Shown here piece after piece: positions 1 through 64,000 of a DNA stretch of 64,000 nucleotides. Source of the stretch: Roseococcus pinisoli (GTDB taxonomy: Bacteria > Pseudomonadota > Alphaproteobacteria > Acetobacterales > Acetobacteraceae); NCBI RefSeq assembly GCF_018413645.1, contig NZ_JAHCDA010000001.1:1178001-1242000 (forward strand). The letters run 5' to 3'. The translations under genes were made by a program, and so were the position numbers. Numbering within the stretch: the stretch's first letter is position 1; the number at the start of each line of letters is the position of its first letter. The notes under the pieces are model-generated. The model did no database searches. It had not been told where the DNA came from and saw nothing but the letters and a program-made list of their open reading frames with translations.

Positions 1-52
1 CTTTGCATGAATTCGTTTGAGGGGCGGAAAGTTTTGGTGCCGAGCTTGTCGG

Positions 53-71
53 AATGCGAATCATTTGCATT
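53..71. promoter_or_regulatory. Fur-type operator (iron box) before the DUF3649/PepSY operon
   Basis: The 19-nt sequence AATGCGAATCATTTGCATT is a palindrome about a central C with only one mismatched pair. It fits the alphaproteobacterial Fur-type pattern TGCRAAT-N-ATTYGCA. It lies about 125 nt upstream of the first gene of an operon whose families are iron-linked. A further TTTGCAT half-site at 3-9 may belong to a second, truncated site at the window edge. Binding by Fur is inferred, not shown. Confidence 0.7.
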
Positions 72-195
72 AAACCGACCGTCGGCGCGACGGCATGCCG
101 TGCGTAGGGAAAGGGTCTAGCGTGCTTCCTGATGATCCGCGGGTGTTCCGCTTGCGCTGGCTTCCGGCGATCGCGCTCGCAGGCGGTGGCCGCGA

Positions 196-516
196 ATGGT
201 AGCCGCTGTCCCGCAGATGACGGCCTCGACCCTCTGGGAGCGCGCCCGCGGCTGGCGCTGGCCCGGCGTGGCGATGCGCACCATCGCCGCGATCCTCGGC
301 GGGTACGCCCTCGGCGCGCTGGCCTCCGTGGTCTGCGCCACGCTGCTGCCGCTCGAGCGCGCCGAGGCGGTGATGACGGGCATGCTGCTCAGCTTCGCCG
401 TCTATGCGGGCGCCGTGGTCTGGGTCTTCGCCGCGCGCACCGCGCTGCGGGCCTGGGTCGGCCTGCTGATCCCCATGGCGGTCCTTGCCGCCGCTGCCTG
501 GATGACCTGGCCATGA
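196..516 (+). CDS. DUF3649 family small membrane protein
   Basis: A 106-aa protein with three hydrophobic segments (about residues 27-50, 55-78 and 82-103). It resembles the DUF3649 family, which is found next to PepSY reductase-like proteins and TonB siderophore receptors. The function is unknown; a role in inner-membrane handling of ferric siderophores is inferred from context. It is the first gene of a four-gene unit behind a Fur-type box. Its TGA (514-516) overlaps the ATG of the PepSY gene at 513, so translation is probably coupled. The start at 196 has a weak ribosome site; an ATG at 217 is an alternative. Confidence 0.75.
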   Translation: MVAAVPQMTASTLWERARGWRWPGVAMRTIAAILGGYALGALASVVCATLLPLERAEAVMTGMLLSFAVYAGAVVWVFAARTALRAWVGLLIPMAVLAAAAWMTWP

Positions 517-2081
517 AGAACGGTTTCCGCCAGTCGATGGCGTGGCTGCACACCTGGTCCGGCCTGCTCGTCGGCTGGATCCTCTTCGCCGTCTTCCTCA
601 CGGGCACCGCCAGCTACTTCAAGGGCGAGATCTCGCAGTGGATGCGGCCGGAGCTGCATGCCTCCGCGGCCGGCCCCGAGGCCGCGGCCGAGCTCGCCGT
701 GAATGCGCTGCGCCAGATCGCGCCGCGGTCCAACACCTGGTCTGTCGGCCTGCCGCAGGAGCGCGACCCGATCATCCGCGTCTTCTGGCGCTCGCCCGAG
801 GCCCGGCGCTTCCAGAATGCGATCCTCGACCCCGTCTCGGGCGAGCGGGTGGACTCGCGCCAGACGCGCGGCGGCGATTTCTTCTACCGCTTCCACTTCG
901 AGCTCCACATGCAGCCCATCTGGGGCCGCTGGGTCGTGGGCTTCTGCGCGATGATGATGCTGGTGGCGATCATCAGCGGCGTCATCACGCACCGGCGCAT
1001 CTTCGCCGACTTCTTCACCTTCCGCCCCGGCAAGGCGCCACAGCGCTCCTGGCTGGATGCGCACAACGCCATGGCGGTGCTCGCGCTGCCCTATCACCTG
1101 ATGATCACCTACACGGGTCTCATCACGCTGATGCTGATGTACATGCCCTGGGGGATCGACGCCGCCTATAACGGCAACCGCCAGGCCTTCTTCGCCGAGG
1201 CGGTGGGCTCGCCCCCGCCGCCGCGTGCCGCGGGCCGGCCCGGCGAGCTCGTCGCGATCGGCCCGCTGGTGGCCGAGGCGGCGCGGCAATGGGGCGAGCA
1301 GGGCGTTGCGCGCCTCACCGTGCACAACCCGACCGATGCGAATTCCGTGGTGCAGATCAGCCGCGGCGATGCGGGCCGCCTGTCGATGAACCCGCAGACG
1401 ATCGTCTTCAACGGCACGACCGGCGAGCGCACCTCCGAGACGGGCGGCGACGGCGCGGCGGCGGCCACGCGCGGCGTCACCTACGGGCTGCATCTGGGCC
1501 GCTTCGCCGGGCCTGTGATGCGCGCGCTGTTCTTTCTTTCGGGCCTCGCCGGCACGGGTATGGTGGCGACGGGCCTCATCCTCTGGGCCGCGAAGCACCG
1601 CCAGAAGCGCGCGGCCACCGCCAAGCCGGGCTTCGGCCAGCGCCTCGTGGACACGTTGAATGTCGCCACGATCGCGGGGCTGCCCATTGCGATGGCCGGC
1701 TTCTTCTGGGCGAACCGCCTGCTGCCGCTCGACATCGCCGCCCGTCCGGACTGGGAGATACGGGTGTTCTTCGGCCTCTGGGTCGCGTCGCTGCTGCATG
1801 CGCTGATCCGGCCGCTGCGGCGCGCCTGGATCGAGCAGTTCGCCTTCGCGGCCTTCCTCGGCCTGGCGATCCCACTGCTCAACGCGCTGACGACGCAGCG
1901 CCACCTCGGCGTGTCGCTGCCCCAGGGCGACTGGGCGATGGCGGGGATGGATCTCGGCCTCGCCGGCATGGGCGCGCTGATGGGCGCCATCGCCTGGAAA
2001 CTGGCCCGCCGGCCCGAGACGGTGCCGGTGAAGCGCAAGGCGCGCGACGCCGCGATGCCGGCCGCGGCGAAGAGCGCCTGA
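513..2081 (+). CDS. PepSY-associated membrane protein, putative siderophore reductase (FoxB/PiuB-like)
   Basis: A 522-aa multi-pass inner-membrane protein with PepSY-associated helices: an N-terminal helix (WLHTWSGLLVGWIL), a periplasmic domain with FHFELHMQP, a helix pair containing LPYHLMITYTG, a second soluble domain, and a C-terminal group of helices. Histidines in the helices (HTW, FELH, YHLM, GLHLG) fit the heme-ligating pattern expected of PepSY reductases such as FoxB/PiuB, which reduce ferric siderophores after uptake. The reading frame stays open upstream to 132, but ATG 513 is preferred because it overlaps the previous stop and begins at the conserved first helix. Substrate is unknown. 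Confidence 0.8.
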   Translation: MKNGFRQSMAWLHTWSGLLVGWILFAVFLTGTASYFKGEISQWMRPELHASAAGPEAAAELAVNALRQIAPRSNTWSVGLPQERDPIIRVFWRSPEARRFQNAILDPVSGERVDSRQTRGGDFFYRFHFELHMQPIWGRWVVGFCAMMMLVAIISGVITHRRIFADFFTFRPGKAPQRSWLDAHNAMAVLALPYHLMITYTGLITLMLMYMPWGIDAAYNGNRQAFFAEAVGSPPPPRAAGRPGELVAIGPLVAEAARQWGEQGVARLTVHNPTDANSVVQISRGDAGRLSMNPQTIVFNGTTGERTSETGGDGAAAATRGVTYGLHLGRFAGPVMRALFFLSGLAGTGMVATGLILWAAKHRQKRAATAKPGFGQRLVDTLNVATIAGLPIAMAGFFWANRLLPLDIAARPDWEIRVFFGLWVASLLHALIRPLRRAWIEQFAFAAFLGLAIPLLNALTTQRHLGVSLPQGDWAMAGMDLGLAGMGALMGAIAWKLARRPETVPVKRKARDAAMPAAAKSA

Positions 2082-2416
2082 TGATCCTGCTCTCCTTCGC
2101 GCTGGCCTACGCCGGCTTCCTGGCGCTCTGCCTCTCGCTCGACCGCCATCACCAGGAGGTGATCGGCGGCCGTCCGAAGCCGCCGCGGGTCCAGGCGCTG
2201 CGCATCGCCGGCTGGGCGCTGCTCGTGCTGTCGTTCGGCGCCGGCGTGACGGCCTGGGGCTGGATCATGGGCCCCGTCGGCTGGATCGGCCTCCTGACCG
2301 CCTCGGCGCTGCCGCTGGCCTTCCTGCTTCCCTATGCGCCGCGCGTGGCCCTCGCGCTCGGCCCTGCACTTCCCGGCGCCGCGATCTGCGTCCTCTTCGT
2401 GTCCGCCCTCATCTGA
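2081..2416 (+). CDS. DUF3325 family membrane protein
   Basis: A 111-aa protein that is nearly all membrane: four hydrophobic segments at about residues 2-20, 41-60, 63-85 and 88-108. It matches DUF3325 in size and in its position beside DUF3649 and PepSY genes. Its ATG shares one base with the TGA of the PepSY gene (2079-2081), so the two are translationally coupled. It is probably a small accessory subunit of the PepSY reductase; no catalytic motif is visible. Confidence 0.75.
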   Translation: MILLSFALAYAGFLALCLSLDRHHQEVIGGRPKPPRVQALRIAGWALLVLSFGAGVTAWGWIMGPVGWIGLLTASALPLAFLLPYAPRVALALGPALPGAAICVLFVSALI

Positions 2417-2430
2417 AAAGGAGACATCCG

Positions 2431-3111
2431 ATGTTCAAGAATGGCCTGCCCATGCTGGTGATGACCGCGCTGGTCACGCTGGCCTCCAGCGCCCTGGCGC
2501 ACCAGCTCTGGCTGGAGCGCGACGGCGACGGCGCCCGGCTGTATTTCGGCGAGCCGGTCGACAACCTGCGCGAGCGCAGCGGCGCCCTGCTGGACCGGAT
2601 CACCGGCCCGCGCATCTTCGCCACCGATCCCGCCGCTGCCCTGCCGGTGACGCGCCGCGAGGATCACATCGCCGCGACCCTTCCCGCCGGCACGGGCGAC
2701 ATCCGCATGATCGAGGACACGCTTGCGCCCTTCGGCCGTGCGGGCTCTCCCGATCGCACGCGCGCCGTGATGCTGGCGCGCGAGGGCCGCACCGAGACGC
2801 GCGGCGTCCTGGACCTCGAGCTGGTTCCCGTGACCGCCAATGGCAACGAGTTCACACTGATGTTCCGCGGCCAGCCGCTGCCCCGCACCGAGGTGACCCT
2901 GGTCGCACCGCCGCTCTGGGAGCGCAAGCTGCGCACCGACGCCGAGGGCCGCGTGACCTTCGAGACGCCCTGGGCCGGCCGCTACGTGGCCGAGGCCGCG
3001 CATGTCGACAACCAGGCGGGCGGCACGGGCGAGGGCGCCTATACGCGCCAGCGCTTCGTCTCCACGCTGTCCTTCGCGGTCCGCGACGGCATCGCCTGGC
3101 CGGCGCGCTGA
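2431..3111 (+). CDS. Periplasmic DUF4198 domain protein
   Basis: A 226-aa exported protein. A signal peptide (MFKNGLPM, hydrophobic core, cleavage near ALA-HQLW) leads into a DUF4198-type beta-rich domain that begins with HQLWLERDG. Such proteins accompany metal transporters and TonB receptors and are thought to bind metals or ligands in the periplasm. A strong ribosome site (AAAGGAGA) sits 7 nt before ATG 2431, 14 nt after the DUF3325 stop. It is the last gene of the iron unit and is followed by a GC hairpin with a T run. Confidence 0.75.
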   Translation: MFKNGLPMLVMTALVTLASSALAHQLWLERDGDGARLYFGEPVDNLRERSGALLDRITGPRIFATDPAAALPVTRREDHIAATLPAGTGDIRMIEDTLAPFGRAGSPDRTRAVMLAREGRTETRGVLDLELVPVTANGNEFTLMFRGQPLPRTEVTLVAPPLWERKLRTDAEGRVTFETPWAGRYVAEAAHVDNQAGGTGEGAYTRQRFVSTLSFAVRDGIAWPAR

Positions 3112-3118
3112 GGCGACG

Positions 3119-3153
3119 GGCGGGCCGTACACCCGGCCCGCCTCCTGAGTTTT
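3119..3153 (+). terminator. Intrinsic terminator after the iron operon
   Basis: A perfect 9-bp GC-rich stem (GGCGGGCCG at 3119-3127 and CGGCCCGCC at 3134-3142) with a 6-nt loop lies 8 nt after the DUF4198 stop. A short TTTT follows at 3150-3153. It ends the plus-strand unit just before convergent lpxD. Confidence 0.6.
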
Positions 3154-3165
3154 CGGGACGGTTTC

Positions 3166-3195
3166 GCCCGGTCATGCCAAGCGGCGTGACCGGGC
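3166..3195. terminator. Hairpin between convergent genes, next to the lpxD stop
   Basis: GCCCGGTCA (3166-3174) and TGACCGGGC (3187-3195) form a perfect 9-bp stem with a 12-nt loop, 6 nt beyond the lpxD stop codon. The T-rich side (TTCGTCTTATTT) is on the plus strand, so it may back up the previous terminator or end lpxD transcripts without a U tract. Confidence 0.45.
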
Positions 3196-3201
3196 TTCGT
3201 C

Positions 3202-4221
3202 TTATTTCCGGCCGACGAGGCGCTTCAGCGTCGCCACCTGGCGGAAGAAGATCGAGGCGGGCTGCGCCGGGCTTCCCAGCATCCGCGCCTGGGGCGGCAC
3301 ATCGGCGATCACGCCGGCCTGCGCGCCGATCTGCGCGCCCTTGCCGATGGTGAGGTGCCCGGCCATGCCGACCTGCCCGCCGACCTGCACGAAATCCTCC
3401 ACCGTGGTCGAGCCCGAGATGCCGACCTGGGCCACGATGACGCAGTAGCGCCCGAGCTGCACGTTGTGCGCGATCTGCACGAGGTTATCGATCCGCGTGC
3501 CCGCGCCGATCCTGGTATCGCGCGAGGAGCCGCGGTCGATGGTGGTGTTCGCGCCGATCTCGACGTCGTCTTCCACGAGAACCTGGCCCAGATGGGGGAT
3601 GCTGAGGAAGCCCTGCGTCGTGCGGGCGAAGCTGAACCCCTCCTGCCCGATGCGGGCGCCGGGGCAGACATGCACGCGCGCGCCCAGGCGGGCATGGCTG
3701 ATGCTGGCCTGCGCGCCCACCCGGCAATCCGGGCCCAGGACCACGCCGTCGCCGATCACGGCGCCCGGGTCGATGCAGCAGCGCGCGCCGATCTCGGCAT
3801 GGGCGCCGATCGAGACGAAGGCGCCGATGGAGGCCGTCGGGTCGATGATGGCCGTCGGATGGACCGAGGCCAGTAGGTCGATGCCGCCTTCCCGCAGGGG
3901 TAGCGGATGGAACAGTGCCGCGACGCGCGCCCAGGCCCCATAGACCGAGGTGGTGAGGATGGGCACCGCGTGCTTGGGGACCTGGTCGGCGAGATCGGGG
4001 TGGATGAGCACCGCGCCCGCATCGGTCTGCGCCAGCGCCGGCAGGTACCGGCGGTTGTCGAGAAAGCTTACATCGCCGCGCCCGGCCACGTGCAGGGCGG
4101 CCACGCCGCTGAACTGCCGCTCGGTCGCCTGCGAGGAGCCCTCGGCGGCGGCGGTCACGGAGGCGAGGGAATGCGGACCCGATCGCGCGAAGAAGCGCGG
4201 GTCGCCGAGATTGGAAGTCAC
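3202..4221 (-). CDS. lpxD: UDP-3-O-acyl-glucosamine N-acyltransferase LpxD
   Basis: A 339-aa lipid A enzyme that N-acylates UDP-3-O-acyl-GlcN using acyl-ACP in the cytoplasm. Residues 1-100 are the uridine-binding domain. From about residue 105 come many left-handed beta-helix hexapeptides (VHPTAIIDPTASIG, IGANTTIDRG). IAHNVQLG carries the expected catalytic histidine. Size is normal for the family. The GTG start at 4221 begins right where the N-terminal fold starts and has GAAGG about 10 nt upstream; no ATG is near. It is alone rather than in the usual bamA-lpxD-fabZ-lpxA row, so either a second copy exists elsewhere or the genes are scattered. Confidence 0.92.
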   Translation of the reverse strand: MTSNLGDPRFFARSGPHSLASVTAAAEGSSQATERQFSGVAALHVAGRGDVSFLDNRRYLPALAQTDAGAVLIHPDLADQVPKHAVPILTTSVYGAWARVAALFHPLPLREGGIDLLASVHPTAIIDPTASIGAFVSIGAHAEIGARCCIDPGAVIGDGVVLGPDCRVGAQASISHARLGARVHVCPGARIGQEGFSFARTTQGFLSIPHLGQVLVEDDVEIGANTTIDRGSSRDTRIGAGTRIDNLVQIAHNVQLGRYCVIVAQVGISGSTTVEDFVQVGGQVGMAGHLTIGKGAQIGAQAGVIADVPPQARMLGSPAQPASIFFRQVATLKRLVGRK

Positions 4222-4362
4222 GTGAGGCGCCTTCGTGCCGTGCCACGGCAGTCTGACACGATTGGAGATCGGCGGCGAGCGGTGTCGGGGGCCGGCCGCC
4301 TTTCCTTGACAGCAACCCCAGGGGCTCCTGTCGCGTTCCGCCCCGGTGAGGAGATCAATGGC

Positions 4363-5283
4363 ATGGCACAGCGGCCCAGTTGGGAAGGCCACCTGCGGCT
4401 CTCGCTCGTGTCCTGCCCGGTCTCGCTTTATCCGGCCACGAGCTACGCGCGGGACATCCATTTCCACCTGATCAATCCGGAGACGGGCAACCGGATCCGC
4501 CAGATCGTCGTCGACCCCGAGAGCGGCGAGGTGGAGCGCAAGTCGCTCGTCCGCGGCTTCGAGTACGAGAAGGACCAGTACGTCCTGCTCACCGACGAGG
4601 AGATCCGCTCCGTCCGGCTGGAAAGCACGCGCACCATCGATATCGAGCGCTTCGTCGCCGAGGCGGAGATCGACCGCATCTGGTGGGACACGCCCTACTA
4701 CCTCGTGCCGGACGGCAAGGCGGGGCTGGATGCCTATACCGTCATTCGCTCGGCCATGGGCGATGCGGGCAAGGTGGCGCTGGCGCGGGTGGTCATGGGC
4801 ACGCGGGAGCGCGTGGTGGCGATCGAGCCGCGCGGCCGCGGCATGCTGCTGACCACGCTGCGCAGCCGCGACGAGGTGCGTGACGGGGATGCCGTCTTCG
4901 ACGAGATCCCTGAGGCGAAGACCGACCGTCGCATGGTGGAGATCGCCGACAAGATCATCGACCAGCTCGCCGGCGCCTTCGACCCCGACCAGTTCAACGA
5001 CCGCTACGAGGATGCGCTCCGCGCGCTCATCGAGAGCAAGAAGGGCGGCGACGATGGCGGCGTGACGGCGCCGCCGCCGCGCGGCGACAATGTGATCGAC
5101 CTGATGGAGGCGCTGCGGAAGAGCCTCGAGCAGGGCGGCAAGGCGCCCGAGCGCAAGCCGGCGGCCAGGGCCGCCAAGGCCGCGCCCAAGAAGGTCCCCG
5201 CGAAGAAGGCGCCCGTGCAGAAGCCCGCCGCCAAGGCGCCGGCGAAGAAGGCGGCGCCCGCGAAGCGCCGCCGCACGGGGTAG
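4363..5283 (+). CDS. ku: Ku protein for non-homologous end joining
   Basis: A 306-aa bacterial Ku. Residues 5-255 form the Ku core that rings broken DNA ends (start WEGHLRLSLVSCPVSLYPAT; WWDTPYYLVPDGKAG; MVEIADKIIDQL). From about residue 265 there is a Lys/Ala/Pro-rich tail (repeated PAKKAP units ending KRRRTG), as in Ku proteins that bind DNA through a basic extension. GGAG lies a few bases before ATG 4363. The ligD ATG follows after only 4 nt, so both are made from one message. The reading frame is open upstream to 3907 but that part opposes lpxD and is not Ku. Confidence 0.95.
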   Translation: MAQRPSWEGHLRLSLVSCPVSLYPATSYARDIHFHLINPETGNRIRQIVVDPESGEVERKSLVRGFEYEKDQYVLLTDEEIRSVRLESTRTIDIERFVAEAEIDRIWWDTPYYLVPDGKAGLDAYTVIRSAMGDAGKVALARVVMGTRERVVAIEPRGRGMLLTTLRSRDEVRDGDAVFDEIPEAKTDRRMVEIADKIIDQLAGAFDPDQFNDRYEDALRALIESKKGGDDGGVTAPPPRGDNVIDLMEALRKSLEQGGKAPERKPAARAAKAAPKKVPAKKAPVQKPAAKAPAKKAAPAKRRRTG

Positions 5284-5287
5284 CGCC

Positions 5288-7891
5288 ATGGCGGTCTCGG
5301 CGGACAAGCTCGGCACCTATCGCGCCAAGCGCGACTTCTCTCGTTCGCCCGAGCCGCAGGGCGGCGCCTCCAGGCGGTCCAAGGCGGTGCCGCGCCTGGC
5401 TTTCGTCGTGCAGAAGCATGACGCGACGCGTCTGCACTACGACTTCCGTCTCGAATGGGAGGGCGTGCTGAAATCCTGGGCGGTGACGCGCGGGCCGTCC
5501 CTCGATCCAGCCGACAAGCGCCTCGCCGTGCGGGTGGAGGATCATCCACTGGACTACGGAAGCTTCGAGGGCGTGATCCCCGCTCCCGGCTATGGCGCCG
5601 GCACGGTGATGCTCTGGGATCGCGGCTTCTGGGCGCCCCTCGATCCCGAGCATGTCGATCGCGACCTGGCGGCGGGCGAGCTGAAATTCGTGGTGTCCGG
5701 CGAGCGGCTGAAGGGCGGTTTCGTCCTCGTTCGGCTGAAGCCCAAGCCGGGCGAGAAAGCCGGCCGGGAGAACTGGCTGCTCATCAAGGAGAAGGACAGC
5801 ATGGCGACGCCGGGCGAGGGCGACGCCGTGCTGAAGGCGGAGAAATCCGTGAAGACGGGCCGCAGCCTGGCGCAGATCGCGAAGAAGGCGCCCGGGGAGG
5901 ACGAGGTGTGGCATTCCGCGCCCAAGGCGGATCCGGTGGCCGCCTCCGCCAAGCGGGCAGCTTCACCTAAGGCCGCGAAGGCGAAGCCGGAAGGCCTGCC
6001 GGATTTCCTGCCGCCCCAGCTCTGCCAGCTCGTTTCCACCCCGCCAGAGGGCAAGAACTGGATTCACGAGCTGAAGCTCGACGGCTATCGCCTCCAGCTG
6101 CGGGTCGAGAAGGGCAGGGTCGCGCTCCGCACGCGCACCGGCCTCGACTGGACGCAGCGCTTCCCGTCCATCGCGAAGGAGGCGGCCTCGCTGCCGGACG
6201 GGATCATCGATGGCGAGGCGGTCGCGCTCGACGCCGACAACCAGCCCAGCTTCGGCGCGCTGCAGGCGGTGCTGGCGGGCGAGCGCAAGGCGCCGCTGCT
6301 CTACTGGGCCTTCGACCTGCTGCATAACGGAAAGCGCGACCTGCGGTCCGAGACCCAGCTGGCGCGCAAGAAGGCGCTGAAGGCGCATCTCCCCGCCAAG
6401 GGCCAGGCGATCCGCTACCTCGACCACTTCACTCAGCCCGGCGAGGCGGTGCTCGCCAGCGCCTGCCGCCTGCACATGGAGGGCATCGTCTCCAAGCGCG
6501 CCGACGCGCCCTATACCGGCGGGCGGGGCATGGCCTGGACCAAGGCCAAGTGCCGCGGGCGCGACGAGTTCCTCATCGGCGGCTGGTCGCTGGAGAAGCG
6601 GGGGCAGGGCAGGGGCCTCGGCTCGCTGCTGATGGGCGCGATGCGCGACGGCAAGCTCGTCTATATGGGCCGCGTCGGAACCGGCTTTTCCGGCGCGATG
6701 GGCGCGCAGCTGATGGGCAAGCTCGAGCCGCTGCGGCGCAAGACCTCGCCCTTCGTGGGTGCCCAGCCCGCCCGTCTCAGCGACGCTCTCTGGGCCGAGC
6801 CGAAGCTGGTCGCCGAGATCGCCTATGGCGGGCTGACGGAGGAGGGCATCCTGCGCCATGCCAGCTTCCAGGGGCTTCGGGAGGACAAGCCGGCGCGGGA
6901 GGTGACGCCGCCGCCCGAGGCCGCGGCGCCGCCCGCTGCGAAGGCGCCGGCCGCCGCGCAGGCGTCGTCTGCCGCAAGGGCACCGGGCCAGCGCGCGGCT
7001 TCAGGCCCCTCGCTCACCCATCCCGACAAGGTCCTCTGGCCCGCCACCGAGACAACGCCGGCGGTGACCAAGGGCGAGCTTGGCGCCTATTACGCGCGCT
7101 TCGCGGAGCGCATCCTGGCTGAGGTCGCCGGCCGGCCCATCTCCGTGCTTCGCGCGCCGGACGGCATCGGCCATCAGCTCTTCTTCCAGCGCCACGCCAT
7201 GCCGGGCCAGTCGCCGCTGATCCGCGCCGTGCCGATCGAGGGGCAGCCCAAGCCCTATATGCGCATCGACGACGCGGCGGGGCTGGCGGCGCTGGCGCAG
7301 GTCTCCGCCGTGGAGATCCATCCCTGGGGCGCCCGCGCCGATCGGCCCGAGACGCCCGATCGCCTGATCTTCGACCTCGATCCCGCGCCGGAGCTCGGCT
7401 TCGACGCGGTGGTGAAGGGCGCGCTGGAGCTGCGCGAGCGGCTGAAGGGCTATGGCCTTGCCGCCTTCCCGCGGGTGACGGGCGGCAAGGGGCTGCATCT
7501 GGTCGTGCCGCTGGCCGTGCCGGCGCGGGGAGAAGCGCCGGACTGGCCCCAGGCCAAGCAGTTCGCCCGGCTGGTCTGCGCGATGATGGAGCAGGATGCG
7601 CCGAAGCTCTACACCACCACCATGGCCAAGAAGGCGCGCACGGGCCGCATCTTCCTCGACTATCTGCGCAACGACCGGCTTTCGACCGCCATCGCCAATT
7701 GGTCGCCGCGCGGGCGCGAAGGGGCGCCGGTGGCACATCCGATCAAGTGGGCCGAGGTGAAGCCGGGGCTTGATCCGGCCGGGCTTCGCCTACCGGCCCT
7801 GCTGGAGGCGCCGCTGCCGAAGGATCCCTGGACGGGCTTCGATGCTGCGGCCGGGTCGCTGCGCGAGGCGATGGAGAAGGCGACGAGGTAG
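5288..7891 (+). CDS. ligD: Multidomain DNA ligase D (phosphoesterase-ligase-polymerase)
   Basis: An 867-aa end-joining enzyme with the Pseudomonas-type domain order. The 3'-phosphoesterase spans residues ~20-165 (HDATRLHYDFRLEW, VEDHPLDYGSFEG). An Ala/Lys linker follows. The ATP-dependent ligase spans ~230-540, with nucleotidyl lysine K263 in LKLDGYR. A second Ala-rich linker leads to the archaeo-eukaryotic primase-type polymerase, ~575-855 (LTHPDKVLWP; catalytic DLDP). It fills gaps, trims 3' ends and seals breaks held by Ku. It is cotranscribed with ku. Its last 57 bases recur, slightly diverged, at 10012-10068. Confidence 0.95.
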   Translation: MAVSADKLGTYRAKRDFSRSPEPQGGASRRSKAVPRLAFVVQKHDATRLHYDFRLEWEGVLKSWAVTRGPSLDPADKRLAVRVEDHPLDYGSFEGVIPAPGYGAGTVMLWDRGFWAPLDPEHVDRDLAAGELKFVVSGERLKGGFVLVRLKPKPGEKAGRENWLLIKEKDSMATPGEGDAVLKAEKSVKTGRSLAQIAKKAPGEDEVWHSAPKADPVAASAKRAASPKAAKAKPEGLPDFLPPQLCQLVSTPPEGKNWIHELKLDGYRLQLRVEKGRVALRTRTGLDWTQRFPSIAKEAASLPDGIIDGEAVALDADNQPSFGALQAVLAGERKAPLLYWAFDLLHNGKRDLRSETQLARKKALKAHLPAKGQAIRYLDHFTQPGEAVLASACRLHMEGIVSKRADAPYTGGRGMAWTKAKCRGRDEFLIGGWSLEKRGQGRGLGSLLMGAMRDGKLVYMGRVGTGFSGAMGAQLMGKLEPLRRKTSPFVGAQPARLSDALWAEPKLVAEIAYGGLTEEGILRHASFQGLREDKPAREVTPPPEAAAPPAAKAPAAAQASSAARAPGQRAASGPSLTHPDKVLWPATETTPAVTKGELGAYYARFAERILAEVAGRPISVLRAPDGIGHQLFFQRHAMPGQSPLIRAVPIEGQPKPYMRIDDAAGLAALAQVSAVEIHPWGARADRPETPDRLIFDLDPAPELGFDAVVKGALELRERLKGYGLAAFPRVTGGKGLHLVVPLAVPARGEAPDWPQAKQFARLVCAMMEQDAPKLYTTTMAKKARTGRIFLDYLRNDRLSTAIANWSPRGREGAPVAHPIKWAEVKPGLDPAGLRLPALLEAPLPKDPWTGFDAAAGSLREAMEKATR

Positions 7892-8001
7892 CGGTGATGA
7901 GGCGCGCTCCGGCGTCTGAGGAAACTTACGCCGGCAGCCACTTTTCTTGACGCGCCATCCCCGCGCTTCCTAAGCATCGCCGCTCACGAGGAGGCCCCCA
8001 G

Positions 8002-8019
8002 GGGCAGCCCGCGCTGCCC
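8002..8019 (+). other. Hairpin in the leader of the TPR gene
   Basis: GGGCAGC (8002-8008) and GCTGCCC (8013-8019) form a perfect 7-bp stem with a 4-nt loop, 34 nt before ATG 8054. The space 7892-8053 between ligD and this gene also holds a TTGACG motif that could be a -35 box. No function is proven. Confidence 0.35.
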
Positions 8020-8053
8020 GCCCATGGCGCCTCCGTTCGAAGAGGTCACGGCC

Positions 8054-9658
8054 ATGCGTCACGCGACCCTTGCGAGACTGACCCTCGCGGCCGGGCTGGG
8101 GCTCGCCAGCCTCACCCCTCCCTTCGCCCATGCCCAGACGGCCGATGCGCCGGCCCCGCACCGCATGCTCGGCACCGTGAACTTCCCGGTGACCTGCAGC
8201 CCTGCGGCACAGGCCGATTTCAACCACGGCATGCTGCTGCAGCATTCCTTCTGGTACCAGGTCGCCGGTGAGACCTTCCGGCAGGTCCGTCAGCAGGATC
8301 CGGGCTGCACCATGTCCTATTGGGGTGAGGCGCTGACCTTGCTCACCAACCCCTACAGCCCGCCCTCGGCCCAGAACCTGCGCCAGGGCCGGGCGCTGCT
8401 GGAGGAGGCGAAGCGCCTGGGCGCGCGCAGCCCGCGCGAGGCGGCCTATGTCGAGGCGCTGGCGCTGGTCTTCGCCGGCGACGATCCGCCCGGCCATCGC
8501 GCGCGGCTCGTGGCCTATCGCGACGCGATGGGCCGGCTGCACGAGCGCTTCCCGGACGACAAGGAAGGGATGATCCAATACGCGCTGCTGCTCGGCGTGG
8601 CCTCCTCGCCGGGTGACCGCACCTATGCCGATCCGCTGCGCGGCGCCGCCATGCTGGAGCGCGAGCTGGTGCTCCAGCCCGAGCATCCCGGCATCGTCCA
8701 CTACCTGATCCATCTCTACGACTATCCGGCCCTGGCCAATCGCGGCATCCGCGCCGCCGAGCGCTACGGCACGCTCGCCGCCGACGCGCCGCATGCGCAG
8801 CACATGCCCTCCCACATCTACACGCGCGTGGGCCGCTGGGGGGATTCCGTCGAGAGCAACACCCGTGCTGCAGAGCTGGCGCTTCGCAATCGCGAGGCTG
8901 ACGATGCGCTGCACGCCTATGACTACATGGTCTATGCCTATCTGCAGACCGGCCGTGACGACGCGGCGCGCGAGGCGATGCAGCGGGCCGTCTCGGCGCG
9001 TTTCGATGGCCCCACCCGCAACGCCTATGCCTTCGCCATGGCCGCGATCCCTGCGCGCTTCGCCCTGGAGCGAGGCGCCTGGGCCGATGCCGCCGCGCTC
9101 CAGCCGCGCCCCGAATCCAGCTTCGCTTATACCGAGGCGCTGACCCATTTCGCGCGCGCGATCGGTTTCTCCCGCCTGGGCCGGCCCACCGAAGCGACGA
9201 CCGACATCGCCGCCCTCGGCCGCATCGCCCAATCCCTGGAAGGGCGTGACGCCTATTGGTCGGAGCAGGTGGCGATCCAGCGCGCCGCCGCCGCAGGCCT
9301 GCAGGAATTCATGGCGGGCCGGCGCGAGGAGGGGCTCATCGCCCTGCGCGCCGCGGCCGACCGCGAAGGCCGTACCGACAAGCACGTCATCACACCGGGA
9401 CCGCTGGCCCCGGCGCGCGAGCTCTATGCCGAGGCGCTGCTGGAAGCAGGGCAGGCGCCGGCGGCTCTCATCGAATTCGAGGCCGTGCAGCGGACCGAGC
9501 CGCGTCGTTTCCACGCCATCGCCGGGGCCGCCCGCGCGGCCGAGGCGGCGGGGCAGCCCGATCAGGCGCGGCAGTACTACGCCGCGCTGCTCGACATAGC
9601 GGGGGATGGTGGAGGCCGGGCCGAGGTGGTGGCGGCCAGGGCCTATCTGGGGCGCTGA
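8054..9658 (+). CDS. Exported TPR-repeat protein with conserved histidine motifs
   Basis: A 534-aa protein with a signal peptide (MRHATLARL, hydrophobic core, cleavage near AHAQ-TAD). The mature part is helical and TPR-like throughout. Two histidine-rich blocks stand out near residues 215-260: HPGIVHYLIHLYDYP and PHAQHMPSHIYTRVG. I recall these blocks from a widespread proteobacterial TPR family of unknown role. They could bind metal; that is inference. ATG 8054 is preferred over 8024 because GAAGAGG lies 9 nt before it and the signal peptide begins there. The gene lies between ligD and a feoB remnant and may be cargo of a variable locus. Confidence 0.7.
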   Translation: MRHATLARLTLAAGLGLASLTPPFAHAQTADAPAPHRMLGTVNFPVTCSPAAQADFNHGMLLQHSFWYQVAGETFRQVRQQDPGCTMSYWGEALTLLTNPYSPPSAQNLRQGRALLEEAKRLGARSPREAAYVEALALVFAGDDPPGHRARLVAYRDAMGRLHERFPDDKEGMIQYALLLGVASSPGDRTYADPLRGAAMLERELVLQPEHPGIVHYLIHLYDYPALANRGIRAAERYGTLAADAPHAQHMPSHIYTRVGRWGDSVESNTRAAELALRNREADDALHAYDYMVYAYLQTGRDDAAREAMQRAVSARFDGPTRNAYAFAMAAIPARFALERGAWADAAALQPRPESSFAYTEALTHFARAIGFSRLGRPTEATTDIAALGRIAQSLEGRDAYWSEQVAIQRAAAAGLQEFMAGRREEGLIALRAAADREGRTDKHVITPGPLAPARELYAEALLEAGQAPAALIEFEAVQRTEPRRFHAIAGAARAAEAAGQPDQARQYYAALLDIAGDGGGRAEVVAARAYLGR

Positions 9659-9674
9659 GGCGAGAGGGGCGCGC

Positions 9675-9999
9675 CTACCCCGCGCCCAGGAAACTCGCCG
9701 TCTGGAAGGTTACGAAGGCGGCGGCATAGGCCAGCGCGAGCATGTAGCCGAAGGTGAACCAGGCCCAGCCGCGGCTCCCCGTCTCGCGCCGGATCACGGC
9801 CAGCGTCGCCGCGCATTGCGGGGCGAAGATGTACCAGGCGAGGAAGGCCAGCGCCGTCGCCAACGACCATTTGCCCGAGAGCGCGCTGCCATGCAGGGAA
9901 CGAGGGTAACGCCGATCTGCCAGTTGAAGCCGATGAGGCGCAGCACGGGCTCCACGGCGGTGCCGATGGAATAGGCGAAGCTGTATTCGATGGCCGGCT
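9675..9999 (-). pseudogene. Truncated feoB 3'-end remnant
   Basis: On the minus strand this encodes the last ~70 residues of FeoB in frame (ending TFQTASFLGAG, with its own TAG stop at 9675-9677). It then lacks the 79 bp corresponding to 14541-14619 and continues out of frame to 9999. Positions 9681-9890 match intact feoB 14331-14540 with only four differences in 210 bp. Three of these are silent and one is Ala for Val. Positions 9891-9999 match 14620-14728 more loosely (about 7 differences, most near the deletion). There is no start and no G domain, so it cannot make FeoB. It is a recombination scar rather than a gene. Confidence 0.88.
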
Positions 10000-10011
10000 C
10001 TCGACCCGGCC

Positions 10012-10068
10012 GGGCTTCGACGATGCGGGCGGGTCGCTGCGCGAGGCGGTGGAGAAGGCGACGAGGTA
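10012..10068 (+). pseudogene. Remnant of a second ligD 3' end
   Basis: These 57 bases match the end of intact ligD (7834-7890) with four differences. They still spell the ligD tail in frame (GFDDAGGSLREAVEKATR, then TAA instead of TAG). The fragment is fused directly to the feoB remnant at about 10000-10011. No upstream ligD sequence is present. Confidence 0.8.
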
Positions 10069-10082
10069 AGCCACGCTACCTT

Positions 10083-10105
10083 ATTGCGAATAACTATCAG
10101 TTGCG
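10083..10105. promoter_or_regulatory. Putative Fur box before fecI
   Basis: An AT-rich stretch containing TTGCGAATAACTATCAGTTG lies about 45-65 nt upstream of the fecI ATG in otherwise GC-rich DNA. It shares GCGAAT with the sites at 53-71 and 16532-16549 and resembles Fur sites found before FecI-type sigma genes. The palindrome is imperfect. Iron control is inferred. Confidence 0.5.
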
Positions 10106-10147
10106 GGAAAAGGTTGAAACCGCTGCGTCCGGATTCGCCATCGCGCC

Positions 10148-10654
10148 ATGTCGTCCCCTCGCTTCGCCCTGTTGGCGGCCTTCCAGCGCCATTCCGGCGA
10201 GGTGATGCGCATGCTGCGCCGCCGTGGCGCCGCGCTCGAGGTTGCGGAGGACCTGCTGCAGGAATCCTTCCTTCGCCTCATGAAGGTGCAGCCTGGCGAG
10301 GCCGTCCGGGACGCCCGGGCCTATCTTCATCGCACCGCCCGTAACCTCATGATCGATGGCGAGCGCCAGGAACGCCGCTCGCCGTTGATGCACCTAACCG
10401 AGGAGCAGCGTGCGGCAGTTCCGGGCCTGGCGCCGGCGGCCGACCACATTCTGATTGCCCGGGAGGAGCTCAAGCGGCTGCGCTGGATCATCGAACAGCT
10501 GCCACGCCGCCAGCGGGAGGTCTTTACCTTGCACCGCCTCGAAGGCCTTTCGCCGGACGAGATCGCGCGCCGGCTCGGCATCTCGCGCAACATGGTCGAT
10601 CGCCACCTGCGGCTGGCGCTGGAGACTTGTGTCGAAAGGTTCTCGGAACCTTGA
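10148..10654 (+). CDS. FecI-like ECF sigma factor
   Basis: A 168-aa extracytoplasmic-function sigma factor of the FecI type. Region 2 covers ~10-75 (EDLLQESFLRLMK, YLHRTARNLMID). Region 4 covers ~110-162 (LPRRQREVFTLHRLEGLS, then the helix-turn-helix IARRLGISRNMVDRHL). It should direct RNA polymerase to the downstream receptor gene once released by the FecR-like protein at the membrane. It is followed by fecR and a TonB receptor with a signalling domain, which makes a complete surface-signalling set. The leader carries a likely Fur box. The cognate siderophore cannot be told from sequence. Confidence 0.92.
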   Translation: MSSPRFALLAAFQRHSGEVMRMLRRRGAALEVAEDLLQESFLRLMKVQPGEAVRDARAYLHRTARNLMIDGERQERRSPLMHLTEEQRAAVPGLAPAADHILIAREELKRLRWIIEQLPRRQREVFTLHRLEGLSPDEIARRLGISRNMVDRHLRLALETCVERFSEP

Positions 10655-10677
10655 CGGAGGGGGTGGGGCGGCTCGCT

Positions 10678-11637
10678 ATGCGCATGGAGGCGCAATTGGG
10701 CGATCAGCGTGACGCAGCGATCAGGAGTGAGGCAGCCGCCTGGGTGCTGCGCCTCGATGCGCCCGAGGCGAGCGCCGCGGACGGTGTCGCCTGTGAAGAA
10801 TGGCTCGCGCGCGACCCCCGTCACGCCCGGGCCTTCCGCGAGGCTCAGCTCGTATTTCACGGTGCGTGCCATGCCCTGCGCCTTTCCGCGCCAGTGCGTC
10901 GGCCGGCCTTGCGGCGGCGTTCCGCCTGGATGGCCTCGGCCGTCGTTGCCGCCGGTATCCTTCTCTTTTTTACCCTGGACGGTCCGGTTCGGTTGCAGGC
11001 CGATGTGGTCGCCGGCCTTGATGAGCAGCCGACCCTGACCTTGCCCGACGGCTCGACCGTCCAGCTGGATTCCGCGTCGGCCATTGCCGTCACCTTCGAT
11101 GCGACGCGCCGTGACGTGCGCCTGCTGCGTGGAGAGGCCTATTTCCGTGTCGTCGCTGATGCCGGGCGCCCCTTCACCGTGCAGGCAGCGGGTGGATCGA
11201 GCACCGCGCTCGGCACCGAATTCGACGTCAGGCTGATGGCTGAAGGCGCCGAGGTCGGCGTCATGCAGCACGCCGTCCGTGTCGTTGCCCCCGTCTCCGG
11301 CGGACCAGCCCAGGAGGCCACGCTCCGCGAGGGGCAGCAGGTCGTCTATGGCAGCGATGGTCGTCTCGGCGCGATCCGAGGTGCGGATCCTGCCGCGATC
11401 GCGGCCTGGCGCGGCGGCACGCTGGTCGTGGAGAACGCCACCCTGGCCTCGGTGGTGGAGCGCCTGGGCCGGCGCACGCGCACCCGTATCGTTATCGCGA
11501 CCGATACCCTGGCCCGGCGGCGCATCAGCGGCAGCTTCGATATCAGCGATCCTCTGGCGGCGTTGACAGTGCTGGAGCGCACCCTCGGCATCGGATCCAC
11601 TCGCCTGGGCGGGCTGGTCATCGTCCTGCACAGCTGA
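10678..11637 (+). CDS. FecR-like transmembrane anti-sigma regulator
   Basis: A 319-aa inner-membrane regulator. The N-terminal cytoplasmic DUF4880 part (AAAWVLRLDAP, CEEWLARDPRHARAF) binds the sigma factor. One membrane helix lies at ~76-93. A periplasmic FecR domain follows (LPDGSTVQLDSASAI, LLRGEAYFRVV), then a C-terminal DUF4974 domain (SGSFDISDPLAALTVLE). The frame is open to a TTG at 10627 that would overlap fecI. ATG 10678 gives a normal N-terminus, with the GGAGG at 10656-10660 rather far upstream, so the exact start is uncertain (ATG 10684 is also possible). Confidence 0.88.
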   Translation: MRMEAQLGDQRDAAIRSEAAAWVLRLDAPEASAADGVACEEWLARDPRHARAFREAQLVFHGACHALRLSAPVRRPALRRRSAWMASAVVAAGILLFFTLDGPVRLQADVVAGLDEQPTLTLPDGSTVQLDSASAIAVTFDATRRDVRLLRGEAYFRVVADAGRPFTVQAAGGSSTALGTEFDVRLMAEGAEVGVMQHAVRVVAPVSGGPAQEATLREGQQVVYGSDGRLGAIRGADPAAIAAWRGGTLVVENATLASVVERLGRRTRTRIVIATDTLARRRISGSFDISDPLAALTVLERTLGIGSTRLGGLVIVLHS

Positions 11638-11737
11638 AATTTTTCGACTTCGCCACGTCCCGGAATTCCGATCCGCGTCGTCCTGATGAAGGAGGGGTCA
11701 TGAACTCGGCCCCGATGTCTCGGGTTTTGGGGGATCG

Positions 11738-14158
11738 ATGTTGGTTTCGAAGGATCAGGCCGCCGCTTGGCGCAGTCGGATGGGACTCGCCCTGCGCGTC
11801 GCACTGTTGGGGACGACGCTGCTCGCCGGGGGAGGCGTCGTGCTTGCGCAGGCGCAGACGGTTGCGCCGGCGATTGCCATCGCGGTACCGCCGGGGCCTC
11901 TCGCTCAGGCGCTGAACCGCCTCGCCGGGCAGACCGGGCTGCAGATCGTCTATGACGCCGCGCTGGCCGAGGGCCGCACCTCCCCCGGCGCTTCAGGCAG
12001 CCTCACCCCATCCCAGGCGCTGGAGCGCGTTCTGATCGGCACCGGCCTCATGCATAGCCTTGCTGGTGGCAACGTGGTGCGGCTGCAGCCGATTCCGGGA
12101 CCCGAGAGCGCCGTCAGCCTGCCGCAGATGGAGGTGACGGGGCAGGCCGCGCCCTCCACGGCGATGATCGGAAATCTTCCGCGCCCCTATGCGGGCGGCC
12201 AGGTCGCGACGGGGGGACAACTCGGCCTGCTCGGCAATCGCTCGATCATGGACACGCCCTTCAGCGCCACGAACTACACGGCCGAAACCATCCGCAACAC
12301 GCAGGCGCGCAGCCTTGCTGACCTCATGATCAATGAGCCCTCGGTCCGTATGGTCTCGCCCGTCTCGAACGGCAGCGAGGTCTTCAACATGCGGGGCTTC
12401 TCCGTGGCCAATCAGGATGTGGCCTTCGGTGGGCTCTTCGGCATTCTGCCCTTCTGGCGCGGTTCCGTCGCCTCGGCCGAGCGTGTGGAAGTGCTGCGCG
12501 GGCCGAACGCTCTGCTGAACGGCATGTCGCCCAGCGGCGCGAGCGGTGGCGCCATCAATCTCGTTCCGAAGCGGGCCGACGACATCGCGCTCACGCGCGT
12601 TACCGCCAACTACATTTCCGGCTCAAATTTCGGAGGCGCCTTCGACGTCGGCCGGCGCTTCGGCACGGACAACCGCTTCGGTGCGCGGATCAACGGCGTC
12701 TATCGCGATGGCGACTACAGCCGAACCTCCCAGCAGCATGGCGAGGTGACCGGCGGCTTCGACTGGCGCGGCGATCGTGCCCGCCTCTCGCTCGACATCG
12801 GTTGGCAGCAGGAGCGTCAGCAGGGCACCGAGGGGCTGATGGGCCTTGCCGCGAATCTCCCGCGCCCACCCACGGCGCCGAATGCGACGCGCAGCATGTA
12901 CCAGCCCTGGACATTCTGGAACAGCGATGCGGTCTATGGCGTGCTGCGCGGCGAATACGACATCGCGCAGGATGTCACGGCCTATGGCGCCTTCGGCGGG
13001 CGGCACTACACCTCGCAATACATCCTGCCTTTCGGTCAGAACCTTCAGGGCAACGGCGCCTTCACCGAGAACGCGATCTACAACAACGAATACTACGATG
13101 CGATCAGCTCAGAGGTCGGAATCCGCGGCCGCGTGCAGACCGGGCCGGTCGTGCATCGCCTGAGCCTGGCCGGCACCTATGTCGAGCAGACCTCCGGCGT
13201 GGTCGGGGCAAGCTTGTCGCCCCTCTCGTCCAACATCTATTCACCGAGGCTGACGTCCCGGCCGAACCTGCCGATCCTGCCGGGCATTCCGCGTACGGGC
13301 TATCTTGCGATGACCAGCATCGCCGTGGCGGACACGATGTCCTTCCTGGACGAGCGCGTGAACGTGACGGCGGGCCTGCGCCAGCAATACGTCCGCTCGC
13401 GCAGCTACAGTGCGGTCAGTGGCGTACGCACGGCCGCGTACAGCCAGGATGCGCTCACGCCGGTCGTGGGTCTTGTGGTGAAACCCTGGCGCAACGTCTC
13501 AGTCTACGCGAACTATATCGAGGGCCTGAGCCAGGGTGGAATGGCGCCGGCCGGCACGCGCAATGCGGGCGAGATCCTCGCCCCCTTCGTTGCCAATCAG
13601 TACGAGGTCGGCGTGAAGGTGGATTGGGGCAACGTCACCACCACCCTGGCGGCCTTCCAGATCACCCGGCCCAGCAGTTTCACCGATCCGGCCACTAACT
13701 TCTTCGTTTCCAACGGCGAGCAGCGGAACCGTGGCCTGGAGTTCAACGCCTTCGGCGAGGCCTGGCCCGGCGTGCGTCTGCTGGGCGGCGCCATGTACAT
13801 GGAAGCCGAGTTGACCAGCACGGCGGGTGGCGCGCTGAACGGCCGCAGCGCGGTGAATGCGCCGCGCTGGAGCCTCAATCTTGGCGGCGAGTGGGACACG
13901 CCCTTCGTGCCCGGGCTGACCCTTTCCGGCCGCGTGATTCACACCGCGTCGGCCTATCTGAACCAGCAGAACACCCAGCGCATTCCCGACTGGACGCGGT
14001 TCGACATCGGCGCCCGCTACCGCTTCCAGACGACACGTGGCCCGATCACGCTGCATGCCAATATCGAGAACCTGTTCGACAAGAACTACTGGATGTCGAG
14101 CTCGCTCTATCGTGGCGCGCCCCGGACTTTCCTGTTCGCGGTCAGCGCGGATTTCTGA
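11738..14158 (+). CDS. TonB-dependent siderophore receptor with N-terminal signalling domain
   Basis: An 806-aa outer-membrane receptor. A signal peptide ends near residue 38 (LAQAQT). An STN signalling domain spans ~45-105 (IAVPPGPLAQALNRLAGQTG), the plug ~155-280 (MRGFSVANQDVAFGG, VEVLRGPNALLNGMSPSG), and the 22-strand barrel the rest, with the expected terminal phenylalanine (VSADF). The STN domain should touch the FecR-like protein in the periplasm and report ligand binding. The plug and barrel layout is that of ferric-siderophore receptors. ATG 11738 has a GGGGGA ribosome site. The 100 nt before it are free of genes. Confidence 0.92.
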   Translation: MLVSKDQAAAWRSRMGLALRVALLGTTLLAGGGVVLAQAQTVAPAIAIAVPPGPLAQALNRLAGQTGLQIVYDAALAEGRTSPGASGSLTPSQALERVLIGTGLMHSLAGGNVVRLQPIPGPESAVSLPQMEVTGQAAPSTAMIGNLPRPYAGGQVATGGQLGLLGNRSIMDTPFSATNYTAETIRNTQARSLADLMINEPSVRMVSPVSNGSEVFNMRGFSVANQDVAFGGLFGILPFWRGSVASAERVEVLRGPNALLNGMSPSGASGGAINLVPKRADDIALTRVTANYISGSNFGGAFDVGRRFGTDNRFGARINGVYRDGDYSRTSQQHGEVTGGFDWRGDRARLSLDIGWQQERQQGTEGLMGLAANLPRPPTAPNATRSMYQPWTFWNSDAVYGVLRGEYDIAQDVTAYGAFGGRHYTSQYILPFGQNLQGNGAFTENAIYNNEYYDAISSEVGIRGRVQTGPVVHRLSLAGTYVEQTSGVVGASLSPLSSNIYSPRLTSRPNLPILPGIPRTGYLAMTSIAVADTMSFLDERVNVTAGLRQQYVRSRSYSAVSGVRTAAYSQDALTPVVGLVVKPWRNVSVYANYIEGLSQGGMAPAGTRNAGEILAPFVANQYEVGVKVDWGNVTTTLAAFQITRPSSFTDPATNFFVSNGEQRNRGLEFNAFGEAWPGVRLLGGAMYMEAELTSTAGGALNGRSAVNAPRWSLNLGGEWDTPFVPGLTLSGRVIHTASAYLNQQNTQRIPDWTRFDIGARYRFQTTRGPITLHANIENLFDKNYWMSSSLYRGAPRTFLFAVSADF

Positions 14159-14159
14159 T

Positions 14160-14324
14160 CGTGCCAGGCGGCCGAAGGGCACGACGATATCTGTCGCCCC
14201 TCGACGCCTTTGCCGTCACTGACGGGCGTGAAACTCTCGGGTGATCCACAATACGGTCGATCAAGTGCGGCTCCTTCCAGGGAGCCCGTCCTGCGTGCGG
14301 TGAGACCGCCTTATCGGGGCGCCA
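14160..14324. other. Gene-free gap between receptor and feoB stops
   Basis: The 165-nt space between convergent genes has only a weak hairpin right after the receptor stop (CGTGCC 14160-14165, GGCACG 14178-14183). I see no T-tract terminator. Homology with the copy at 9675 stops at the feoB stop codon, so this gap marks one edge of the duplicated stretch. Confidence 0.4.
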
Positions 14325-16220
14325 TTATCCCGCGCCCAGGAAACTCGCCGTCTGGAACGTCACGAAGGCGGCGGCATAGGCCAGCACGAGCATGTAGCCG
14401 AAGGTGAACCAGGCCCAGCCGCGGCTCCCCGTCTCGCGCCGGATCACGGCCAGCGTCGCCGCGCATTGCGGGGCGAAGATGTACCAGGCGAGGAAGGCGA
14501 GCGCCGTCGCCAACGACCATTTGCCCGAGAGCGCGCTGCCGAGCTCGGCCGAATCATCGTCCGACGCCTCGATCGAATAGACCGTGCCGAGGGCCGCCAC
14601 CGCCACCTCGCGCGCCGCCATGCCGGGAATGAGCGCGACGCCAATCTGCCAGTTGAAGCCGATGGGGCGCAGCACGGGCTCCACGGCGGTGCCGATGGAA
14701 TAGGCGAAGCTGTATTCGATGGCCGGCTGCGTCGCGCCCTCGGGCGGACGCGGGACGGAGGAGAGGAACCAGATCACCATCATCATCGCCAGGATGATGG
14801 TGCCGGCGCGCCGCAGGAAGGCGCGCGCGCGCTGCCAGAGCCCGATCGCCACGTCGCGCACGCGGGGCCATTTGTAGTCCGGCAGCTCGAGCATGAAGGG
14901 ATCGCTCGCCTCCCGGCGCCAGAGCAGCCGACGGAAGACGAAGGACATGCCCAGCGCGCTCAGGATGCCCACAGCATAGAGGCCGAACATCACGAGGCCC
15001 TGCAGGCCGATCCAGCCCCAGACCTTCTGGTCCGGGATGAAGGCCGCGATGATCAGCGTGTAGACGGGAATGCGCGCCGAGCAGGTCATCAGCGGCGCCA
15101 CCAGGATCGTCGCCAGGCGATCGCGCCGGTTGTCGATCACGCGTGTCGCCATGATGCCGGGGATGGCGCAGGCGAAGCTGGAAAGCAGCGGGATGAAGGC
15201 GCGCCCATGCAGCCCGGCGCCGCCCATGATGCGGTCCATCAGGAAGGCGGCGCGCGCCATGTAGCCGAAATCCTCCAGCAGGAGGATAAAGAGGAAGAGG
15301 ATCAGGATCTGCGGCAGGAAGACGAGCACGCCGCCCACGCCGGCGATCAGCCCGTCCTGCAGGAAGCTGCGCAGCAGGCCGAGCCAGCCTTCCTCCGGCA
15401 GGAGGGAGCCGACCAGGACGCCCAGCGCCTGGAAACTGCCGTCGATCAGGTCCATCACCGGTTCGGCCCAGGCGAAGACGGCCTGGAACATCAGGAAGAG
15501 CACCGCGAGCAGGACCACGATGCCGCCCACCGGGTGCAGCACCACCGAATCCAACCGGCGCGTCAGCGCGTCGCGGCGGTCCGGCACGCGGACGGCCACG
15601 GCGACGAGGCGGTCGGCCTCGCGCTGGAGGGCGCGCAGCTCCGCCGCATCGGGCGCGGTCCAGGGCGAGGAAGGGGTTTCGGGCCGGCGTGCCGACTGGC
15701 TGTCGAATTCCGCGAGGAGGGCGGCGGTGCCGCCGCGCCGCACGGCGACGGAGGTGACGACCGGCAGCCCGAGCTCTGCGGAAAGCCGCTCGAGGTCGAT
15801 CTCGATGCCGCGGTGCCGGGCGATGTCGATCATGTTCAGCGAGAGCAGCAGCGGCACGCCGGTGCGCTTCAGCTCCAGCACCAGGCGAAGGCCGAGGCGC
15901 AGGTTGGTAGCATCCGCCACGCAGACCAGCAGGTCCGGGCGCGGTTCGCCCCGGCGCTGGCCCAGCACGATGTCGCGCGTGATGGCCTCGTCGGGGCTGC
16001 GGGCACGGAGCGAATAGGTGCCGGGCAGGTCGGTCAGGCGCACCTGGCGGCGGCCCGGCGTGGCCAGCGTGCCCACCTTCCGCTCGACGGTGACGCCGGG
16101 ATAATTCGCCGCGCGCTGATGACTGCCGGTGAGCGCGTTGAACAGCGCGGTCTTGCCGCAATTGGGATTGCCCACCAGGGCGACCGAGAAGCCCTGCTGC
16201 GTGGCGGAAAGCTCGTTCAT
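14325..16220 (-). CDS. feoB: Ferrous iron transporter FeoB
   Basis: A 631-aa inner-membrane Fe(II) permease with an N-terminal GTPase. G1 is GNPNCGKTA, G3 DLPGTYS, G4 NMID. A helical linker follows to about residue 230, then the membrane core (residues 235-630) with the two Gate-type repeats. It is shorter than E. coli FeoB (773 aa) but of a length common in alphaproteobacteria. ATG overlaps the feoA TGA (ATGA at 16217-16220). Its last part is duplicated at 9675-9999. It lies tail-to-tail with the receptor gene, with 166 nt between. Confidence 0.95.
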   Translation of the reverse strand: MNELSATQQGFSVALVGNPNCGKTALFNALTGSHQRAANYPGVTVERKVGTLATPGRRQVRLTDLPGTYSLRARSPDEAITRDIVLGQRRGEPRPDLLVCVADATNLRLGLRLVLELKRTGVPLLLSLNMIDIARHRGIEIDLERLSAELGLPVVTSVAVRRGGTAALLAEFDSQSARRPETPSSPWTAPDAAELRALQREADRLVAVAVRVPDRRDALTRRLDSVVLHPVGGIVVLLAVLFLMFQAVFAWAEPVMDLIDGSFQALGVLVGSLLPEEGWLGLLRSFLQDGLIAGVGGVLVFLPQILILFLFILLLEDFGYMARAAFLMDRIMGGAGLHGRAFIPLLSSFACAIPGIMATRVIDNRRDRLATILVAPLMTCSARIPVYTLIIAAFIPDQKVWGWIGLQGLVMFGLYAVGILSALGMSFVFRRLLWRREASDPFMLELPDYKWPRVRDVAIGLWQRARAFLRRAGTIILAMMMVIWFLSSVPRPPEGATQPAIEYSFAYSIGTAVEPVLRPIGFNWQIGVALIPGMAAREVAVAALGTVYSIEASDDDSAELGSALSGKWSLATALAFLAWYIFAPQCAATLAVIRRETGSRGWAWFTFGYMLVLAYAAAFVTFQTASFLGAG

Positions 16221-16486
16221 GTCAGGGGCTCGACGAGGATGGCGGCTGCCTCGCGCCGCCGGAGGGCGATGGTGGCCGATTGCAGGCGGATCGCGATCGG
16301 GTCGCCGCCGAAGAGGCCCTGGTGGAGGATCTCCACCAGCGCGCCCTCGACGAAGCCGAGCTCGATCAGCCGCCGCTCGAGCTCCTCGGGATCCAGGCCG
16401 CCTGAGGGAAGTGGACGGAGGCCGAGGATGCGGCCGCGAAAGCCGGGCCGGGCGGAACCGAGATGTGCGGTGATGAGGAGGGACAT
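16217..16486 (-). CDS. feoA: FeoA family protein
   Basis: An 89-aa cytoplasmic protein with the SH3-like FeoA fold: RLIELGFVEGALVEILH and PIAIRLQSATIALRRREAAAI match the family. It supports FeoB in ferrous iron uptake. It is upstream of and overlaps feoB by 4 nt, so the two are cotranscribed. A GCGAAT-containing AT-rich site lies about 46-63 nt upstream of its ATG. Confidence 0.88.
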   Translation of the reverse strand: MSLLITAHLGSARPGFRGRILGLRPLPSGGLDPEELERRLIELGFVEGALVEILHQGLFGGDPIAIRLQSATIALRRREAAAILVEPLT

Positions 16487-16531
16487 GCTGGACCCGTGTT
16501 AGGCGGGGTCTTTTTGGTGCGATTGCTAGTC

Positions 16532-16549
16532 GATTGCAATTATTCGCGC
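16532..16549 (-). promoter_or_regulatory. Putative Fur box before feoAB
   Basis: Read on the minus strand the site contains GCGCGAATAATTGCAATC, which shares the GCGAAT-A-ATT core with the other two iron boxes. It is the most AT-rich spot between feoA and the yciF-like gene. The dyad is imperfect, so this is a weaker call than the site at 53-71. Confidence 0.45.
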
Positions 16550-16569
16550 CGCATGCTCACGCAGGTCCG

Positions 16570-17061
16570 CTATGCCGCGAGGGCACCCCGGCCGAGTACC
16601 TGCGCGGCGAGGCGGGCGAGGGTATCGCTGGTCGCCTTTTCCTCGTGGAAGGCACGATCGAGAAGCAGGGCGATATCGGGCCGCGCCAGGGCCTTGGCCC
16701 AGGTGACCAGGGTCTGGTACCGCGCCATCTGGTAGTAGGCCACGGCCTGGGCACAGGCGATGAGGCCGGCATCGTGCAGGGGAGCGGGCTCGTCGATCTC
16801 CGAGAGCTGGTATTCGCCGTCCTGCAGCAGGCCCAGCATCGCGTCCGAGCTGTCGCCGCAGACGGCGCTGCCCAGCATCCGGAAGACCCCGCGAAGGCGT
16901 TCCTGCCGTTCCTGCGCGACCTCCTGCTGGCGCTCGAATGCACCGCGAAGCGCGTCGTGGTGTGCGGCGCGGGCCATGCGGGGCAGGGCCTTCAGCACCT
17001 GCTGATCGGCGAAATGGATTTCGCGGAGGACCGACAGGAACAGGTTGTCGAGGGAAGGCAT
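16570..17061 (-). CDS. YciE/YciF family (DUF892) ferritin-like stress protein
   Basis: A 163-aa helical protein of the DUF892 family, which folds like ferritin and carries a di-metal site. It starts MPSLDNLFLSVLREIHFADQ, the family's typical opening, and has the paired acidic/His residues EIHFAD, FERQQE and AVAYYQMARY. YciF proteins are induced by osmotic and oxidative stress. A longer open frame reaches 17169, but ATG 17061 gives the family N-terminus and has GGAAAAG before it. It neighbours a catalase and small membrane proteins, consistent with a stress cluster. Confidence 0.85.
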   Translation of the reverse strand: MPSLDNLFLSVLREIHFADQQVLKALPRMARAAHHDALRGAFERQQEVAQERQERLRGVFRMLGSAVCGDSSDAMLGLLQDGEYQLSEIDEPAPLHDAGLIACAQAVAYYQMARYQTLVTWAKALARPDIALLLDRAFHEEKATSDTLARLAAQVLGRGALAA

Positions 17062-17121
17062 GGATCTTTTCCGGCTGCGGCGCCGCGCGGCAAAATCCCG
17101 CGGCGCTTCAGGGTACTTCGT

Positions 17122-17155
17122 AGAAAACGCGCCGGCGGTTACCCGCCGGCGCGTT
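17122..17155 (-). terminator. Strong intrinsic terminator
   Basis: A perfect 13-bp stem (17126-17138 with 17143-17155, GC-rich with AA/TT ends) and a 4-nt loop are followed on the minus strand by TTTTCTA. It lies 20 nt beyond the stop of the membrane protein gene at 17175 and separates it from the yciF-like gene. Confidence 0.85.
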
Positions 17156-17174
17156 CTGTCGCGCAACAATCCGA

Positions 17175-18074
17175 TCAGTGATGATCGTCGCGCAGGCTGC
17201 CGCCATAGGCCGCACCGGCCGAAGCGACGAAGGCGCCGATCAGCATGGCGAGCGCGGTGAAGAGAGCCAGCTTGGCCGCGGCCTTGCGGGCCGTGTCCGC
17301 CGCCTCCTGCGCACGCTGCGCCGCCTCGCGGGCCTTGGTGAAGGTCTGGTCGACGCGCGTGCGGGCATCATCCACCGAAACGCCGGTCCGCGCGGCCACC
17401 AGCTGCGCGAGGTAGTCGCGGTCGCCCGCGGGCAGCTGGCCCGTCGAGATCGCATTGGCGACGATGGTCATCACCTCCTGCGTCGCCTGCTCGTTGGTCT
17501 CGCCGTTCGGATTGGGAGCGTTGGTGCCGCCGGGCTGCGCCGAGCGGAACAGCGTGTCCATGTCGTAAGGCGACACGGCGCCGGCCACACTGGAAGCAAC
17601 CTGCGTCGCACCCTCGCCGACCGAACCGGCCACCCGGCCCGCGGTGCTCACTGCGCCCGTGACCGCCGAGGCCAGGAGGCCCACGGTGAAGAGCGTGGCG
17701 ATGGCCCAGGCCAGCAGGCCATGCGCCGTGTCGCGGAAGAAGACCTCGTCGTGATGCACGGACAGCCAGCGCGTGCGCAGACGGCCGGTCACGTAGCCGC
17801 CGACGCCCGAGGCCACCCATTGCACGACGATGAGCCAGACCACCGTCATCAGCCCGAGCGTGCCGGCCGAGATGCCTTCGTCATGCCAGGGCGAGATGGA
17901 CGAGAAGCCGAGGCCCGCGCCGACCGCGATCAGGATGAGCGAAGCCGCGCAGGCGACAACGGCACCCGCGATGATGGCCGCCCAGGAGACTGCGGATTGC
18001 TCGGGAGCTGCGGCGTCTCCCACCACGACGGCGCCTGTGCGCGGCCGTGCCGGATCATAGGTGCTGCTTGACAT
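17175..18074 (-). CDS. Multi-pass membrane protein of unknown function
   Basis: A 299-aa protein I do not recognise by name. Four clear membrane segments lie at about residues 29-55, 70-95, 117-142 and 272-295. The first two are Gly/Ala-rich (AAIIAGAVVACAASLILIAV). Between helices 3 and 4 is a soluble part with a helical, Ala/Arg/Glu-rich stretch (residues 245-270) likely to form a coiled coil. ATG 18074 is 3 nt after the stop of the 25-aa miniprotein gene, so the two form one unit ended by the terminator at 17122-17155. Context (YciF, catalase) suggests a stress-induced envelope role; this is inference. Confidence 0.75.
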   Translation of the reverse strand: MSSSTYDPARPRTGAVVVGDAAAPEQSAVSWAAIIAGAVVACAASLILIAVGAGLGFSSISPWHDEGISAGTLGLMTVVWLIVVQWVASGVGGYVTGRLRTRWLSVHHDEVFFRDTAHGLLAWAIATLFTVGLLASAVTGAVSTAGRVAGSVGEGATQVASSVAGAVSPYDMDTLFRSAQPGGTNAPNPNGETNEQATQEVMTIVANAISTGQLPAGDRDYLAQLVAARTGVSVDDARTRVDQTFTKAREAAQRAQEAADTARKAAAKLALFTALAMLIGAFVASAGAAYGGSLRDDHH

Positions 18075-18077
18075 GGC

Positions 18078-18155
18078 CTAGTGCCAGATCAGGGCGAGAA
18101 TGATGATGATCGGAATTGGCACGCCGAGAAGCCATAAAAGAATGCCGCGTCCCAT
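18078..18155 (-). CDS. 25-aa hydrophobic membrane miniprotein
   Basis: The short frame ATG 18155 to TAG 18078 encodes 25 residues: [13 protein letters not shown], then [12 protein letters not shown]. It is a single membrane helix with a kink-forming VPIP centre. A perfect AGGAGG ribosome site lies 6 nt before the ATG. Only 3 nt separate it from the downstream membrane protein gene. I recall near-identical 25-30-aa ORFs in other alphaproteobacteria, but no function. Size, ribosome site and spacing make it very likely to be translated. Confidence 0.75.
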
Positions 18156-18373
18156 GGTCGCCTCCTGTTGAAGTATTTCCTCTCGGCAAACGGCAAGGGC
18201 TGTCAGGAGTTGCACCGTGGCGTGGCGACTTCGCGAGATGTGGCCGCGCTATCACGACCTTCGGGCGTATTGCCGCCGGGAAACCTTCCCTCGTCGTGGC
18301 ACGATGTTTGGGGGCATTTGCGACAAATCCGCCGAAGGCGCGTTCCCCCTACTTGCCGAGGAGGAAGCCCCGC

Positions 18374-20470
18374 ATGCCGACCCGCCGCACTCCGACGAAA
18401 TCCGACGCCGCTCCCGCCTCCCGCCACGGTGCCGGAGGCGAACTTCATCAGGAAGCGGGCGGCGACGTGCCCGTGCTGACCACGGCGCAGGGCGGCCCCG
18501 TCGCGGATGATCAGAACACCCTCCGCTACGGTCCGAGAGGGCCGGCGCTGCTGGAGGATTTCCACTTCCGGGAGAAGATCTTCCACTTCGACCACGAGCG
18601 CATTCCCGAGCGCATCGTGCACGCCCGCGGCTATGGCGCGCACGGCTTCTTCGAACTGCATGAATCGCTCGCCGACATCTGCAAGGCGGACATCTTCCAG
18701 CGCGTCGGCGAGAAGACCCCGGCCTTCGTCCGCTTCTCGACGGTCGCGGGCAACAAGGGCTCGGCGGATCTCGCGCGCGATGTGCGCGGCTTCGCGGTCA
18801 AGCTTTATACGCAGCAGGGCAACTGGGACATCGTCGGCAACAACATCCCGGTCTTCTTCATCCAGGATGCGATGAAGTTCCCCGACCTCGTCCACGCGGC
18901 GAAGGACGAGCCCGATCGCGGCTTCCCGCAGGCGGCGACGGCGCACGACAATTTCTGGGACTTCGCGTCGCTGATGCCGGAATCGACCCACATGCTCATG
19001 TGGACCATGTCGGACCGCGCCATCCCGCGGTCCTTCCGCTTCATGGAAGGCTTCGGCGTCCACACTTTCCGGCTGCTGAACGAGGCGGGGAAATCCACCT
19101 TCGTGAAGTTCCACTGGAAGCCGAGGCTGGGCCTGCAGTCGATCGTCTGGGACGAGGCGGTGAAGCTGAACGGCGCCGATCCCGACTTCCACCGGCGCGA
19201 CCTCTGGAATGCGATCCAGACCGGTGCCTTCCCCGAATGGGAGCTCGGCCTGCAGCTCTTCGACCAGGAATTCGTCGACAGCTTCGATTTCGATGTGCTC
19301 GACGCGACGAAGCTGATCCCCGAGGAACTGGTGCCGGTGCGCCGCGTCGGCCGGCTGGTCCTCGATCGCGTCGTGGACAACTTCTTCGCCGAGACCGAGC
19401 AGGTCGCCTTCATGACGCAGAACGTCGTGCCGGGCGTGGATTTCACGAACGACCCGCTGCTGCAGGGGCGCAACTTCTCCTACCTCGACACGCAGTTGAA
19501 GCGCCTCGGCGGGCCGAACTTCACGCATCTGCCGATCAATGCGCCGAAATGTCCCTTCGCGCATTTCCAGCAGGACGGTCACATGGCCTTCCGCAACCCG
19601 AAGGGCCGGGTCAATTACGAACCCAATTCCTGGAGCCAGCCCGAGGCGGGCCCCCGCGAATCACCTGCGCTGGGACATCGCGGCTTCGCGACCGAGGAGG
19701 AAGGCCCCAAGATCCGCGAGCGCGGCGCGCTCTTCGCCGATCATTACAGCCAGGCGCGGCAGTTCTTCCGGAGCCAGACCCCGGTCGAGCAGGCGCATAT
19801 CATCAATGCCTTCGTCTTCGAGCTGAGCAAGGTCGAGACGCCGGGCATCCGCGCGCGCATGGTCGGGAATCTGCGCAACGTCGATGCGGAGCTGGCAGAA
19901 GCGGTCGCGGCCGGTCTCGGCATGGAGCTGCCGCCCGCCTCGGCGCCGGCCCGCGCCCCGGTGGACCAGCCGCCCTCCGAGGCCCTGAGCATTCTCCGAA
20001 ACCCTCCGCCGAGCTTCGAAGGACGCAAGGTGGGCGCCCTGGTCACGGACGGGACGGAGATCGATCTCCTGAAGGCGCTGCAGAAGGCCGTCGAGGCGGA
20101 AGGCGCCGTACTCGAGCTTGTGGCCCCGAAGATCGGCGGCATCACCGCCAGCGACGGGACCCATCTGCCCGCGCATCACGCGGTGGCGGGCGGGCCCTCC
20201 GTCCTGTTCGACGCGGTGGCGGTGCTGCCTTCAGAGGAAGGGGCGGTCCTGCTGGCGGATAATCCGGCGGCGAAGGGCTTCGTGAGCGATGCCTATGCGC
20301 ATTCGAAGTTCATCGCCCATACCGCCGCGGCGAGAACGCTCTTCAAGAGCGCGGGGCTGATGACGCCCGACAAGGGCTTCGTTGAGCTGAAAGCCGCGGG
20401 CGACGTGCCGGGCTTCGTCCGCGCCTGTCGCGCGTTGCGGTTCTGGGAGCGCGAGGCGCCCAAGGGTTAG
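18374..20470 (+). CDS. katE: Large-subunit monofunctional catalase (HPII/KatE type)
   Basis: A 698-aa clade 2 catalase that breaks down hydrogen peroxide. Residues 1-70 are the N-terminal arm. The core has catalytic His83 ([11 protein letters not shown]), Asn156/157 ([11 protein letters not shown]) and the heme-ligand Tyr370 ([17 protein letters not shown]). From about residue 550 there is the extra DJ-1/GATase-like C-terminal domain ([11 protein letters not shown]) typical of large catalases. ATG 18374 follows GAGGAGGAAG; the longer open frame to 18116 is not conserved-looking. The 218 nt upstream hold GGGAAACC then CGATG, a poor match to a general-stress sigma promoter. Confidence 0.95.
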
Positions 20471-20537
20471 GGCACCAATACCCGTCGGGGGCGAGCCTCT
20501 GGCGGGATTCAACTTTGTCGGAAAGCCGGGAGAGGGG

Positions 20538-20613
20538 TGGTGGAGCTGAGCGGGATCGAACCGCTGACCTCGTCATTGCGAACGACGCGCTCTACCAACT
20601 GAGCTACAGCCCC
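20538..20613 (-). tRNA. tRNA-Ala (anticodon CGC)
   Basis: On the minus strand the 76-nt sequence folds into a full cloverleaf. The acceptor stem is GGGGCTG with CAGCTCC, and CCA is encoded. The D arm is GCTCAGTTGGTAGAGC, the anticodon loop TTCGCAA (anticodon CGC, reading GCG), and the T arm contains GGTTCGATCCC. It lies between katE and the YggT gene. Confidence 0.95.
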
Positions 20614-20778
20614 GCATCACACCACCCGGTCGCGTATTGAGCGCTCCCGAGGCGGCGGGTTTTGCGCGATGGCTGGGCGGGTGTCAAGCACCCCTCCCGG
20701 CGAATGCGGGGTTGCCCCGGGGACGGCCTTCCGCGACAAGGGCCACTGATGCCGTCGCAACCGGAGCGCTTCCCCGCG

Positions 20779-21090
20779 ATGATCCTCGATGCCCTGTTCT
20801 TCCTCATCCAGGCCGGCCTGACCCTCTTCTTCTGGGCCATCCTCATCGCCGCGATCCTGTCGCTGTTGACCGGATTCGGGATCCTCGACACGCGGAACCG
20901 CTTCGTCTGGGCGCTCTCGGATTTCTTCTATCGCGTGACGGAGCCCGCCATGCGGCCCGTGCGCAACCGGCTGCCGAATTTCGGCAATGTGGATCTCTCG
21001 CCCCTCGTCGTCATGCTGCTGGTGCAGGCCTGCATGCTGCTGGTGGGCGCCATCCGGGGCTACATGATCCGCGGCGGGCTGTATTTCTGA
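20779..21090 (+). CDS. YggT family membrane protein
   Basis: A 103-aa protein with two YggT-type membrane hairpins (residues 3-28 and 72-97) flanking a conserved middle: [20 protein letters not shown]. YggT proteins are linked to septum placement, ion homeostasis and envelope stress in various bacteria. ATG 20779 matches the usual short N-terminus; ATG 20749 in frame is an alternative. It is followed after 37 nt by folD. Confidence 0.85.
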
Positions 21091-21127
21091 CGCCATCTCG
21101 GATGCGACTGGCGAGGGGGCTGAAGCG

Positions 21128-21967
21128 GTGACGCAGATTCTGGACGGCAAGGCGATCGCGGAACGGCTTCGCGGCCAATTGGCCACACGCGTCGCGGCCC
21201 TCTCCTTCAAGCCGGGCCTCGTCGTTGTGCGCGTGGGTGAGGACCCCGCCAGCGGCGTCTATGTCCGCAACAAGGACCGCGCGGCCACCCAGGCCGGCTT
21301 CGCCTCCCGCACCCGGCACCTGCCGGAGGAGACGACCGAGGCGCAGCTGCTGGAGGAAATCGCCGCGCTGAACGCCGATCCGGAGGTGGACGGCATCCTC
21401 GTCCAGCTGCCGCTACCCAAGCATATCCGCGCCGAGAAGGCGATCGCCGCCGTCGATCCCGCGAAGGATGTGGACGGCTTCCACCCCATCAATGCCGGCA
21501 AGCTCGCTTCCGGCCTGCCCGGCCTCGTGCCCTGCACGCCGCGCGGCGCTATGCACCTGCTGGCCGAGGCGAAGGCGAAGCTGCCCGGCGCACGTGCCGT
21601 GGTGGTGGGGCGCAGCCAGATCGTGGGGCGGCCGATGGCGCAGCTCTTGCTGGCGGCGGACTGCACCGTCACCATCGCCCATTCCCGCACGGCCGATCTG
21701 GCCGGCGAGTGCCGCCGCGCCGACATCCTGATCGCCGCCGTGGGCCGGCCCGAGCTCATCCGCGGCGACTGGGTGCGCGAGGGCGCCATCGTCATCGATG
21801 TCGGTATCAACCGCATGCCGGACGGCAAGCTCAAGGGCGACGTGGCCTATGCCGAGGCGCTGCCTCGCGCGGCCGCCATCACGCCGGTGCCCGGCGGCGT
21901 GGGCCCCATGACCATTGCCTGCCTGCTCGAGAACACGCTGGAGGCCGCGATCGCCCGGCGGGGCTGA
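21128..21967 (+). CDS. folD: Bifunctional methylenetetrahydrofolate dehydrogenase/cyclohydrolase FolD
   Basis: A 279-aa cytosolic enzyme that interconverts 5,10-methylene-, methenyl- and 10-formyl-tetrahydrofolate with NADP. Family blocks are present: the catalytic region [14 protein letters not shown] (Lys in VRNKDRA), [24 protein letters not shown], the Rossmann motif [14 protein letters not shown], and the C-terminal [20 protein letters not shown]. Length is normal. It uses GTG 21128 as start, 37 nt after the YggT gene. Confidence 0.96.
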
Positions 21968-21975
21968 CCGCGGGG

Positions 21976-22389
21976 CTAAAGCGGGTCCATCAGCCCGACC
22001 CAGGCGAGATAGCCGAGGATCAGCGTCCCGCTCAGCGCGCCCGCCGTCACGCCCCAGCCGGGCCGATCCTCCTCGCCCGGGGCGAAGCGGCCGTACAGGA
22101 CGGCGCCGGCGCCCAGGACGCAGAAGAGCAGGATCACGGCCAGCAGCGCCTTGAAGAGCAGCGTCCCGACGAGATCGAACCCGTCAGCCCGGGCGTCGAG
22201 CCAGCGGTCCACGGCAGCCAGGTCGAAGCCCAGCAGCACCAGCGCCAGGCCGATCACCAGGAAGACGAGCACCAGGAACAGGTGGAGCCGCGAGGCATGG
22301 CTGCCGGGCCGGAGCCCGCCGCCCATATCCACCCAGCTCCGCTGGGAGATGTTCCAGAGGCCTCGGATCAGGCCCATGATCCAGCCCAT
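21976..22389 (-). CDS. Small membrane protein of unknown function
   Basis: A 137-aa protein with three predicted membrane segments (about residues 35-55, 75-97 and 110-132) and a short amphipathic N-terminus (MGWIMGLIRGLWNIS). No motif is recognised. It is convergent with folD (8 nt between stops) and divergent from the EamA gene. A GGGGGA ribosome site precedes the ATG. Confidence 0.6.
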   Translation of the reverse strand: MGWIMGLIRGLWNISQRSWVDMGGGLRPGSHASRLHLFLVLVFLVIGLALVLLGFDLAAVDRWLDARADGFDLVGTLLFKALLAVILLFCVLGAGAVLYGRFAPGEEDRPGWGVTAGALSGTLILGYLAWVGLMDPL

Positions 22390-22487
22390 CGGTCCCCCAG
22401 CTCGACGCCGTTGATGTCGGGCGGCAGGATAGGCGGAACAGCCGGGCGCCTGTCATCAACCTCCTTCTCGCCATTGCCTATGTCCTG

Positions 22488-23309
22488 ATGTGGGGCTCGG
22501 CCTTCAATGCCGCCCGCATCATCGCGCTCGAATGGCCGCCGCTCTGGGCGCTGCTGATCCGCTTCGCCGCCGTCCTGCCGTTGCTCTGGCTGGTCGTCCG
22601 CCTCCGCGCGGCGCCGATGCCCCAGGGGCGCGACCGCTGGAGCGTGGTGGCGATGGGCGCCTTCGGCATGGGCGGCTACCTCGCCTGCGCCTGGGTGGCC
22701 TCCGCCCATGTCCCCTCGGGCCTGGTGGCCCTGCTGGCGGCGAGCTCGCCGCTCTTCGTCGCGATGGGCGCGCGCCTGCTCGGCCAGCGGATGGCGCCGA
22801 TGGGCTGGGTGGGGCTGGCCCTCGGCTGGCTGGGCGTCGCCACGCTCGGGATCCTGCGCTCGGCCGAGGGCATGGATGCGGCGGAGGCCTGGGGAATCGG
22901 GCTGGCGCTGCTGGGCGCCCTGCTGCAGGCGCTGGGCGTGCTGGCCTTCGCCCCGGCCCGGGGGCGCGTGGACCCCTGGTCGACGAATTTCCTCCAGACG
23001 GCCGTGGCCGCGGTGGTGCTCGCCGGGCTGGTGGCGCTCTGGGGCGGGGCCGTGCCCACCCGGGCGACGCCGGCCGTGATTGGCGCGATGCTCTATGCGG
23101 GGCTGCTGGTCGGCATGCTGGGCTATGCGCTGTTCTTCGTGGTCATCCGCCGCTTCGGCGCCTCCAACGCGGCGGCGCTGCAGCTCATGGCGCCGCCGGT
23201 CGCGGCGGTGATCGGCTGGGCCCTGCTCGGCGAGCGGCTGGCCTGGGGCGATGTGCTGGGCGGGGCCATCACCCTGACCGGGCTGCTGCTCATGTTCCGC
23301 GCGCGCTGA
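22488..23309 (+). CDS. EamA/DMT superfamily transporter
   Basis: A 273-aa inner-membrane protein with the two five-helix EamA repeats: [19 protein letters not shown] in helix 1, and a second repeat from about residue 135. It probably exports a small metabolite. The first standard start codon in frame is ATG 22488. However, the frame upstream (22452-22487) reads VINLLLAIAYVL, which looks like the true beginning of helix 1 and lacks any ATG, GTG or TTG. Either a rare start such as ATT 22473 is used or a base error or frameshift separates it from ATG 22414. Treat the N-terminus as unresolved. Confidence 0.8.
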
Positions 23310-23329
23310 TCCTGGCCTAGGCTGCCCGC

Positions 23330-24511
23330 ATGCTTCATGGCCGAAAGATTCTTCTCGTCGTTTCCGGCAGCGTCGCCGCCTTCAAGGCGCTGATGCTGGT
23401 GCGGCTCCTGCGCGCCGAGGGCGCCACCGTCCGTGCCGTGCTGACCGCGGGCGGCGCGCGCTTCGTGACGAAGGAGGCGCTGGCGGCCATCACGGGCGAG
23501 CACGTCTCCGACGACCTATGGGCCGCCGAGGCCGAGATCGGCCATATCCGCCTGGCGCGCTGGGCGGAGGCGGTGGTGGTGGCGCCGGCCTCGGCGAGCC
23601 GGCTGGCGCAGATGGCCCAGGGCCTGGCGGAGGATCTGGCGGGCTGCGTGCTGCTCGCGACGCGGGCCCCCGTGCTGGCCGCGCCGGCGATGAACCCTGC
23701 CATGTGGGCCCATCCGGCGACGGCCGCGAATGTGGCGCTGCTGGCGGGGCGCGGCATCCGCTTCGTGGGGCCGGGCGAGGGGCCCATGGCCGAGCCCGAG
23801 AGCGGCCCCGGCCGCCTGTCCGAGCCGGAGGAGATGCTGGAGGCGATCCGCGCGCTCTTCGCCGAGGGGCCGCTGAAGGGCCGCCACGTCCTCGTCACGG
23901 CCGGGCCGACGCGGGAGCCGATCGATCCGGTTCGCTACATCTCCAACCACAGCAGCGGCAAGCAGGGCTATGCCATCGCCGCCGCCCTGGCGGCGCAGGG
24001 CGCCCGCGTGACGCTGGTGAGCGGGCCGACCAGCCTGGCCGCGCCTCCGGGCGTCACCTTGAAGCCCGTCGAATCCGCCCGCGAGATGCTGGCCGCCTGC
24101 GAGGCCGCGCTGCCGGCCGATGCTGCCATCTTCGCCGCTGCCGTGGCCGACTGGCGGGTGGCGCAGGAGGCGAGCCAGAAGCTCAAGAAGGAGCCGGGCG
24201 CGGGCGCGCCGACGCTGGCCATGGCCCTCAATCCCGACATCCTGGCGACCATCTCGACCCATACCGCGCGCCCGAAGCTGGTGGTCGGCTTCGCCGCGGA
24301 GACCGAGCGGGTGATCGAGAACGCCCAGAAGAAGCTGGCCCGCAAGGGCTGCGACTGGATCGTGGCGAACGACGTCTCGGGCGACGTCTTCGGCGGCGGC
24401 GACAACACCGTCCATCTGGTGAGCGCCGCCGGCGTCGAGGACTGGCCCAGGATGCCCAAGGAAGAAGTGGCGGCCCGACTGGCCGCGCGCGTGGCGGAGT
24501 ATTTCCAGTGA
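23330..24511 (+). CDS. coaBC: Bifunctional phosphopantothenoylcysteine decarboxylase/synthetase CoaBC
   Basis: A 393-aa coenzyme A biosynthesis enzyme. The CoaC flavoprotein half (residues 1-180) has SGSVAAFKA, the catalytic His72 ([10 protein letters not shown]) and the PAMNPAMW motif. The CoaB half (185-393) has [20 protein letters not shown] for CTP-dependent ligation. Oddity: at the loop where E. coli has ACGDIGPGR with the catalytic Cys158, this protein has AEPESGPGR, so that cysteine is replaced by Glu155. Its TGA overlaps the GTG of dut. Confidence 0.95.
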
Positions 24512-24945
24512 AGGTTCTCGTTCAGCGCCTGCCCCATGCCGAGGGCCTGCCGCTTCCCACCTATGCGACCTCCGGCGCGGCGGGAATGGATCTGCTGGCG
24601 GCGAAGGCGATGACCGTCCCCGCCGGTGGCCGTGCCCTGGTGCCGACCGGCCTCTGCATCGCGCTGCCCGAAGGCTACGAGATGCAGGTGCGCCCGCGCT
24701 CGGGCCTGGCCCTCAAGCATGGGATCACCCTGCCCAATGCGCCCGGCACGGTGGACGAGGATTATCGCGGCGAGGTGGGCGTGATCCTGCTCAACACCGG
24801 TTCCGAGCCTTTCGAGATCGCCCGCGGCGACCGCATCGCCCAGGCCGTCTTCGCGCCGGTGACGCGGGCGCAATGGGAGGAAGTCGTCGTCCTGCCGGAG
24901 ACGCAGCGCGGCGGCGGGGGCTTCGGCTCGACGGGCCGCCAGTAA
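24508..24945 (+). CDS. dut: dUTP diphosphatase (dUTPase)
   Basis: A 145-aa trimeric dUTPase that hydrolyses dUTP to dUMP. All five motifs are visible: [40 protein letters not shown] and the Gly-rich C-terminal arm [11 protein letters not shown]. The GTG start (24508) overlaps the coaBC stop by 4 nt, the classic coaBC-dut pairing. Confidence 0.96.
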
Positions 24946-24962
24946 GCCCCATATCCCCACCC

Positions 24963-25760
24963 ATGGACCTCGATTTCACCGAAGACGAGCTGCATCGCTA
25001 TTCGCGCCACATCATCCTCAAGGAGGTGGGCGCGATCGGCCAGGCGAAGTTGCGCGCCGCCCGCGTGCTCATCGTGGGCGCGGGCGGGCTGGGGTCGCCG
25101 CTCGCGCTCTATCTCGCGGCGGCGGGCGTCGGCACGCTGGGGCTGCTGGACCATGACGAGCTGGAGCTCTCGAACCTCCAGCGGCAGGTGGCCCATGCCA
25201 CCTCGCGCATCGGCCAGTACAAGACGGAAAGCACCGCGGTCGCCCTGCGCGACCTCAATCCCGACGTGCGGCTGGAGCTCCATACCCGCCGCCTCGATCG
25301 CGCCGCCGCGGAGGAGCTGTTCCCGCAATACGACGTGATCTGCGACGGCACGGATAATTTCCCCACGCGCTTTCTCGTCGGCGATGCCTGCCACTTGCTG
25401 AAGAAGCCGCTGGTCAGCGCCGCCGTGCTGCGCTTCGAGGGCCAGCTCTCGGTCTTCCGCGCCCATGAGGGCCCGCCGCACCCCTGCCACCGCTGCCTCA
25501 ACCCGGAGCTGCCGCCGGAGGGGATGGTGCCCAGCTGCTCGCAGGCGGGCGTGCTCGGCGCCGTGGTGGGCGTGATGGGCACGCTGCAGGCCACCGAGGT
25601 GCTGAAGATCATCATGGGCATCGGCGAGGACATGTCCGGCCGCCTGCTCCTCTGGGACGCGTTGGACGCCCGCTTCCGCACCGTGAAGCTGCGGCGGGAC
25701 CTGGAATGCGCCCTCTGCGGCGAGAATGCCTCGATTCGCGACCTCTCGGCCTATCCGTGA
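24963..25760 (+). CDS. MoeB/ThiF-type E1-like adenylyltransferase
   Basis: A 265-aa enzyme that adenylates the C-terminus of a ubiquitin-like sulfur carrier (MoaD or ThiS). It has the nucleotide-binding GAGGLGSPLALYLAAAG, the catalytic DHDELELSNLQRQV, CDGTDNFPTRFL, two CxxC pairs for zinc (CHRCLN and CALCGE) and the conserved PSCSQAGVLGAVVG. There is no C-terminal rhodanese domain. MoeB and ThiF cannot be told apart by sequence alone. It starts at ATG 24963, 17 nt after dut, and its TGA overlaps the next gene's GTG. Confidence 0.9.
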   Translation: MDLDFTEDELHRYSRHIILKEVGAIGQAKLRAARVLIVGAGGLGSPLALYLAAAGVGTLGLLDHDELELSNLQRQVAHATSRIGQYKTESTAVALRDLNPDVRLELHTRRLDRAAAEELFPQYDVICDGTDNFPTRFLVGDACHLLKKPLVSAAVLRFEGQLSVFRAHEGPPHPCHRCLNPELPPEGMVPSCSQAGVLGAVVGVMGTLQATEVLKIIMGIGEDMSGRLLLWDALDARFRTVKLRRDLECALCGENASIRDLSAYP

Positions 25761-26131
25761 GCCAGCCGCTCGGGATCCTGCTGCTCTCCGGCGGGCATGA
25801 GCGCGGCCATTACGCGCTGATGATGGCGACGGCCGCTTCGGCCATCGGCCGGCCGGTCACGATCTTCGCCACCAATGCGGGCTGCCGGTTGCTGCTCAAG
25901 GCAGCACCCCTCGAATCGGAGGAGCGGGAAGAGGTCCTGGCCCAGTCGGGCGTGGCGACGATCGCGATACTGATGGAGGCGGCGCAGGCGCTCGGCATCC
26001 GGATGATCGCCTGCGAGGCCGGGCTTCGCGTCGAATCGCTGACGGCGGAGGCGCTGGCGGAGGGGGTCGAGGTCGCGGGCATCGTCACCTTCCTCGGCGC
26101 CGTGGGGGCCGGCCAGGTCATTTCGCTCTGA
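25757..26131 (+). CDS. DsrE/DsrF-like family protein
   Basis: A 124-aa cytosolic protein with the DsrE-like fold: ILLLSGGHERGHYALMMATA, GRPVTIFATNAGCRLL, and the late GIRMIACEAGLRVES with a cysteine where sulfur-carrying family members have one. The GTG start (25757) overlaps the stop of the E1-like enzyme by 4 nt. That coupling suggests a job in sulfur transfer to cofactors, but this is inference. Confidence 0.78.
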   Translation: MSQPLGILLLSGGHERGHYALMMATAASAIGRPVTIFATNAGCRLLLKAAPLESEEREEVLAQSGVATIAILMEAAQALGIRMIACEAGLRVESLTAEALAEGVEVAGIVTFLGAVGAGQVISL

Positions 26132-26187
26132 CCACATCTCCTTCTGGGGCCTTGACCCGGCGCGGTCCGGCGCGGCATCGAAGGGGG

Positions 26188-27024
26188 ATGAGGGCCCGTT
26201 TCACCATCGCGCTTCTCGCGCTCGCCGGTGCCGTCGGCATGCCGGACTCCGCCCCTGCTCAATCCAGCCTGGGAGGCTCGCAGGCGCTCGCGCCGCCACG
26301 CGCCGCCGCCGCCGCCGCCACGCCGCCCGCCCGGCCGGCGCAGGCCACGCGCCCTGCGGCGCCGGCGCGCCAGGCTGCCGCCCCGAATTCCCAGACGCCG
26401 CGCAATCGCGCACAGCGCCCGGCCGCCCAGCGGCCGGCGGCGGCACCTGCGGCGCAGCGACAGACCGCCGCCCAGCGCCGCACGGCCGCCCAGGCTGCGG
26501 CGGCCGCGGCCGCTGCGGCTGCCGCCGCTTCCGCCGCCGCGGCGCCCTCGCCCGAGCCGGTGCCCGAGCCTCAGCAGACCATCGGCACCGTCACCGGCCT
26601 GCCCATGCCGCGCTTCGCCGCACTGCGCTCCAACGACGTGAATCTGCGCGTGGGTCCCGACCGCCGCTTCCCGGTCGAATGGCGGTACCAGCGCGCCGAC
26701 CTGCCGGTGCAGATCATCCGCGAGCACGACCAGTGGCGCCGCATCCGCGATCCGGACGGGACGGAAGGCTGGCTCGCCGCCTCCAACCTGCAGCCTGGGC
26801 GCCGGACCTTCATCGTGCGGGGCGAATCGGGGGGCGAGGTGCAGCTTCGCCGCCGGGCCGAGGATGGCGCCGCGCCCGTGGCGCGCCTGCGCCCCGGCGT
26901 GATCGGCCGCATCCGCGGCTGCGACGGCAGCAGCGCCTGGTGCGAGGTGCAGGTGCAGGACCGCCGCGGCTACATCAAGCGGTCCGAGATCTTCGGCGTG
27001 ATGCCGGACGAGGAGATCAAGTAG
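26188..27024 (+). CDS. Exported SH3-domain protein with long Ala/Pro linker
   Basis: A 278-aa protein. A signal peptide (residues 1-25, ending SAPAQS) is followed by a low-complexity Ala/Pro/Gln/Arg region to about residue 125 that includes an almost pure alanine run. Then come two bacterial SH3-like repeats (residues ~140-205, LRSNDVNLRVGPDRRFPVEW; and ~210-270). Such SH3 proteins usually act in the periplasm on or near peptidoglycan. ATG 26188 has GAAGGGGG close before it; TTG 26152 is a less likely start. Confidence 0.8.
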   Translation: MRARFTIALLALAGAVGMPDSAPAQSSLGGSQALAPPRAAAAAATPPARPAQATRPAAPARQAAAPNSQTPRNRAQRPAAQRPAAAPAAQRQTAAQRRTAAQAAAAAAAAAAAASAAAAPSPEPVPEPQQTIGTVTGLPMPRFAALRSNDVNLRVGPDRRFPVEWRYQRADLPVQIIREHDQWRRIRDPDGTEGWLAASNLQPGRRTFIVRGESGGEVQLRRRAEDGAAPVARLRPGVIGRIRGCDGSSAWCEVQVQDRRGYIKRSEIFGVMPDEEIK

Positions 27025-27039
27025 CGGCGGCTTCCCGGC

Positions 27040-27057
27040 CGGGCGGCGCGCCGCCCG
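27040..27057. terminator. GC palindrome between convergent genes
   Basis: CGGGCGGCGCGCCGCCCG is a perfect 18-nt palindrome in the 52-nt gap between the SH3 gene and folC stops. It lacks a T tract on either side, so it would act as a weak or Rho-aided stop for both strands. Confidence 0.4.
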
Positions 27058-27076
27058 ATCCGGAACCTCGCGCGGC

Positions 27077-28378
27077 TCAGGAGACCGCGGCGCCCATCGA
27101 CACGGAGGCCAGGGCGCCCCCGTCGAGCTTCAGCACCTCGCCCGCGAGGTAGAGGCTGCCGCAGACCAGGATTCGTCCCGGCTTCCCCTCCGCCATGATC
27201 CGCGCGATGGCGGAGCGCACGTCGGGCCCCGGGCGGGCCACGCCGCCGCTGGCCTCGATGATGTCCTCCACCGACATGGCCAGGTGCTGCCCCGGCTCCC
27301 GCACGGCCGAGACGCTCTCGGCGAGCGGCAGGAGGGGGGCCAGGAAGCCGGCGGCGGTCTTGCCCTGCTTCATGCCGACCACGAGGTGCACCGGCTTGTC
27401 CCGCCACTCGGCGAGCGATTCGGCCAGGGCCGCGCCGGCCCCCGCATTGTGCCCGCCGTCGAGCCAGAGCTCCCAGGGGGCGGGCGGCTCCAGCGCGCCC
27501 TGCAGGCGCTGCAGCCGCGCCGGCCATTCCGCCGCCGCGACGCCGCGCTGAAGGGCGCCGTCGGTGAGCCAGATCGGGTTCCAGGCGCGCATCGCGGCCA
27601 CGGCGATCCCGGCATTGTCGGGCTGGTGCGCCCCGCGCAGGCCGAGCGGCGGCAGGGGCAGCGTGCCCTTCGCATCGCGGAACAGGAAGCCGCTGTCGCT
27701 CCGCTCGATGCTCCATTCGCCGTCCCGCGCCAGGAGCGTCGTGCCCAGGGCCGCCGCGCAGGCGGAGAGGACGCCGAGCGTCGCCTCTTCCTGCCGGCCG
27801 GTCACGCAGGGGATGCCGGAGCGGATGATGCCGGCCTTCTCGAAGGCGATCTTCTCCAGCGTGTCGCCCAGGAAATCCATGTGATCCATGGAGATGCTGG
27901 TGATCGCCGTGACGGCGGGCGCGGGCACCACATTGGTCGCGTCGTAGCGCCCGCCGAGGCCGACCTCGAGCACCAGCATGTCCGCCGGCACGCGGCTGAA
28001 CAGCAGCAGCGCCACGGCCGTGGTGATCTCGAAGACGGTGATGGGGTCGGCGCCGTTGACCTCCTCCACCTCCTCGAGCGCGGCGACGAGGAATTCCTCG
28101 GCGACGAGCCGGCCCGCGAGGCGGATGCGCTCGTGGAAGCGCACCAGATGCGGGGAGGTATAGACATGGACCCGCCGGCCGGCCGCCTCGCCGATGGCGC
28201 GCAGGAAGGCGCAGGTCGAGCCCTTGCCGTTGGTGCCGGCGACATGGACCACCGGCGGCAGCTTCCGCTCGGGATGGCCGAGCTTCGCCAGGAGCTTCTG
28301 GAGGCGGCCCAGGCTGAGGTCGATGAGGACCGGATGCAGGGCGTGCAGCCGGTCGATGATCTCTTCCGAGCGGGACAT
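27077..28378 (-). CDS. folC: Bifunctional folylpolyglutamate/dihydrofolate synthase FolC
   Basis: A 433-aa Mur-ligase-like enzyme that joins glutamate to dihydropteroate and to folates. The P-loop is VAGTNGKGSTCAFL, followed by YTSPHLVRFHERIRL, DATNVVPAP and SISMDHMDFLGDTLEKIAFE. The C-terminal domain has WLDGGHNAGAG. Its ATG shares one base with the accD TGA (28378), the accD-folC coupling common in proteobacteria. Confidence 0.95.
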   Translation of the reverse strand: MSRSEEIIDRLHALHPVLIDLSLGRLQKLLAKLGHPERKLPPVVHVAGTNGKGSTCAFLRAIGEAAGRRVHVYTSPHLVRFHERIRLAGRLVAEEFLVAALEEVEEVNGADPITVFEITTAVALLLFSRVPADMLVLEVGLGGRYDATNVVPAPAVTAITSISMDHMDFLGDTLEKIAFEKAGIIRSGIPCVTGRQEEATLGVLSACAAALGTTLLARDGEWSIERSDSGFLFRDAKGTLPLPPLGLRGAHQPDNAGIAVAAMRAWNPIWLTDGALQRGVAAAEWPARLQRLQGALEPPAPWELWLDGGHNAGAGAALAESLAEWRDKPVHLVVGMKQGKTAAGFLAPLLPLAESVSAVREPGQHLAMSVEDIIEASGGVARPGPDVRSAIARIMAEGKPGRILVCGSLYLAGEVLKLDGGALASVSMGAAVS

Positions 28379-29250
28379 CAGGCCGCCGCCGGCACGGGCT
28401 CTCCCTCAGAATCCCGCAGCAGCCGGATGAGGCGCCCGAGGGTCTCCTTCATCTCGCCGCGCTTCACGACCATGTCGAGGATGCCGTGCTCCAGCAGGTA
28501 CTCCGCGCGCTGGAAGCCCTCGGGCAGCACTTCGCGGACGGTCTGCTCGATGACGCGCGCGCCGGCGAAGCCGATCAGCGCGCCCGGCTCGGCGATCTGG
28601 ATGTCGCCCAGCATGGCGAAGCTGGCGGTGACGCCGCCGGTCGTCGGGTCGCAGAGCACCACGATGAAGGGCAGGCCCGCATCCTTGACCATCTGCGTCG
28701 CGATCACGGTGCGCGGCATCTGCATCAGGCTCACCGCGCCCTCCTGCATGCGGGCGCCGCCCGAGCTCGCGAAGACGATCAGCGGCGCGTCCTGCAGCAC
28801 CGCCAGGCGCGCGGCGGTGACGAGGGCCTCGCCCACGCCCGCGCCCATGGAGCCCGCCATGAAGGCGAATTCGAAGGTGGCGACGACGGCGCGCTGCCCC
28901 TCGACGGTGCCGTGCCCGACGACCACGGCATCGTCCATGCCGGACTTCGCCTGGGCGTCCCGCAGGCGCTCGGAATAGCGGCGCTGGTCACGGAAGCGGA
29001 GCGGGTCGGCCGGGGCCTTGGGCAGCTCGATCTTCTGCCAGCCCTCATCGAAGGTGGCGTCCAGGCGCTGGCGCGCGGAAAGCCGCATGTGATGGCCGCA
29101 ATGCGGGCAGACGCGCAGATTCTTGTCCAGATCCGTCTGGAAGATCATCTGCTCGCATTCGGGGCACTTATGCCAGAGGTTCTCCGGCACCTCGCGGGAG
29201 CCGAAGAGCGTCTTGATCTTGGGCAGCGCCCACTCGGAAATCCAGTTCAT
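28378..29250 (-). CDS. accD: Acetyl-CoA carboxylase carboxyltransferase subunit beta
   Basis: A 290-aa subunit of the cytosolic enzyme that makes malonyl-CoA for fatty acids. The N-terminal four-cysteine zinc ribbon is visible (CPEC at residues 29-32 and VCPHCGHH about 20 residues later). The crotonase-like core has FASSGGARMQEG and CDPTTGGVTASFAMLGD. The usual trpFBA neighbours are absent here. The 5' leader carries a weak copy of the dispersed repeat that is also found at 44101 and 51788. Confidence 0.96.
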   Translation of the reverse strand: MNWISEWALPKIKTLFGSREVPENLWHKCPECEQMIFQTDLDKNLRVCPHCGHHMRLSARQRLDATFDEGWQKIELPKAPADPLRFRDQRRYSERLRDAQAKSGMDDAVVVGHGTVEGQRAVVATFEFAFMAGSMGAGVGEALVTAARLAVLQDAPLIVFASSGGARMQEGAVSLMQMPRTVIATQMVKDAGLPFIVVLCDPTTGGVTASFAMLGDIQIAEPGALIGFAGARVIEQTVREVLPEGFQRAEYLLEHGILDMVVKRGEMKETLGRLIRLLRDSEGEPVPAAA

Positions 29251-29254
29251 ATGT

Positions 29255-29365
29255 CTTTGCCCTCAGGCGCCGGGTACGCGCCCCGCGCGCTTGGTTTCGC
29301 GCGGGCTCGCACCAGGGGAAAACTCGGTCGCGCGCCGTCCGCCCAAGGGGGCCGGCTTCCGCGTC
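29255..29365 (-). repeat. Weak copy of dispersed intergenic repeat, accD leader
   Basis: On the minus strand this ends GGCGCCTGAGGGCAAAGAC right before the accD ATG. The same ending (GGCGTCTGAGGGCCAAGCC) precedes murU at 51788. Internal similarity to the other copies (GCGCG-rich, AAACCAAGC vs GAAGCCAGGC) is only partial, so membership is tentative. GAGGGC would act as the accD ribosome site. Confidence 0.4.
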
Positions 29366-29456
29366 GTGATGCGTGCCTGACATGACGGCGCTTGGGGGTG
29401 GGGTCAAGGTCGAAGGGCGTGATGCGCTCGCCTGACATCGATGCTAAGTTACGGTC

Positions 29457-31355
29457 ATGCCTCGAGTGGCGGCCGCGCGGCCGCGTCCCGCGGCCCCTAG
29501 TCGTCGTGCCCCCCCCCGGCTCGAAAGACGGCCCCCCCCGAGCGGGCCCAAAAAACCTGCCGGGCCTCCGGCCCGACCCGCCTCCCCGGCGCGCCGAAGC
29601 CTCGGCGGCCGGCTTTTCCGCTTGGGCGTCATCCTGACGATCTGGGGCGGCTTCGCATTGGCCGCCGTGCTGCTCTGGTACACCTGGGACATGCCGCGCA
29701 CCGATTCGGCGCTGGAGCACGTCCGGCGGCCGAGCGTGACCCTGCGCACCGCCGACGGTGGCCAGCTGGGTAACCAGGGCGACCTCTACGGCGAGACGGT
29801 GCGGCTGAGGAACCTTCCCGCCCATGTGCCGGCGGCGCTGCTGGCCATCGAGGACCGCCGCTTCCGCAGCCATTTCGGCCTGGACCCGATCGGCCTGATC
29901 CGCGCCCTCCACCGCAACTTCACGGCCGGGGACGTGGTACAGGGCGGCTCCACGCTGACCCAGCAGCTCGCGAAGAACCTGTTTCTCAGCCCCGCGCGCA
30001 GCACCCGCCGCAAGGTGCAGGAGGCGCTGCTGGCGCTCTGGCTGGAGCACCGCTTCAGCAAGGACCAGCTGCTCGAGATCTATCTCAACCGGGTCTATCT
30101 CGGCGGCGGCGCCTATGGCGTCGATGCCGCGGCGCGGTTGTATTTCGGCGTTTCGGCGCGGCAGCTGTCTTTACCGCAGGCGGCGATCCTGGCCGGGCTG
30201 CCGCAGGCCCCCTCGCGCTACAATCCGCGCTCCAACCCCGACGGCGCCATGGCGCGGGGGCGGGACGTGCTGGCGGCCATGCGCGACACGGGCGCCATCA
30301 CCGACGCGCAGATGGCCGCGGCCATCTCGGAGATGGCCATTCCGCCCCGCCCCTCGCGCAATGGCGGCTGGTTCGCGGACTGGATCTTCGAGGACATCCC
30401 CGAGGCCTTCCCCGGCAGCGCCGACCTTGTGATCCGCACCACCCTCGATCCGCGCTGGCAGAATGCGGTGGAGGGGCGGCTGCGCACCCTGCTCTACGGC
30501 GACGGCGGCGATGCGCGGGTGAGCCAGGGTGCCGTGGTCGTCATGGACGCGGCGACCGGCGCGGTGCGCGCCATGGCCGGCGGCCGCGACTTCCAGCAGT
30601 CGCCCTTCAACCGTGCGACGGATGCCCGCCGGCAGCCGGGCTCGACCTTCAAGGCGCTGGTCTATCTCGCGGCGCTGGAACGCGGCGCCTCGCCCGGTGA
30701 TTCCGTCAGCGACCTGCCGCTGCGCGTCGGCCGCTGGTCGCCCTCGAACGGCCGCTGGCGGGCCCGCGGCGCCATCACGCTGGAAGAGGCCTTCGCGCAG
30801 TCGGTCAACACGGCCGCCGTGCGCGTCATGCAGATGGGCGGCGGCGCGCGGTCCGTGGCCGAGGTCGCGGCGCGGCTCGGCGTCCGCGGCCGCTTCCCCA
30901 CCGACGGCTCCCTCGCGCTGGGGACCGGCGAGGTGACGCTGATCGACATGGTCGCTGCCTTCTCGGCCATCGCCAATGGCGGCCGTCGCGTGACGCCCTT
31001 CGGCATGGCCCGGGTAGAGGCCGAGGGCCGCGTGGTCAGCGCGCCCCGGGCCGAGACGCCGCAGGTCATCAGCGGCCTCCATGCGGAGCAGATGCGCCAG
31101 ATGATGATGGCGGTGACGCGCTACGGCTCGGGCCGGGCGGCGGCGGTGCCCGGGCTGGTGACCGGCGGCAAGACGGGCACGACGCAGGACTATCGCGACG
31201 CCTGGTTCATCGGCTTCGTGCAGCTTCCTTCCGGCCCCATGGTGATCGGGGTATGGCTCGGTAATGACAATAACAGGAGCATGGACGACGTGCGCGGCGG
31301 CACCCTCCCGGCCCGCCTCTTCCGCGAGGTCGTCGAGGCGGCACGGGCCTCCTAG
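29457..31355 (+). CDS. Class A penicillin-binding protein (PBP1 family)
   Basis: A 632-aa peptidoglycan synthase anchored in the inner membrane. It has a Pro/Arg/Ala-rich cytoplasmic tail (1-50) and one membrane helix (~55-77). The GT51 glycosyltransferase spans ~95-270 (EDRRFRSHFGLDPIG, GGSTLTQQLAKNLFL). The transpeptidase spans ~350-620 with Ser396 (GSTFK), SVN and Lys572 (GGKTGTTQDYRDAWF). It is shorter than classical PBP1A (no OB insert). It diverges from accD across a 206-nt gap and is followed 21 nt later by an AzlD-like gene. Confidence 0.93.
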   Translation: MPRVAAARPRPAAPSRRAPPRLERRPPPSGPKKPAGPPARPASPARRSLGGRLFRLGVILTIWGGFALAAVLLWYTWDMPRTDSALEHVRRPSVTLRTADGGQLGNQGDLYGETVRLRNLPAHVPAALLAIEDRRFRSHFGLDPIGLIRALHRNFTAGDVVQGGSTLTQQLAKNLFLSPARSTRRKVQEALLALWLEHRFSKDQLLEIYLNRVYLGGGAYGVDAAARLYFGVSARQLSLPQAAILAGLPQAPSRYNPRSNPDGAMARGRDVLAAMRDTGAITDAQMAAAISEMAIPPRPSRNGGWFADWIFEDIPEAFPGSADLVIRTTLDPRWQNAVEGRLRTLLYGDGGDARVSQGAVVVMDAATGAVRAMAGGRDFQQSPFNRATDARRQPGSTFKALVYLAALERGASPGDSVSDLPLRVGRWSPSNGRWRARGAITLEEAFAQSVNTAAVRVMQMGGGARSVAEVAARLGVRGRFPTDGSLALGTGEVTLIDMVAAFSAIANGGRRVTPFGMARVEAEGRVVSAPRAETPQVISGLHAEQMRQMMMAVTRYGSGRAAAVPGLVTGGKTGTTQDYRDAWFIGFVQLPSGPMVIGVWLGNDNNRSMDDVRGGTLPARLFREVVEAARAS

Positions 31356-31376
31356 CCTGGCCCGGGAGCTCCGGGC

Positions 31377-31682
31377 GTGACCCTGCGCTGGGATGTGCTG
31401 CTGACCATCCTGGGGATGGCGCTGTCGACCTACCTGCTCCGCGCGGGAGGCTATGCGCTGCTGCGCGCCTTTCGCCCCACGCCCTTCGTGACGGCGATGC
31501 TGGGCCATATGCCGGGCTGCATCTTCGTGGCCTTCGTGATCCCGGCGCTCGTCACCGGCGGGCCGGTGCAGCTGCTGGCCGCGGCGGGCGTGGTGGGCGT
31601 CATGATCGGCACGCGCAGCTACATGCTGGCCATCGCCGCGGGCATCGCGGTGGTCTGGCTGATGCGCGAACTGCCGGTCTGA
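31377..31682 (+). CDS. AzlD-like membrane protein
   Basis: A 101-aa protein with three to four membrane segments resembling AzlD, the small subunit of branched-chain amino acid exporters (TYLLRAGGYALLRAF, LGHMPGCIFVAFVIPALV). The start is GTG 31377. Normally it pairs with AzlC, which is not present here, so it may work with a distant azlC or on its own. Confidence 0.7.
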   Translation: MTLRWDVLLTILGMALSTYLLRAGGYALLRAFRPTPFVTAMLGHMPGCIFVAFVIPALVTGGPVQLLAAAGVVGVMIGTRSYMLAIAAGIAVVWLMRELPV

Positions 31683-31704
31683 CCCGACGCTCGGGGCCGT
31701 CGGC

Positions 31705-31968
31705 CTATTTGAGCTGGCTGTCCTTGCTGCCCCGGCGGTTGATGCCGATGTTCACCGGCCGGCGATCGATCTCGGACTGGCAGCTCACGCAGGTCCGCAC
31801 GCCGGGAACCGCGCGGCGGCGGCCTTCGGGGATTTCCTCGCCGCATTCCAGACAGTACGCCTCGCCCTCGCCGGTGGGCAGGCGCGCCCGGGCCCTCAGG
31901 ACGCCGTCGGTGACGGTGTCGTCGATCTGATCCTGCACGGCCCCATCGGGGGCCCATCCATTCGCCAT
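31705..31968 (-). CDS. DksA/TraR family C4 zinc-finger protein
   Basis: An 87-aa protein. Residues 38-63 hold the C4 zinc finger (YCLECGEEIPEGRRRA, TCVSCQ). The N-terminal coiled coil of full DksA is missing, as in TraR and YbiI-like proteins. Short members can bind RNA polymerase and change stringent-response promoters. ATG 31968 has a perfect AGGAGG 7 nt upstream. Confidence 0.88.
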   Translation of the reverse strand: MANGWAPDGAVQDQIDDTVTDGVLRARARLPTGEGEAYCLECGEEIPEGRRRAVPGVRTCVSCQSEIDRRPVNIGINRRGSKDSQLK

Positions 31969-32047
31969 GACCGCCTCCTGTTCCGCGGATCTGCCGGACA
32001 GAAGGTGGGCCCTGGCACCCGGCGTCTCAAGGGCCGGGGCGCTTTCC

Positions 32048-34477
32048 CTAGGCCGGGGCTGGCGCCGGCGCGGGCTCCGGCATCGGCGCCTTCGATGAGA
32101 AGAAGCGCATGCCGGCCGCGTCGCAATGCTGCTTCACCCGGCGGTTCAGTTCGCGCCCCACGGCCCAGCGACGGGCCGGCGGCGTCATGATCCGCGCCCG
32201 GACGAAGACGCCGAGCTCGTTCATCTTGTCGATGCCCAGCACCTCCAACGGGGCCAGGAGCTGCGGCGCCCAGGCCTCGTCCTCGCGCATCGCCTCGCCT
32301 ACCTGGCGCAGCAGCATCACGGCCTTGTCCGTGTCCACCGAGTAGTCCAGCGCGATGTCCACCACGGCATAGCCGAAGTCGCGCGTCTGGTTGGTCACCG
32401 TCGAGACGGAGCTGAAGGGCACGATATGGATCGACCCGTCCACCGAGCGCAGGCGGATGGAGCGGATCGAAAGCTGCTCTACCGTGCCGGAGAGCGAGCC
32501 GACGGTCACCGAATCGCCCACCGTCACGGCATCTTCCAGCAGCAGGAAGACGCCGGTGATCACATCGCGCACCAGCGTCTGGCTGCCGAAACCGATGGCG
32601 AGGCCGACGACACCGGCACCGGCCAGCAGCGGCGCCACGTTGATGCCGACCTCGGTCAGCGCGGTGATGGCCACCACCACCAGCAGCACGCCCGCGATCG
32701 CCGTGCGGAGCATGGGTAGCAGGGTGCGGACCCGCGCGCTGCGGGCGGCCGAGCCGTCCGTCGGCAGGGCCTTGAGCTGCCGCTGGATCGCGGAATTCGC
32801 CGCCTCCCAGGCCACGAGGGCCACCAGCGCCGTGATCCCGATGGTCGCCGCGCCGGAGACCAGCCTGCCGCCCCAGCGGCCCGGCTGGAACCAGGAGAGC
32901 GAGTGCAGGCCCCAGGCCTCCAGCAGCAGCACGAGGACGAGGCCGGTGATGATGAAGGAGACCAGGCTGCGCAGCGCCGGCAGGTAGCGGTTCGCCCGTG
33001 CCTCCAGTCCCGGATAGGTGCCCGCGAGGTCGGTGCTGACCTTGAACAGCCAATCGAGCAGCCGGCGCGTGCCCTCGTCGAGGATCTTGCCGCCGATGAT
33101 GATGGCGAGGGTGACGACCGAGGCGCTGAAGAGACGCTCGAAGCCGTGGTCGATGTTGAGGGCCCAGACGGCCCAGGCCGCCAGCAGCCAGAGGATGACG
33201 AGGACGTGCCAGGCCTGCGCCAGCCGGTTGCGCGCGCCGCGCATCCAGCGCCGGCTCGTGCTCGGATGGTCCTCGCCCGACAGCGCCGGCGCATCCAGGA
33301 ACTGGGCCACGGAGGTGCGGTTCTGCATCACCACCACCGCGACCAGCAGCGTCAGCACCAGCAGGCCGAAGCGCCAGATGGTCTGGTAGGCGCCGTAGGG
33401 CAGGCCGAAGAGCATCGCCGTCTCGGCAAGCGTGTAGAAAAGCACGCCGGTGAGGGCGAGGCGGTGCAGCCAGATCATCGCATAGGCGGCCGTCTCGTCG
33501 TCGCAGGCGGCGACGCGGAGCCTGGAATTGCTCGGTGCCAGGAGCAGCCGGCTCACCGCCATGATGGCGCGGGCGGCCATATAGGCGAAGACCACCTGCT
33601 CCATGATGAGGCGGTTGGACGGCCATATGGCGTAGGCATCCACGATGGCCACGGCGAAGAGGCCGAAGCCGAGGATCGGCAGCATGTCCAGCGCGAGGTG
33701 GGCGAGCAGGTAGGGCAGGCTGCGGAATCGCCGCATCGGCCCCTGCACTGCCGCGACGCGGCGGGCGAGCATCGCGTGCGGGCGGCGCATCACGAATTGC
33801 AGGATGCGCTCGATCAGGGCGCCGCCGATCAGGACGAGGCCGAGCTTCCAGGCCAGGCTCCACACCTGCCCCTGCAGCCGGTCGTCATAGGTGAGGCGGC
33901 TGAACCATTCGCCGACGGCGCTCAGCTCGGTCGCGGCGGAAAGACGGGAGAGCGTGTTCTCCAGGAAGGCGGCGAGTCGCTGGCCCACGCCGGTGACGAT
34001 CTCGGCCGGCGTATTGGCGGCCTGCTCGGCGACTTCGGCCGGGGTGGCGGGCGCGGCCGCCGGGGCGGGGGTCGCAGCGGCCGGTGCGGTCGCGGCCGGC
34101 GATGTGGCGGCCGGCGCTGTCGCGGGAGGAGCCGTGGCGGCGGGTGGCGTTGCCGCTGGGGCCGTTGCAGGTGCCGTGGTGGCGGCGGGCGCTGCCGCCG
34201 GCGCGGGTGCCGCCTCGGCGGGGACGCCGGGGGCGGTGGAGCTCTCCAGGGCACGGATCAGCGCGGCGCGCCGATTCTCGTCCCGGAGGACCTCCAGCAG
34301 CACGCCCAGCTCGGCCTGGGTCGCCGCCGGGGAAGCGGGCGCTGCCGCCACGGCCGGCGCGGGCGCGACGACCGCCGCGGGTGGTGGCGGGGTGGCCGAT
34401 TCCGCAGGGGCTGGCGTCTGGGCCAGGGCCGGAAAGGCCAGGACCAGGGCGAGGAGAGGCAGGAGGCGACCGAGCAT
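32048..34477 (-). CDS. Large MscS-family mechanosensitive channel
   Basis: An 809-aa envelope protein. A signal peptide (1-20, ending ALA-QTPAP) leads into an Ala/Pro-rich periplasmic stretch to about residue 170. A soluble helical part and about ten membrane helices follow. The MscS core lies near residues 590-760 (INVAPLLAGAGVVGLAIGFG pore helix, GDSVTVGSLSGTVEQLSIRS beta domain). Such large channels release solutes on hypo-osmotic shock. The open frame reaches 34564, but ATG 34477 starts the signal peptide. Confidence 0.9.
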   Translation of the reverse strand: MLGRLLPLLALVLAFPALAQTPAPAESATPPPPAAVVAPAPAVAAAPASPAATQAELGVLLEVLRDENRRAALIRALESSTAPGVPAEAAPAPAAAPAATTAPATAPAATPPAATAPPATAPAATSPAATAPAAATPAPAAAPATPAEVAEQAANTPAEIVTGVGQRLAAFLENTLSRLSAATELSAVGEWFSRLTYDDRLQGQVWSLAWKLGLVLIGGALIERILQFVMRRPHAMLARRVAAVQGPMRRFRSLPYLLAHLALDMLPILGFGLFAVAIVDAYAIWPSNRLIMEQVVFAYMAARAIMAVSRLLLAPSNSRLRVAACDDETAAYAMIWLHRLALTGVLFYTLAETAMLFGLPYGAYQTIWRFGLLVLTLLVAVVVMQNRTSVAQFLDAPALSGEDHPSTSRRWMRGARNRLAQAWHVLVILWLLAAWAVWALNIDHGFERLFSASVVTLAIIIGGKILDEGTRRLLDWLFKVSTDLAGTYPGLEARANRYLPALRSLVSFIITGLVLVLLLEAWGLHSLSWFQPGRWGGRLVSGAATIGITALVALVAWEAANSAIQRQLKALPTDGSAARSARVRTLLPMLRTAIAGVLLVVVAITALTEVGINVAPLLAGAGVVGLAIGFGSQTLVRDVITGVFLLLEDAVTVGDSVTVGSLSGTVEQLSIRSIRLRSVDGSIHIVPFSSVSTVTNQTRDFGYAVVDIALDYSVDTDKAVMLLRQVGEAMREDEAWAPQLLAPLEVLGIDKMNELGVFVRARIMTPPARRWAVGRELNRRVKQHCDAAGMRFFSSKAPMPEPAPAPAPA

Positions 34478-34573
34478 GCCCTTGGTTTTGGGGCCTGGGG
34501 GCCCCAGGTCAAGTTGCAGAGAGGTCATCGGGGGGTGCTTGCCGAGCCAGGGCCGCGTGCCCACAATGGCGGA

Positions 34574-34762
34574 ATGAAGAGTTTCTTCACCTTTCTGGTG
34601 ATGGCCTCCATGGCCGCGACCCTCGGCGTTCTCATTGCGGGAATGATTGGGATGGCGCGCGGCGTCTCGGGCCAGGCCTCCCAGAAGCTCATGCGCTACC
34701 GCGTGCTGCTGCAGGGGCTGAGCCTCGTGCTCTTCGCCATCCTGATGATGCTCTGGAAATAG
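34574..34762 (+). CDS. HIG1-like twin transmembrane small protein
   Basis: A 62-aa protein with two membrane helices (residues 4-28 and 44-61) joined by GVSGQASQKLMRYRVLLQG. This matches short alphaproteobacterial proteins annotated as twin transmembrane or HIG1 domain proteins, the group related to mitochondrial respiratory supercomplex factors. It diverges from the MscS-type gene. A terminator follows 33 nt after the stop. Confidence 0.8.
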   Translation: MKSFFTFLVMASMAATLGVLIAGMIGMARGVSGQASQKLMRYRVLLQGLSLVLFAILMMLWK

Positions 34763-34795
34763 CGGAAGGCTTTTCTTCCATCGCTAGGTGAGTTG

Positions 34796-34830
34796 CCGGC
34801 CGCGCGGATTGGCGCGGCCGGTCTTTGTCT
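34796..34830 (+). terminator. Intrinsic terminator after the HIG1-like gene
   Basis: CCGGCCGCGC (34796-34805) and GCGCGGCCGG (34812-34821) form a perfect 10-bp stem with a 6-nt loop, followed by TCTTTGTCT. It also sits just beyond the minus-strand TRAP stop codon and may serve both directions. Confidence 0.7.
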
Positions 34831-36252
34831 CTACCGGCTGAGCAGCAGGTCCGGGATGCCGGTCACCAGCGTCACGGGGAAGAGGGTGATCAGCACCACC
34901 GTGACCACCAGCATCAGAAAGAAGGGCAGGGAGGCTTTCGCGACCTCCAGCTGATCCTTTCCTGTCATGGTCTGCATGACGAAGAGGTTGAACCCCACCG
35001 GGGGCGTGATCTCCGCGATCTCGACCAGCAGCACGATGAAGATGCCGAACCACACCAGGTCGAAGCCCGCCTGCTGCACCAGCGGCAGGACGATGGAGGT
35101 GGTCAGCACGATCATCGAGACGCCGTCCAGCGCCGTTCCCAGGACGACATAGACCAGCGTCAGGATCGCGATCAGGCCGTAGGGGCCGAGGTTGAGATGC
35201 GCCACGCCCTCCGCGAGGGCGGCGGGAATGCCCGTGAGCGCCATCGCCTTGGTGAGGAAGGCGGCGCCCGCCAGGATGAACATGATCATGCAGGACAGCC
35301 GCGTGGCGCCCTTCACGCTGTCCAGGAAGCTCTGCCAGGTCAGCACCCGCTCGCCGGCGGTGAGGCCGAGCAGCGCGAAGAAGGCGATGGGCCAGAACTG
35401 TCCGGAAGGCAGAAAGCCCACAATCCAGGCGATCGCCGCGACCACCAGCAGGCCCGCGCCCGTCCAGCGCCCCGCCGCCATGAGCAGCGCGCCGAGGACG
35501 CCGAAGGCCGCGGCCTCCGTCGCCGTGGCCCAGCCCACGAACATCGTCCCGATCACCGCCACGATCAGCACCGCGCAGGGGATGAGGCGGGAGCTCCGCC
35601 GCAACTTCTCGGCGAAGCCCAGGCGCGGCTCCGGCGCCGGCTGCTTCTTGGGGTTCATCAGCGCCCAGATCACGATATAGGCGCTGAAGAGCAGCATCAC
35701 GATCAGCCCGGGCAGGCAGCCCGCAATGAAGACGCGCACGATCGAGACCTCGGCCGCGACCGCATAGACCACCATGATGATGGAGGGCGGGATGAGGATG
35801 CCGAGCGTGCCCGAGGTGGCCAGCGAGCCGATGGCCACGTCCTCGTCGTAGCCGCGCTTCTTCAGCTCCGGCAGGGCGATCTTGGAGACGGTGGCGCAGG
35901 TCGCGGCCGACGAGCCGGAAACCGAGCCGAAGATGCCGCAGGCGAGGATGTTCACGTGCAGCAGCCCGCCCGGGATGCGCCGCACCCAGGGGGCGAGGCC
36001 GTTGAACAGTTCTTCCGAGAGCCGGGTGCGGAACAGGATCTCGCCCATCCAGACGAACATCGGCAGGGCCGCCAGCGTCCAGGAACCGGTCGCCTCCCAG
36101 AAGGAGGAGGCGAGGAACAGGCCGGGGGAGGGATGCGCGGCCGCCATGGCGATGTAACCGACGGCGGCCAGCGACATCGAGATCCACAGGCCGGCGCCGA
36201 GCAGCAGGCACAGCACGACCAGCAGGAGCAACGCGAAGGTCAACAGATCCAT
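34831..36252 (-). CDS. TRAP transporter large permease (DctM-type)
   Basis: A 473-aa inner-membrane protein with about 12-14 helices of the DctM family (FGSVSGSSAATCATVSKIALP, SLATSGTLGILIPPSIIMVVY, LGTALDGVSMIVLTT). It is the channel subunit of a sodium-coupled organic acid importer. ATG 36252 gives the family N-terminus MDLLTFALLLL; the frame is open to 36312. It begins 4 nt after the small permease stop. Confidence 0.93.
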   Translation of the reverse strand: MDLLTFALLLLVVLCLLLGAGLWISMSLAAVGYIAMAAAHPSPGLFLASSFWEATGSWTLAALPMFVWMGEILFRTRLSEELFNGLAPWVRRIPGGLLHVNILACGIFGSVSGSSAATCATVSKIALPELKKRGYDEDVAIGSLATSGTLGILIPPSIIMVVYAVAAEVSIVRVFIAGCLPGLIVMLLFSAYIVIWALMNPKKQPAPEPRLGFAEKLRRSSRLIPCAVLIVAVIGTMFVGWATATEAAAFGVLGALLMAAGRWTGAGLLVVAAIAWIVGFLPSGQFWPIAFFALLGLTAGERVLTWQSFLDSVKGATRLSCMIMFILAGAAFLTKAMALTGIPAALAEGVAHLNLGPYGLIAILTLVYVVLGTALDGVSMIVLTTSIVLPLVQQAGFDLVWFGIFIVLLVEIAEITPPVGFNLFVMQTMTGKDQLEVAKASLPFFLMLVVTVVLITLFPVTLVTGIPDLLLSR

Positions 36253-36256
36253 GGGG

Positions 36257-36790
36257 CTAGACTTCCGCCGAGAAATCGCCGGCCGCGGCTCGTTCCTCGG
36301 CCGCGCGGACATAGGAGGGGATCAGTCCCCGGAGCACCGCGACGAACTCGTCGAGGATCGCGATCAGCAGGATGCCGGAGCCGAGAGGCATGGAGAGCTT
36401 GGGAATCCAGAGCGGGAAGGGCACCGTGCCCTGCGCCAGCTCCTCGATCTCCCAGGAGAAGGCGACGTCCTGGGCGGTCCAGTAGGTCACATAGGCCATG
36501 AGCGTCGCGGCCAGCCCGAGGACGAGGAGCTCCATCACCCGCCGGGCGCCCGGACGCAGCCGGTCAAGCACCATGCCGACGCGGATGAGCTCGCCGCGCT
36601 TGAAGGTGGCGCCGAGCGCGAAGAAGGTGGTGGCGACGCAGAGATAGGCGCTGAGGTCGTCGGCGCCGGGGAATTGCTGGTTCATCTCGCGCAGCACGAC
36701 CTGCGCCATCATGACGAGGAAGATGGTGAAGAGCGACAGCGCGGCGAGGCCCGCGCTGGCAGCATAGAGGGCGTCCAGCGCACGGCGCAT
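36257..36790 (-). CDS. TRAP transporter small permease (DctQ-type)
   Basis: A 177-aa inner-membrane subunit with four helices and the DctQ pattern VLREMNQQFPGADDLSAYLCVATTF, written here as two overlapping blocks (VVLREMNQQFPGADDLSAY and AYLCVATTFFALG). It lies between the receptor gene (13-nt gap) and the large permease (4-nt gap) in one operon. Confidence 0.9.
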   Translation of the reverse strand: MRRALDALYAASAGLAALSLFTIFLVMMAQVVLREMNQQFPGADDLSAYLCVATTFFALGATFKRGELIRVGMVLDRLRPGARRVMELLVLGLAATLMAYVTYWTAQDVAFSWEIEELAQGTVPFPLWIPKLSMPLGSGILLIAILDEFVAVLRGLIPSYVRAAEERAAAGDFSAEV

Positions 36791-36803
36791 GATGTGAACC
36801 GCC

Positions 36804-37772
36804 TCAGCCGCGATAGGCCGCGATCAGCTTCCGCCCATCCTCGCCCGCGCGGGTGATCCATTCCTCCGTCATCTGCCCGCTGATCTGGCGCATGCCCGCC
36901 ATCAGCTCGGGCGAGGCCTGGGCGATGGTCATGCCGCGCTCGCGCAGCGTGGCTTCGGTGGAGGCGGTGGCCTCCTCGCTGATCTGCCAGCCGCGCGTCT
37001 CGGCCGTGGCCGCCGCGGCCCGCATCGCCGCCTGGGCCGCTGCGGGAAGGGCGTCGAAGGCGCGCTTCTGCACCAGGACGGCGTTGCGGGTGAAGGTGAA
37101 GCCGACCGGCGTGAAGACGCGGGCATAGTCCCAGGACTGGGTGTCCACGCCCGTCTGCGCCGAGGTCACCATCGCGTTCACCACGCCGGTGGCGAAGGCC
37201 TGCGGCAGCTCCGCCTGCTGCACGAGGGTGGGGTTGGCGCCGATCAGGGCCGCGAAGCGGTTGGTCATCACATTGAAGGTGCGGAACTTCGTGCCGCGCA
37301 GCGCCTCCAGCGTGGGCAGGGGGGCGTTGGAGTAGAAGCCGCCCGGGGGCCAGGGCACCATGTAGAGGACCATGATGCCCTGCCGGCCGAGCCGCGCCTC
37401 GATATAGGGCTTGGCGAGGTCGGTCAGGCGCCGGGCGTCCGCGAAGTTCGAGACCAGGCCCGGGATGCCGTCGACCTCGAGGAAGGGATCCTCGTTGCCG
37501 TAGGAGGAGAGCATGACCTCGCCGAGCTGCACCTGCCCGGTCTGCACGCCGCGCTTGATCTGCGCCATGGGCAGCAGGGACGCGTTGGAATGCAGCTGGA
37601 CGGCGACGCCGGCTGCCTGCAACTCGGCCAGGAAGGTCTGGATGTTGCGGGTGTGCAGGTTGCTGTCGGGGTAGCCTGTGGCCATCTGCCACCGCGCCTG
37701 GGCGGCAGCGAGCCCCGGAGCGAGAGGGGCGGCGGCAGCCGCGGCCATCAAGGTGCGTCGGGTGATGGTCAT
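36804..37772 (-). CDS. TRAP transporter solute-binding protein (DctP-type)
   Basis: A 322-aa periplasmic receptor and first gene of the TRAP operon. The signal peptide has a twin-arginine look (MTITRRTLMAAAAAAPLAPG). The mature domain has WQMATGYPDSNLHTRN and the C-terminal family pattern AAATAETRGWQISEE. The conserved arginine region that binds the carboxylate (LRGTKFRTFNVMTNRFAAL) is present, so an organic acid is the likely ligand. ATG 37772 is chosen over the open frame to 37835. Confidence 0.9.
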   Translation of the reverse strand: MTITRRTLMAAAAAAPLAPGLAAAQARWQMATGYPDSNLHTRNIQTFLAELQAAGVAVQLHSNASLLPMAQIKRGVQTGQVQLGEVMLSSYGNEDPFLEVDGIPGLVSNFADARRLTDLAKPYIEARLGRQGIMVLYMVPWPPGGFYSNAPLPTLEALRGTKFRTFNVMTNRFAALIGANPTLVQQAELPQAFATGVVNAMVTSAQTGVDTQSWDYARVFTPVGFTFTRNAVLVQKRAFDALPAAAQAAMRAAAATAETRGWQISEEATASTEATLRERGMTIAQASPELMAGMRQISGQMTEEWITRAGEDGRKLIAAYRG

Positions 37773-37935
37773 GCTTGGGGCTCTCGGGCGTTTTTGTGTC
37801 GATGGATCATCGACCGAGCCCGAAGCCCGATGCAATAGCTACATTTCGCGGCCGGTTCGTCGCCGGCACGCATGTGCCCATCGCGCGGGCAGCCCCGCGT
37901 GGGATCTGGCCTGTTTCGGGGCGCCGCTGCCGCGA

Positions 37936-38373
37936 TCAGCCGGCCGTGGCGACGTAGAGCTTCAGCTCCTCCGCCTCCTGCTCGGCCTCCGCGATGCGCG
38001 CCTTCACGAGGTCGCCGATCGAGACCATGCCGGCCAGCGCGCCGTCATCGGCCAGGACCGGCAGGTGGCGGACGCGGCGATCCGTCATCATCTGCAGCGC
38101 GTCCTGAACCGTGCTGATGGGCGTGACCGTGTGCAGCACGCGCGTCATCAGCTGGCCCGCGGTCATGCGCATCACCGGCTCGCCAACGCCGGCCATGGCG
38201 CGCACGATGTCGCGCTCGCTGACGATGCCGAGAACGGTGCCGTCCGCCTCCACGACAAGCACGGCGCCGATGCGGTGCTGCGAGAGCGTGCGTGTGATCG
38301 AGGCCACGCAATCGTCCGTGCGGACGGATATGATGTGGCTGCCTTTGCCCCGCAGGATGCTCTGGATCAGCAT
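37936..38373 (-). CDS. Tandem CBS-domain protein
   Basis: A 145-aa cytosolic protein made of two CBS domains (residues ~8-62 with VLGIVSERDIVRAM, and ~75-130 with VRHLPVLADDG and GMVSIGDLVKARI). This pair usually binds adenine nucleotides. Stand-alone members of this type are common in alphaproteobacteria, target unknown. It is a single gene with gaps of 163 and 170 nt on either side. Confidence 0.88.
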   Translation of the reverse strand: MLIQSILRGKGSHIISVRTDDCVASITRTLSQHRIGAVLVVEADGTVLGIVSERDIVRAMAGVGEPVMRMTAGQLMTRVLHTVTPISTVQDALQMMTDRRVRHLPVLADDGALAGMVSIGDLVKARIAEAEQEAEELKLYVATAG

Positions 38374-38543
38374 GGGCTTTCCTCCCTCATCCGTCGAAAT
38401 GCATTACCCGGAATTAAGCTGCGCCTTTGCGCGCCCAGGTTGCAACGGAAAGAGTTGCTGCGCCGCGAAATCGCTTGTCGCCGCAGGGAATTTTTCTCGC
38501 TGGACCAGGCCTTCGGTCCGGCGTTCTGCCGCCGCGGCGGAGT

Positions 38544-40304
38544 TCAGTCGCTCGCGACGCCCATCAGCTGCGTACGCACCAGATCCGCGAAGCGTCCTTC
38601 CATCGCGAGGAGGTCGGCGAAGCTGCCGCGTTCCACGATCTTGCCGCTGTCGAAGACCAGGATTTCGTCGGCGTCGCGCACCGTCGAAAGGCGGTGCGCG
38701 ATGATGAAGGTGGTGCGGCCGGCCATCAGCGCGCGCAGCGCCTTGGCCACCTTGGCCTCCGTCGCGGCATCGAGCGCGCTGGTCGCCTCGTCGAGGATCA
38801 GGACCGGCGGATCCTTCAGCAGCGCGCGGGCGATGGAGAGCCGCTGCCGCTGCCCGCCTGAGAGCGTCGCGCCGCGCTCGCCCACCATGGTGTCGTAGCC
38901 CTCGGGCTGGCGCAGGATGAAGTCGTGCGCCTCGGCCATGCGGCAGGCGCGCTCGATCTCCTCCTGCGTCGCATCCGCGCGGCCGACCAGCAGGTTGTCG
39001 CGGATGGAGCGGTTGAAGAGCATGCTCTCCTGGAAGACCACGCCGATGTTGCGGCGCAGGCTCTCGAGCCTGAGGTCGCGCAGGTCCACGCCGTCGAGCG
39101 TGATGCGGCCGTCCACCGGGTCCCAGAGGCGCTGCAGCAGCTGCATCGAGGTCGTCTTGCCCGCGCCGGTGGCGCCCACGAGGGCGAGCGTCTGGCCCGG
39201 CTTCGCCACGAGGTCGATGCCGGTCAGGATCGGGCCGCTGGTGGGATAGGCGAAGCTCACGCCCTCGAAGCACACCTCGCCCTGCGCGCGGCCGATATCC
39301 TTGGCGCCCGGCCGCTCCGGGACGGTGCTGATGGTGTCGAGCACGTGGAAATACTGCCGCAGCGACGGTGCCTGGAACAGCATGTGCGACACGAAGCCGA
39401 CCGCGCCCTCCATCCGCGAGACGAGCAGCGTCGCGAAGCCCATGAAGCTCACGATCTCGCCGACCGAGGCCTTGCCCTGCAGGTGCAGCATCGTGCCCAG
39501 GATGAAGATCAGGATGACGGTGATGGTGCTGGACGCACGCGTCAGCACGTTCACCACGGCCCACCAGTTCAGCACCGGGAACTGGTGGTCCAGCACCTGG
39601 CGCATGATGTCGCCGAACATCTTCGCTTCGCTGTTGAGGCGCGTGAAGGACTGCACGACCACCACGTTGGAGAGCGCGTCCTGCGCCGAGCCGGCCAGCT
39701 GGGTGTGGAACTCCTCCACCTTCATCTGCGCGGATTGCGTCTTGCGGATCACGAAGGCGGTGAGCCCGGTGAAGACCACGACGAGGCCGATCAGCAGCAG
39801 GCCGAGCCGCCAGTTCAGCACCATGGTCAGCGGCAGCAGCACCAGCGCACTCACCACCGTGATCAGATGCTCGCGGAAGAAGGCCAGCCAGAGGCCGAAG
39901 AGATTGTCCGAGCCGACGAGCATCACCTTCATCAGCCGCCCGGACTGCGCGTCACCATGGAACGCCAGCGGCAGCGCCAGCACGTGCTGGAAGTAGCGCG
40001 ACATCATCGCGAGCCGGTTGCGATGCGCCATGCGGTCGGCGAGCAGCGAGACGGCGACATTGGCGCCGATGGAGGAGAGGCCGACCGTCGCCCAGATGGC
40101 GAGCAGCGTATAGGCGGCCTCCCAGACGTCGGAGACCTGCATGCGGTCCGCGCGGGAGAGCAGGTCGATGACGCGGCCGAAGAGCACCGGCTCCAGGAAC
40201 TGCAGCCCGGCAAGCGCGATGGCGGCGGCGGTCAGCCCGAAGGCGACCCACTTGTCGGCCCGCAGCAGCGCGAGAACACGCCCATAGAGACGGAGAAACG
40301 ACAT
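38544..40304 (-). CDS. NdvA/ChvA-like glucan ABC exporter
   Basis: A 586-aa half-size ABC exporter: six helices in residues 1-310, then the ATPase with Walker A GATGAGKT, signature LSGGQRQRLSIARALL, Walker B ILILDEATSALD and the switch histidine IIAHRLSTV. The whole membrane part (MSFLRLYGRVLALLRADKW, LEPVLFGRVIDLLS) follows the NdvA/ChvA family that exports cyclic beta-1,2-glucan. No cyclic glucan synthase gene is near, so the substrate is uncertain. Confidence 0.88.
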   Translation of the reverse strand: MSFLRLYGRVLALLRADKWVAFGLTAAAIALAGLQFLEPVLFGRVIDLLSRADRMQVSDVWEAAYTLLAIWATVGLSSIGANVAVSLLADRMAHRNRLAMMSRYFQHVLALPLAFHGDAQSGRLMKVMLVGSDNLFGLWLAFFREHLITVVSALVLLPLTMVLNWRLGLLLIGLVVVFTGLTAFVIRKTQSAQMKVEEFHTQLAGSAQDALSNVVVVQSFTRLNSEAKMFGDIMRQVLDHQFPVLNWWAVVNVLTRASSTITVILIFILGTMLHLQGKASVGEIVSFMGFATLLVSRMEGAVGFVSHMLFQAPSLRQYFHVLDTISTVPERPGAKDIGRAQGEVCFEGVSFAYPTSGPILTGIDLVAKPGQTLALVGATGAGKTTSMQLLQRLWDPVDGRITLDGVDLRDLRLESLRRNIGVVFQESMLFNRSIRDNLLVGRADATQEEIERACRMAEAHDFILRQPEGYDTMVGERGATLSGGQRQRLSIARALLKDPPVLILDEATSALDAATEAKVAKALRALMAGRTTFIIAHRLSTVRDADEILVFDSGKIVERGSFADLLAMEGRFADLVRTQLMGVASD

Positions 40305-40486
40305 CGGCTTCGATCCTGAGCGGCTTCGAACCTTTGCCTGTAGCGGTCAGGGAGCCGCGCGCAAGCCCGCCAGCGTGACGAGAACGAAATGAGTGGCGCG
40401 CCGCGCCGGACGCACTCCCTTCGCGCTTGTATGCCGCGTAGCGACGGTCCAATCTCAATACAAATCCATAAAATGGAGACGTTCAC

Positions 40487-41503
40487 ATGGTAAATTCGCA
40501 CCCCTCGCGCCGGGCCGTGCTGTCGGCGGCCCTCGCCTCGCCCGTACTGGCCACGCTGCCTGCCCGCGCGCAGGGCACCTGGTCGCCCAACCGGCCCGTT
40601 CGCCTCATCGTCGGCTTCACGCCGGCCGGCACCACCGACATCGCCGCGCGCCTCCTCGTCGAACCGCTGTCGCAGCGCCTCGGCCAGCAGGTGGTGATCG
40701 AGAACCGGCCGGGCGCCGGCGGCAATGTGGGGGCGGATGTGGTCGCGAAGGCCGACCCTGACGGCCACACCATCCTGATGCAGACCATCAGCTCAGGCGC
40801 CATCAACTACCAGCTCTACGCGCCGCGGATGCCCTACAAGCCCGAGGATTTCGCGGGCATCAGCCTCGTCACCCGCGTGCCCAACGCCATCTTCGTGAAC
40901 CCGAACGTGCCCGCCAACACGCTGGCCGAGCTGGTGGCGCTGGTGAAGGCCAATCCCGGGAAGATGAACATCGGCAGCAGCGGCGTCGGCACCTCGCTGC
41001 ACATGACGGGCGAGCTGCTGAAGCTGGCCGCCGGCCTCGACCTGACGCATGTGCCCTTCCGCGGCGCCGGCCCCATGCTGCAGGAGATGATCGCCGGCCG
41101 CATCGAGGTCGGCGTCGACAACCTGCCCAGCGTGATCAACCACCTGCGCGAGGGGCGCCTGCGCCCGCTGGCGGTGACCACGGCCACCCGCAGCCCACAG
41201 CTGCCCGACGTGCCGACCACCGCCGAGGCCGGCCAGCCCGCGGTGGAGGCCACCGCCTGGTTCGGCCTGGTGGGCCCGGCGCGGATGCCGCGGCCGGCGA
41301 TCCAGCGCATCAACACGGAGGTGGAGGCCATCCTGAACGAGCCCGCGATGTGGGCGCGGTTCGCCGAGCTGGGAGGCATGCGGGCGGATCTCGTGCCCGG
41401 CGGCGGCAGCACGCCCGAGACCTTCGACACCTTCATGCGGAACGAGATCGCTAAGTGGAGCGACGCCGTCCGCCGTTCCGGCGCCACGGTCGAAGGGTCG
41501 TGA
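40487..41503 (+). CDS. Tripartite tricarboxylate (Bug-family) receptor 1
   Basis: A 338-aa periplasmic binding protein of the TctC/Bug family. The signal peptide has SRRAVLSAALASPVLA. The mature domain has the family marks VRLIVGFTPAGTTDIAARLL, VVIENRPGAGGN, THVPFRGAGPMLQEMIAGR and VEATAWFGLVGPARMP. It is the first of three tandem paralogues. AT-rich DNA and GGAGA precede ATG 40487. Its TGA overlaps the GTG of the second copy. No TctA or TctB permease is nearby. Confidence 0.93.
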   Translation: MVNSHPSRRAVLSAALASPVLATLPARAQGTWSPNRPVRLIVGFTPAGTTDIAARLLVEPLSQRLGQQVVIENRPGAGGNVGADVVAKADPDGHTILMQTISSGAINYQLYAPRMPYKPEDFAGISLVTRVPNAIFVNPNVPANTLAELVALVKANPGKMNIGSSGVGTSLHMTGELLKLAAGLDLTHVPFRGAGPMLQEMIAGRIEVGVDNLPSVINHLREGRLRPLAVTTATRSPQLPDVPTTAEAGQPAVEATAWFGLVGPARMPRPAIQRINTEVEAILNEPAMWARFAELGGMRADLVPGGGSTPETFDTFMRNEIAKWSDAVRRSGATVEGS

Positions 41504-42507
41504 CGCCCGCCGCTCCGCGCCGGACGGTGCTCGCCGCGGGCCTGCTCGCCCCGGCGATCGCCGGGGGGCAGAGCGCAGGAGCGCAGGCCGCGTGGGCGCC
41601 GACGCGCCCGCTCCGCCTTGTCATTCCCTTCCCGCCCGGCGGCACGACCGACATGATCGGCCGCATGGTGGCCGAGCGGATGTCGGCGCGGCTGGGCCAG
41701 ACGGTGGTGGTGGAAAACCGGCCCGGCGCGGGCGGCAACCTCGCCGGCGAGGCGGTGGTGCGCGCGGAGCCCGATGGCGGCACGCTGTTCTTCACCTCCA
41801 TCGGCACGGGCGCGATCAACTACGCCGTCTACGGCCCGCGCATGCCCTGGAAGCCGGAGGACATGGCGGCGGTCGGCCTCGTCACGCGCATGCCCAATGT
41901 GCTGATGGTCGCCAACCGCATGCCCGTGCAGGACATGGCGCAGTTCCTGGCCTTCGCGCGCGGCCGCCAGGGCGAGATCACCTACGGCACGGCCGGCATC
42001 GGCAGCAGCCCGCATGTCTGCATGGAGCTGCTGAGCCAGATCACCGGCATCCAGCTGGTCCATGTGCCCTTCCGCGGCTCTGGCCCCATGCTGACCGAGC
42101 TGATGGCCGAGCGCGTGGATTGCGGGATGGACAACATCCCCTCCGCGCTGCCCTTCATCCGCGACCGCCAGATCCGTGCGCTGGGCATGAGCGGCGCCCG
42201 CCGTGCCAGCGTGGTGCCGGATGTTCCCGTCATTGCCGAGAGCATCCCGGGCTTCGAGGCGACGGCCTGGTTCGGCGTGCAGACTTCGGCCCGCGCGCCG
42301 CGCGCGGCGATCGAGCGCCTGGGCGCCGAGATCGACGCCATCGCGCGCGACCCTGCCTTCCGCGCGCGCCTGGCCGAGTTCGGCGCCGACGGACCGGGCC
42401 TCACGCCCGAAGGCGGTACCACCCCGGCGGCCTTCGAGGCCTTCCTCGCCGCCGAGATTCGCAAATGGGCCGAAGTGGTCCAGAAGGCCAATCTGATCGC
42501 AGGCTGA
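41500..42507 (+). CDS. Tripartite tricarboxylate (Bug-family) receptor 2
   Basis: A 335-aa paralogue of the preceding gene: APRRTVLAAGLLAPAIAG signal, then LRLVIPFPPGGTTDMIGRMV, VVVENRPGAGGN, HVPFRGSGPMLTELMAERV and FEATAWFGVQTSARAP. Start GTG 41500 overlaps the upstream stop by 4 nt. The three copies differ clearly in sequence outside the family motifs, so this is an old duplication with likely distinct ligands. Confidence 0.92.
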   Translation: MTPAAPRRTVLAAGLLAPAIAGGQSAGAQAAWAPTRPLRLVIPFPPGGTTDMIGRMVAERMSARLGQTVVVENRPGAGGNLAGEAVVRAEPDGGTLFFTSIGTGAINYAVYGPRMPWKPEDMAAVGLVTRMPNVLMVANRMPVQDMAQFLAFARGRQGEITYGTAGIGSSPHVCMELLSQITGIQLVHVPFRGSGPMLTELMAERVDCGMDNIPSALPFIRDRQIRALGMSGARRASVVPDVPVIAESIPGFEATAWFGVQTSARAPRAAIERLGAEIDAIARDPAFRARLAEFGADGPGLTPEGGTTPAAFEAFLAAEIRKWAEVVQKANLIAG

Positions 42508-42570
42508 AGGCCGCCGCTCACTGAACCGGCCCCGCCCATCGGCCGGAGACAACAACTGGAGAAGTCCCTT

Positions 42571-43548
42571 ATGTCGTTGACGCGCCGTACTGCTCTCGCC
42601 CTCCCGGCGCTCCTGCCCGTGGCCGCCGCGGCCCAGGCCCAGGCGCCCTGGGCGCCCACGCGCTCCATGCGCATCGTGGTGCCCTTCACCGCCGGCGGCG
42701 CCACCGACGTCATGGCCCGCGTCGTGGCCGAGCGGCTGACGCATCTGCTGGGCCAGCCCTGCGTGGTCGAGAACCGGCCGGGCGCCGGCGGCAACCTGGG
42801 CGTGGAGGTCGTGGCCAAGAGCGATGCAGACGGCCACACGCTGCTGATGTGCACGATCGGCACGGCCAGCATCAACCAGTTCCTCTACCCGCGCCTGCCC
42901 TTCGATCCGGTGAAGGACCTCGCGGCCGTCGCCCTGGCGAGCCTCGTGACCAATGCGGTCGTCGTCCATCCAGGCGTCAGCGCCACGAACATCCAGGAGC
43001 TGATCGCCCTGGCGAAGCGGGAGCCGGGCACCATCAACTACGGCACGCCGGGCAACGGCACCTCGGGCCATATCTGCGGCGAGTACTTCAAGAACCGCAC
43101 GGGCGTGGATATCGGCCACGTGCCCTATCGCGGCACGGGCGCGCTCATCCCCGACCTGCTGGCTGGCCGCATCCAGATGACCTTCGACAACCTGCCCTCC
43201 TACATCCCGCATATCCGCGAGGGCCGGCTGCGCGTCCTGGCGGTGACGAGCAGGGAGCGCTGGTTCGCCCTGCCGGAGGTGCCGACCGTCAATGAGAGCG
43301 GGCTGCCGGACTTCGAGGCGGTGGCCTGGTTCGGCCTGCAGGTGCAGGGCCGCACGCCGCGCCCGGCCGTGGACCGGCTGACGGCGGCCGTGCAGGAGAT
43401 CTGCCGCGAGCCCGGGACCATCGCGAAGTTCCGCGAGCTCGGCGCCATGCCGTCGCAGCTCGGCGGTGCCGATTTCGACCGCTTCATCGCGGCCGAGAAC
43501 GAGAAGTGGGGCGCGGTGGTGCGGGCGGCGAATATCCGCCTCGAGTAA
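42571..43548 (+). CDS. Tripartite tricarboxylate (Bug-family) receptor 3
   Basis: A 325-aa third member of the tandem set, with signal LTRRTALALPALLPVAAAA and mature motifs MRIVVPFTAGGATDVMARVV, CVVENRPGAGGN, GHVPYRGTGALIPDLLAGR and FEAVAWFGLQVQGRTP. GGAGA lies 8 nt before ATG 42571, 63 nt after copy 2, so it has its own ribosome site but is probably in the same transcript. Confidence 0.92.
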   Translation: MSLTRRTALALPALLPVAAAAQAQAPWAPTRSMRIVVPFTAGGATDVMARVVAERLTHLLGQPCVVENRPGAGGNLGVEVVAKSDADGHTLLMCTIGTASINQFLYPRLPFDPVKDLAAVALASLVTNAVVVHPGVSATNIQELIALAKREPGTINYGTPGNGTSGHICGEYFKNRTGVDIGHVPYRGTGALIPDLLAGRIQMTFDNLPSYIPHIREGRLRVLAVTSRERWFALPEVPTVNESGLPDFEAVAWFGLQVQGRTPRPAVDRLTAAVQEICREPGTIAKFRELGAMPSQLGGADFDRFIAAENEKWGAVVRAANIRLE

Positions 43549-43623
43549 CGCCGACACCTGTTCGGCCATCGGCCAACCTCGGCCTCCCCCGTCCGTTATG
43601 GGGGAAGGATGGAGGAATGGCCG

Positions 43624-44094
43624 ATGGAACCGATCACGACATTCGCCGCGCTCTCGCCCTATCTCGTCGTGAAGAAATGCGAGGAGGCGATCGAGTTCTA
43701 CCGTCGGGCGCTGGGCGCCGAGGAGCGCTACCGCCTGACGGAAAAGGGCACAGGCCGGATCGGCCATGCCGAGATGACCATCTACGGCGCGCTCTTCATG
43801 CTCTCGAGCGAGTATCCGGAGATGGGGATGATGGGATCGGAGGGGAAATCGCCGGTCCGGCTGCACCTGATGGTGCCGGATGTGGATGCGGCGCTGGAGC
43901 GGGCGAAGGATGCCGGTGCGACGGTGATCCGCCCCGCGACGGACGAATTCTATGGCCATCGCGCGGCCTGCTTCGACGACCCCTTCGGCTTCAACTGGCT
44001 GCTGAGCCAGGAGAAGGAGGCGGTGTCCCCGCAGGAGATGCAGCGTCGCTACGACGCGATGATGGACGAGATGGCCGTCAAGAAAGCGGGATAA
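43624..44094 (+). CDS. VOC-family (PhnB/glyoxalase-like) protein
   Basis: A 156-aa protein with two beta-alpha-beta-beta-beta modules of the VOC superfamily: LSPYLVVKKCEEAIEFYRRA, GHAEMTIYGALFMLSSEYPE, LHLMVPDVDAALERAKDAGA and RAACFDDPFGFNWLL. The PhnB-like subgroup has no firmly assigned reaction. ATG 43624 has GGAGGA 7 nt upstream and is preferred over ATG 43609. Confidence 0.85.
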   Translation: MEPITTFAALSPYLVVKKCEEAIEFYRRALGAEERYRLTEKGTGRIGHAEMTIYGALFMLSSEYPEMGMMGSEGKSPVRLHLMVPDVDAALERAKDAGATVIRPATDEFYGHRAACFDDPFGFNWLLSQEKEAVSPQEMQRRYDAMMDEMAVKKAG

Positions 44095-44100
44095 CCTCGC

Positions 44101-44217
44101 TCACGGAGGAGTCCGGCCGCAGGACGGCCGGCGCCGCCCACTCGCCGCAGGGATGGCGCGCCGGTGCCGCGCCGAAGCCCAGGCGGCGGAGCCGCCGCCC
44201 GGCGTCCGAGGGCAATT
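44101..44217 (+). repeat. Dispersed ~110-bp GC-rich repeat, copy A
   Basis: This sequence between the VOC and trxA genes matches, in inverted orientation, the stretch 51788-51905. Shared blocks include GGCCGGCGCCGCCCA, GGCGCGCCGGTG, GCGAAGCC-AGGCGGC (near match), CCGCGCCCGGCGTC (near match) and GAGGGC-AA at the end. It does not precede a gene on its own strand. Confidence 0.7.
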
Positions 44218-44223
44218 AAACCC

Positions 44224-44553
44224 TCAGGCGATCTTCGAAGCGATCCAGTCCTTCATCTGGCTGCGCGGCATGGCACCGACCTTGGTGTCCACCGGCTTGC
44301 CGTCCTGGAACAGGATCATCGTGGGGATGCCGCGCACGGAATAATTGTTCGGCGTCATCGGGTTGTCGTCGATGTTCACCTTCGCGACGGTCAGCTTGCC
44401 CTGATATTCCTGCGCGATCTCGTCCAGGATCGGGGCGACCATCCGGCACGGGCCGCACCATTCGGCCCAGAAATCCACCAGCACGGCGCCTTTGGACTCA
44501 AGCACGTCCTGCTTGAAGCTGTCGTCGCTCACGGCCTTGGTCAGTTCGCTCAT
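44224..44553 (-). CDS. trxA: Thioredoxin
   Basis: A 109-aa cytosolic disulfide reductase with the full thioredoxin fold and active site WAEWCGPCRMVAPILDE; the cis-proline loop is SVRGIPTMILFQDG. It lies 51 nt downstream of addA at the end of the minus-strand operon, the usual alphaproteobacterial place. Confidence 0.97.
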   Translation of the reverse strand: MSELTKAVSDDSFKQDVLESKGAVLVDFWAEWCGPCRMVAPILDEIAQEYQGKLTVAKVNIDDNPMTPNNYSVRGIPTMILFQDGKPVDTKVGAMPRSQMKDWIASKIA

Positions 44554-44604
44554 GGGGGGTCCTCGATTTCAACAGGGGGAAAGTCGTGTCGCCTCCGCTC
44601 CGGG

Positions 44605-47600
44605 TCAAGCCGGGGCGTGGCGATCGAGCAGCGCGGAGGGCAAAGGCATGGCCCGCGCGCCATAGGTCCAGACCAGGGCGCATTCCACCGGACGGCCCGG
44701 GAAGGCCGCGCCGAGTACGGCGCGATAGGCCGCCATCTGCCGCAGATAGGCCGGGGGCGCGGCCTCCGGCGACCGCGGCGGCGGGCGGTTGGTCTTGAAG
44801 TCCAGCACCAGGATCCGGTCCGGCTCGACCAGCAGCCGGTCCACCTGGCCGAGGATCAGGCGCCCGCCGATGCGCCCGGCCAGCGGCGCCTCCGCCAGGC
44901 TGCCGGGCCCGAAGAGGGGCGCAATCGCGGGGTCGGCCATGACGCCCAGCGCCTCGGCCAGGATCTCCTCCGCCTGGGCCGCGTCGAGCCCCTGTCCGGG
45001 GCGCGACAGATAGGCGCGGCCCACGGCGGTGCGGTCGGCCTCCGGCAGGTCGGGCAGGGATTGCAGCAGCGCGTGGATGAGGTTGCCCCGGCGGAACCGG
45101 CGGCCCAGCGGATCGCCCGGCGCATGCGGCGCGGCGGCCGGCAGCTCCACCTCGTCATCCTCCATGTGGGAGGGGGTGGCGATGCCGGGGGCCTCCACGG
45201 CCCGGGCGGGCTCGCGCGCCCAGGCCGGCAGGGTCGCGGCGGCGCCGGCCAGGCGGCGCGCCTCGTCGCGGCGCGGGTCCGTCTGCGCCGAGGAGAGCCG
45301 CAGCAGCGGCCCTTCGGCGAAGCCGGCCGGGTCGGCGCCCCATTCCTGCGGCGCGAAGGTGATCTCCTCCAGCGCGTCGAGGTTGCGGAAGCCGGCCTCG
45401 ATCTTGCGGTACCAGCACTCGTCCGGTGGCTTCTTGCCGCGATGCCAGCCGCAGACCAGCAGGCGGTCCTCGGCGCGGGTCAGGGCGACGTAGAGCAGGC
45501 GGTTGCTCTCCTCGTTCTCCCGCTCGGCGCGGGCGAGGTCGGCGGTCTCATAGGCGGGGGCGGCGAAGCCCTCCTTGCGGGGCGCCCAGAGGGGAAGCTC
45601 GTCCTCGGTCCAGCGCAGCCCGGCCGAGCGCGGCGGCGAGCCGGTGGTGTCGGGCAGGATGACGATGGGCGCCTGCAGCCCCTTCGCGCCATGCACGGTC
45701 ATGACGCGCACGAGGTCGGCGCTGGTGTCCGGCTCGCGCTTGACCTCGGCGGCGGCGCGGCGGAGCCAGTGCAGGAAGCCCTGCAGGGAGGCCGGATGCG
45801 CACGCTCATGCGCCAGGGCCGCGGTCAGCAGCTCGTCCAGCGGGTCGGCGGCGTCGGGGCCCAGGCGGGCCAGCAGGCGGGCGCGCCCGCCGCGCTCGCC
45901 CAGCAACTCGGCGATGAGGGCATGGGGCGGCAGGTGGCTGGCGCGGGACTGCAGCGCGGCCAGCAGGTCGGCCGCACGGCCGATCCGCGTCTCGGCGCCG
46001 CGCTCGGCCATCAGCTGCACGTGCAGCGAGGCCGGGCGCCCATGGGCGAGGGCGAAGAGGTCCTCGTCGTCCAGGCCGAAGATCGGCGATTTCAGCGCGG
46101 CGGCGAGCTGCAGGTCGTCCTGCGGCAGCAGCAGGGCGTCGAGCGCGGCCAGCACGTCCTGCACGGCGAGCTGCTCGATCAGCACCATGCGGTCCACGCC
46201 GCCGACCGGCACGTCCTGCTCCTTCAGCGCACGGACGAGCTGGGCCAGGAAGGCATCCCGCCGGCGGACCAGAACCAGGATGTCGCCGGGGCGGATGCGG
46301 CGGCCCTGTTCGGGGTCGCCCTCATGGCGCGCGGGCAGGCGCTCATGGTCGATCATGTGGCGCAGGCGCCGCGCCAGCGCCGCGGCCAGGCGCGCGTCGG
46401 GGCCGGCCTCGGCCGTGGGGGTCTCGGGCACCTCCCAGGGCGGCGGCTCCTGCGCCGCGTCGGGGGTCTGGAGGGGCCAGAGCTCCACGAGGCCGGCCGC
46501 GCCGCCGCGGTCTGGGATGTGCTTCAGCGTCTCGCCCGGCGGGATCACGCCAGGGCAAGCCGGCCCGGCCATGAAGACCGCGTCCACCAGCTGCAGCACC
46601 GGCGGGGCGGAGCGGAAGGAGACTTCGAGCGAGACCGCGCGGAAGGTCTCCTCCGCCGCCTTCACGATCGCGGCGAACTCGGTCTGCGCGCGCGGCAGGC
46701 CGGCGGCGTCGGCGCCCTGGAAGCCGTAGATGGACTGCTTCACGTCGCCCACCGCGAAGACGGTGCGCGGCGGCGCGTCCTCGCGCGTGGCGCGGCCGGT
46801 GAAGAAGTCGCCGGTCAGCGCGCGGGCGATGCCCCATTGCTCGGGATTGCTGTCCTGCGCCTCGTCCAGCAGGACATGGTCGAGGCCGCCGTCGAGCTTG
46901 AAGAGCACCCAGGCCGAGCCCGGATCCTGCAGCAGCCGGCCGGCGGCGGCGATGAGGTCGTCATAGTCCAGCCGGCCGATGCGCTCCTTGGCGAGGCGGA
47001 AGCGGCTCAGCACCGGCAGGCCGAGGCCCAGCGCGGCCTCCGTCGCCTCGAAGAGGTTCAGCGCCTTCAGCGCCTCCAGCTGCGCGACGAGGCGCTCGCA
47101 TTCCGGGCAGAGAATGGCCAGAGCCTGCGCCTGCATCTCGGCGCCCATGCCGCCCTTGGTGGCGAGGAGCTTTTCCGAGCGCGCCGTGCCGGTCTGGGTC
47201 AGGAAGATGGCCTGCCAGTCGGCCAGCGCCGCCACGCGTTCCTGCGGCGTGGCCAGGGCCAGGAACCGCCGGATGGCGGCGCCGCGCTTCTGGTCGTTCG
47301 CATTGGTGCTGGCGACGAGCATCGCCGCCGCGCGGCACAGCTCCGCCTCCTGCGGCGAATGCGCGAGGTCGTGGTGCAGCTCCGCCGTGGTGACGCCCGG
47401 CGGCAGGCCCAGGGCGCGGGCGATGCGCGGCGAGAGGAGCGCTGTCCCGCCCGCGCGGCGGATGGCGGCGTCCAGCCGGGGCTCGGCCCGGCGCAGCTCG
47501 CCCATCAGCCCGCCGAGCGCCTTGGCCGAGGCCAGCGTCGCCAGCAGCGGGAGCGATTCGTGGCTCGGCAGCGCGGCGTCGCGCGCCGTGGCGAGCTCGG

Positions 47601-48063
47601 CCGCGGCGTCCATCTCCTCCAGCACCGAGAAGCCGGGCGGCAGGCCGGCCTCCAGCGGGAAGGCCTGGAGCAGGGACTGGGCGAAGCCATGCAGCGTCGC
47701 GATCCGCATGCCGCCCGGCAGCTCCAGCACGGCGGCGAAGGCGGCGCGGGCGCGCTCGGTCTCGGCGCGCGTGGCGTCGCGCTCCAACAACCGGCGGAGG
47801 TCGGCGGCCAGGGCATCCGGCGCGGCGACCGCCCAGTCGCCCAGGCGATGGTTGAGTCGCGTGGCCATCTCGGCCGCGGCGGCCTTCGTGAAGGTGAGGC
47901 AGAGCAGCCGCTCCGGCCGCGCCCCGCCCAGGATCAGGCGCAGCAGCCGGTCGGTCAGCAGCTTGGTCTTGCCCGAACCGGCGGAGGCCGTGACGAAGGC
48001 CGAGACCGCGGGGTCGGAGGCCGCGTTCTGGCTGCGCTGGGCGATGTCGCGAGCGGAGGTCAT
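44605..48063 (-). CDS. addA: Double-strand break helicase-nuclease subunit AddA
   Basis: An 1152-aa UvrD-like helicase with a C-terminal nuclease. Walker A is TASAGSGKTKLL, motif II HVLLDEAQDSNPEQW, motif III VFAVGDVKQSIYGFQGAD, motif V VMTVHGAKGLQAP and motif VI LLYVALTRAEDRL. The RecB-like nuclease at ~1060-1120 has LGQVDRLLVEPDRILVLDFKTN. With AddB it resects DNA ends for RecA. ATG 48063 overlaps the addB stop (ATGA); the open frame further upstream overlaps addB and is not AddA. Confidence 0.95.
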   Translation of the reverse strand: MTSARDIAQRSQNAASDPAVSAFVTASAGSGKTKLLTDRLLRLILGGARPERLLCLTFTKAAAAEMATRLNHRLGDWAVAAPDALAADLRRLLERDATRAETERARAAFAAVLELPGGMRIATLHGFAQSLLQAFPLEAGLPPGFSVLEEMDAAAELATARDAALPSHESLPLLATLASAKALGGLMGELRRAEPRLDAAIRRAGGTALLSPRIARALGLPPGVTTAELHHDLAHSPQEAELCRAAAMLVASTNANDQKRGAAIRRFLALATPQERVAALADWQAIFLTQTGTARSEKLLATKGGMGAEMQAQALAILCPECERLVAQLEALKALNLFEATEAALGLGLPVLSRFRLAKERIGRLDYDDLIAAAGRLLQDPGSAWVLFKLDGGLDHVLLDEAQDSNPEQWGIARALTGDFFTGRATREDAPPRTVFAVGDVKQSIYGFQGADAAGLPRAQTEFAAIVKAAEETFRAVSLEVSFRSAPPVLQLVDAVFMAGPACPGVIPPGETLKHIPDRGGAAGLVELWPLQTPDAAQEPPPWEVPETPTAEAGPDARLAAALARRLRHMIDHERLPARHEGDPEQGRRIRPGDILVLVRRRDAFLAQLVRALKEQDVPVGGVDRMVLIEQLAVQDVLAALDALLLPQDDLQLAAALKSPIFGLDDEDLFALAHGRPASLHVQLMAERGAETRIGRAADLLAALQSRASHLPPHALIAELLGERGGRARLLARLGPDAADPLDELLTAALAHERAHPASLQGFLHWLRRAAAEVKREPDTSADLVRVMTVHGAKGLQAPIVILPDTTGSPPRSAGLRWTEDELPLWAPRKEGFAAPAYETADLARAERENEESNRLLYVALTRAEDRLLVCGWHRGKKPPDECWYRKIEAGFRNLDALEEITFAPQEWGADPAGFAEGPLLRLSSAQTDPRRDEARRLAGAAATLPAWAREPARAVEAPGIATPSHMEDDEVELPAAAPHAPGDPLGRRFRRGNLIHALLQSLPDLPEADRTAVGRAYLSRPGQGLDAAQAEEILAEALGVMADPAIAPLFGPGSLAEAPLAGRIGGRLILGQVDRLLVEPDRILVLDFKTNRPPPRSPEAAPPAYLRQMAAYRAVLGAAFPGRPVECALVWTYGARAMPLPSALLDRHAPA

Positions 48064-51000
48064 TCTTCGCCCTCGGCCGACCATTCGGCGGTGCGCGCCA
48101 GGTGGCGGTAGTCGGGCGCGGCGCGGCGCCCCGGATGCGGGCTGGCCAGGAAGGGCCGGTCGCCCAGCAGGAAGCCTTCGGCCAGGCGGGTCAAAGCGCG
48201 CTCGGCATTGGCGACGGCCTCGGCGATGTCGATGTCCGGCGCCAGGACGCTGCCTGGCTCCATCGCGCCGGTCAGGCGCCAGTACTCCAGGGCGGAGACG
48301 GCGCCGGCCGGGAGGTCGCGGAAGGCGCCGCGCGCGGCCATCAGCGCCTCCAGCGGCAGCTGCGGTGCGGTGCCGGATTCGACGTCCTTCTTCGAGGGCA
48401 CGGTGCCGGACTTGTAGTCGAGGATGCGGTAGCTGCCGTCGGCCAGCCGCTCCACGCGGTCGGCCCGCGCCTCCAGCACGACGGTACGGCCCTGCCGATG
48501 GAGCTCGAGCCGGCCCGGCAGCTCGGCCCAGAGCTGATGCACCTCGCCTTGGCGCTGCGCCTCCATGGCGGCCACGAAATCGCCCACCCGGGCGAGGCGG
48601 ACGCGCCACAGGGCCTCGACGGCCGGCCGCAGCGCCGCGCGCTCCAGCGCGGTGGCCGCGGCCGCCTCCCACAGCGCGGCGGCGGCGTCGTGCCCCGGCC
48701 AGGGGCGCGGCAGGGCGCGCAGGAAGCGATGGATCGCGTCATGGATCAGGTTGCCGTAATCGGCCGCGCCCGGCTCCTGCTCCAGCGGGTCGAGCGGCGC
48801 GAGCCGGAGGATGCGGCGCGCGTGGAAGGCGTAGGGATCGGCCAGCAGCGTCGCGACGTCGCTGAGGGTGAGGCGATCGGGCCGGGCCGCGGCGGGTGGG
48901 CGCGGCGCGGGGCGCGGGCAGGGCCGCACCTCGGCCGGCTGGTCCAGCAGGGGCGCCCAGTCCGCGCAGGGGTTCTTCCCGATCCCCAGCCCGCGCTCCT
49001 GCCCGGCGAGGAAGGTGTCGAGCCGGGTCAGCCAGCGGGCGGGCACGCTGGGCGCGCCGCCGCGCCGCGCCGCGCGGGACAGCACGGCCTCCCGCGCCGA
49101 GGAGGCGGCGAGGAAGAAATCCGCCGCCACGCGGCCGATGCGCAGCTCGGGCGAGGGCAGGCCGAATTCGCGCCGCATGGGCCGGCTCATCCAGGGGCCG
49201 GGATCGGCGGCCTGCGGCCAGATCGTCTCGTCCAGCGCGCCCAGGACCACGCAGTCGAAGTCCAGCAGCCGGGCTTCCAGCAGACCTAGGATCTCCACCT
49301 GCGGATGCGCCGAATCGCGCCGCCCGCGCGAGATGCGGGGCGCCCGGGTGATGCCCTGCGCCAGCGCCGCCTCGAAGAGGCTCGGCCATTCGGCCGGCGG
49401 GATCGGCGGCAGCTCGGCCATGGCCGGGGCGAGGGCGGCGAGGTGGCGGGCCAGCGCCTCGCCCTCAGCCTGAGCGTAGAGCCGCAGCCCGCCCGGCAGC
49501 TCTGGCGTGCTCGCCAGGGCCTCGGCGGCCGCCAGGTGCTCGGCGAGCAGGTCGGCGGGCGGGCGCAGCAGGCCGCGGGGCAGGTGGTGGAAGGGGCCGA
49601 GCGCGGCCTCCAGCGCGTCCAGCAGGGCGGCCAGGCGCCGCGCGGCCTCGGGCTCCCGCAGGCCCGACAGGGCGGCGCGCAGCCCGCCCAGGCCGGGTGC
49701 CGGGGCGGGGCCGCGCAGCAGCGCGCGTTCCAGGAACTGGACCGAGGCGAGCCATTCGTCGCGCTCCTGCCCCGCGGCGCAGAGCGGGTGCTTGAGCACG
49801 GCCAGCAGCGCCACCGGCCCGCACTCCTCCGCCGCCAGATGCGCCAGCAGCCGGAGGAAGATGCCCGGCGGCGTGTCGGAGAGCGGCTGGCCGGCCGAAT
49901 CGTCGGCGAGGATGCCGTGGCGCGGCAGCTCGGCGGCGACGCGCCGGGCGAGGTCCCGATCGGGGGTGATCAGCGCGGCGCGCGCCCCGGGGCGCTCCAG
50001 CGCGCCCCGCAGCGCCAGCGCGATGGCCGCAGCCTCGTGCTGGCTGTCGCTCGCCTCGATGCGGGAGAGGCCCGCCATGGCGTCCCGCCACCGCGCCGGG
50101 TCGCGGGCCTGCCAGGGCTGGAGGTGTCCGGCCGGCAGCAGCGCCGTGCCGAGCAGCGCCGGGCGCTCGCCCGAGCCCTCGCCATGCCAGGGCAGGGCAT
50201 CGGCCATGGTCGCGCCCAGGCGGGCGAGCATGCGGCGCTGGCCGGCGAAGGGATGGGTCGGCGCCTCGGCCAGCTCCTCGAAGGGGAGGGCGGCGGTGGC
50301 GGCGTCCTCGGCCGGGAGCACCACGGCGCCCTCCGGCAGGCGGGTGGCGATGGTCCGCAGCAGGTCGGCCGCGGCCGGCACCGTGCCGCCCATGCCGATG
50401 CCCGCCGCGATCACGGCGCCCTGCGGCGGCTCACGCTCCCAGGCCTCGCGCTGGGCGCGGAGCGCGAGCACGCGGCGCACGCCGATGTCGAGCAGGCCCT
50501 GGTCGGTCAGCCAGCCGTGCCACTCCTCCACCACGCCGCGCAGGAAGATCGTCGTGATCTGCCAGTGGACGGCCAGCGCCTCGGGGGCCAGCGCCTCCAG
50601 CCGTTCCAGCCAGAGATGGTCCAGCAGGGCCGGGTCGTCGGGGAGGGGCGCGGCCTCCTCCAGTGCGATCTCGTCCAGCAGCTTGCCGAGCTCGAGTCCC
50701 AGCGCCCAGGCATGCTCGGCCGTGGGCGGGCCGCCGCGGGCGGGCGGGCGGCGGGCCGAGAAGCCGGCCAGCACCGCCTGGCGGCGCAGCGGGTCCACGG
50801 CGGGCGGCAGGCGCAGCAAGGCGGGCAGGGCGAGCTCGTCCGCATCCTCGACCGAGAGGCCGGCCAGGGCGCGCATGCGCGGCAGCAGCAGGGCGGGGAC
50901 CTCCGCCTCGCGGAGAAAGGCCGTCTGCAGGGCGCGCGCGGCGCGGCGCGTGGGCAGCAGGATGGTCGCCGCCGCCAGCCGCTCGCCCGTCCCGAGGCGG

Positions 51001-51065
51001 GCCAGGGCGCCCTGGGCCAGCCGGGGCAGGAAGGGCTGCCCTGGCGCGATGGAGAAGAGCTTCAC
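48060..51065 (-). CDS. addB: Double-strand break repair subunit AddB (alphaproteobacterial type)
   Basis: A 1001-aa partner of AddA. The N-terminus (ATILLPTRRAARALQTAFLR) is the degenerate helicase-like start of alphaproteobacterial AddB, without a true Walker A. The C-terminal RecB-like nuclease has VLEARADRVERLADGSYRIL and DYKSGTVPSKKDVESG. The start is GTG 51065, which overlaps the murU stop by 4 nt; the stop overlaps addA. AddAB and Ku-LigD thus both occur in this window. Confidence 0.92.
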   Translation of the reverse strand: MKLFSIAPGQPFLPRLAQGALARLGTGERLAAATILLPTRRAARALQTAFLREAEVPALLLPRMRALAGLSVEDADELALPALLRLPPAVDPLRRQAVLAGFSARRPPARGGPPTAEHAWALGLELGKLLDEIALEEAAPLPDDPALLDHLWLERLEALAPEALAVHWQITTIFLRGVVEEWHGWLTDQGLLDIGVRRVLALRAQREAWEREPPQGAVIAAGIGMGGTVPAAADLLRTIATRLPEGAVVLPAEDAATAALPFEELAEAPTHPFAGQRRMLARLGATMADALPWHGEGSGERPALLGTALLPAGHLQPWQARDPARWRDAMAGLSRIEASDSQHEAAAIALALRGALERPGARAALITPDRDLARRVAAELPRHGILADDSAGQPLSDTPPGIFLRLLAHLAAEECGPVALLAVLKHPLCAAGQERDEWLASVQFLERALLRGPAPAPGLGGLRAALSGLREPEAARRLAALLDALEAALGPFHHLPRGLLRPPADLLAEHLAAAEALASTPELPGGLRLYAQAEGEALARHLAALAPAMAELPPIPPAEWPSLFEAALAQGITRAPRISRGRRDSAHPQVEILGLLEARLLDFDCVVLGALDETIWPQAADPGPWMSRPMRREFGLPSPELRIGRVAADFFLAASSAREAVLSRAARRGGAPSVPARWLTRLDTFLAGQERGLGIGKNPCADWAPLLDQPAEVRPCPRPAPRPPAAARPDRLTLSDVATLLADPYAFHARRILRLAPLDPLEQEPGAADYGNLIHDAIHRFLRALPRPWPGHDAAAALWEAAAATALERAALRPAVEALWRVRLARVGDFVAAMEAQRQGEVHQLWAELPGRLELHRQGRTVVLEARADRVERLADGSYRILDYKSGTVPSKKDVESGTAPQLPLEALMAARGAFRDLPAGAVSALEYWRLTGAMEPGSVLAPDIDIAEAVANAERALTRLAEGFLLGDRPFLASPHPGRRAAPDYRHLARTAEWSAEGEE

Positions 51066-51787
51066 CGGAAGTGGCTGAGCAGCCCGGCGCGCAACCGCCG
51101 CTCGGTTCGCGCCAGATCGGCGGGCGTGGACAGGTGGAACCAGGCGCCGTCATGCACGAGGCCGAAAAGGCGCCCGGCCTCGATGGCGCGGTCGAAGCAG
51201 CGGTTGAGGCTGAAGCGCCCCTCCGGCTCAGGTGCGACCAGGGCTGGCGCCATGACCTGGAGCCCGCCGAAGATGAAGGGCGCCACCTCGGTCCCCCGGG
51301 GCCGCCGCAGCCGCCCCGCGCCATCCAGGAAGAAATCGCCACGGCCGACCTCGCCTTCGACCTGCGAGGTGCGGACCAGCAGCAGCAGCGCATCCATCCG
51401 CGCCGGGTCGAAATGCCGCCTGAGCAGGGAAAGGGCGGGGCTCGGCCCATCCAGCCAATAGGCGTCGCCGTTCACGACGGCGAAGGGCGCCTCCCCCAGG
51501 CGGGGCAGGGCGCGGCGGACGCCGCCGCCGGTCTCCAGCAGGTCGGGCTCCAGCTGCAGCCGCAGGCGGGGCGGCGTGCCGTCGCGCGCGGCCAGGGCCT
51601 CGGCGACGCGGGGGGCGCACCAATGCGCGTTGACGACCACCTCCTCGACGCCGGCCTGGGCGAGGCGGTCCAGCGCGTGGTCGAGCAGCGAGCGGCCGAG
51701 CAGCGGCAGCAGGGGCTTGGCGGTCTCGGCCGTCAGCGGCCGCATGCGCTGGCCGAGGCCGGCGGCGAGGACCATGGCGTATTTCAT
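51062..51787 (-). CDS. murU: N-acetylmuramate-1-phosphate uridylyltransferase MurU
   Basis: A 241-aa sugar-1-phosphate nucleotidyltransferase: AMVLAAGLGQRMRPLTAETA with the signature GLGQRMRPLT, KPLLPLLGRSLLDHALD, ETGGGVRRALP and VVNGDAYW. Position beside the AmgK-like kinase and tsaE marks it as MurU of the MurNAc recycling shunt, which bypasses MurA and thereby fosfomycin. ATG 51787 is preceded by TGAGGGC, contributed by the end of a dispersed repeat. Confidence 0.87.
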   Translation of the reverse strand: MKYAMVLAAGLGQRMRPLTAETAKPLLPLLGRSLLDHALDRLAQAGVEEVVVNAHWCAPRVAEALAARDGTPPRLRLQLEPDLLETGGGVRRALPRLGEAPFAVVNGDAYWLDGPSPALSLLRRHFDPARMDALLLLVRTSQVEGEVGRGDFFLDGAGRLRRPRGTEVAPFIFGGLQVMAPALVAPEPEGRFSLNRCFDRAIEAGRLFGLVHDGAWFHLSTPADLARTERRLRAGLLSHFR

Positions 51788-51905
51788 GGCTTGGCCCTCA
51801 GACGCCGGGCGCGGTCTTCGGCCGCCTGGCTTCGCCGCGCCACCGGCGCGCCAAGCCGGGAGGTCGGTTGGGCGGCGCCGGCCGCCTTGCGGCCGGGCAT
51901 CGCGG
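51788..51905 (-). repeat. Dispersed ~110-bp GC-rich repeat, copy B
   Basis: It fills most of the 136-nt gap between the amgK stop and the murU start. Read on the minus strand it aligns along its length with 44101-44217, with a few small indels. Its last bases, GCGTCTGAGGGC, supply the only plausible ribosome site for murU. Confidence 0.7.
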
Positions 51906-51923
51906 CGGAGGTCCGGGCCCTTG

Positions 51924-52868
51924 TCATGCGGGATTCCTTCGCAGCGCGCGTGGCACATGCGCGTCGAGGAAGCGCGCGAGCGGCGCCGCCGCTTCATGCG
52001 CCAGGGCGCGGTCCAGCAGCGCCCAGCAGCGCGGGCCGTGGGCAAGGTAATGCGGCTTGCCGTCCCGCCGGTCGAGCCGCACCCAGAGGGCCGCGACGCG
52101 CAGGTGGCGCTGGGCGGCGTGCACGGCCATGGCGGCGCGCAGATCCGCCGCCCCGAGCTCCGGGCGGAGCGTCAGGTACTCATCGATCACCGCCTGGCGC
52201 AGAGCGGGCGCCACGTCGCGCCGCGCATCCTCCACCAGCGACACGAGGTCGTAGACCGAATGCCCCACGGCCGCGTCCTGGAAGTCGATCAGCGCCATGC
52301 CCTGGGAGGTGGGGATGAGGTTGGCGGGGAAGAAGTCGCGATGGACGATCCCGCCGGCCGCGAAGGGCGCCAGCATGGCGCGGATCGCCGCATCCAGCTC
52401 CGCGCGGACGGCGTCCGACGGCGGCGCGCCGAGGACGGCCGGCCACCACCAGTCCAGGAAGGTGGCCGCCGCCGTGCGGGACATGGCCGCCGCATCCCAG
52501 GCCGGCAGGCCCTCGGGCGGGGGCGAGGCGTGCAGCCGCGCCATGCTGCGGGCGGCGTCGAGGTAGAGCGGCTGCGGATCGGCGCCGGCATCCAGCGCCT
52601 CGGCCATGCTGGCGGTGCCGAGATCCTCGACCAGCGCGAGGTTTTCCGCCGCTTCCACGGCGATCACGGCCGGGGCGGGCACGCCAATGGCCGCCAGGTG
52701 GCGCGCGACGCGCAGGAAGGCCGTCAGATAGTCGGCATCCGGGGTCTGCATGAGCAGGGCGCCACGGGGGCCGCCGGTCAAGCGGGTGTAGCGCTTGCTG
52801 GCATCGGCCGGCATGGGCTCCTGCCGCGCGCCCTCGAAGCCATGGGTGGTGAGGAAACGTTGGCTCAC
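51924..52868 (-). CDS. amgK: AmgK-like anomeric MurNAc/GlcNAc kinase (APH family)
   Basis: A 314-aa phosphotransferase of the aminoglycoside/choline kinase fold. The catalytic loop is GIVHRDFFPANLIPT and the metal site ALIDFQDAAVGHSVYDL. In proteobacteria the kinase between tsaE and murU is AmgK, which phosphorylates the anomeric carbon of MurNAc for recycling. GTG 52868 overlaps the tsaE stop by 4 nt. Assignment as AmgK rests on neighbours; an unrelated small-molecule kinase remains possible. Confidence 0.85.
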   Translation of the reverse strand: MSQRFLTTHGFEGARQEPMPADASKRYTRLTGGPRGALLMQTPDADYLTAFLRVARHLAAIGVPAPAVIAVEAAENLALVEDLGTASMAEALDAGADPQPLYLDAARSMARLHASPPPEGLPAWDAAAMSRTAAATFLDWWWPAVLGAPPSDAVRAELDAAIRAMLAPFAAGGIVHRDFFPANLIPTSQGMALIDFQDAAVGHSVYDLVSLVEDARRDVAPALRQAVIDEYLTLRPELGAADLRAAMAVHAAQRHLRVAALWVRLDRRDGKPHYLAHGPRCWALLDRALAHEAAAPLARFLDAHVPRALRRNPA

Positions 52869-53302
52869 GCGAGGCGTCCTTCCCAGCCCTCGAGCCGCGC
52901 GACGCGCTCCTCCTCCGCCTCGCCCGGCGCAAGCGTCACCCGCAGCGCATCGGCGGGGGCGAGGGCGCCGAGGCGGTCCGGCCATTCGACGATCACGATC
53001 CCCTCCCGCGCCTCGTCCCAGCCGAGCTCGCCGAGCCCGCCGGGGCCGGAAAGGCGGTAGAGGTCGTAGTGATGGGCCGTCGTCCCGCCCGGCAGGTCGT
53101 AGGACTGCACGAGGGTGAAGGTCGGGCTCGGGACCTCGAGGGCGGGGTCGCCGGCGGCGGCGCGCAGGAAAGCGCGGGCGAGGGCGGATTTCCCCGCGCC
53201 CAGCGGCCCGTCGAGAAGCAGGGTATCGCCCGGCCGGGCCTGCCGCGCGAGGCGCGCGGCGAGGGCTTCGGTGGCGGCGAGATCGGTAAGAATCAGCTCC
53301 AT
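52865..53302 (-). CDS. tsaE: tRNA threonylcarbamoyladenosine biosynthesis ATPase TsaE
   Basis: A 145-aa ATPase needed with TsaB and TsaD for t6A37 of ANN-reading tRNAs. P-loop GPLGAGKSALARAFLRA, then VPSPTFTLVQSYDL, HHYDLYRL and IVIVEWPDRLG are all as in the family. It is first in the minus-strand operon and divergent from the reductase gene with a 90-nt gap. Confidence 0.94.
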   Translation of the reverse strand: MELILTDLAATEALAARLARQARPGDTLLLDGPLGAGKSALARAFLRAAAGDPALEVPSPTFTLVQSYDLPGGTTAHHYDLYRLSGPGGLGELGWDEAREGIVIVEWPDRLGALAPADALRVTLAPGEAEEERVARLEGWEGRLA

Positions 53303-53392
53303 GAGGGCGCCATCTTGCCGCCGGCCGCCGCAACTAGCAAAGCACGGTCCCGAAGGCTGGACGGTTCGGCCAAAGGGAGGCATGCGAGGACC

Positions 53393-54406
53393 ATGAGCGA
53401 GAACATCGACACCGACGTGGCCATCATCGGCGCCGGGCCCTGCGGCCTCTTCGCCGTGTTCGAATGCGGCATGCTGAAGATGCGCAGCGTCGTCATCGAC
53501 ACGCTGGAGGAGATCGGCGGCCAGTGCGGCGCGCTCTATCCCGAGAAGCCGATCTACGACATCCCGGCCCATCCGCAGATCGCCGGCGCCGCGCTGATCG
53601 AGCGCCTGGCCGAGCAGGCCGCGCCCTTCTCGCCCACCTATCTGCTGAACCAGCGCGTGGAGCGCCTGACGCCCACGACGGACGGCTTCGTGCTGCAGAC
53701 CAGCGCGGGCCGCGCCGTGACGGCCAAGGCCGTCATCATCGCCGCCGGCGCCGGCGCCTTCGGGCCGAACCGCCCGCCGCTGGCGGGGCTTCCCGGCTAC
53801 GAGGCCAGCGGCGCCGTGCGCTACATGGTCACGAAGCGGGAGGAATTCCGCGGCAAGCGCGTGGTGATCGCCGGCGGCGGCGACAGCGCGGTGGACTGGG
53901 CGCTCAGCCTGAAGGACGTGGCGGCGAAGGTGATCGTCGTGCATCGCCGGCCGAAGTTCCGCGCGGCGCCCGAGACCGCCGCCCAGCTGGAGGCCGCCGC
54001 GGCGGCCGGCGAGATCGAGATGGCCATCCCCTACCAGCTGCACGGGCTGGAGGGCGACGGCTCGAAGCTCGACGCCGTGGTGCTGGCCACGCTGAAGGGC
54101 GAGGAGAAGCGCGTGGAGGCCGACCACCTGCTGGCCTTCTTCGGCCTTTCCATGGAGCTCGGCCCGATCGCGGAATGGGGCCTCGGGCTCGATCACAGCC
54201 ACATCAAGGTCGATCCCGCCACCTGCGCGACCAACGTGCCGGGCGTGCACGCGATCGGCGACATGGCGACCTATCCGGGCAAGCTGAAGCTCATCCTGCA
54301 GGGTTTCTCGGAGGCGGCGATGGCGGCCCATGCCATCCATCCCCGCGTCTTCCCGGGCGAGGCGCTGCATTTCGAGTATTCGACGAGCAAGGGCGTCCCG
54401 GCCTGA
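53393..54406 (+). CDS. Ferredoxin/flavodoxin-NADP reductase (thioredoxin reductase-like)
   Basis: A 337-aa FAD enzyme of the YumC-type FNR group. The FAD site is AIIGAGPCGLFAVFE, followed by GGQCGALYPEKPIYDIPAHP. The NADPH site is VVIAGGGDSAVDWAL and the late FAD motif HAIGDMATYPGKLKLILQGF. It lacks the CxxC of thioredoxin reductases. It supplies electrons to ferredoxin-dependent enzymes. GAGGA precedes ATG 53393, and its TGA shares a base with the next ATG. Confidence 0.92.
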   Translation: MSENIDTDVAIIGAGPCGLFAVFECGMLKMRSVVIDTLEEIGGQCGALYPEKPIYDIPAHPQIAGAALIERLAEQAAPFSPTYLLNQRVERLTPTTDGFVLQTSAGRAVTAKAVIIAAGAGAFGPNRPPLAGLPGYEASGAVRYMVTKREEFRGKRVVIAGGGDSAVDWALSLKDVAAKVIVVHRRPKFRAAPETAAQLEAAAAAGEIEMAIPYQLHGLEGDGSKLDAVVLATLKGEEKRVEADHLLAFFGLSMELGPIAEWGLGLDHSHIKVDPATCATNVPGVHAIGDMATYPGKLKLILQGFSEAAMAAHAIHPRVFPGEALHFEYSTSKGVPA

Positions 54407-55050
54407 TGGATCCGGCCGAGCGGAAGGCGCAGTTCGGCGAGGCGGGGGTGGATGCGCGACGCTACGCGCCCGCTGCCGCCCGGAACCGCGATCCGCTCCT
54501 GGAGGCGCTGCGCGGCGCCCTGCCGGCCGAAGGGGCCGTCCTGGAGGTCGCCTCCGGCTCCGGCGAACATGCGATCCATTTTGCCGCCGCGCTGCCCGGC
54601 CTGACCTGGCAGCCCAGCGACCCGGATGAGGGCGCGCGGGCCAGCATCGACGCCTGGGCGCGGGAATCGGGCCTGCCGAACCTCCGCTCGGCCCTGGCGC
54701 TGGATGCCGCGGGCTGGCCCTGGCCCCTGGCCGCGGCCGACGCGATCCTCTGCGTCAACATGATCCACATCGCGCCCTGGTCGGCCACGCTCGGCCTGCT
54801 GCGCGGAGCCCGCGCCCTGCTCGGGCCGGGCGCGCCGCTGGTCCTCTACGGGCCCTACCTGCGGGCAGGCGTGCCGACCGCGCCGGGCAACCTCGCCTTC
54901 GATGCCCAGCTGCGCGGGCGCGACCCGTCCTGGGGCCTGCGGGAGCTGGAGAAGGTCGAGGCGGCGGCGGAGGGCTTCGCGCTCGACCGCGTGGTGGAGA
55001 TGCCGGCCAACAACCTCACGGTGATCTTCCGTCGCCAGCCCGCGCGATGA
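54406..55050 (+). CDS. DUF938 SAM-dependent methyltransferase-like protein
   Basis: A 214-aa cytosolic protein with the DUF938 layout: RRYAPAAARNRDPLLEALR, the SAM-binding VLEVASGSGEHAIHFA, CVNMIHIAPWSATLGLLRGA, LYGPYLRAGVPTAPGNLAFD and the end VVEMPANNLTVIFRR. Substrate is unknown. ATG 54406 overlaps the reductase stop (TGATG), so both are translated together. Confidence 0.88.
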   Translation: MDPAERKAQFGEAGVDARRYAPAAARNRDPLLEALRGALPAEGAVLEVASGSGEHAIHFAAALPGLTWQPSDPDEGARASIDAWARESGLPNLRSALALDAAGWPWPLAAADAILCVNMIHIAPWSATLGLLRGARALLGPGAPLVLYGPYLRAGVPTAPGNLAFDAQLRGRDPSWGLRELEKVEAAAEGFALDRVVEMPANNLTVIFRRQPAR

Positions 55051-55152
55051 TCCGCCTGCGGAATAGCGGGCATTTCGGGGTGAAAAGGCATGAATCCGTG
55101 GCAGACTGCCGGCGGGGCTTCCTCCCGGTCGTTGTGTCACAGAGGATTCGTC

Positions 55153-55200
55153 ATGCCGTCATTGCCCTGTTGCGGAACCGGCGATAGCCAAGCTTCATGA
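55153..55200 (+). CDS. Candidate 15-aa leader ORF coupled to plsC
   Basis: ATG 55153 to TGA 55200 encodes MPSLPCCGTGDSQAS. AGAGGA lies 7 nt before the ATG, a better ribosome site than plsC itself has. The stop overlaps the plsC ATG as ATGA. It may simply load ribosomes onto plsC or may sense cysteine or proline supply through its PCC. No homologue is known to me. Confidence 0.4.
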   Translation: MPSLPCCGTGDSQAS

Positions 55201-56117
55201 GCCAAGACGCCGCCGCCGCCCCCTCGATCGCGACCGGCAAGCCGGAGCGGCGCCGCCCCCAGAGGGCGAAGCCCATCCGTTTCCGCCCGCGGCTTCCCGG
55301 CCAGGCCTGGAACGACGTGCTGGGCGACAGGCCGCTGGGCGGCCGGCTCCGCGCCGCGCGGCGCCTGCTGACGGTGCTGCTCTTCACGCTCTTCTGCATT
55401 CCCATCCAGGCGGTGCTGCTGCAGTTCCGCGGCGCCGCGAAGAACCGCTTCGCCCGCTTCTACTTCCGCACCATGTGCCGGCTGATCGGCCTCAAGCTTC
55501 GCGTGGTGGGCACGCCCGCCAACAAGCCCCGAACGCTCTACGTCTCGAACCACACCTCCTGGCTGGACATCCTGGTGCTGGGCGCGACGGTCGACGCCCG
55601 CTTCGTCTCCAAGGCCGAAGTGGCGACATGGCCCGTCATCGGCTGGGTGGCGCGGCTCGGCCGCTCCGTCTTCGTGAGCCGCAGCCGGGGCCGGACCGGG
55701 ACCGAAGCGCAGGAGCTGCGGGTGCGGCTGGAGGAGGGCGACAGCCTCGTCCTCTTCCCCGAGGGCACGACCAGCGACGGTGCCCGCGTGCTGCCCTTCC
55801 GCTCCTCCTTCTTCTCGGTGGCCGGCGCCGCGGCGCAGATCCAGCCGGTCACGGTGGTCTATGACCGGCTCGGCGGCCTGCCGATCGGCCGGCGCGACCG
55901 GCCGCTCTTCGCCTGGTACGGCGACATGGAGACGGCCAGCCACGCCTGGCGGCTGCTGCGCCGGACCGGCACGCGCGCCAGCGTGGTGCTGGGCGAGAGC
56001 ATCAATCCCGAGGCGATGCCGGACCGGAAGGCGCTGGCGGCCCGCATCGGCCATTCGGTCACGGCAACCGCCGCGGCGCTGCGCCAGAACCGGGACGTGC
56101 TGCCCCGTGCGGCCTGA
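55197..56117 (+). CDS. plsC: 1-acylglycerol-3-phosphate acyltransferase (PlsC family)
   Basis: A 306-aa membrane-bound acyltransferase for phosphatidate synthesis. One helix at ~62-82 is followed by the catalytic NHTSWLDILVLG (HX4D), FVSRSRGRTG and the acceptor site LFPEGTTSDGARVLPFRSSF. It is longer than typical PlsC because of a basic 60-residue N-terminus. Nearby genes are consistent with envelope upkeep (lnt, corC). Confidence 0.9.
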   Translation: MSQDAAAAPSIATGKPERRRPQRAKPIRFRPRLPGQAWNDVLGDRPLGGRLRAARRLLTVLLFTLFCIPIQAVLLQFRGAAKNRFARFYFRTMCRLIGLKLRVVGTPANKPRTLYVSNHTSWLDILVLGATVDARFVSKAEVATWPVIGWVARLGRSVFVSRSRGRTGTEAQELRVRLEEGDSLVLFPEGTTSDGARVLPFRSSFFSVAGAAAQIQPVTVVYDRLGGLPIGRRDRPLFAWYGDMETASHAWRLLRRTGTRASVVLGESINPEAMPDRKALAARIGHSVTATAAALRQNRDVLPRAA

Positions 56118-56283
56118 GCGGGGCCTTCTTATCCCTTGACCGACGCGGTGCCCCTCTGAGACCGTTTCGCCATGGGATGGCAGCCCGCCTTACCGGAACG
56201 GGGTCGCTCTTCTTGACCACGCGGCCCAGTGTCCGCATCTCCCCCCTCTGGACCGTCCTTGCGACGGACAGCGAGGGAATTTC

Positions 56284-57690
56284 ATGACCGACACGACCCC
56301 CCGGCTGCCCCTGGCCTCGTCCACCGGCGCCAAGAAGCGGCTTTTCCTGCGCAGCTGGGGTTGCCAGATGAATGTCTATGACAGCGGCCGCATGGCGGAC
56401 GTCCTGGCGCCGCTCGGCTATGCGCCGGTGGATGCGCCCGAGGGCGCGGACATGGTCATCCTCAACACCTGCCATATCCGCGAGAAGGCGACGGAGAAGC
56501 TCTTCTCCGAGCTCGGCCGCCTGCGCCTCCTGAAGGAGGAGCGCGAGGCCGGGGGCGGGGAGATGGTGCTGGCGGTCGCCGGCTGCGTCGCCCAGGCCGA
56601 GGGGGCGGAGATCGTCGCCCGCGCGCCCTATGTGGACATCGTCCTCGGGCCGCAGAGCTACCACAAGCTGCCGGAGATGGTCGCCCGCGCCGGCCGGGCC
56701 GCCGGCGCCGTGATCGAGACCGAGTTCCCCGTCGAGGAGAAGTTCGATCACCTGCCGGACGCCGCGGCCCCGCAGGGCGTCACCGCCTTCCTCACCATCC
56801 AGGAGGGCTGCGACAAGTTCTGCTCCTTCTGCGTCGTCCCCTACACGCGCGGCTCCGAATACAGCCGCCCGGCCGCCGCCGTGCTGGCCGAGGCGCGGCG
56901 CATGGTGGCCCAGGGCACGCGCGAGCTCTCGCTGCTCGGGCAGAACGTGAACGCCTATCACGGCGAGGGGCCGGACGGCAGCGAATGGGGTCTGGCGCGG
57001 CTGCTCTACGCCCTGGCCGAGATCCCGGGCCTCGACCGGCTGCGCTACACGACCTCCCATCCGCGGGACATGGACGAGGCGCTGATCGCCGCCCATCGCG
57101 ATATCCCCGCCGTCATGCCCTTCCTGCACCTGCCCGTGCAGTCGGGGTCCGACCGCGTGCTGGAGGCGATGAATCGCGGCCATACGGCCGAGCATTACCT
57201 CCGCCTCGTCGACCGGCTGCGCGAGGCCCGGCCGGACCTTGCCCTGTCCACCGACATCATCGCCGGCCATCCCGGCGAGAAGGAGGAGGACCACGAGGCG
57301 ACCATGGCGCTGATCCGCCGCGTGGGCTTCGCCTCGGCCTTCTCCTTCAAGTATTCGGTCCGCCCGGGCACGCCGGCGGCCGGCGCGCCCTTCCGCGTGG
57401 ACGAGGCGACCAAGGACCGCCGCCTGCAGGAGGTCCAGGCCCTGCTGCGGGACCAGCAGGCCGAGTTCAACGCCTCCAAGGCGGGCCAGACCGTGCCCAT
57501 CCTCTTCACCGGCCTGGGCCGTCGCCCCGGCCAGCTTTCGGGGCGCACGCCCTGGCTGCAACCCGTCCATGCCATGGGGGATTCATCCCTCGTGGGGCGT
57601 ATCGCGCCGGTGCGCATCCTCGCCGGACACCCCTACTCCCTTCACGGGGAGATCGAGCCCGAAACCCAACAGGAGAAGAACGCCGCTTGA
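56284..57690 (+). CDS. miaB: tRNA-2-methylthio-N6-dimethylallyladenosine synthase MiaB
   Basis: A 468-aa radical SAM methylthiotransferase acting on A37 of UNN-reading tRNAs. The N-terminal UPF0004 domain has cysteines in [18 protein letters not shown] and AGCVAQAEG for one cluster. The radical SAM motif CDKFCSFC binds the other. A TRAM domain covers the last ~65 residues. GAGGGAATTTC precedes ATG 56284. Its TGA overlaps the phoH TTG. It opens a tightly packed operon. Confidence 0.96.
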
Positions 57691-58766
57691 GCAACGCCCT
57701 CGCCCTCCGCGGCCGCTCCGGCCCCCCGGGCCCGCCCCCTTCCGAGCCTCGCAGCGTCACGCTGCAATTCGAGGACAACGCGCTGCTGCCGCTGCTTTAC
57801 GGCGAGCACGACCGCCATCTGGCGCGGATCGAGCAGCGATGCGGCGTGCGATTGGCAAGCCGCGGCAACCGTCTCACGATCAGCGGCACGGGCGAGCGGA
57901 CCGAGATGGCGGAGCAGGTCCTGCGCGGGCTGTGGCGGCAGCTCGAGCGCGGGCAGTCGCTTTCCGCCTCGGAGGTCGAGGCCGCGATCCGCATGGCCGA
58001 GGGCGAGGCCGAGCAGGATCCGCGCCTCCCGCTGCAGGACATCCCGCAGATCCGCACGCGGCGCGGCGCCATCGCCGCCCGCACGCCGGCGCAGTCCGCC
58101 TACATGGAATCGCTGGCGCGCCACGAGATGGTTTTCGGCGTCGGCCCCGCCGGCACGGGCAAGACCTACCTGGCCGTGGCGCAGGGCGTGGCCCTGCTCC
58201 AGGCCGGGCGGGTGGACCGCATCGTGCTCTCGCGCCCCGCCGTCGAGGCGGGCGAGCGGCTGGGCTTCCTGCCGGGCGACATGAAGGAGAAGGTCGACCC
58301 CTATCTCCGCCCGCTCTACGACGCGCTGCACGACATGCTGCCGGCCGAGCAGGTGGCGCGCCGGCTGGCCGCCGGCGAGATCGAGATCGCGCCGCTGGCC
58401 TTCATGCGCGGCCGGACCCTGGCGCATTGCTTCGCCATCCTGGACGAGGCCCAGAACACCACCGCCGCCCAGATGAAGATGTTCCTGACCCGCATGGGTG
58501 AGGGGACGCGGATGGCCATCACGGGCGATCCGAGCCAGGTGGACCTGCCCCCCGGCCAGAAGTCGGGGCTGGTAGAAGCTATTTCCATCTTGCGTGACGT
58601 CCCTGGAATTGGTTTCACCCATTTCGACGAGCGCGATGTGGTAAGGCATCCGCTGGTGGGCCGGATCGTGACGGCCTATGGACGTGCGGAGAGCGGTCGT
58701 TCCTCCAGGCCCCCTCAGGGGGCGGGACGCGCCGCTGGGAAGGAGTTAGATGTCGCCGGGAAGTAG
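57687..58766 (+). CDS. PhoH family ATPase
   Basis: A 359-aa cytosolic protein with a KH-like N-terminal part (~25-100) and a PhoH ATPase: Walker [34 protein letters not shown], Walker [20 protein letters not shown], and [10 protein letters not shown]. PhoH next to YbeY is thought to act in RNA handling. The likely start is TTG 57687, overlapping the miaB stop, with AGGAG 11 nt upstream. Its end overlaps ybeY by 17 nt. Confidence 0.93.
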
Positions 58767-59256
58767 TCTGCCCGACAGTGGTTTTGCCGCTGCCGGGCTT
58801 TCGGATGTCGAAATTGTCTTCGCGGCGCCCGGCTGGAGGGGCGCCGTGCCCCGTGCCGAGGCGCTCGCGCGCCGCGCCGTCGAGGCCGCCCTGGCGGACC
58901 AGCGCGCCTCCGGCCACCTCACCCTCCTCCTGACCGACGACGCCGAGATCCGCCGCCTGAACGGCGGCTTCCGCGGTAAGGAGAAGGCGACTAACGTCCT
59001 GTCCTTCCCCGCCCCCTATGGCAGCCTCACCCTCGGTGACCTGGCGCTGTCGCTCGGCGTGGTGAAGCGCGAGGCGGCGTCCGAGGGGCGCAGCGTTTCG
59101 GCGCATTACGCGCATCTCATCGTGCACGGCGTGCTGCACCTGCTGGGCCACGACCATCTCGTCGCCGGCGAGGCGGTGGTGATGGAGCGCGCCGAGGCCC
59201 GCATCCTGCGCCGGCTGGGCCTGCCCAACCCCTGGCGGACCAGGTGGGCCGCCTGA
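58750..59256 (+). CDS. ybeY: Endoribonuclease YbeY
   Basis: A 168-aa metalloenzyme for 16S rRNA maturation and ribosome quality control. The zinc motif HGVLHLLGHDH is complete, with GKEKATNVLSFPAP and LGDLALSL upstream. ATG 58750 lies inside the end of phoH; its TGA overlaps the corC ATG. Confidence 0.95.
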   Translation: MSPGSSLPDSGFAAAGLSDVEIVFAAPGWRGAVPRAEALARRAVEAALADQRASGHLTLLLTDDAEIRRLNGGFRGKEKATNVLSFPAPYGSLTLGDLALSLGVVKREAASEGRSVSAHYAHLIVHGVLHLLGHDHLVAGEAVVMERAEARILRRLGLPNPWRTRWAA

Positions 59257-60146
59257 TGCCTTCCGACCATCCTCACAGAACGGACGTGATCCGCCGTCTC
59301 CGCGGCCTTTTCGGCAAGCGCGAGGAAAGCCTGCGCGATCGCGTCGAGGAGCTCATCGACGCGCCGGACGAACTGGCGCCCGACGCCCGTACGGATGCCC
59401 GCACCCTGGGCCCGCATGAGCGCGCCCTGCTGGGCAATGTGCTCAAGCTGCGCGGCGCCACCGCCTATGACGTCATGGTGCCGCGCGCCGACATCGTCGC
59501 CCTGCCGGACGACCTGACGCTGGAGCAGGCGCTGGCCTCGGTCCAGCGCGAGGGCCACAGCCGCTACCCGGTGTTCCGGCTGCAGCTCGACGACGTGGTG
59601 GGGATGGTCCACATCAAGGACATCTTCGCCGCCGTCGGCCGCCAGGCGCCCTTCAACCTGCGCGCCATCCTGCGCAAGCCGCTGCTGGTCGTGCCCAGCG
59701 TCCCCGTGCTCGACCTGCTGCTGCGCATGCGTGAGGCGCGGATCCACATGGCCCTGGTGGTGGACGAATATGGCGGCATCGACGGCCTCGTCACCATCGA
59801 GGACCTCGTCGAGACCATCGTGGGCGATATCGCCGATGAGCATGACGAGATCGTCGCCCCCCAGATCGTCGAGCGCGCCGAGGGCGTGCTGGAAGTCGAT
59901 GCCCGCACCGAGATCGAGACCTTCGAGGAGAAGATGGGCCCCCTCCTCACCGAGGAGGAACGCGGCGCCGACATCGACACGGTGGGCGGGCTGGTCCTGC
60001 ACCTGGCCGGCCGCGTGCCGGCGCGGGGCGAGATCTTCACCCACAGCTCGGGGCTGGAGTTCCGCGTGCTGGACGCCGATGCGCGCCGCATCCGGCGCCT
60101 GCGCGTGCGCCGCCCCGCGGCCGACGGGGCGCAGGCGGCGGAATAG
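59256..60146 (+). CDS. CorC/HlyC family protein with CBS pair
   Basis: A 296-aa protein without the DUF21 membrane domain: an N-terminal basic part, two CBS domains (VMVPRADIVALPDDLTLEQA to IHMALVVDEYGGIDGLVTIE) and a C-terminal transporter-associated domain (EADID-like GADIDTVGGLVLHL). It resembles CorC, linked to magnesium/cobalt efflux and envelope function. ATG 59256 overlaps the ybeY stop; GTG 59244 is an alternative start. Confidence 0.9.
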   Translation: MPSDHPHRTDVIRRLRGLFGKREESLRDRVEELIDAPDELAPDARTDARTLGPHERALLGNVLKLRGATAYDVMVPRADIVALPDDLTLEQALASVQREGHSRYPVFRLQLDDVVGMVHIKDIFAAVGRQAPFNLRAILRKPLLVVPSVPVLDLLLRMREARIHMALVVDEYGGIDGLVTIEDLVETIVGDIADEHDEIVAPQIVERAEGVLEVDARTEIETFEEKMGPLLTEEERGADIDTVGGLVLHLAGRVPARGEIFTHSSGLEFRVLDADARRIRRLRVRRPAADGAQAAE

Positions 60147-60206
60147 GGCGTGATCGAAGGGGGTGGCCCCGTGCCGCCTCCCGCCGATCCGGGCTATAGG
60201 CGAGGC

Positions 60207-61748
60207 ATGGCATCGCCCCTCGCCCGCCTCGCCGCCCGGCCCCGGCTCACCGCCTTCCTGCTGGGGCTGGTCTCCGTGCTGGCGCTGCCGCCGGTCCATG
60301 CGGTGCCGGTCCTGCTCCTCACCATCCCGGGCTTTCTCGCCCTCCTCGGCCGGGCCACGACCTGGCGGCAGGCAGCGTGGCTGGGCTTCTGGTTCGGCTT
60401 CGGGCAGCACGTCGCCGGCGTCTATTGGGTCACCCATGCGATCCTGACCGACGTCGCGGCCTATTTCTGGCTGGTGCCGCTGGCCGCGCCCGGCCTGGCC
60501 CTGCCCCTGGCGATCTACACGGTGCTTCCCGCCGTCGTGGCCTGGCGGCTTGCGCCGGGATGGCCGCGCCTGCTGGGCTTCGCGGGCGCCTGGGTGGTGG
60601 CGGAGCTCCTGCGCGGCTGGCTCTTCACCGGCTTCTCCTGGAACCTCCTGGGCACGGTCTGGGCCTTCCGGACGGAGCCGCTGCAGCTCGCCAGCCTGAT
60701 CGGCGTGCATGGCCTTTCCTTCCTGACCGTCCTGCTGGCCGGGCTGCCGGTGCTGCGCCGCCGCGGGGCCGCGCTGGCCGGCCTCGCCGTGCTGGTCCTC
60801 TGGATGGGCTTCGGCGTCTGGCGCCTGCGCGATAACCCGCCCGCCGAGACGCCGGTGCGCGTGGTGCTGGTGCAGGGCAATGTGGCGCAGGAGGTGAAGT
60901 GGGACGCCTCGCAGCGCATGCCCATCTTCCGGCGCTATATCGGGCTTTCGGCGGAAGGCGCCCGTGCCGCCACGGCCGCGCATCCGGGCCAGCCGGTGCT
61001 GGTGATCTGGCCGGAGACCGCGAGCCCCTTCCTGCTGGCCCAGGACCCCGAGGCACGGCGCCTCGCCGCTGAGGCCCTGCCGCCGGGCGGCATGCTGCTG
61101 GCCGGCACCGTGCGGGCGGAATGGAACCAGGAGGGGCAGCTCTCGCGCCTCTACAACAGCCTCGTCGCGGTCGATCCCGCCGGCGAGCTGGTGGGCGTCT
61201 TCGACAAGGCGCACCTCGTCCCCTTCGGCGAATACATGCCGCTCGGCGGGCTGCTGCCGATCCGCATGGTGACGGGCGGCGTCGATTTCTCGGCGGGTCC
61301 TGGCCCGGGCGTGCTGGCCCTGCCGGGCGGTTTGCCGGCGCCCGGCCCGCTGATCTGCTACGAGGTCATCTTTCCCGCTGCGGTTGTGGGGGCGGAGCGG
61401 CCGGGCTGGCTTCTCAACGTGACCAACGATGCGTGGTTCGGCTGGTCGGCCGGGCCCTACCAGCATCTGGCGGCCGCGCGGCTGCGCGCGGTCGAGGAGG
61501 GGCTGCCCATGGTCCGCGCCGCGCAGACCGGCGTCTCCGCCGTCTTCGATGCTTCCGGGCGCGAGGTGACGCGGCTGGGCCTCGGCGGGGTTGGCACCAT
61601 CGAGGCGGCGCTTCCGGCCGCTCTGCCGGCGACGCCCTTCGCGAAGCTCGGCCTGTGGATTCCGGGCGGCCTGGCGGCGTTGTCGCTCCTGCTGGCCGTC
61701 CTGTTCGGGGGCCTCCGGCCGGCCAGCCGGAATGAAGATGAGCTGTAG
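60207..61748 (+). CDS. lnt: Apolipoprotein N-acyltransferase
   Basis: A 513-aa inner-membrane enzyme that adds the third acyl chain to lipoproteins. Six or more helices lie in residues 1-200. The nitrilase-like domain has catalytic Glu (VIWPETASPF), Lys (GVFDKAHLVPFGEYMP) and Cys (LICYEVIFP). ATG 60207 is likely; GTG 60150 would add 19 residues without hydrophobic character. It ends the miaB-lnt block, followed by unusually AT-rich DNA. Confidence 0.93.
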   Translation: MASPLARLAARPRLTAFLLGLVSVLALPPVHAVPVLLLTIPGFLALLGRATTWRQAAWLGFWFGFGQHVAGVYWVTHAILTDVAAYFWLVPLAAPGLALPLAIYTVLPAVVAWRLAPGWPRLLGFAGAWVVAELLRGWLFTGFSWNLLGTVWAFRTEPLQLASLIGVHGLSFLTVLLAGLPVLRRRGAALAGLAVLVLWMGFGVWRLRDNPPAETPVRVVLVQGNVAQEVKWDASQRMPIFRRYIGLSAEGARAATAAHPGQPVLVIWPETASPFLLAQDPEARRLAAEALPPGGMLLAGTVRAEWNQEGQLSRLYNSLVAVDPAGELVGVFDKAHLVPFGEYMPLGGLLPIRMVTGGVDFSAGPGPGVLALPGGLPAPGPLICYEVIFPAAVVGAERPGWLLNVTNDAWFGWSAGPYQHLAAARLRAVEEGLPMVRAAQTGVSAVFDASGREVTRLGLGGVGTIEAALPAALPATPFAKLGLWIPGGLAALSLLLAVLFGGLRPASRNEDEL

Positions 61749-61779
61749 TCTATTTATTTATTGAGAATTAGGAAAAATA

Positions 61780-61808
61780 TTGACGCTTCAAAGGTGTGGC
61801 GCTATGCG
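61780..61808 (+). promoter_or_regulatory. Likely sigma-70-type promoter for the HTH gene
   Basis: TTGACG (61780-61785), a 17-nt spacer and TATGCG (61803-61808) lie in an AT-rich island (61750-61790) that stands out from the GC-rich surroundings, about 140 nt before the HTH start. The -10 box is only a 4/6 match. Confidence 0.5.
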
Positions 61809-61820
61809 CTCGTCACGCTC

Positions 61821-61844
61821 GGGGATGCCCCGTGGGGCAGCCCC
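61821..61844 (+). other. Leader hairpin upstream of the HTH gene
   Basis: GGGGATGCCCC and GGGGCAGCCCC pair with one internal mismatch around a GT centre. It sits just after the proposed promoter, so it would form at the 5' end of the transcript. No T run follows, so it is unlikely to be a terminator for lnt. Confidence 0.4.
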
Positions 61845-61915
61845 GGCGCGTTGGGCCTGTCACGCATAAAAAATGCAACCCGACGCACCCCGTGAGCGTA
61901 CCAATCATGAGAATG

Positions 61916-61934
61916 ACCTGAGCGCTGGTCAGGT
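61916..61934. promoter_or_regulatory. Inverted repeat, possible HTH autoregulatory operator
   Basis: ACCTGAGCGCTGGTCAGGT has perfect 6-bp arms with a 7-nt spacer, 14 nt before ATG 61949. Location between promoter and gene of an XRE-type regulator suggests self-repression. No binding data exist here. Confidence 0.4.
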
Positions 61935-61948
61935 ACAGGGTGTCAGGC

Positions 61949-62410
61949 ATGAGAGAAGCGATGGCGATCGGTGGAAGCGGAGAGCGGGCGGAGAAGGAGC
62001 ATCGTCCGAGCCCGATCGACGTGCATGTCGGTTCGCGTATCCGCCTGAGGCGCACGCTGCTCGGCATGAGCCAGGAGCGCCTGGGCGAGGCGCTCGGGCT
62101 GACCTTTCAGCAGATCCAGAAATACGAGCGCGGCGTGAACCGGGTCGGCGCCTCGCGCCTCTTCGACCTGTCGCGCGTGCTCGACGTGCCGATCAGCTTC
62201 TTCTTCGACGACATGCCCGGCACGGTCGGCGGCAGCCAGGGCTTCGCGCGCCGCGTCGCGGGCTTCGCCGAGGCGCAGGACGGCTTCCAGGACGACACGC
62301 TCCAGCGCCGCGAAACGCTTGAGCTGGTGCGGGCCTATTACCGCATTTCCGACCCCGCCGTGCGCAAGCGCGTCTTCGACCTCATCAAGGCCATGACGCC
62401 GCCCGAATAG
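61949..62410 (+). CDS. XRE-family helix-turn-helix regulator
   Basis: A 153-aa cytosolic DNA-binding protein. After a short polar N-terminus comes DVHVGSRIRLRRTLLGMSQE and the helix-turn-helix LGEALGLTFQQIQKYERG, followed by VNRVGASRLFDLSRVLDVPI. This is a common alphaproteobacterial Cro/CI-type group found after lnt. The C-terminal helix pair (LELVRAYYRISDPAVRKRVF) probably dimerises. ATG 61949 is preferred; GTG 61940 is possible. Stop is 7 nt from the convergent response regulator. Confidence 0.87.
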   Translation: MREAMAIGGSGERAEKEHRPSPIDVHVGSRIRLRRTLLGMSQERLGEALGLTFQQIQKYERGVNRVGASRLFDLSRVLDVPISFFFDDMPGTVGGSQGFARRVAGFAEAQDGFQDDTLQRRETLELVRAYYRISDPAVRKRVFDLIKAMTPPE

Positions 62411-62417
62411 GCCGCGC

Positions 62418-63098
62418 TCAGGCGCCCAGGCGGTAGCCGCCCTCTTCCGTCAGCAGCAGCTTGGCCGCTTGCGGCTCCGGCTCGATCTTCCGCCTGAGCC
62501 GGTAGATATGCGTCTCCAGCGTGTGCGTGGTCACCGCGCTGGAATAGCCCCAGACCTCGCCCAGCAGCTCCGCCCGCGTCACCGCCCGCCCGCCCGTGCG
62601 GTGCAGGTAGAGGAGGATGGCCGCCTCCTTCTCGGTCAGGCGGATCCGCCGTCCGGCCGGGGTCAGCATCAGCTTCGCCGCCGGATGAAAGGCATAGTCG
62701 CCGAGCGGGATGGCCGCTTCCGGCGAGGCCTCGAAGGTCGCGAGCAGGGCGTGCAGCCGCGCCACGAGGTCCGGCAGCCGGATGGGGCGTGAGACGCGGC
62801 CGCTGATGCCCGGCGGCAGGACCTCAGGCCTATCTTCGTCGGTCGCCTGGCCCAGCAGCAGCACGGGCCGCCCGCCGCCCGCCTCGCGCAGCATCGGCCC
62901 CCAGGCCGACGGGCCCTGCGGCACAGCGGCGTCGAGCAGCGTGGCGTCGATGCGTCCGCCCATCTCCGTGAGGCGCGCGCGACCCTCCTCGGGCGGGGCG
63001 ACCTCGGCGGTGAAATCCGTCCCCTGGGCGAGCTGCTGCGGCAGCAGGACCGCCAGCGCGGGGTCGACGGTCACGAGAAGTAGTTTTCGGCCAGGCAT
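62418..63098 (-). CDS. OmpR/PhoB-type response regulator with degenerate receiver
   Basis: A 226-aa regulator. The receiver (1-115) keeps one aspartate at the expected phosphorylation place (Asp56 in ATLLDAAVP). It has VTVDP where two acidic residues are usual, and Arg104 (VSRPIRL) replaces the conserved lysine. The C-terminal winged helix (~130-225) is intact: RRIRLTEKEAAILLYLHR, HTLETHIYRLRRKIE, LLLTEEGGYRLG. No histidine kinase is adjacent. It may act without phosphorylation. It diverges from ribA over 179 nt. Confidence 0.88.
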   Translation of the reverse strand: MPGRKLLLVTVDPALAVLLPQQLAQGTDFTAEVAPPEEGRARLTEMGGRIDATLLDAAVPQGPSAWGPMLREAGGGRPVLLLGQATDEDRPEVLPPGISGRVSRPIRLPDLVARLHALLATFEASPEAAIPLGDYAFHPAAKLMLTPAGRRIRLTEKEAAILLYLHRTGGRAVTRAELLGEVWGYSSAVTTHTLETHIYRLRRKIEPEPQAAKLLLTEEGGYRLGA

Positions 63099-63245
63099 GC
63101 GGGCCCATCGGTTACAGGCAGGTCACCGGCATAGCATCCGCCTTGCCGCGGGGGAAAGGATCGACGCAAACGGGGCAGGTGTGCGGTAGCGAGAAACTTT
63201 GCCGACACCCCCCTGCGCGGCGGCATCCGATCGCCACATTTGGCT

Positions 63246-63257
63246 CTTATGCATAAG
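63246..63257. promoter_or_regulatory. Perfect palindrome in the ribA/regulator gap
   Basis: CTTATGCATAAG is a perfect 12-nt AT-rich palindrome 20 nt upstream of ATG 63278, in the shared gap with the response regulator. It could be an operator for either gene. Confidence 0.4.
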
Positions 63258-63277
63258 TTCCTCAGGATCATCGACGG

Positions 63278-64000
63278 ATGAAAAGAAACGCCATTCAGGC
63301 CTCGGCGAACCAGCTTTCCGTGCCCAGTGTCGCCGAGACCCTGGCGTTGCGCGCCGTGCACCGGGCCATCTCGGATCTGCGCCGGGGCACGCCCGTGCTG
63401 CTGCGCGGCGAGGGCCAGGCCCTGGCCATCGCTGCGGCGGAGACGGTGAGTGCCGCTGCGTTGGCCGAGATCGTTGGGCTTTCCGCGACGGCGCCCGTCC
63501 TGTTGATGGCGCCGGTGCGTGCCGCCGCCGTGCTGCAGCGCCCCGTGCCCCTGAGCGCGCCGGATGAAGGCGTGGCCGCCCTGCGCCTGCCCGCCGGCCT
63601 GACCTCACCTGAATCCCTGCGCCGCCTCGCCGATCCGACCGAGGAGCTCCTGCTGGGGCCGGATGGCGGCGGCATGGAGCGCGCTGCTCTCCCGCCGCTC
63701 GCTACCGCCGCGCTGGCCTTGGCGAAGCTCGGCCGGCTGCTGCCCGCCCTCGTCGCCGCGCCGGTCCCCGATCGCGACGCGCCGGGCCTCCTGAGCGTTT
63801 CGGCCGCCGATATCCTCGCCTATCCGGAATCCGCCGCGACCACGCTGCGCGCCGTGGGCGAGGCCCGCGTGCCGCTCGAGGACGCGCCCGAGACCCGGAT
63901 CATCGCCTTCCGCGCGGCGGATGGCGGCATCGAGCACCTTGCCATGCTGGTCGGCGATCCGGCCGGCGTCCTGGCCGGGGGCGGCGCGCCGCTCGCGCGC
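63278..64000 (+). CDS. ribA: GTP cyclohydrolase II (RibA), N-terminal part, cut by window edge
   Basis: An open frame of 241 codons from ATG 63278 with no stop before the right edge. The first ~205 residues are an Ala-rich extension. From there ARVPLEDAPETRIIAFRAAD and HLAMLVGDP match the start of the GTP cyclohydrolase II core, whose zinc cysteines would lie beyond the edge. The enzyme starts riboflavin synthesis. Long N-terminal forms occur in alphaproteobacteria. No FMN riboswitch-like structure is seen in the 179-nt leader. Confidence 0.75.
   Translation, partial: MKRNAIQASANQLSVPSVAETLALRAVHRAISDLRRGTPVLLRGEGQALAIAAAETVSAAALAEIVGLSATAPVLLMAPVRAAAVLQRPVPLSAPDEGVAALRLPAGLTSPESLRRLADPTEELLLGPDGGGMERAALPPLATAALALAKLGRLLPALVAAPVPDRDAPGLLSVSAADILAYPESAATTLRAVGEARVPLEDAPETRIIAFRAADGGIEHLAMLVGDPAGVLAGGGAPLAR

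Follow-up and report, generated by a model that had tools for sequence, protein, structure and literature searches.

Partial copies of feoB and ligD border a siderophore receptor cassette in Roseococcus pinisoli and suggest insertion by a single crossover

The closest described precedents for the locus analysed here come from conjugation tests in Escherichia coli, in which PCR diagnosed a partial duplication of the homologous segment in 56 of 60 Lac-negative clones, 14 of which were sequenced (PMC3240628). In the sections of that report on which we draw, the partial duplications are explained by trimming, recircularisation and a single crossing-over, and four of the 60 clones are put down to homology-facilitated illegitimate recombination, a route expected by the authors to delete recipient sequence. 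Homology-facilitated illegitimate recombination is also proposed, in the parts consulted of a study of Vibrio cholerae T6SS loci, for added modules with displaced remnants (PMC5361080), and a three-species comparison, as excerpted, sees illegitimate recombination behind much of the small-scale diversity (PMC2884548). As for the cargo, the relevant systems are the FecI-FecR-FecA cassettes, with FemA, FecA and FpvA as solved receptors, in which an ECF sigma factor, a FecR protein and a TonB-dependent receptor with an STN domain are encoded in a row.

The locus in R. pinisoli shares with the E. coli partial duplications a truncated duplicate that is joined to foreign DNA and a full segment on the other side, and the duplicate, about 404 bp before it suffered a deletion, compares with 109-950 bp for those sequenced in E. 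coli; the E. coli work, as described there, used a laboratory plasmid of known parts, whereas we deal with a natural event and a presumed donor (PMC3240628). With the V. cholerae T6SS loci, in the account given of them, it shares a new module beside an old one, remnants of displaced genes and a conserved flank that anchors the foreign DNA; those modules encode effector-immunity pairs of which whole immunity genes remain, whereas here a receptor cassette stands beside non-coding scraps of two flanking genes (PMC5361080). The scar is thus of a known kind, in which recombination leaves broken end-pieces of both neighbours. A literature search for ligD, feoB and Acetobacteraceae together found no paper, and among the matches listed for Roseococcus genomes and FeoB, as judged from titles and abstract openings, there was nothing on the ligD-feoB locus.

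The ligD-feoB interval and its scar

The window, i.e. the whole 64-kb stretch of DNA analysed, sits on a 1.78-Mb contig of a 4.79-Mb genome in 12 contigs. The left flank of the interval consists of ku, encoding the NHEJ protein Ku (3907-5283, plus strand; Pfam PF02735, E 5e-45), and an intact ligD (5288-7891, plus strand), the product of which has the Pfam LigD_N, ligase and LigD_Prim-Pol domains. The right flank consists of an intact feoB (14325-16220, minus strand; TIGR00437 above cut-off) and its neighbour feoA on the same strand (16217-16486; Pfam PF04023). Past feoA, a DUF892 gene, an ORF of 299 aa that lacks a Pfam match and a long catalase gene occupy 16570-20470. The space between ku-ligD and feoAB is taken up by a TPR-like gene, which we regard as the older cargo (8024-9658, plus strand), a scar at 9666-10069 and a fecI-fecR-receptor cassette at 10148-14158. 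Pfam confirmed the identities of ligD, fecI, fecR, the receptor gene and feoB; the TPR-like protein gave a sub-threshold match to TPR_8 only (E 1.5e-4, below cut-off) and no NCBIfam hit.

The scar is made up of two relics. A repeat search that was given no coordinates found that 9666-9890 repeats 14316-14540 directly (96% of 225 nt), that 9881-9999 repeats 14610-14728 (93% of 119 nt) and that 10005-10068 repeats 7827-7890 of ligD (91% of 64 nt). The offsets of the two feoB repeats, 4650 and 4729, differ by exactly 79 bp, and the corresponding gap fits best after one of positions 9887-9890. The first relic, feoB' (9666-9999), is accordingly a decayed duplicate of the terminal ~404 bp of feoB (14325-14728) with a 79-bp deletion, as delineated by repeat search and alignment; the same homologous segment is thereby present at both borders in direct orientation, feoB' being on the minus strand like feoB. 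The second relic, 'ligD (10000-10069), is on the plus strand like ligD and includes the ligD stop codon. In a self-BLAST of the window, which returned eight off-diagonal matches, the two feoB matches were the strongest and the ligD match was fifth equal by bit score; at 83.8 bits it far exceeds the maximum of 32.2 in 1000 dinucleotide shuffles. Thus, the repeat anatomy reported in the initial annotation is real, and the order ligD, TPR, feoB', 'ligD, fecI-fecR-receptor, feoB that it had proposed is borne out by the repeats and by Pfam, with the TPR assignment below threshold.

The left end of 'ligD calls for more caution. In ligD a 9-bp repeat occurs at 7780 and 7833, a spacing of 53 bp, and the relic probably starts at ~10000 and has lost the 53 bp between the two copies, with the deletion at 10011-10019. 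The first ~11 bp of the relic were assigned by position together with a 14-bp exact match between 7775 and 10006, which at 28.2 bits (against the shuffle maximum) is alone within chance. With this assignment the two relics abut at ~9999/10000, and at the joint they share at most about 5 bp, as judged by eye. We rejected feoB' as a working gene because it is truncated and carries deletions and replacements.

Relatives and the origin of the cargo

In a genus sample of 21 genomes, that of R. pinisoli included, this feoB was found at E <= 1e-100 in four, again including R. pinisoli, and in all four it adjoins ligD in converging orientation. The three others differ in what the interval holds. G016 has ligD-feoB with no gene between and a spacer of about 275 bp; G006, evidently Roseococcus sp. 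SYP-B2431, has ligD-TPR-feoB; and in G017, likewise the MAG 'Rubritepida sp. RYN_446', the order is ligD-TPR-(solute-binding protein)-feoB, with a gene (L067:1512-3098, minus strand) added separately between TPR and feoB, the product of which matches GsiB- and NikA-type models below their cut-offs. The TPR-like protein is 87% identical at the amino acid level in both G006 and G017, where its gene lies beside ligD; the G016 homologue (75%) is encoded on another contig between serS-like and cydA-like genes. The ligD-feoB spacer of G016 is 66-68% identical to the ligD-TPR spacers of G006 and G017 over 130-170 bp. The fecIR-receptor cargo is absent from the interval in all three genomes. In a wider survey of 80 feoB loci, some of which ended at contig ends, Ku, ligD or TPR was near feoB in two, i.e. 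L151 (= G017) and L169 (= G006).

These gene orders, all of which lack the fecIR-receptor cassette, show TPR-feoB to be the old junction. Moreover, the window can be matched to G006 without a break over the ligD-TPR spacer, the TPR-like gene and most of the way into feoB' (7900-9875, 83%), so that feoB' occupies the ancestral place of feoB and feoB'|'ligD is the new joint. Compared with G006, no loss of recipient sequence is seen at the scar. The clade seems to gain genes in the ligD-feoB gap and to keep TPR rather than to exchange cargo, a reading based on four genomes, of which G016 and G017 are 86-89% complete.

The cargo itself has the makeup of a FecI-FecR-FecA cassette: an ECF sigma factor (fecI, 10148-10654; Pfam Sigma70_r2/r4, below the NCBIfam FecI cut-offs), a FecR-type regulator (fecR, 10678-11637, with a likely ATG start at 10678; Pfam FecR, E 4e-18, and below the NCBIfam FecR cut-off, both with a query that began 9 bases before this ATG) and a TonB-dependent siderophore receptor (11738-14158; TIGR01783 above cut-off) with STN, plug and barrel domains follow each other in this order on the plus strand. 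The best solved relative of the receptor is the ferric-mycobactin receptor FemA (E 2e-186). Judging from these domains, which show nothing unusual compared with described cassettes, the three proteins probably make up a conventional siderophore receptor and the surface-signalling pair that belongs to it. The leader of fecI (10070-10147, plus strand) contains at ~10082-10105, just past the ligD relic, a putative Fur-box-like sequence, as judged by eye. A second fecI-fecR-receptor cassette is present in the R. pinisoli genome (G000 contig 1, 826-830 kb; L072); its receptor is 45-46% identical to that of the cargo, and before its fecI a sequence likewise resembles a Fur box, by eye.

Relatives of the cargo are distant. 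Outside the locus, receptor homologues in the genus at E <= 1e-60 reach only 40-46%, the best being the paralogue in R. pinisoli itself (46%, contig position 827886) and the other a G008 homologue (40%). Among 299 genomes of the family, 60 match at E <= 1e-100 and the nearest receptor, in G082 of another genus, is 77% identical; the fecI and fecR beside it are only 31% and 34% identical to those of the cargo. No ligD or feoB homologue was found near the G082 receptor in the 19.5 kb examined, nor in the stretches that surround the G055 and G307 receptors. In 385 genomes of the class the receptor was found at E <= 1e-200 in R. pinisoli only, and in 395 genomes of the order fecI was found at E <= 1e-45 in R. 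pinisoli only, the 394 others giving no match. At the DNA level, the 20 other genus genomes gave no match to the cargo above about 180 nt, the longest (66-70%) being in G008. The GC content is 66.5% for the receptor gene, 67.1% for fecI, 54.4% for the leader (54% over 10069-10147) and 69.7% for fecR, versus 71.1% for the window. Together, the distant relatives of receptor and fecI, the short DNA matches and the lower GC content fit acquisition from outside the sampled genus.

We rejected the idea that the cargo is borne by a mobile element: none of the four proteins encoded between ligD and feoB belongs to a transposase or recombinase family by Pfam or NCBIfam. Neither does the locus adjoin a tRNA gene, the sole one in the window being at 20538-20613.

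Mode of insertion and alternatives

Any account of the locus needs a ligD end to the left of the cargo and a feoB end to its right, with 91-96% identity to the genes present in the window. We suggest that the block from ~10000 to 14728 (~4.7 kb, comprising 'ligD, fecIR-receptor and the 3' end of feoB) is an insertion made by single-crossover integration of a trimmed and circularised fragment, an account to which we give slightly better than an even chance. Specifically, (i) a recipient with the order ligD-TPR-feoB, as supported by the relatives, would have received DNA of a close relative with the order ligD-fecIR-receptor-feoB, (ii) trimming of this fragment would have reached into ligD on one side and into feoB on the other, and its ends would have been joined to give a circle, (iii) a single homologous crossover in the final 404 bp of feoB would have brought the circle in, rebuilding a whole feoB on the right and leaving on the left a truncated feoB' that ends exactly at the join to 'ligD, and (iv) both relics would later have decayed, with deletions of 79 bp and probably 53 bp. 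Insertion of such a trimmed circle produces precisely the observed map and at once restores feoB. The sequence itself shows neither the crossover point nor the joint of the circle. As expected of a single-crossover scar, relatives have an uninterrupted locus (ligD-TPR-feoB in G006, ligD-feoB in G016). The scar is therefore, in this reconstruction, the left border of the ~4.7-kb block that entered feoB and rebuilt it.

The donor locus itself was sought in several ways. DNA and receptor searches of the 21 genus genomes found no ligD-fecIR-receptor-feoB locus; a scan of genome contigs with the receptor confirmed none among 21 stretches that matched a pattern; 86 of 72,556 plasmid records matched, none covering 80% and all at 60-80% identity; and a scan of viral contigs with feoB gave one distant hit at 46%. 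The initial annotation had proposed a tandem join of two alleles, ligD-TPR-feoB and ligD-fecIR-receptor-feoB, and had named single-cargo loci in relatives as what to look for. This remains the best reading, with the mechanism refined here: the topology and the TPR-only locus of G006 agree with it, and G016 adds a locus with neither cargo, but the second allele, with fecIR-receptor only, is in none of the three other genomes with this locus and was not seen in the wider searches, in which the surroundings of family receptors were examined for G082, G055 and G307.

The substitutions in the relics bear on how the donor copy arrived. At the best gap placement, feoB' differs from feoB at 13 of 325 sites (8 silent, 5 replacement); a MAFFT alignment, in which the gap is placed less well, has a 14th difference, silent and gap-dependent, at 14616. 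Between 'ligD and ligD, 59 compared sites show 5 differences, of which 2 are silent. Polarisation by parsimony with the three relatives puts eight changes on feoB' (4 silent, 4 replacement) and four, all silent, on feoB, with one open; the strict version, in which the three relatives agree, leaves seven on feoB' (3 silent, 4 replacement) and two on feoB. Two of the four feoB changes, at 14358 and 14325, have the same state in G017 and may be homoplasies. That polarised changes are all silent on intact feoB and half replacements on feoB' speaks for the donor model, whereas the divergence of the copies (both relics) is explicable by decay alone and the uneven spread of changes along feoB', six in 109 versus two in 216 sites with the cluster in the second segment (Fisher P 0.019, post hoc), is not predicted by it; this spread might reflect gene conversion. 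Identity to relatives shows no clear shift between the 3' part and the rest of intact feoB (G017 being covered only from about nt 500). Under neutrality 71-75% of changes on feoB' should be replacements, and at most four of eight or four of seven have P 0.12-0.18 and 0.25-0.34, respectively. These values are compatible with a neutral feoB', so the silent changes in its best-preserved part, from which a time of selection before the joining had been read, fall short of establishing one. The count behind that reading, three silent of four differences, is right for 14331-14540, but 14325-14540 has six differences, and its four sites give P 0.05-0.08 for a stretch chosen as best preserved.

The unrejected neutral decay of feoB' would also suit an origin of the relics as local copies. 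In this account a segment from the end of ligD through TPR to the end of feoB was duplicated in tandem with an illegitimate joint, and the second TPR was then replaced by fecIR-receptor. In the MAFFT alignment the two feoB copies indeed agree at 311 of 325 sites, whereas agreement with the three relatives reaches no more than 288 of 325. However, because no remnant of another TPR gene or of TPR spacers was found beside the cargo, a second event is needed that replaced the whole stretch between the stop codons of ligD and feoB, and the four sites mentioned above, as a marginal sign of earlier selection, also weigh against it; we consider local duplication unlikely, if still worth keeping in view. 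Rather less likely, in our judgement, is homology-facilitated illegitimate recombination in which a similar donor supplied a linear fragment, with one end homologous in feoB and the other joined illegitimately inside the recipient feoB. It would yield a similar final map and, in the sections cited, is the mechanism proposed for the V. cholerae T6SS arrays (PMC5361080), but a deletion in the recipient is what the E. coli authors predict in the text available to us (PMC3240628), whereas here the homologous end is duplicated.

No two of the four genomes have the same interval: it is without a gene in one, holds TPR in another, TPR and the binding protein in a third, and TPR, the scar and fecIR-receptor in R. 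pinisoli. Such variety fits the earlier proposal of a swap site for whole iron-uptake cargo, with two alternatives side by side in the window. This view did not hold up well, and we now regard it as very unlikely: TPR is present in three of the four genomes, the genes look added rather than exchanged, the G016 TPR homologue is located elsewhere, and two of the three cargoes, the TPR-like and the GsiB/NikA-like proteins, are not recognised iron-uptake proteins, all this on a basis of four genomes. An assembly artefact or a chimera of two strains, which the 12-contig state of the assembly brings to mind, is the least credible account and highly improbable. The relics carry substitutions (13/325, 5/59) and deletions of their own, which make a simple assembly duplication unlikely, the short overlap at their joint argues in the same direction, and the contamination estimate is 0.93%.

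Returning to single-crossover insertion, a broader version of it would make the ligD-feoB gap of the Roseococcus clade a recurrent capture site, where neighbours supply linear DNA that is made circular, perhaps through Ku-LigD, and enters by one feoB crossover, so that cargo piles up between the converging genes. Ku and LigD join DNA ends; that they are coded at the site of the scar is, as far as the evidence goes, a coincidence, and we regard recurrent capture as improbable. If true, the feoB repeats would let the fecIR-receptor cassette be lost in one step.

While it leaves the knowledge of iron uptake unchanged, the scar is a readable fossil of the addition of a receptor cassette to a chromosome at an interval with no transposase or integrase gene, in which the two relic ends would tell the layout of the donor locus and where its ends were joined. 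Should a relative with fecIR-receptor only between ligD and feoB exist, the locus would be a natural integration of the kind seen in the E. coli conjugation tests.

The window contains other repeats in addition to those of the scar. Four direct-repeat matches of 63-168 nt with 76-83% identity lie at 40615-43367, within or beside an ORF of 1041 aa on the minus strand (40834-43959) that has no Pfam match, and a pair of inverted repeats of ~100 bp, 83% identical and 7.6 kb apart, lies at 44113-44213 and 51794-51896.
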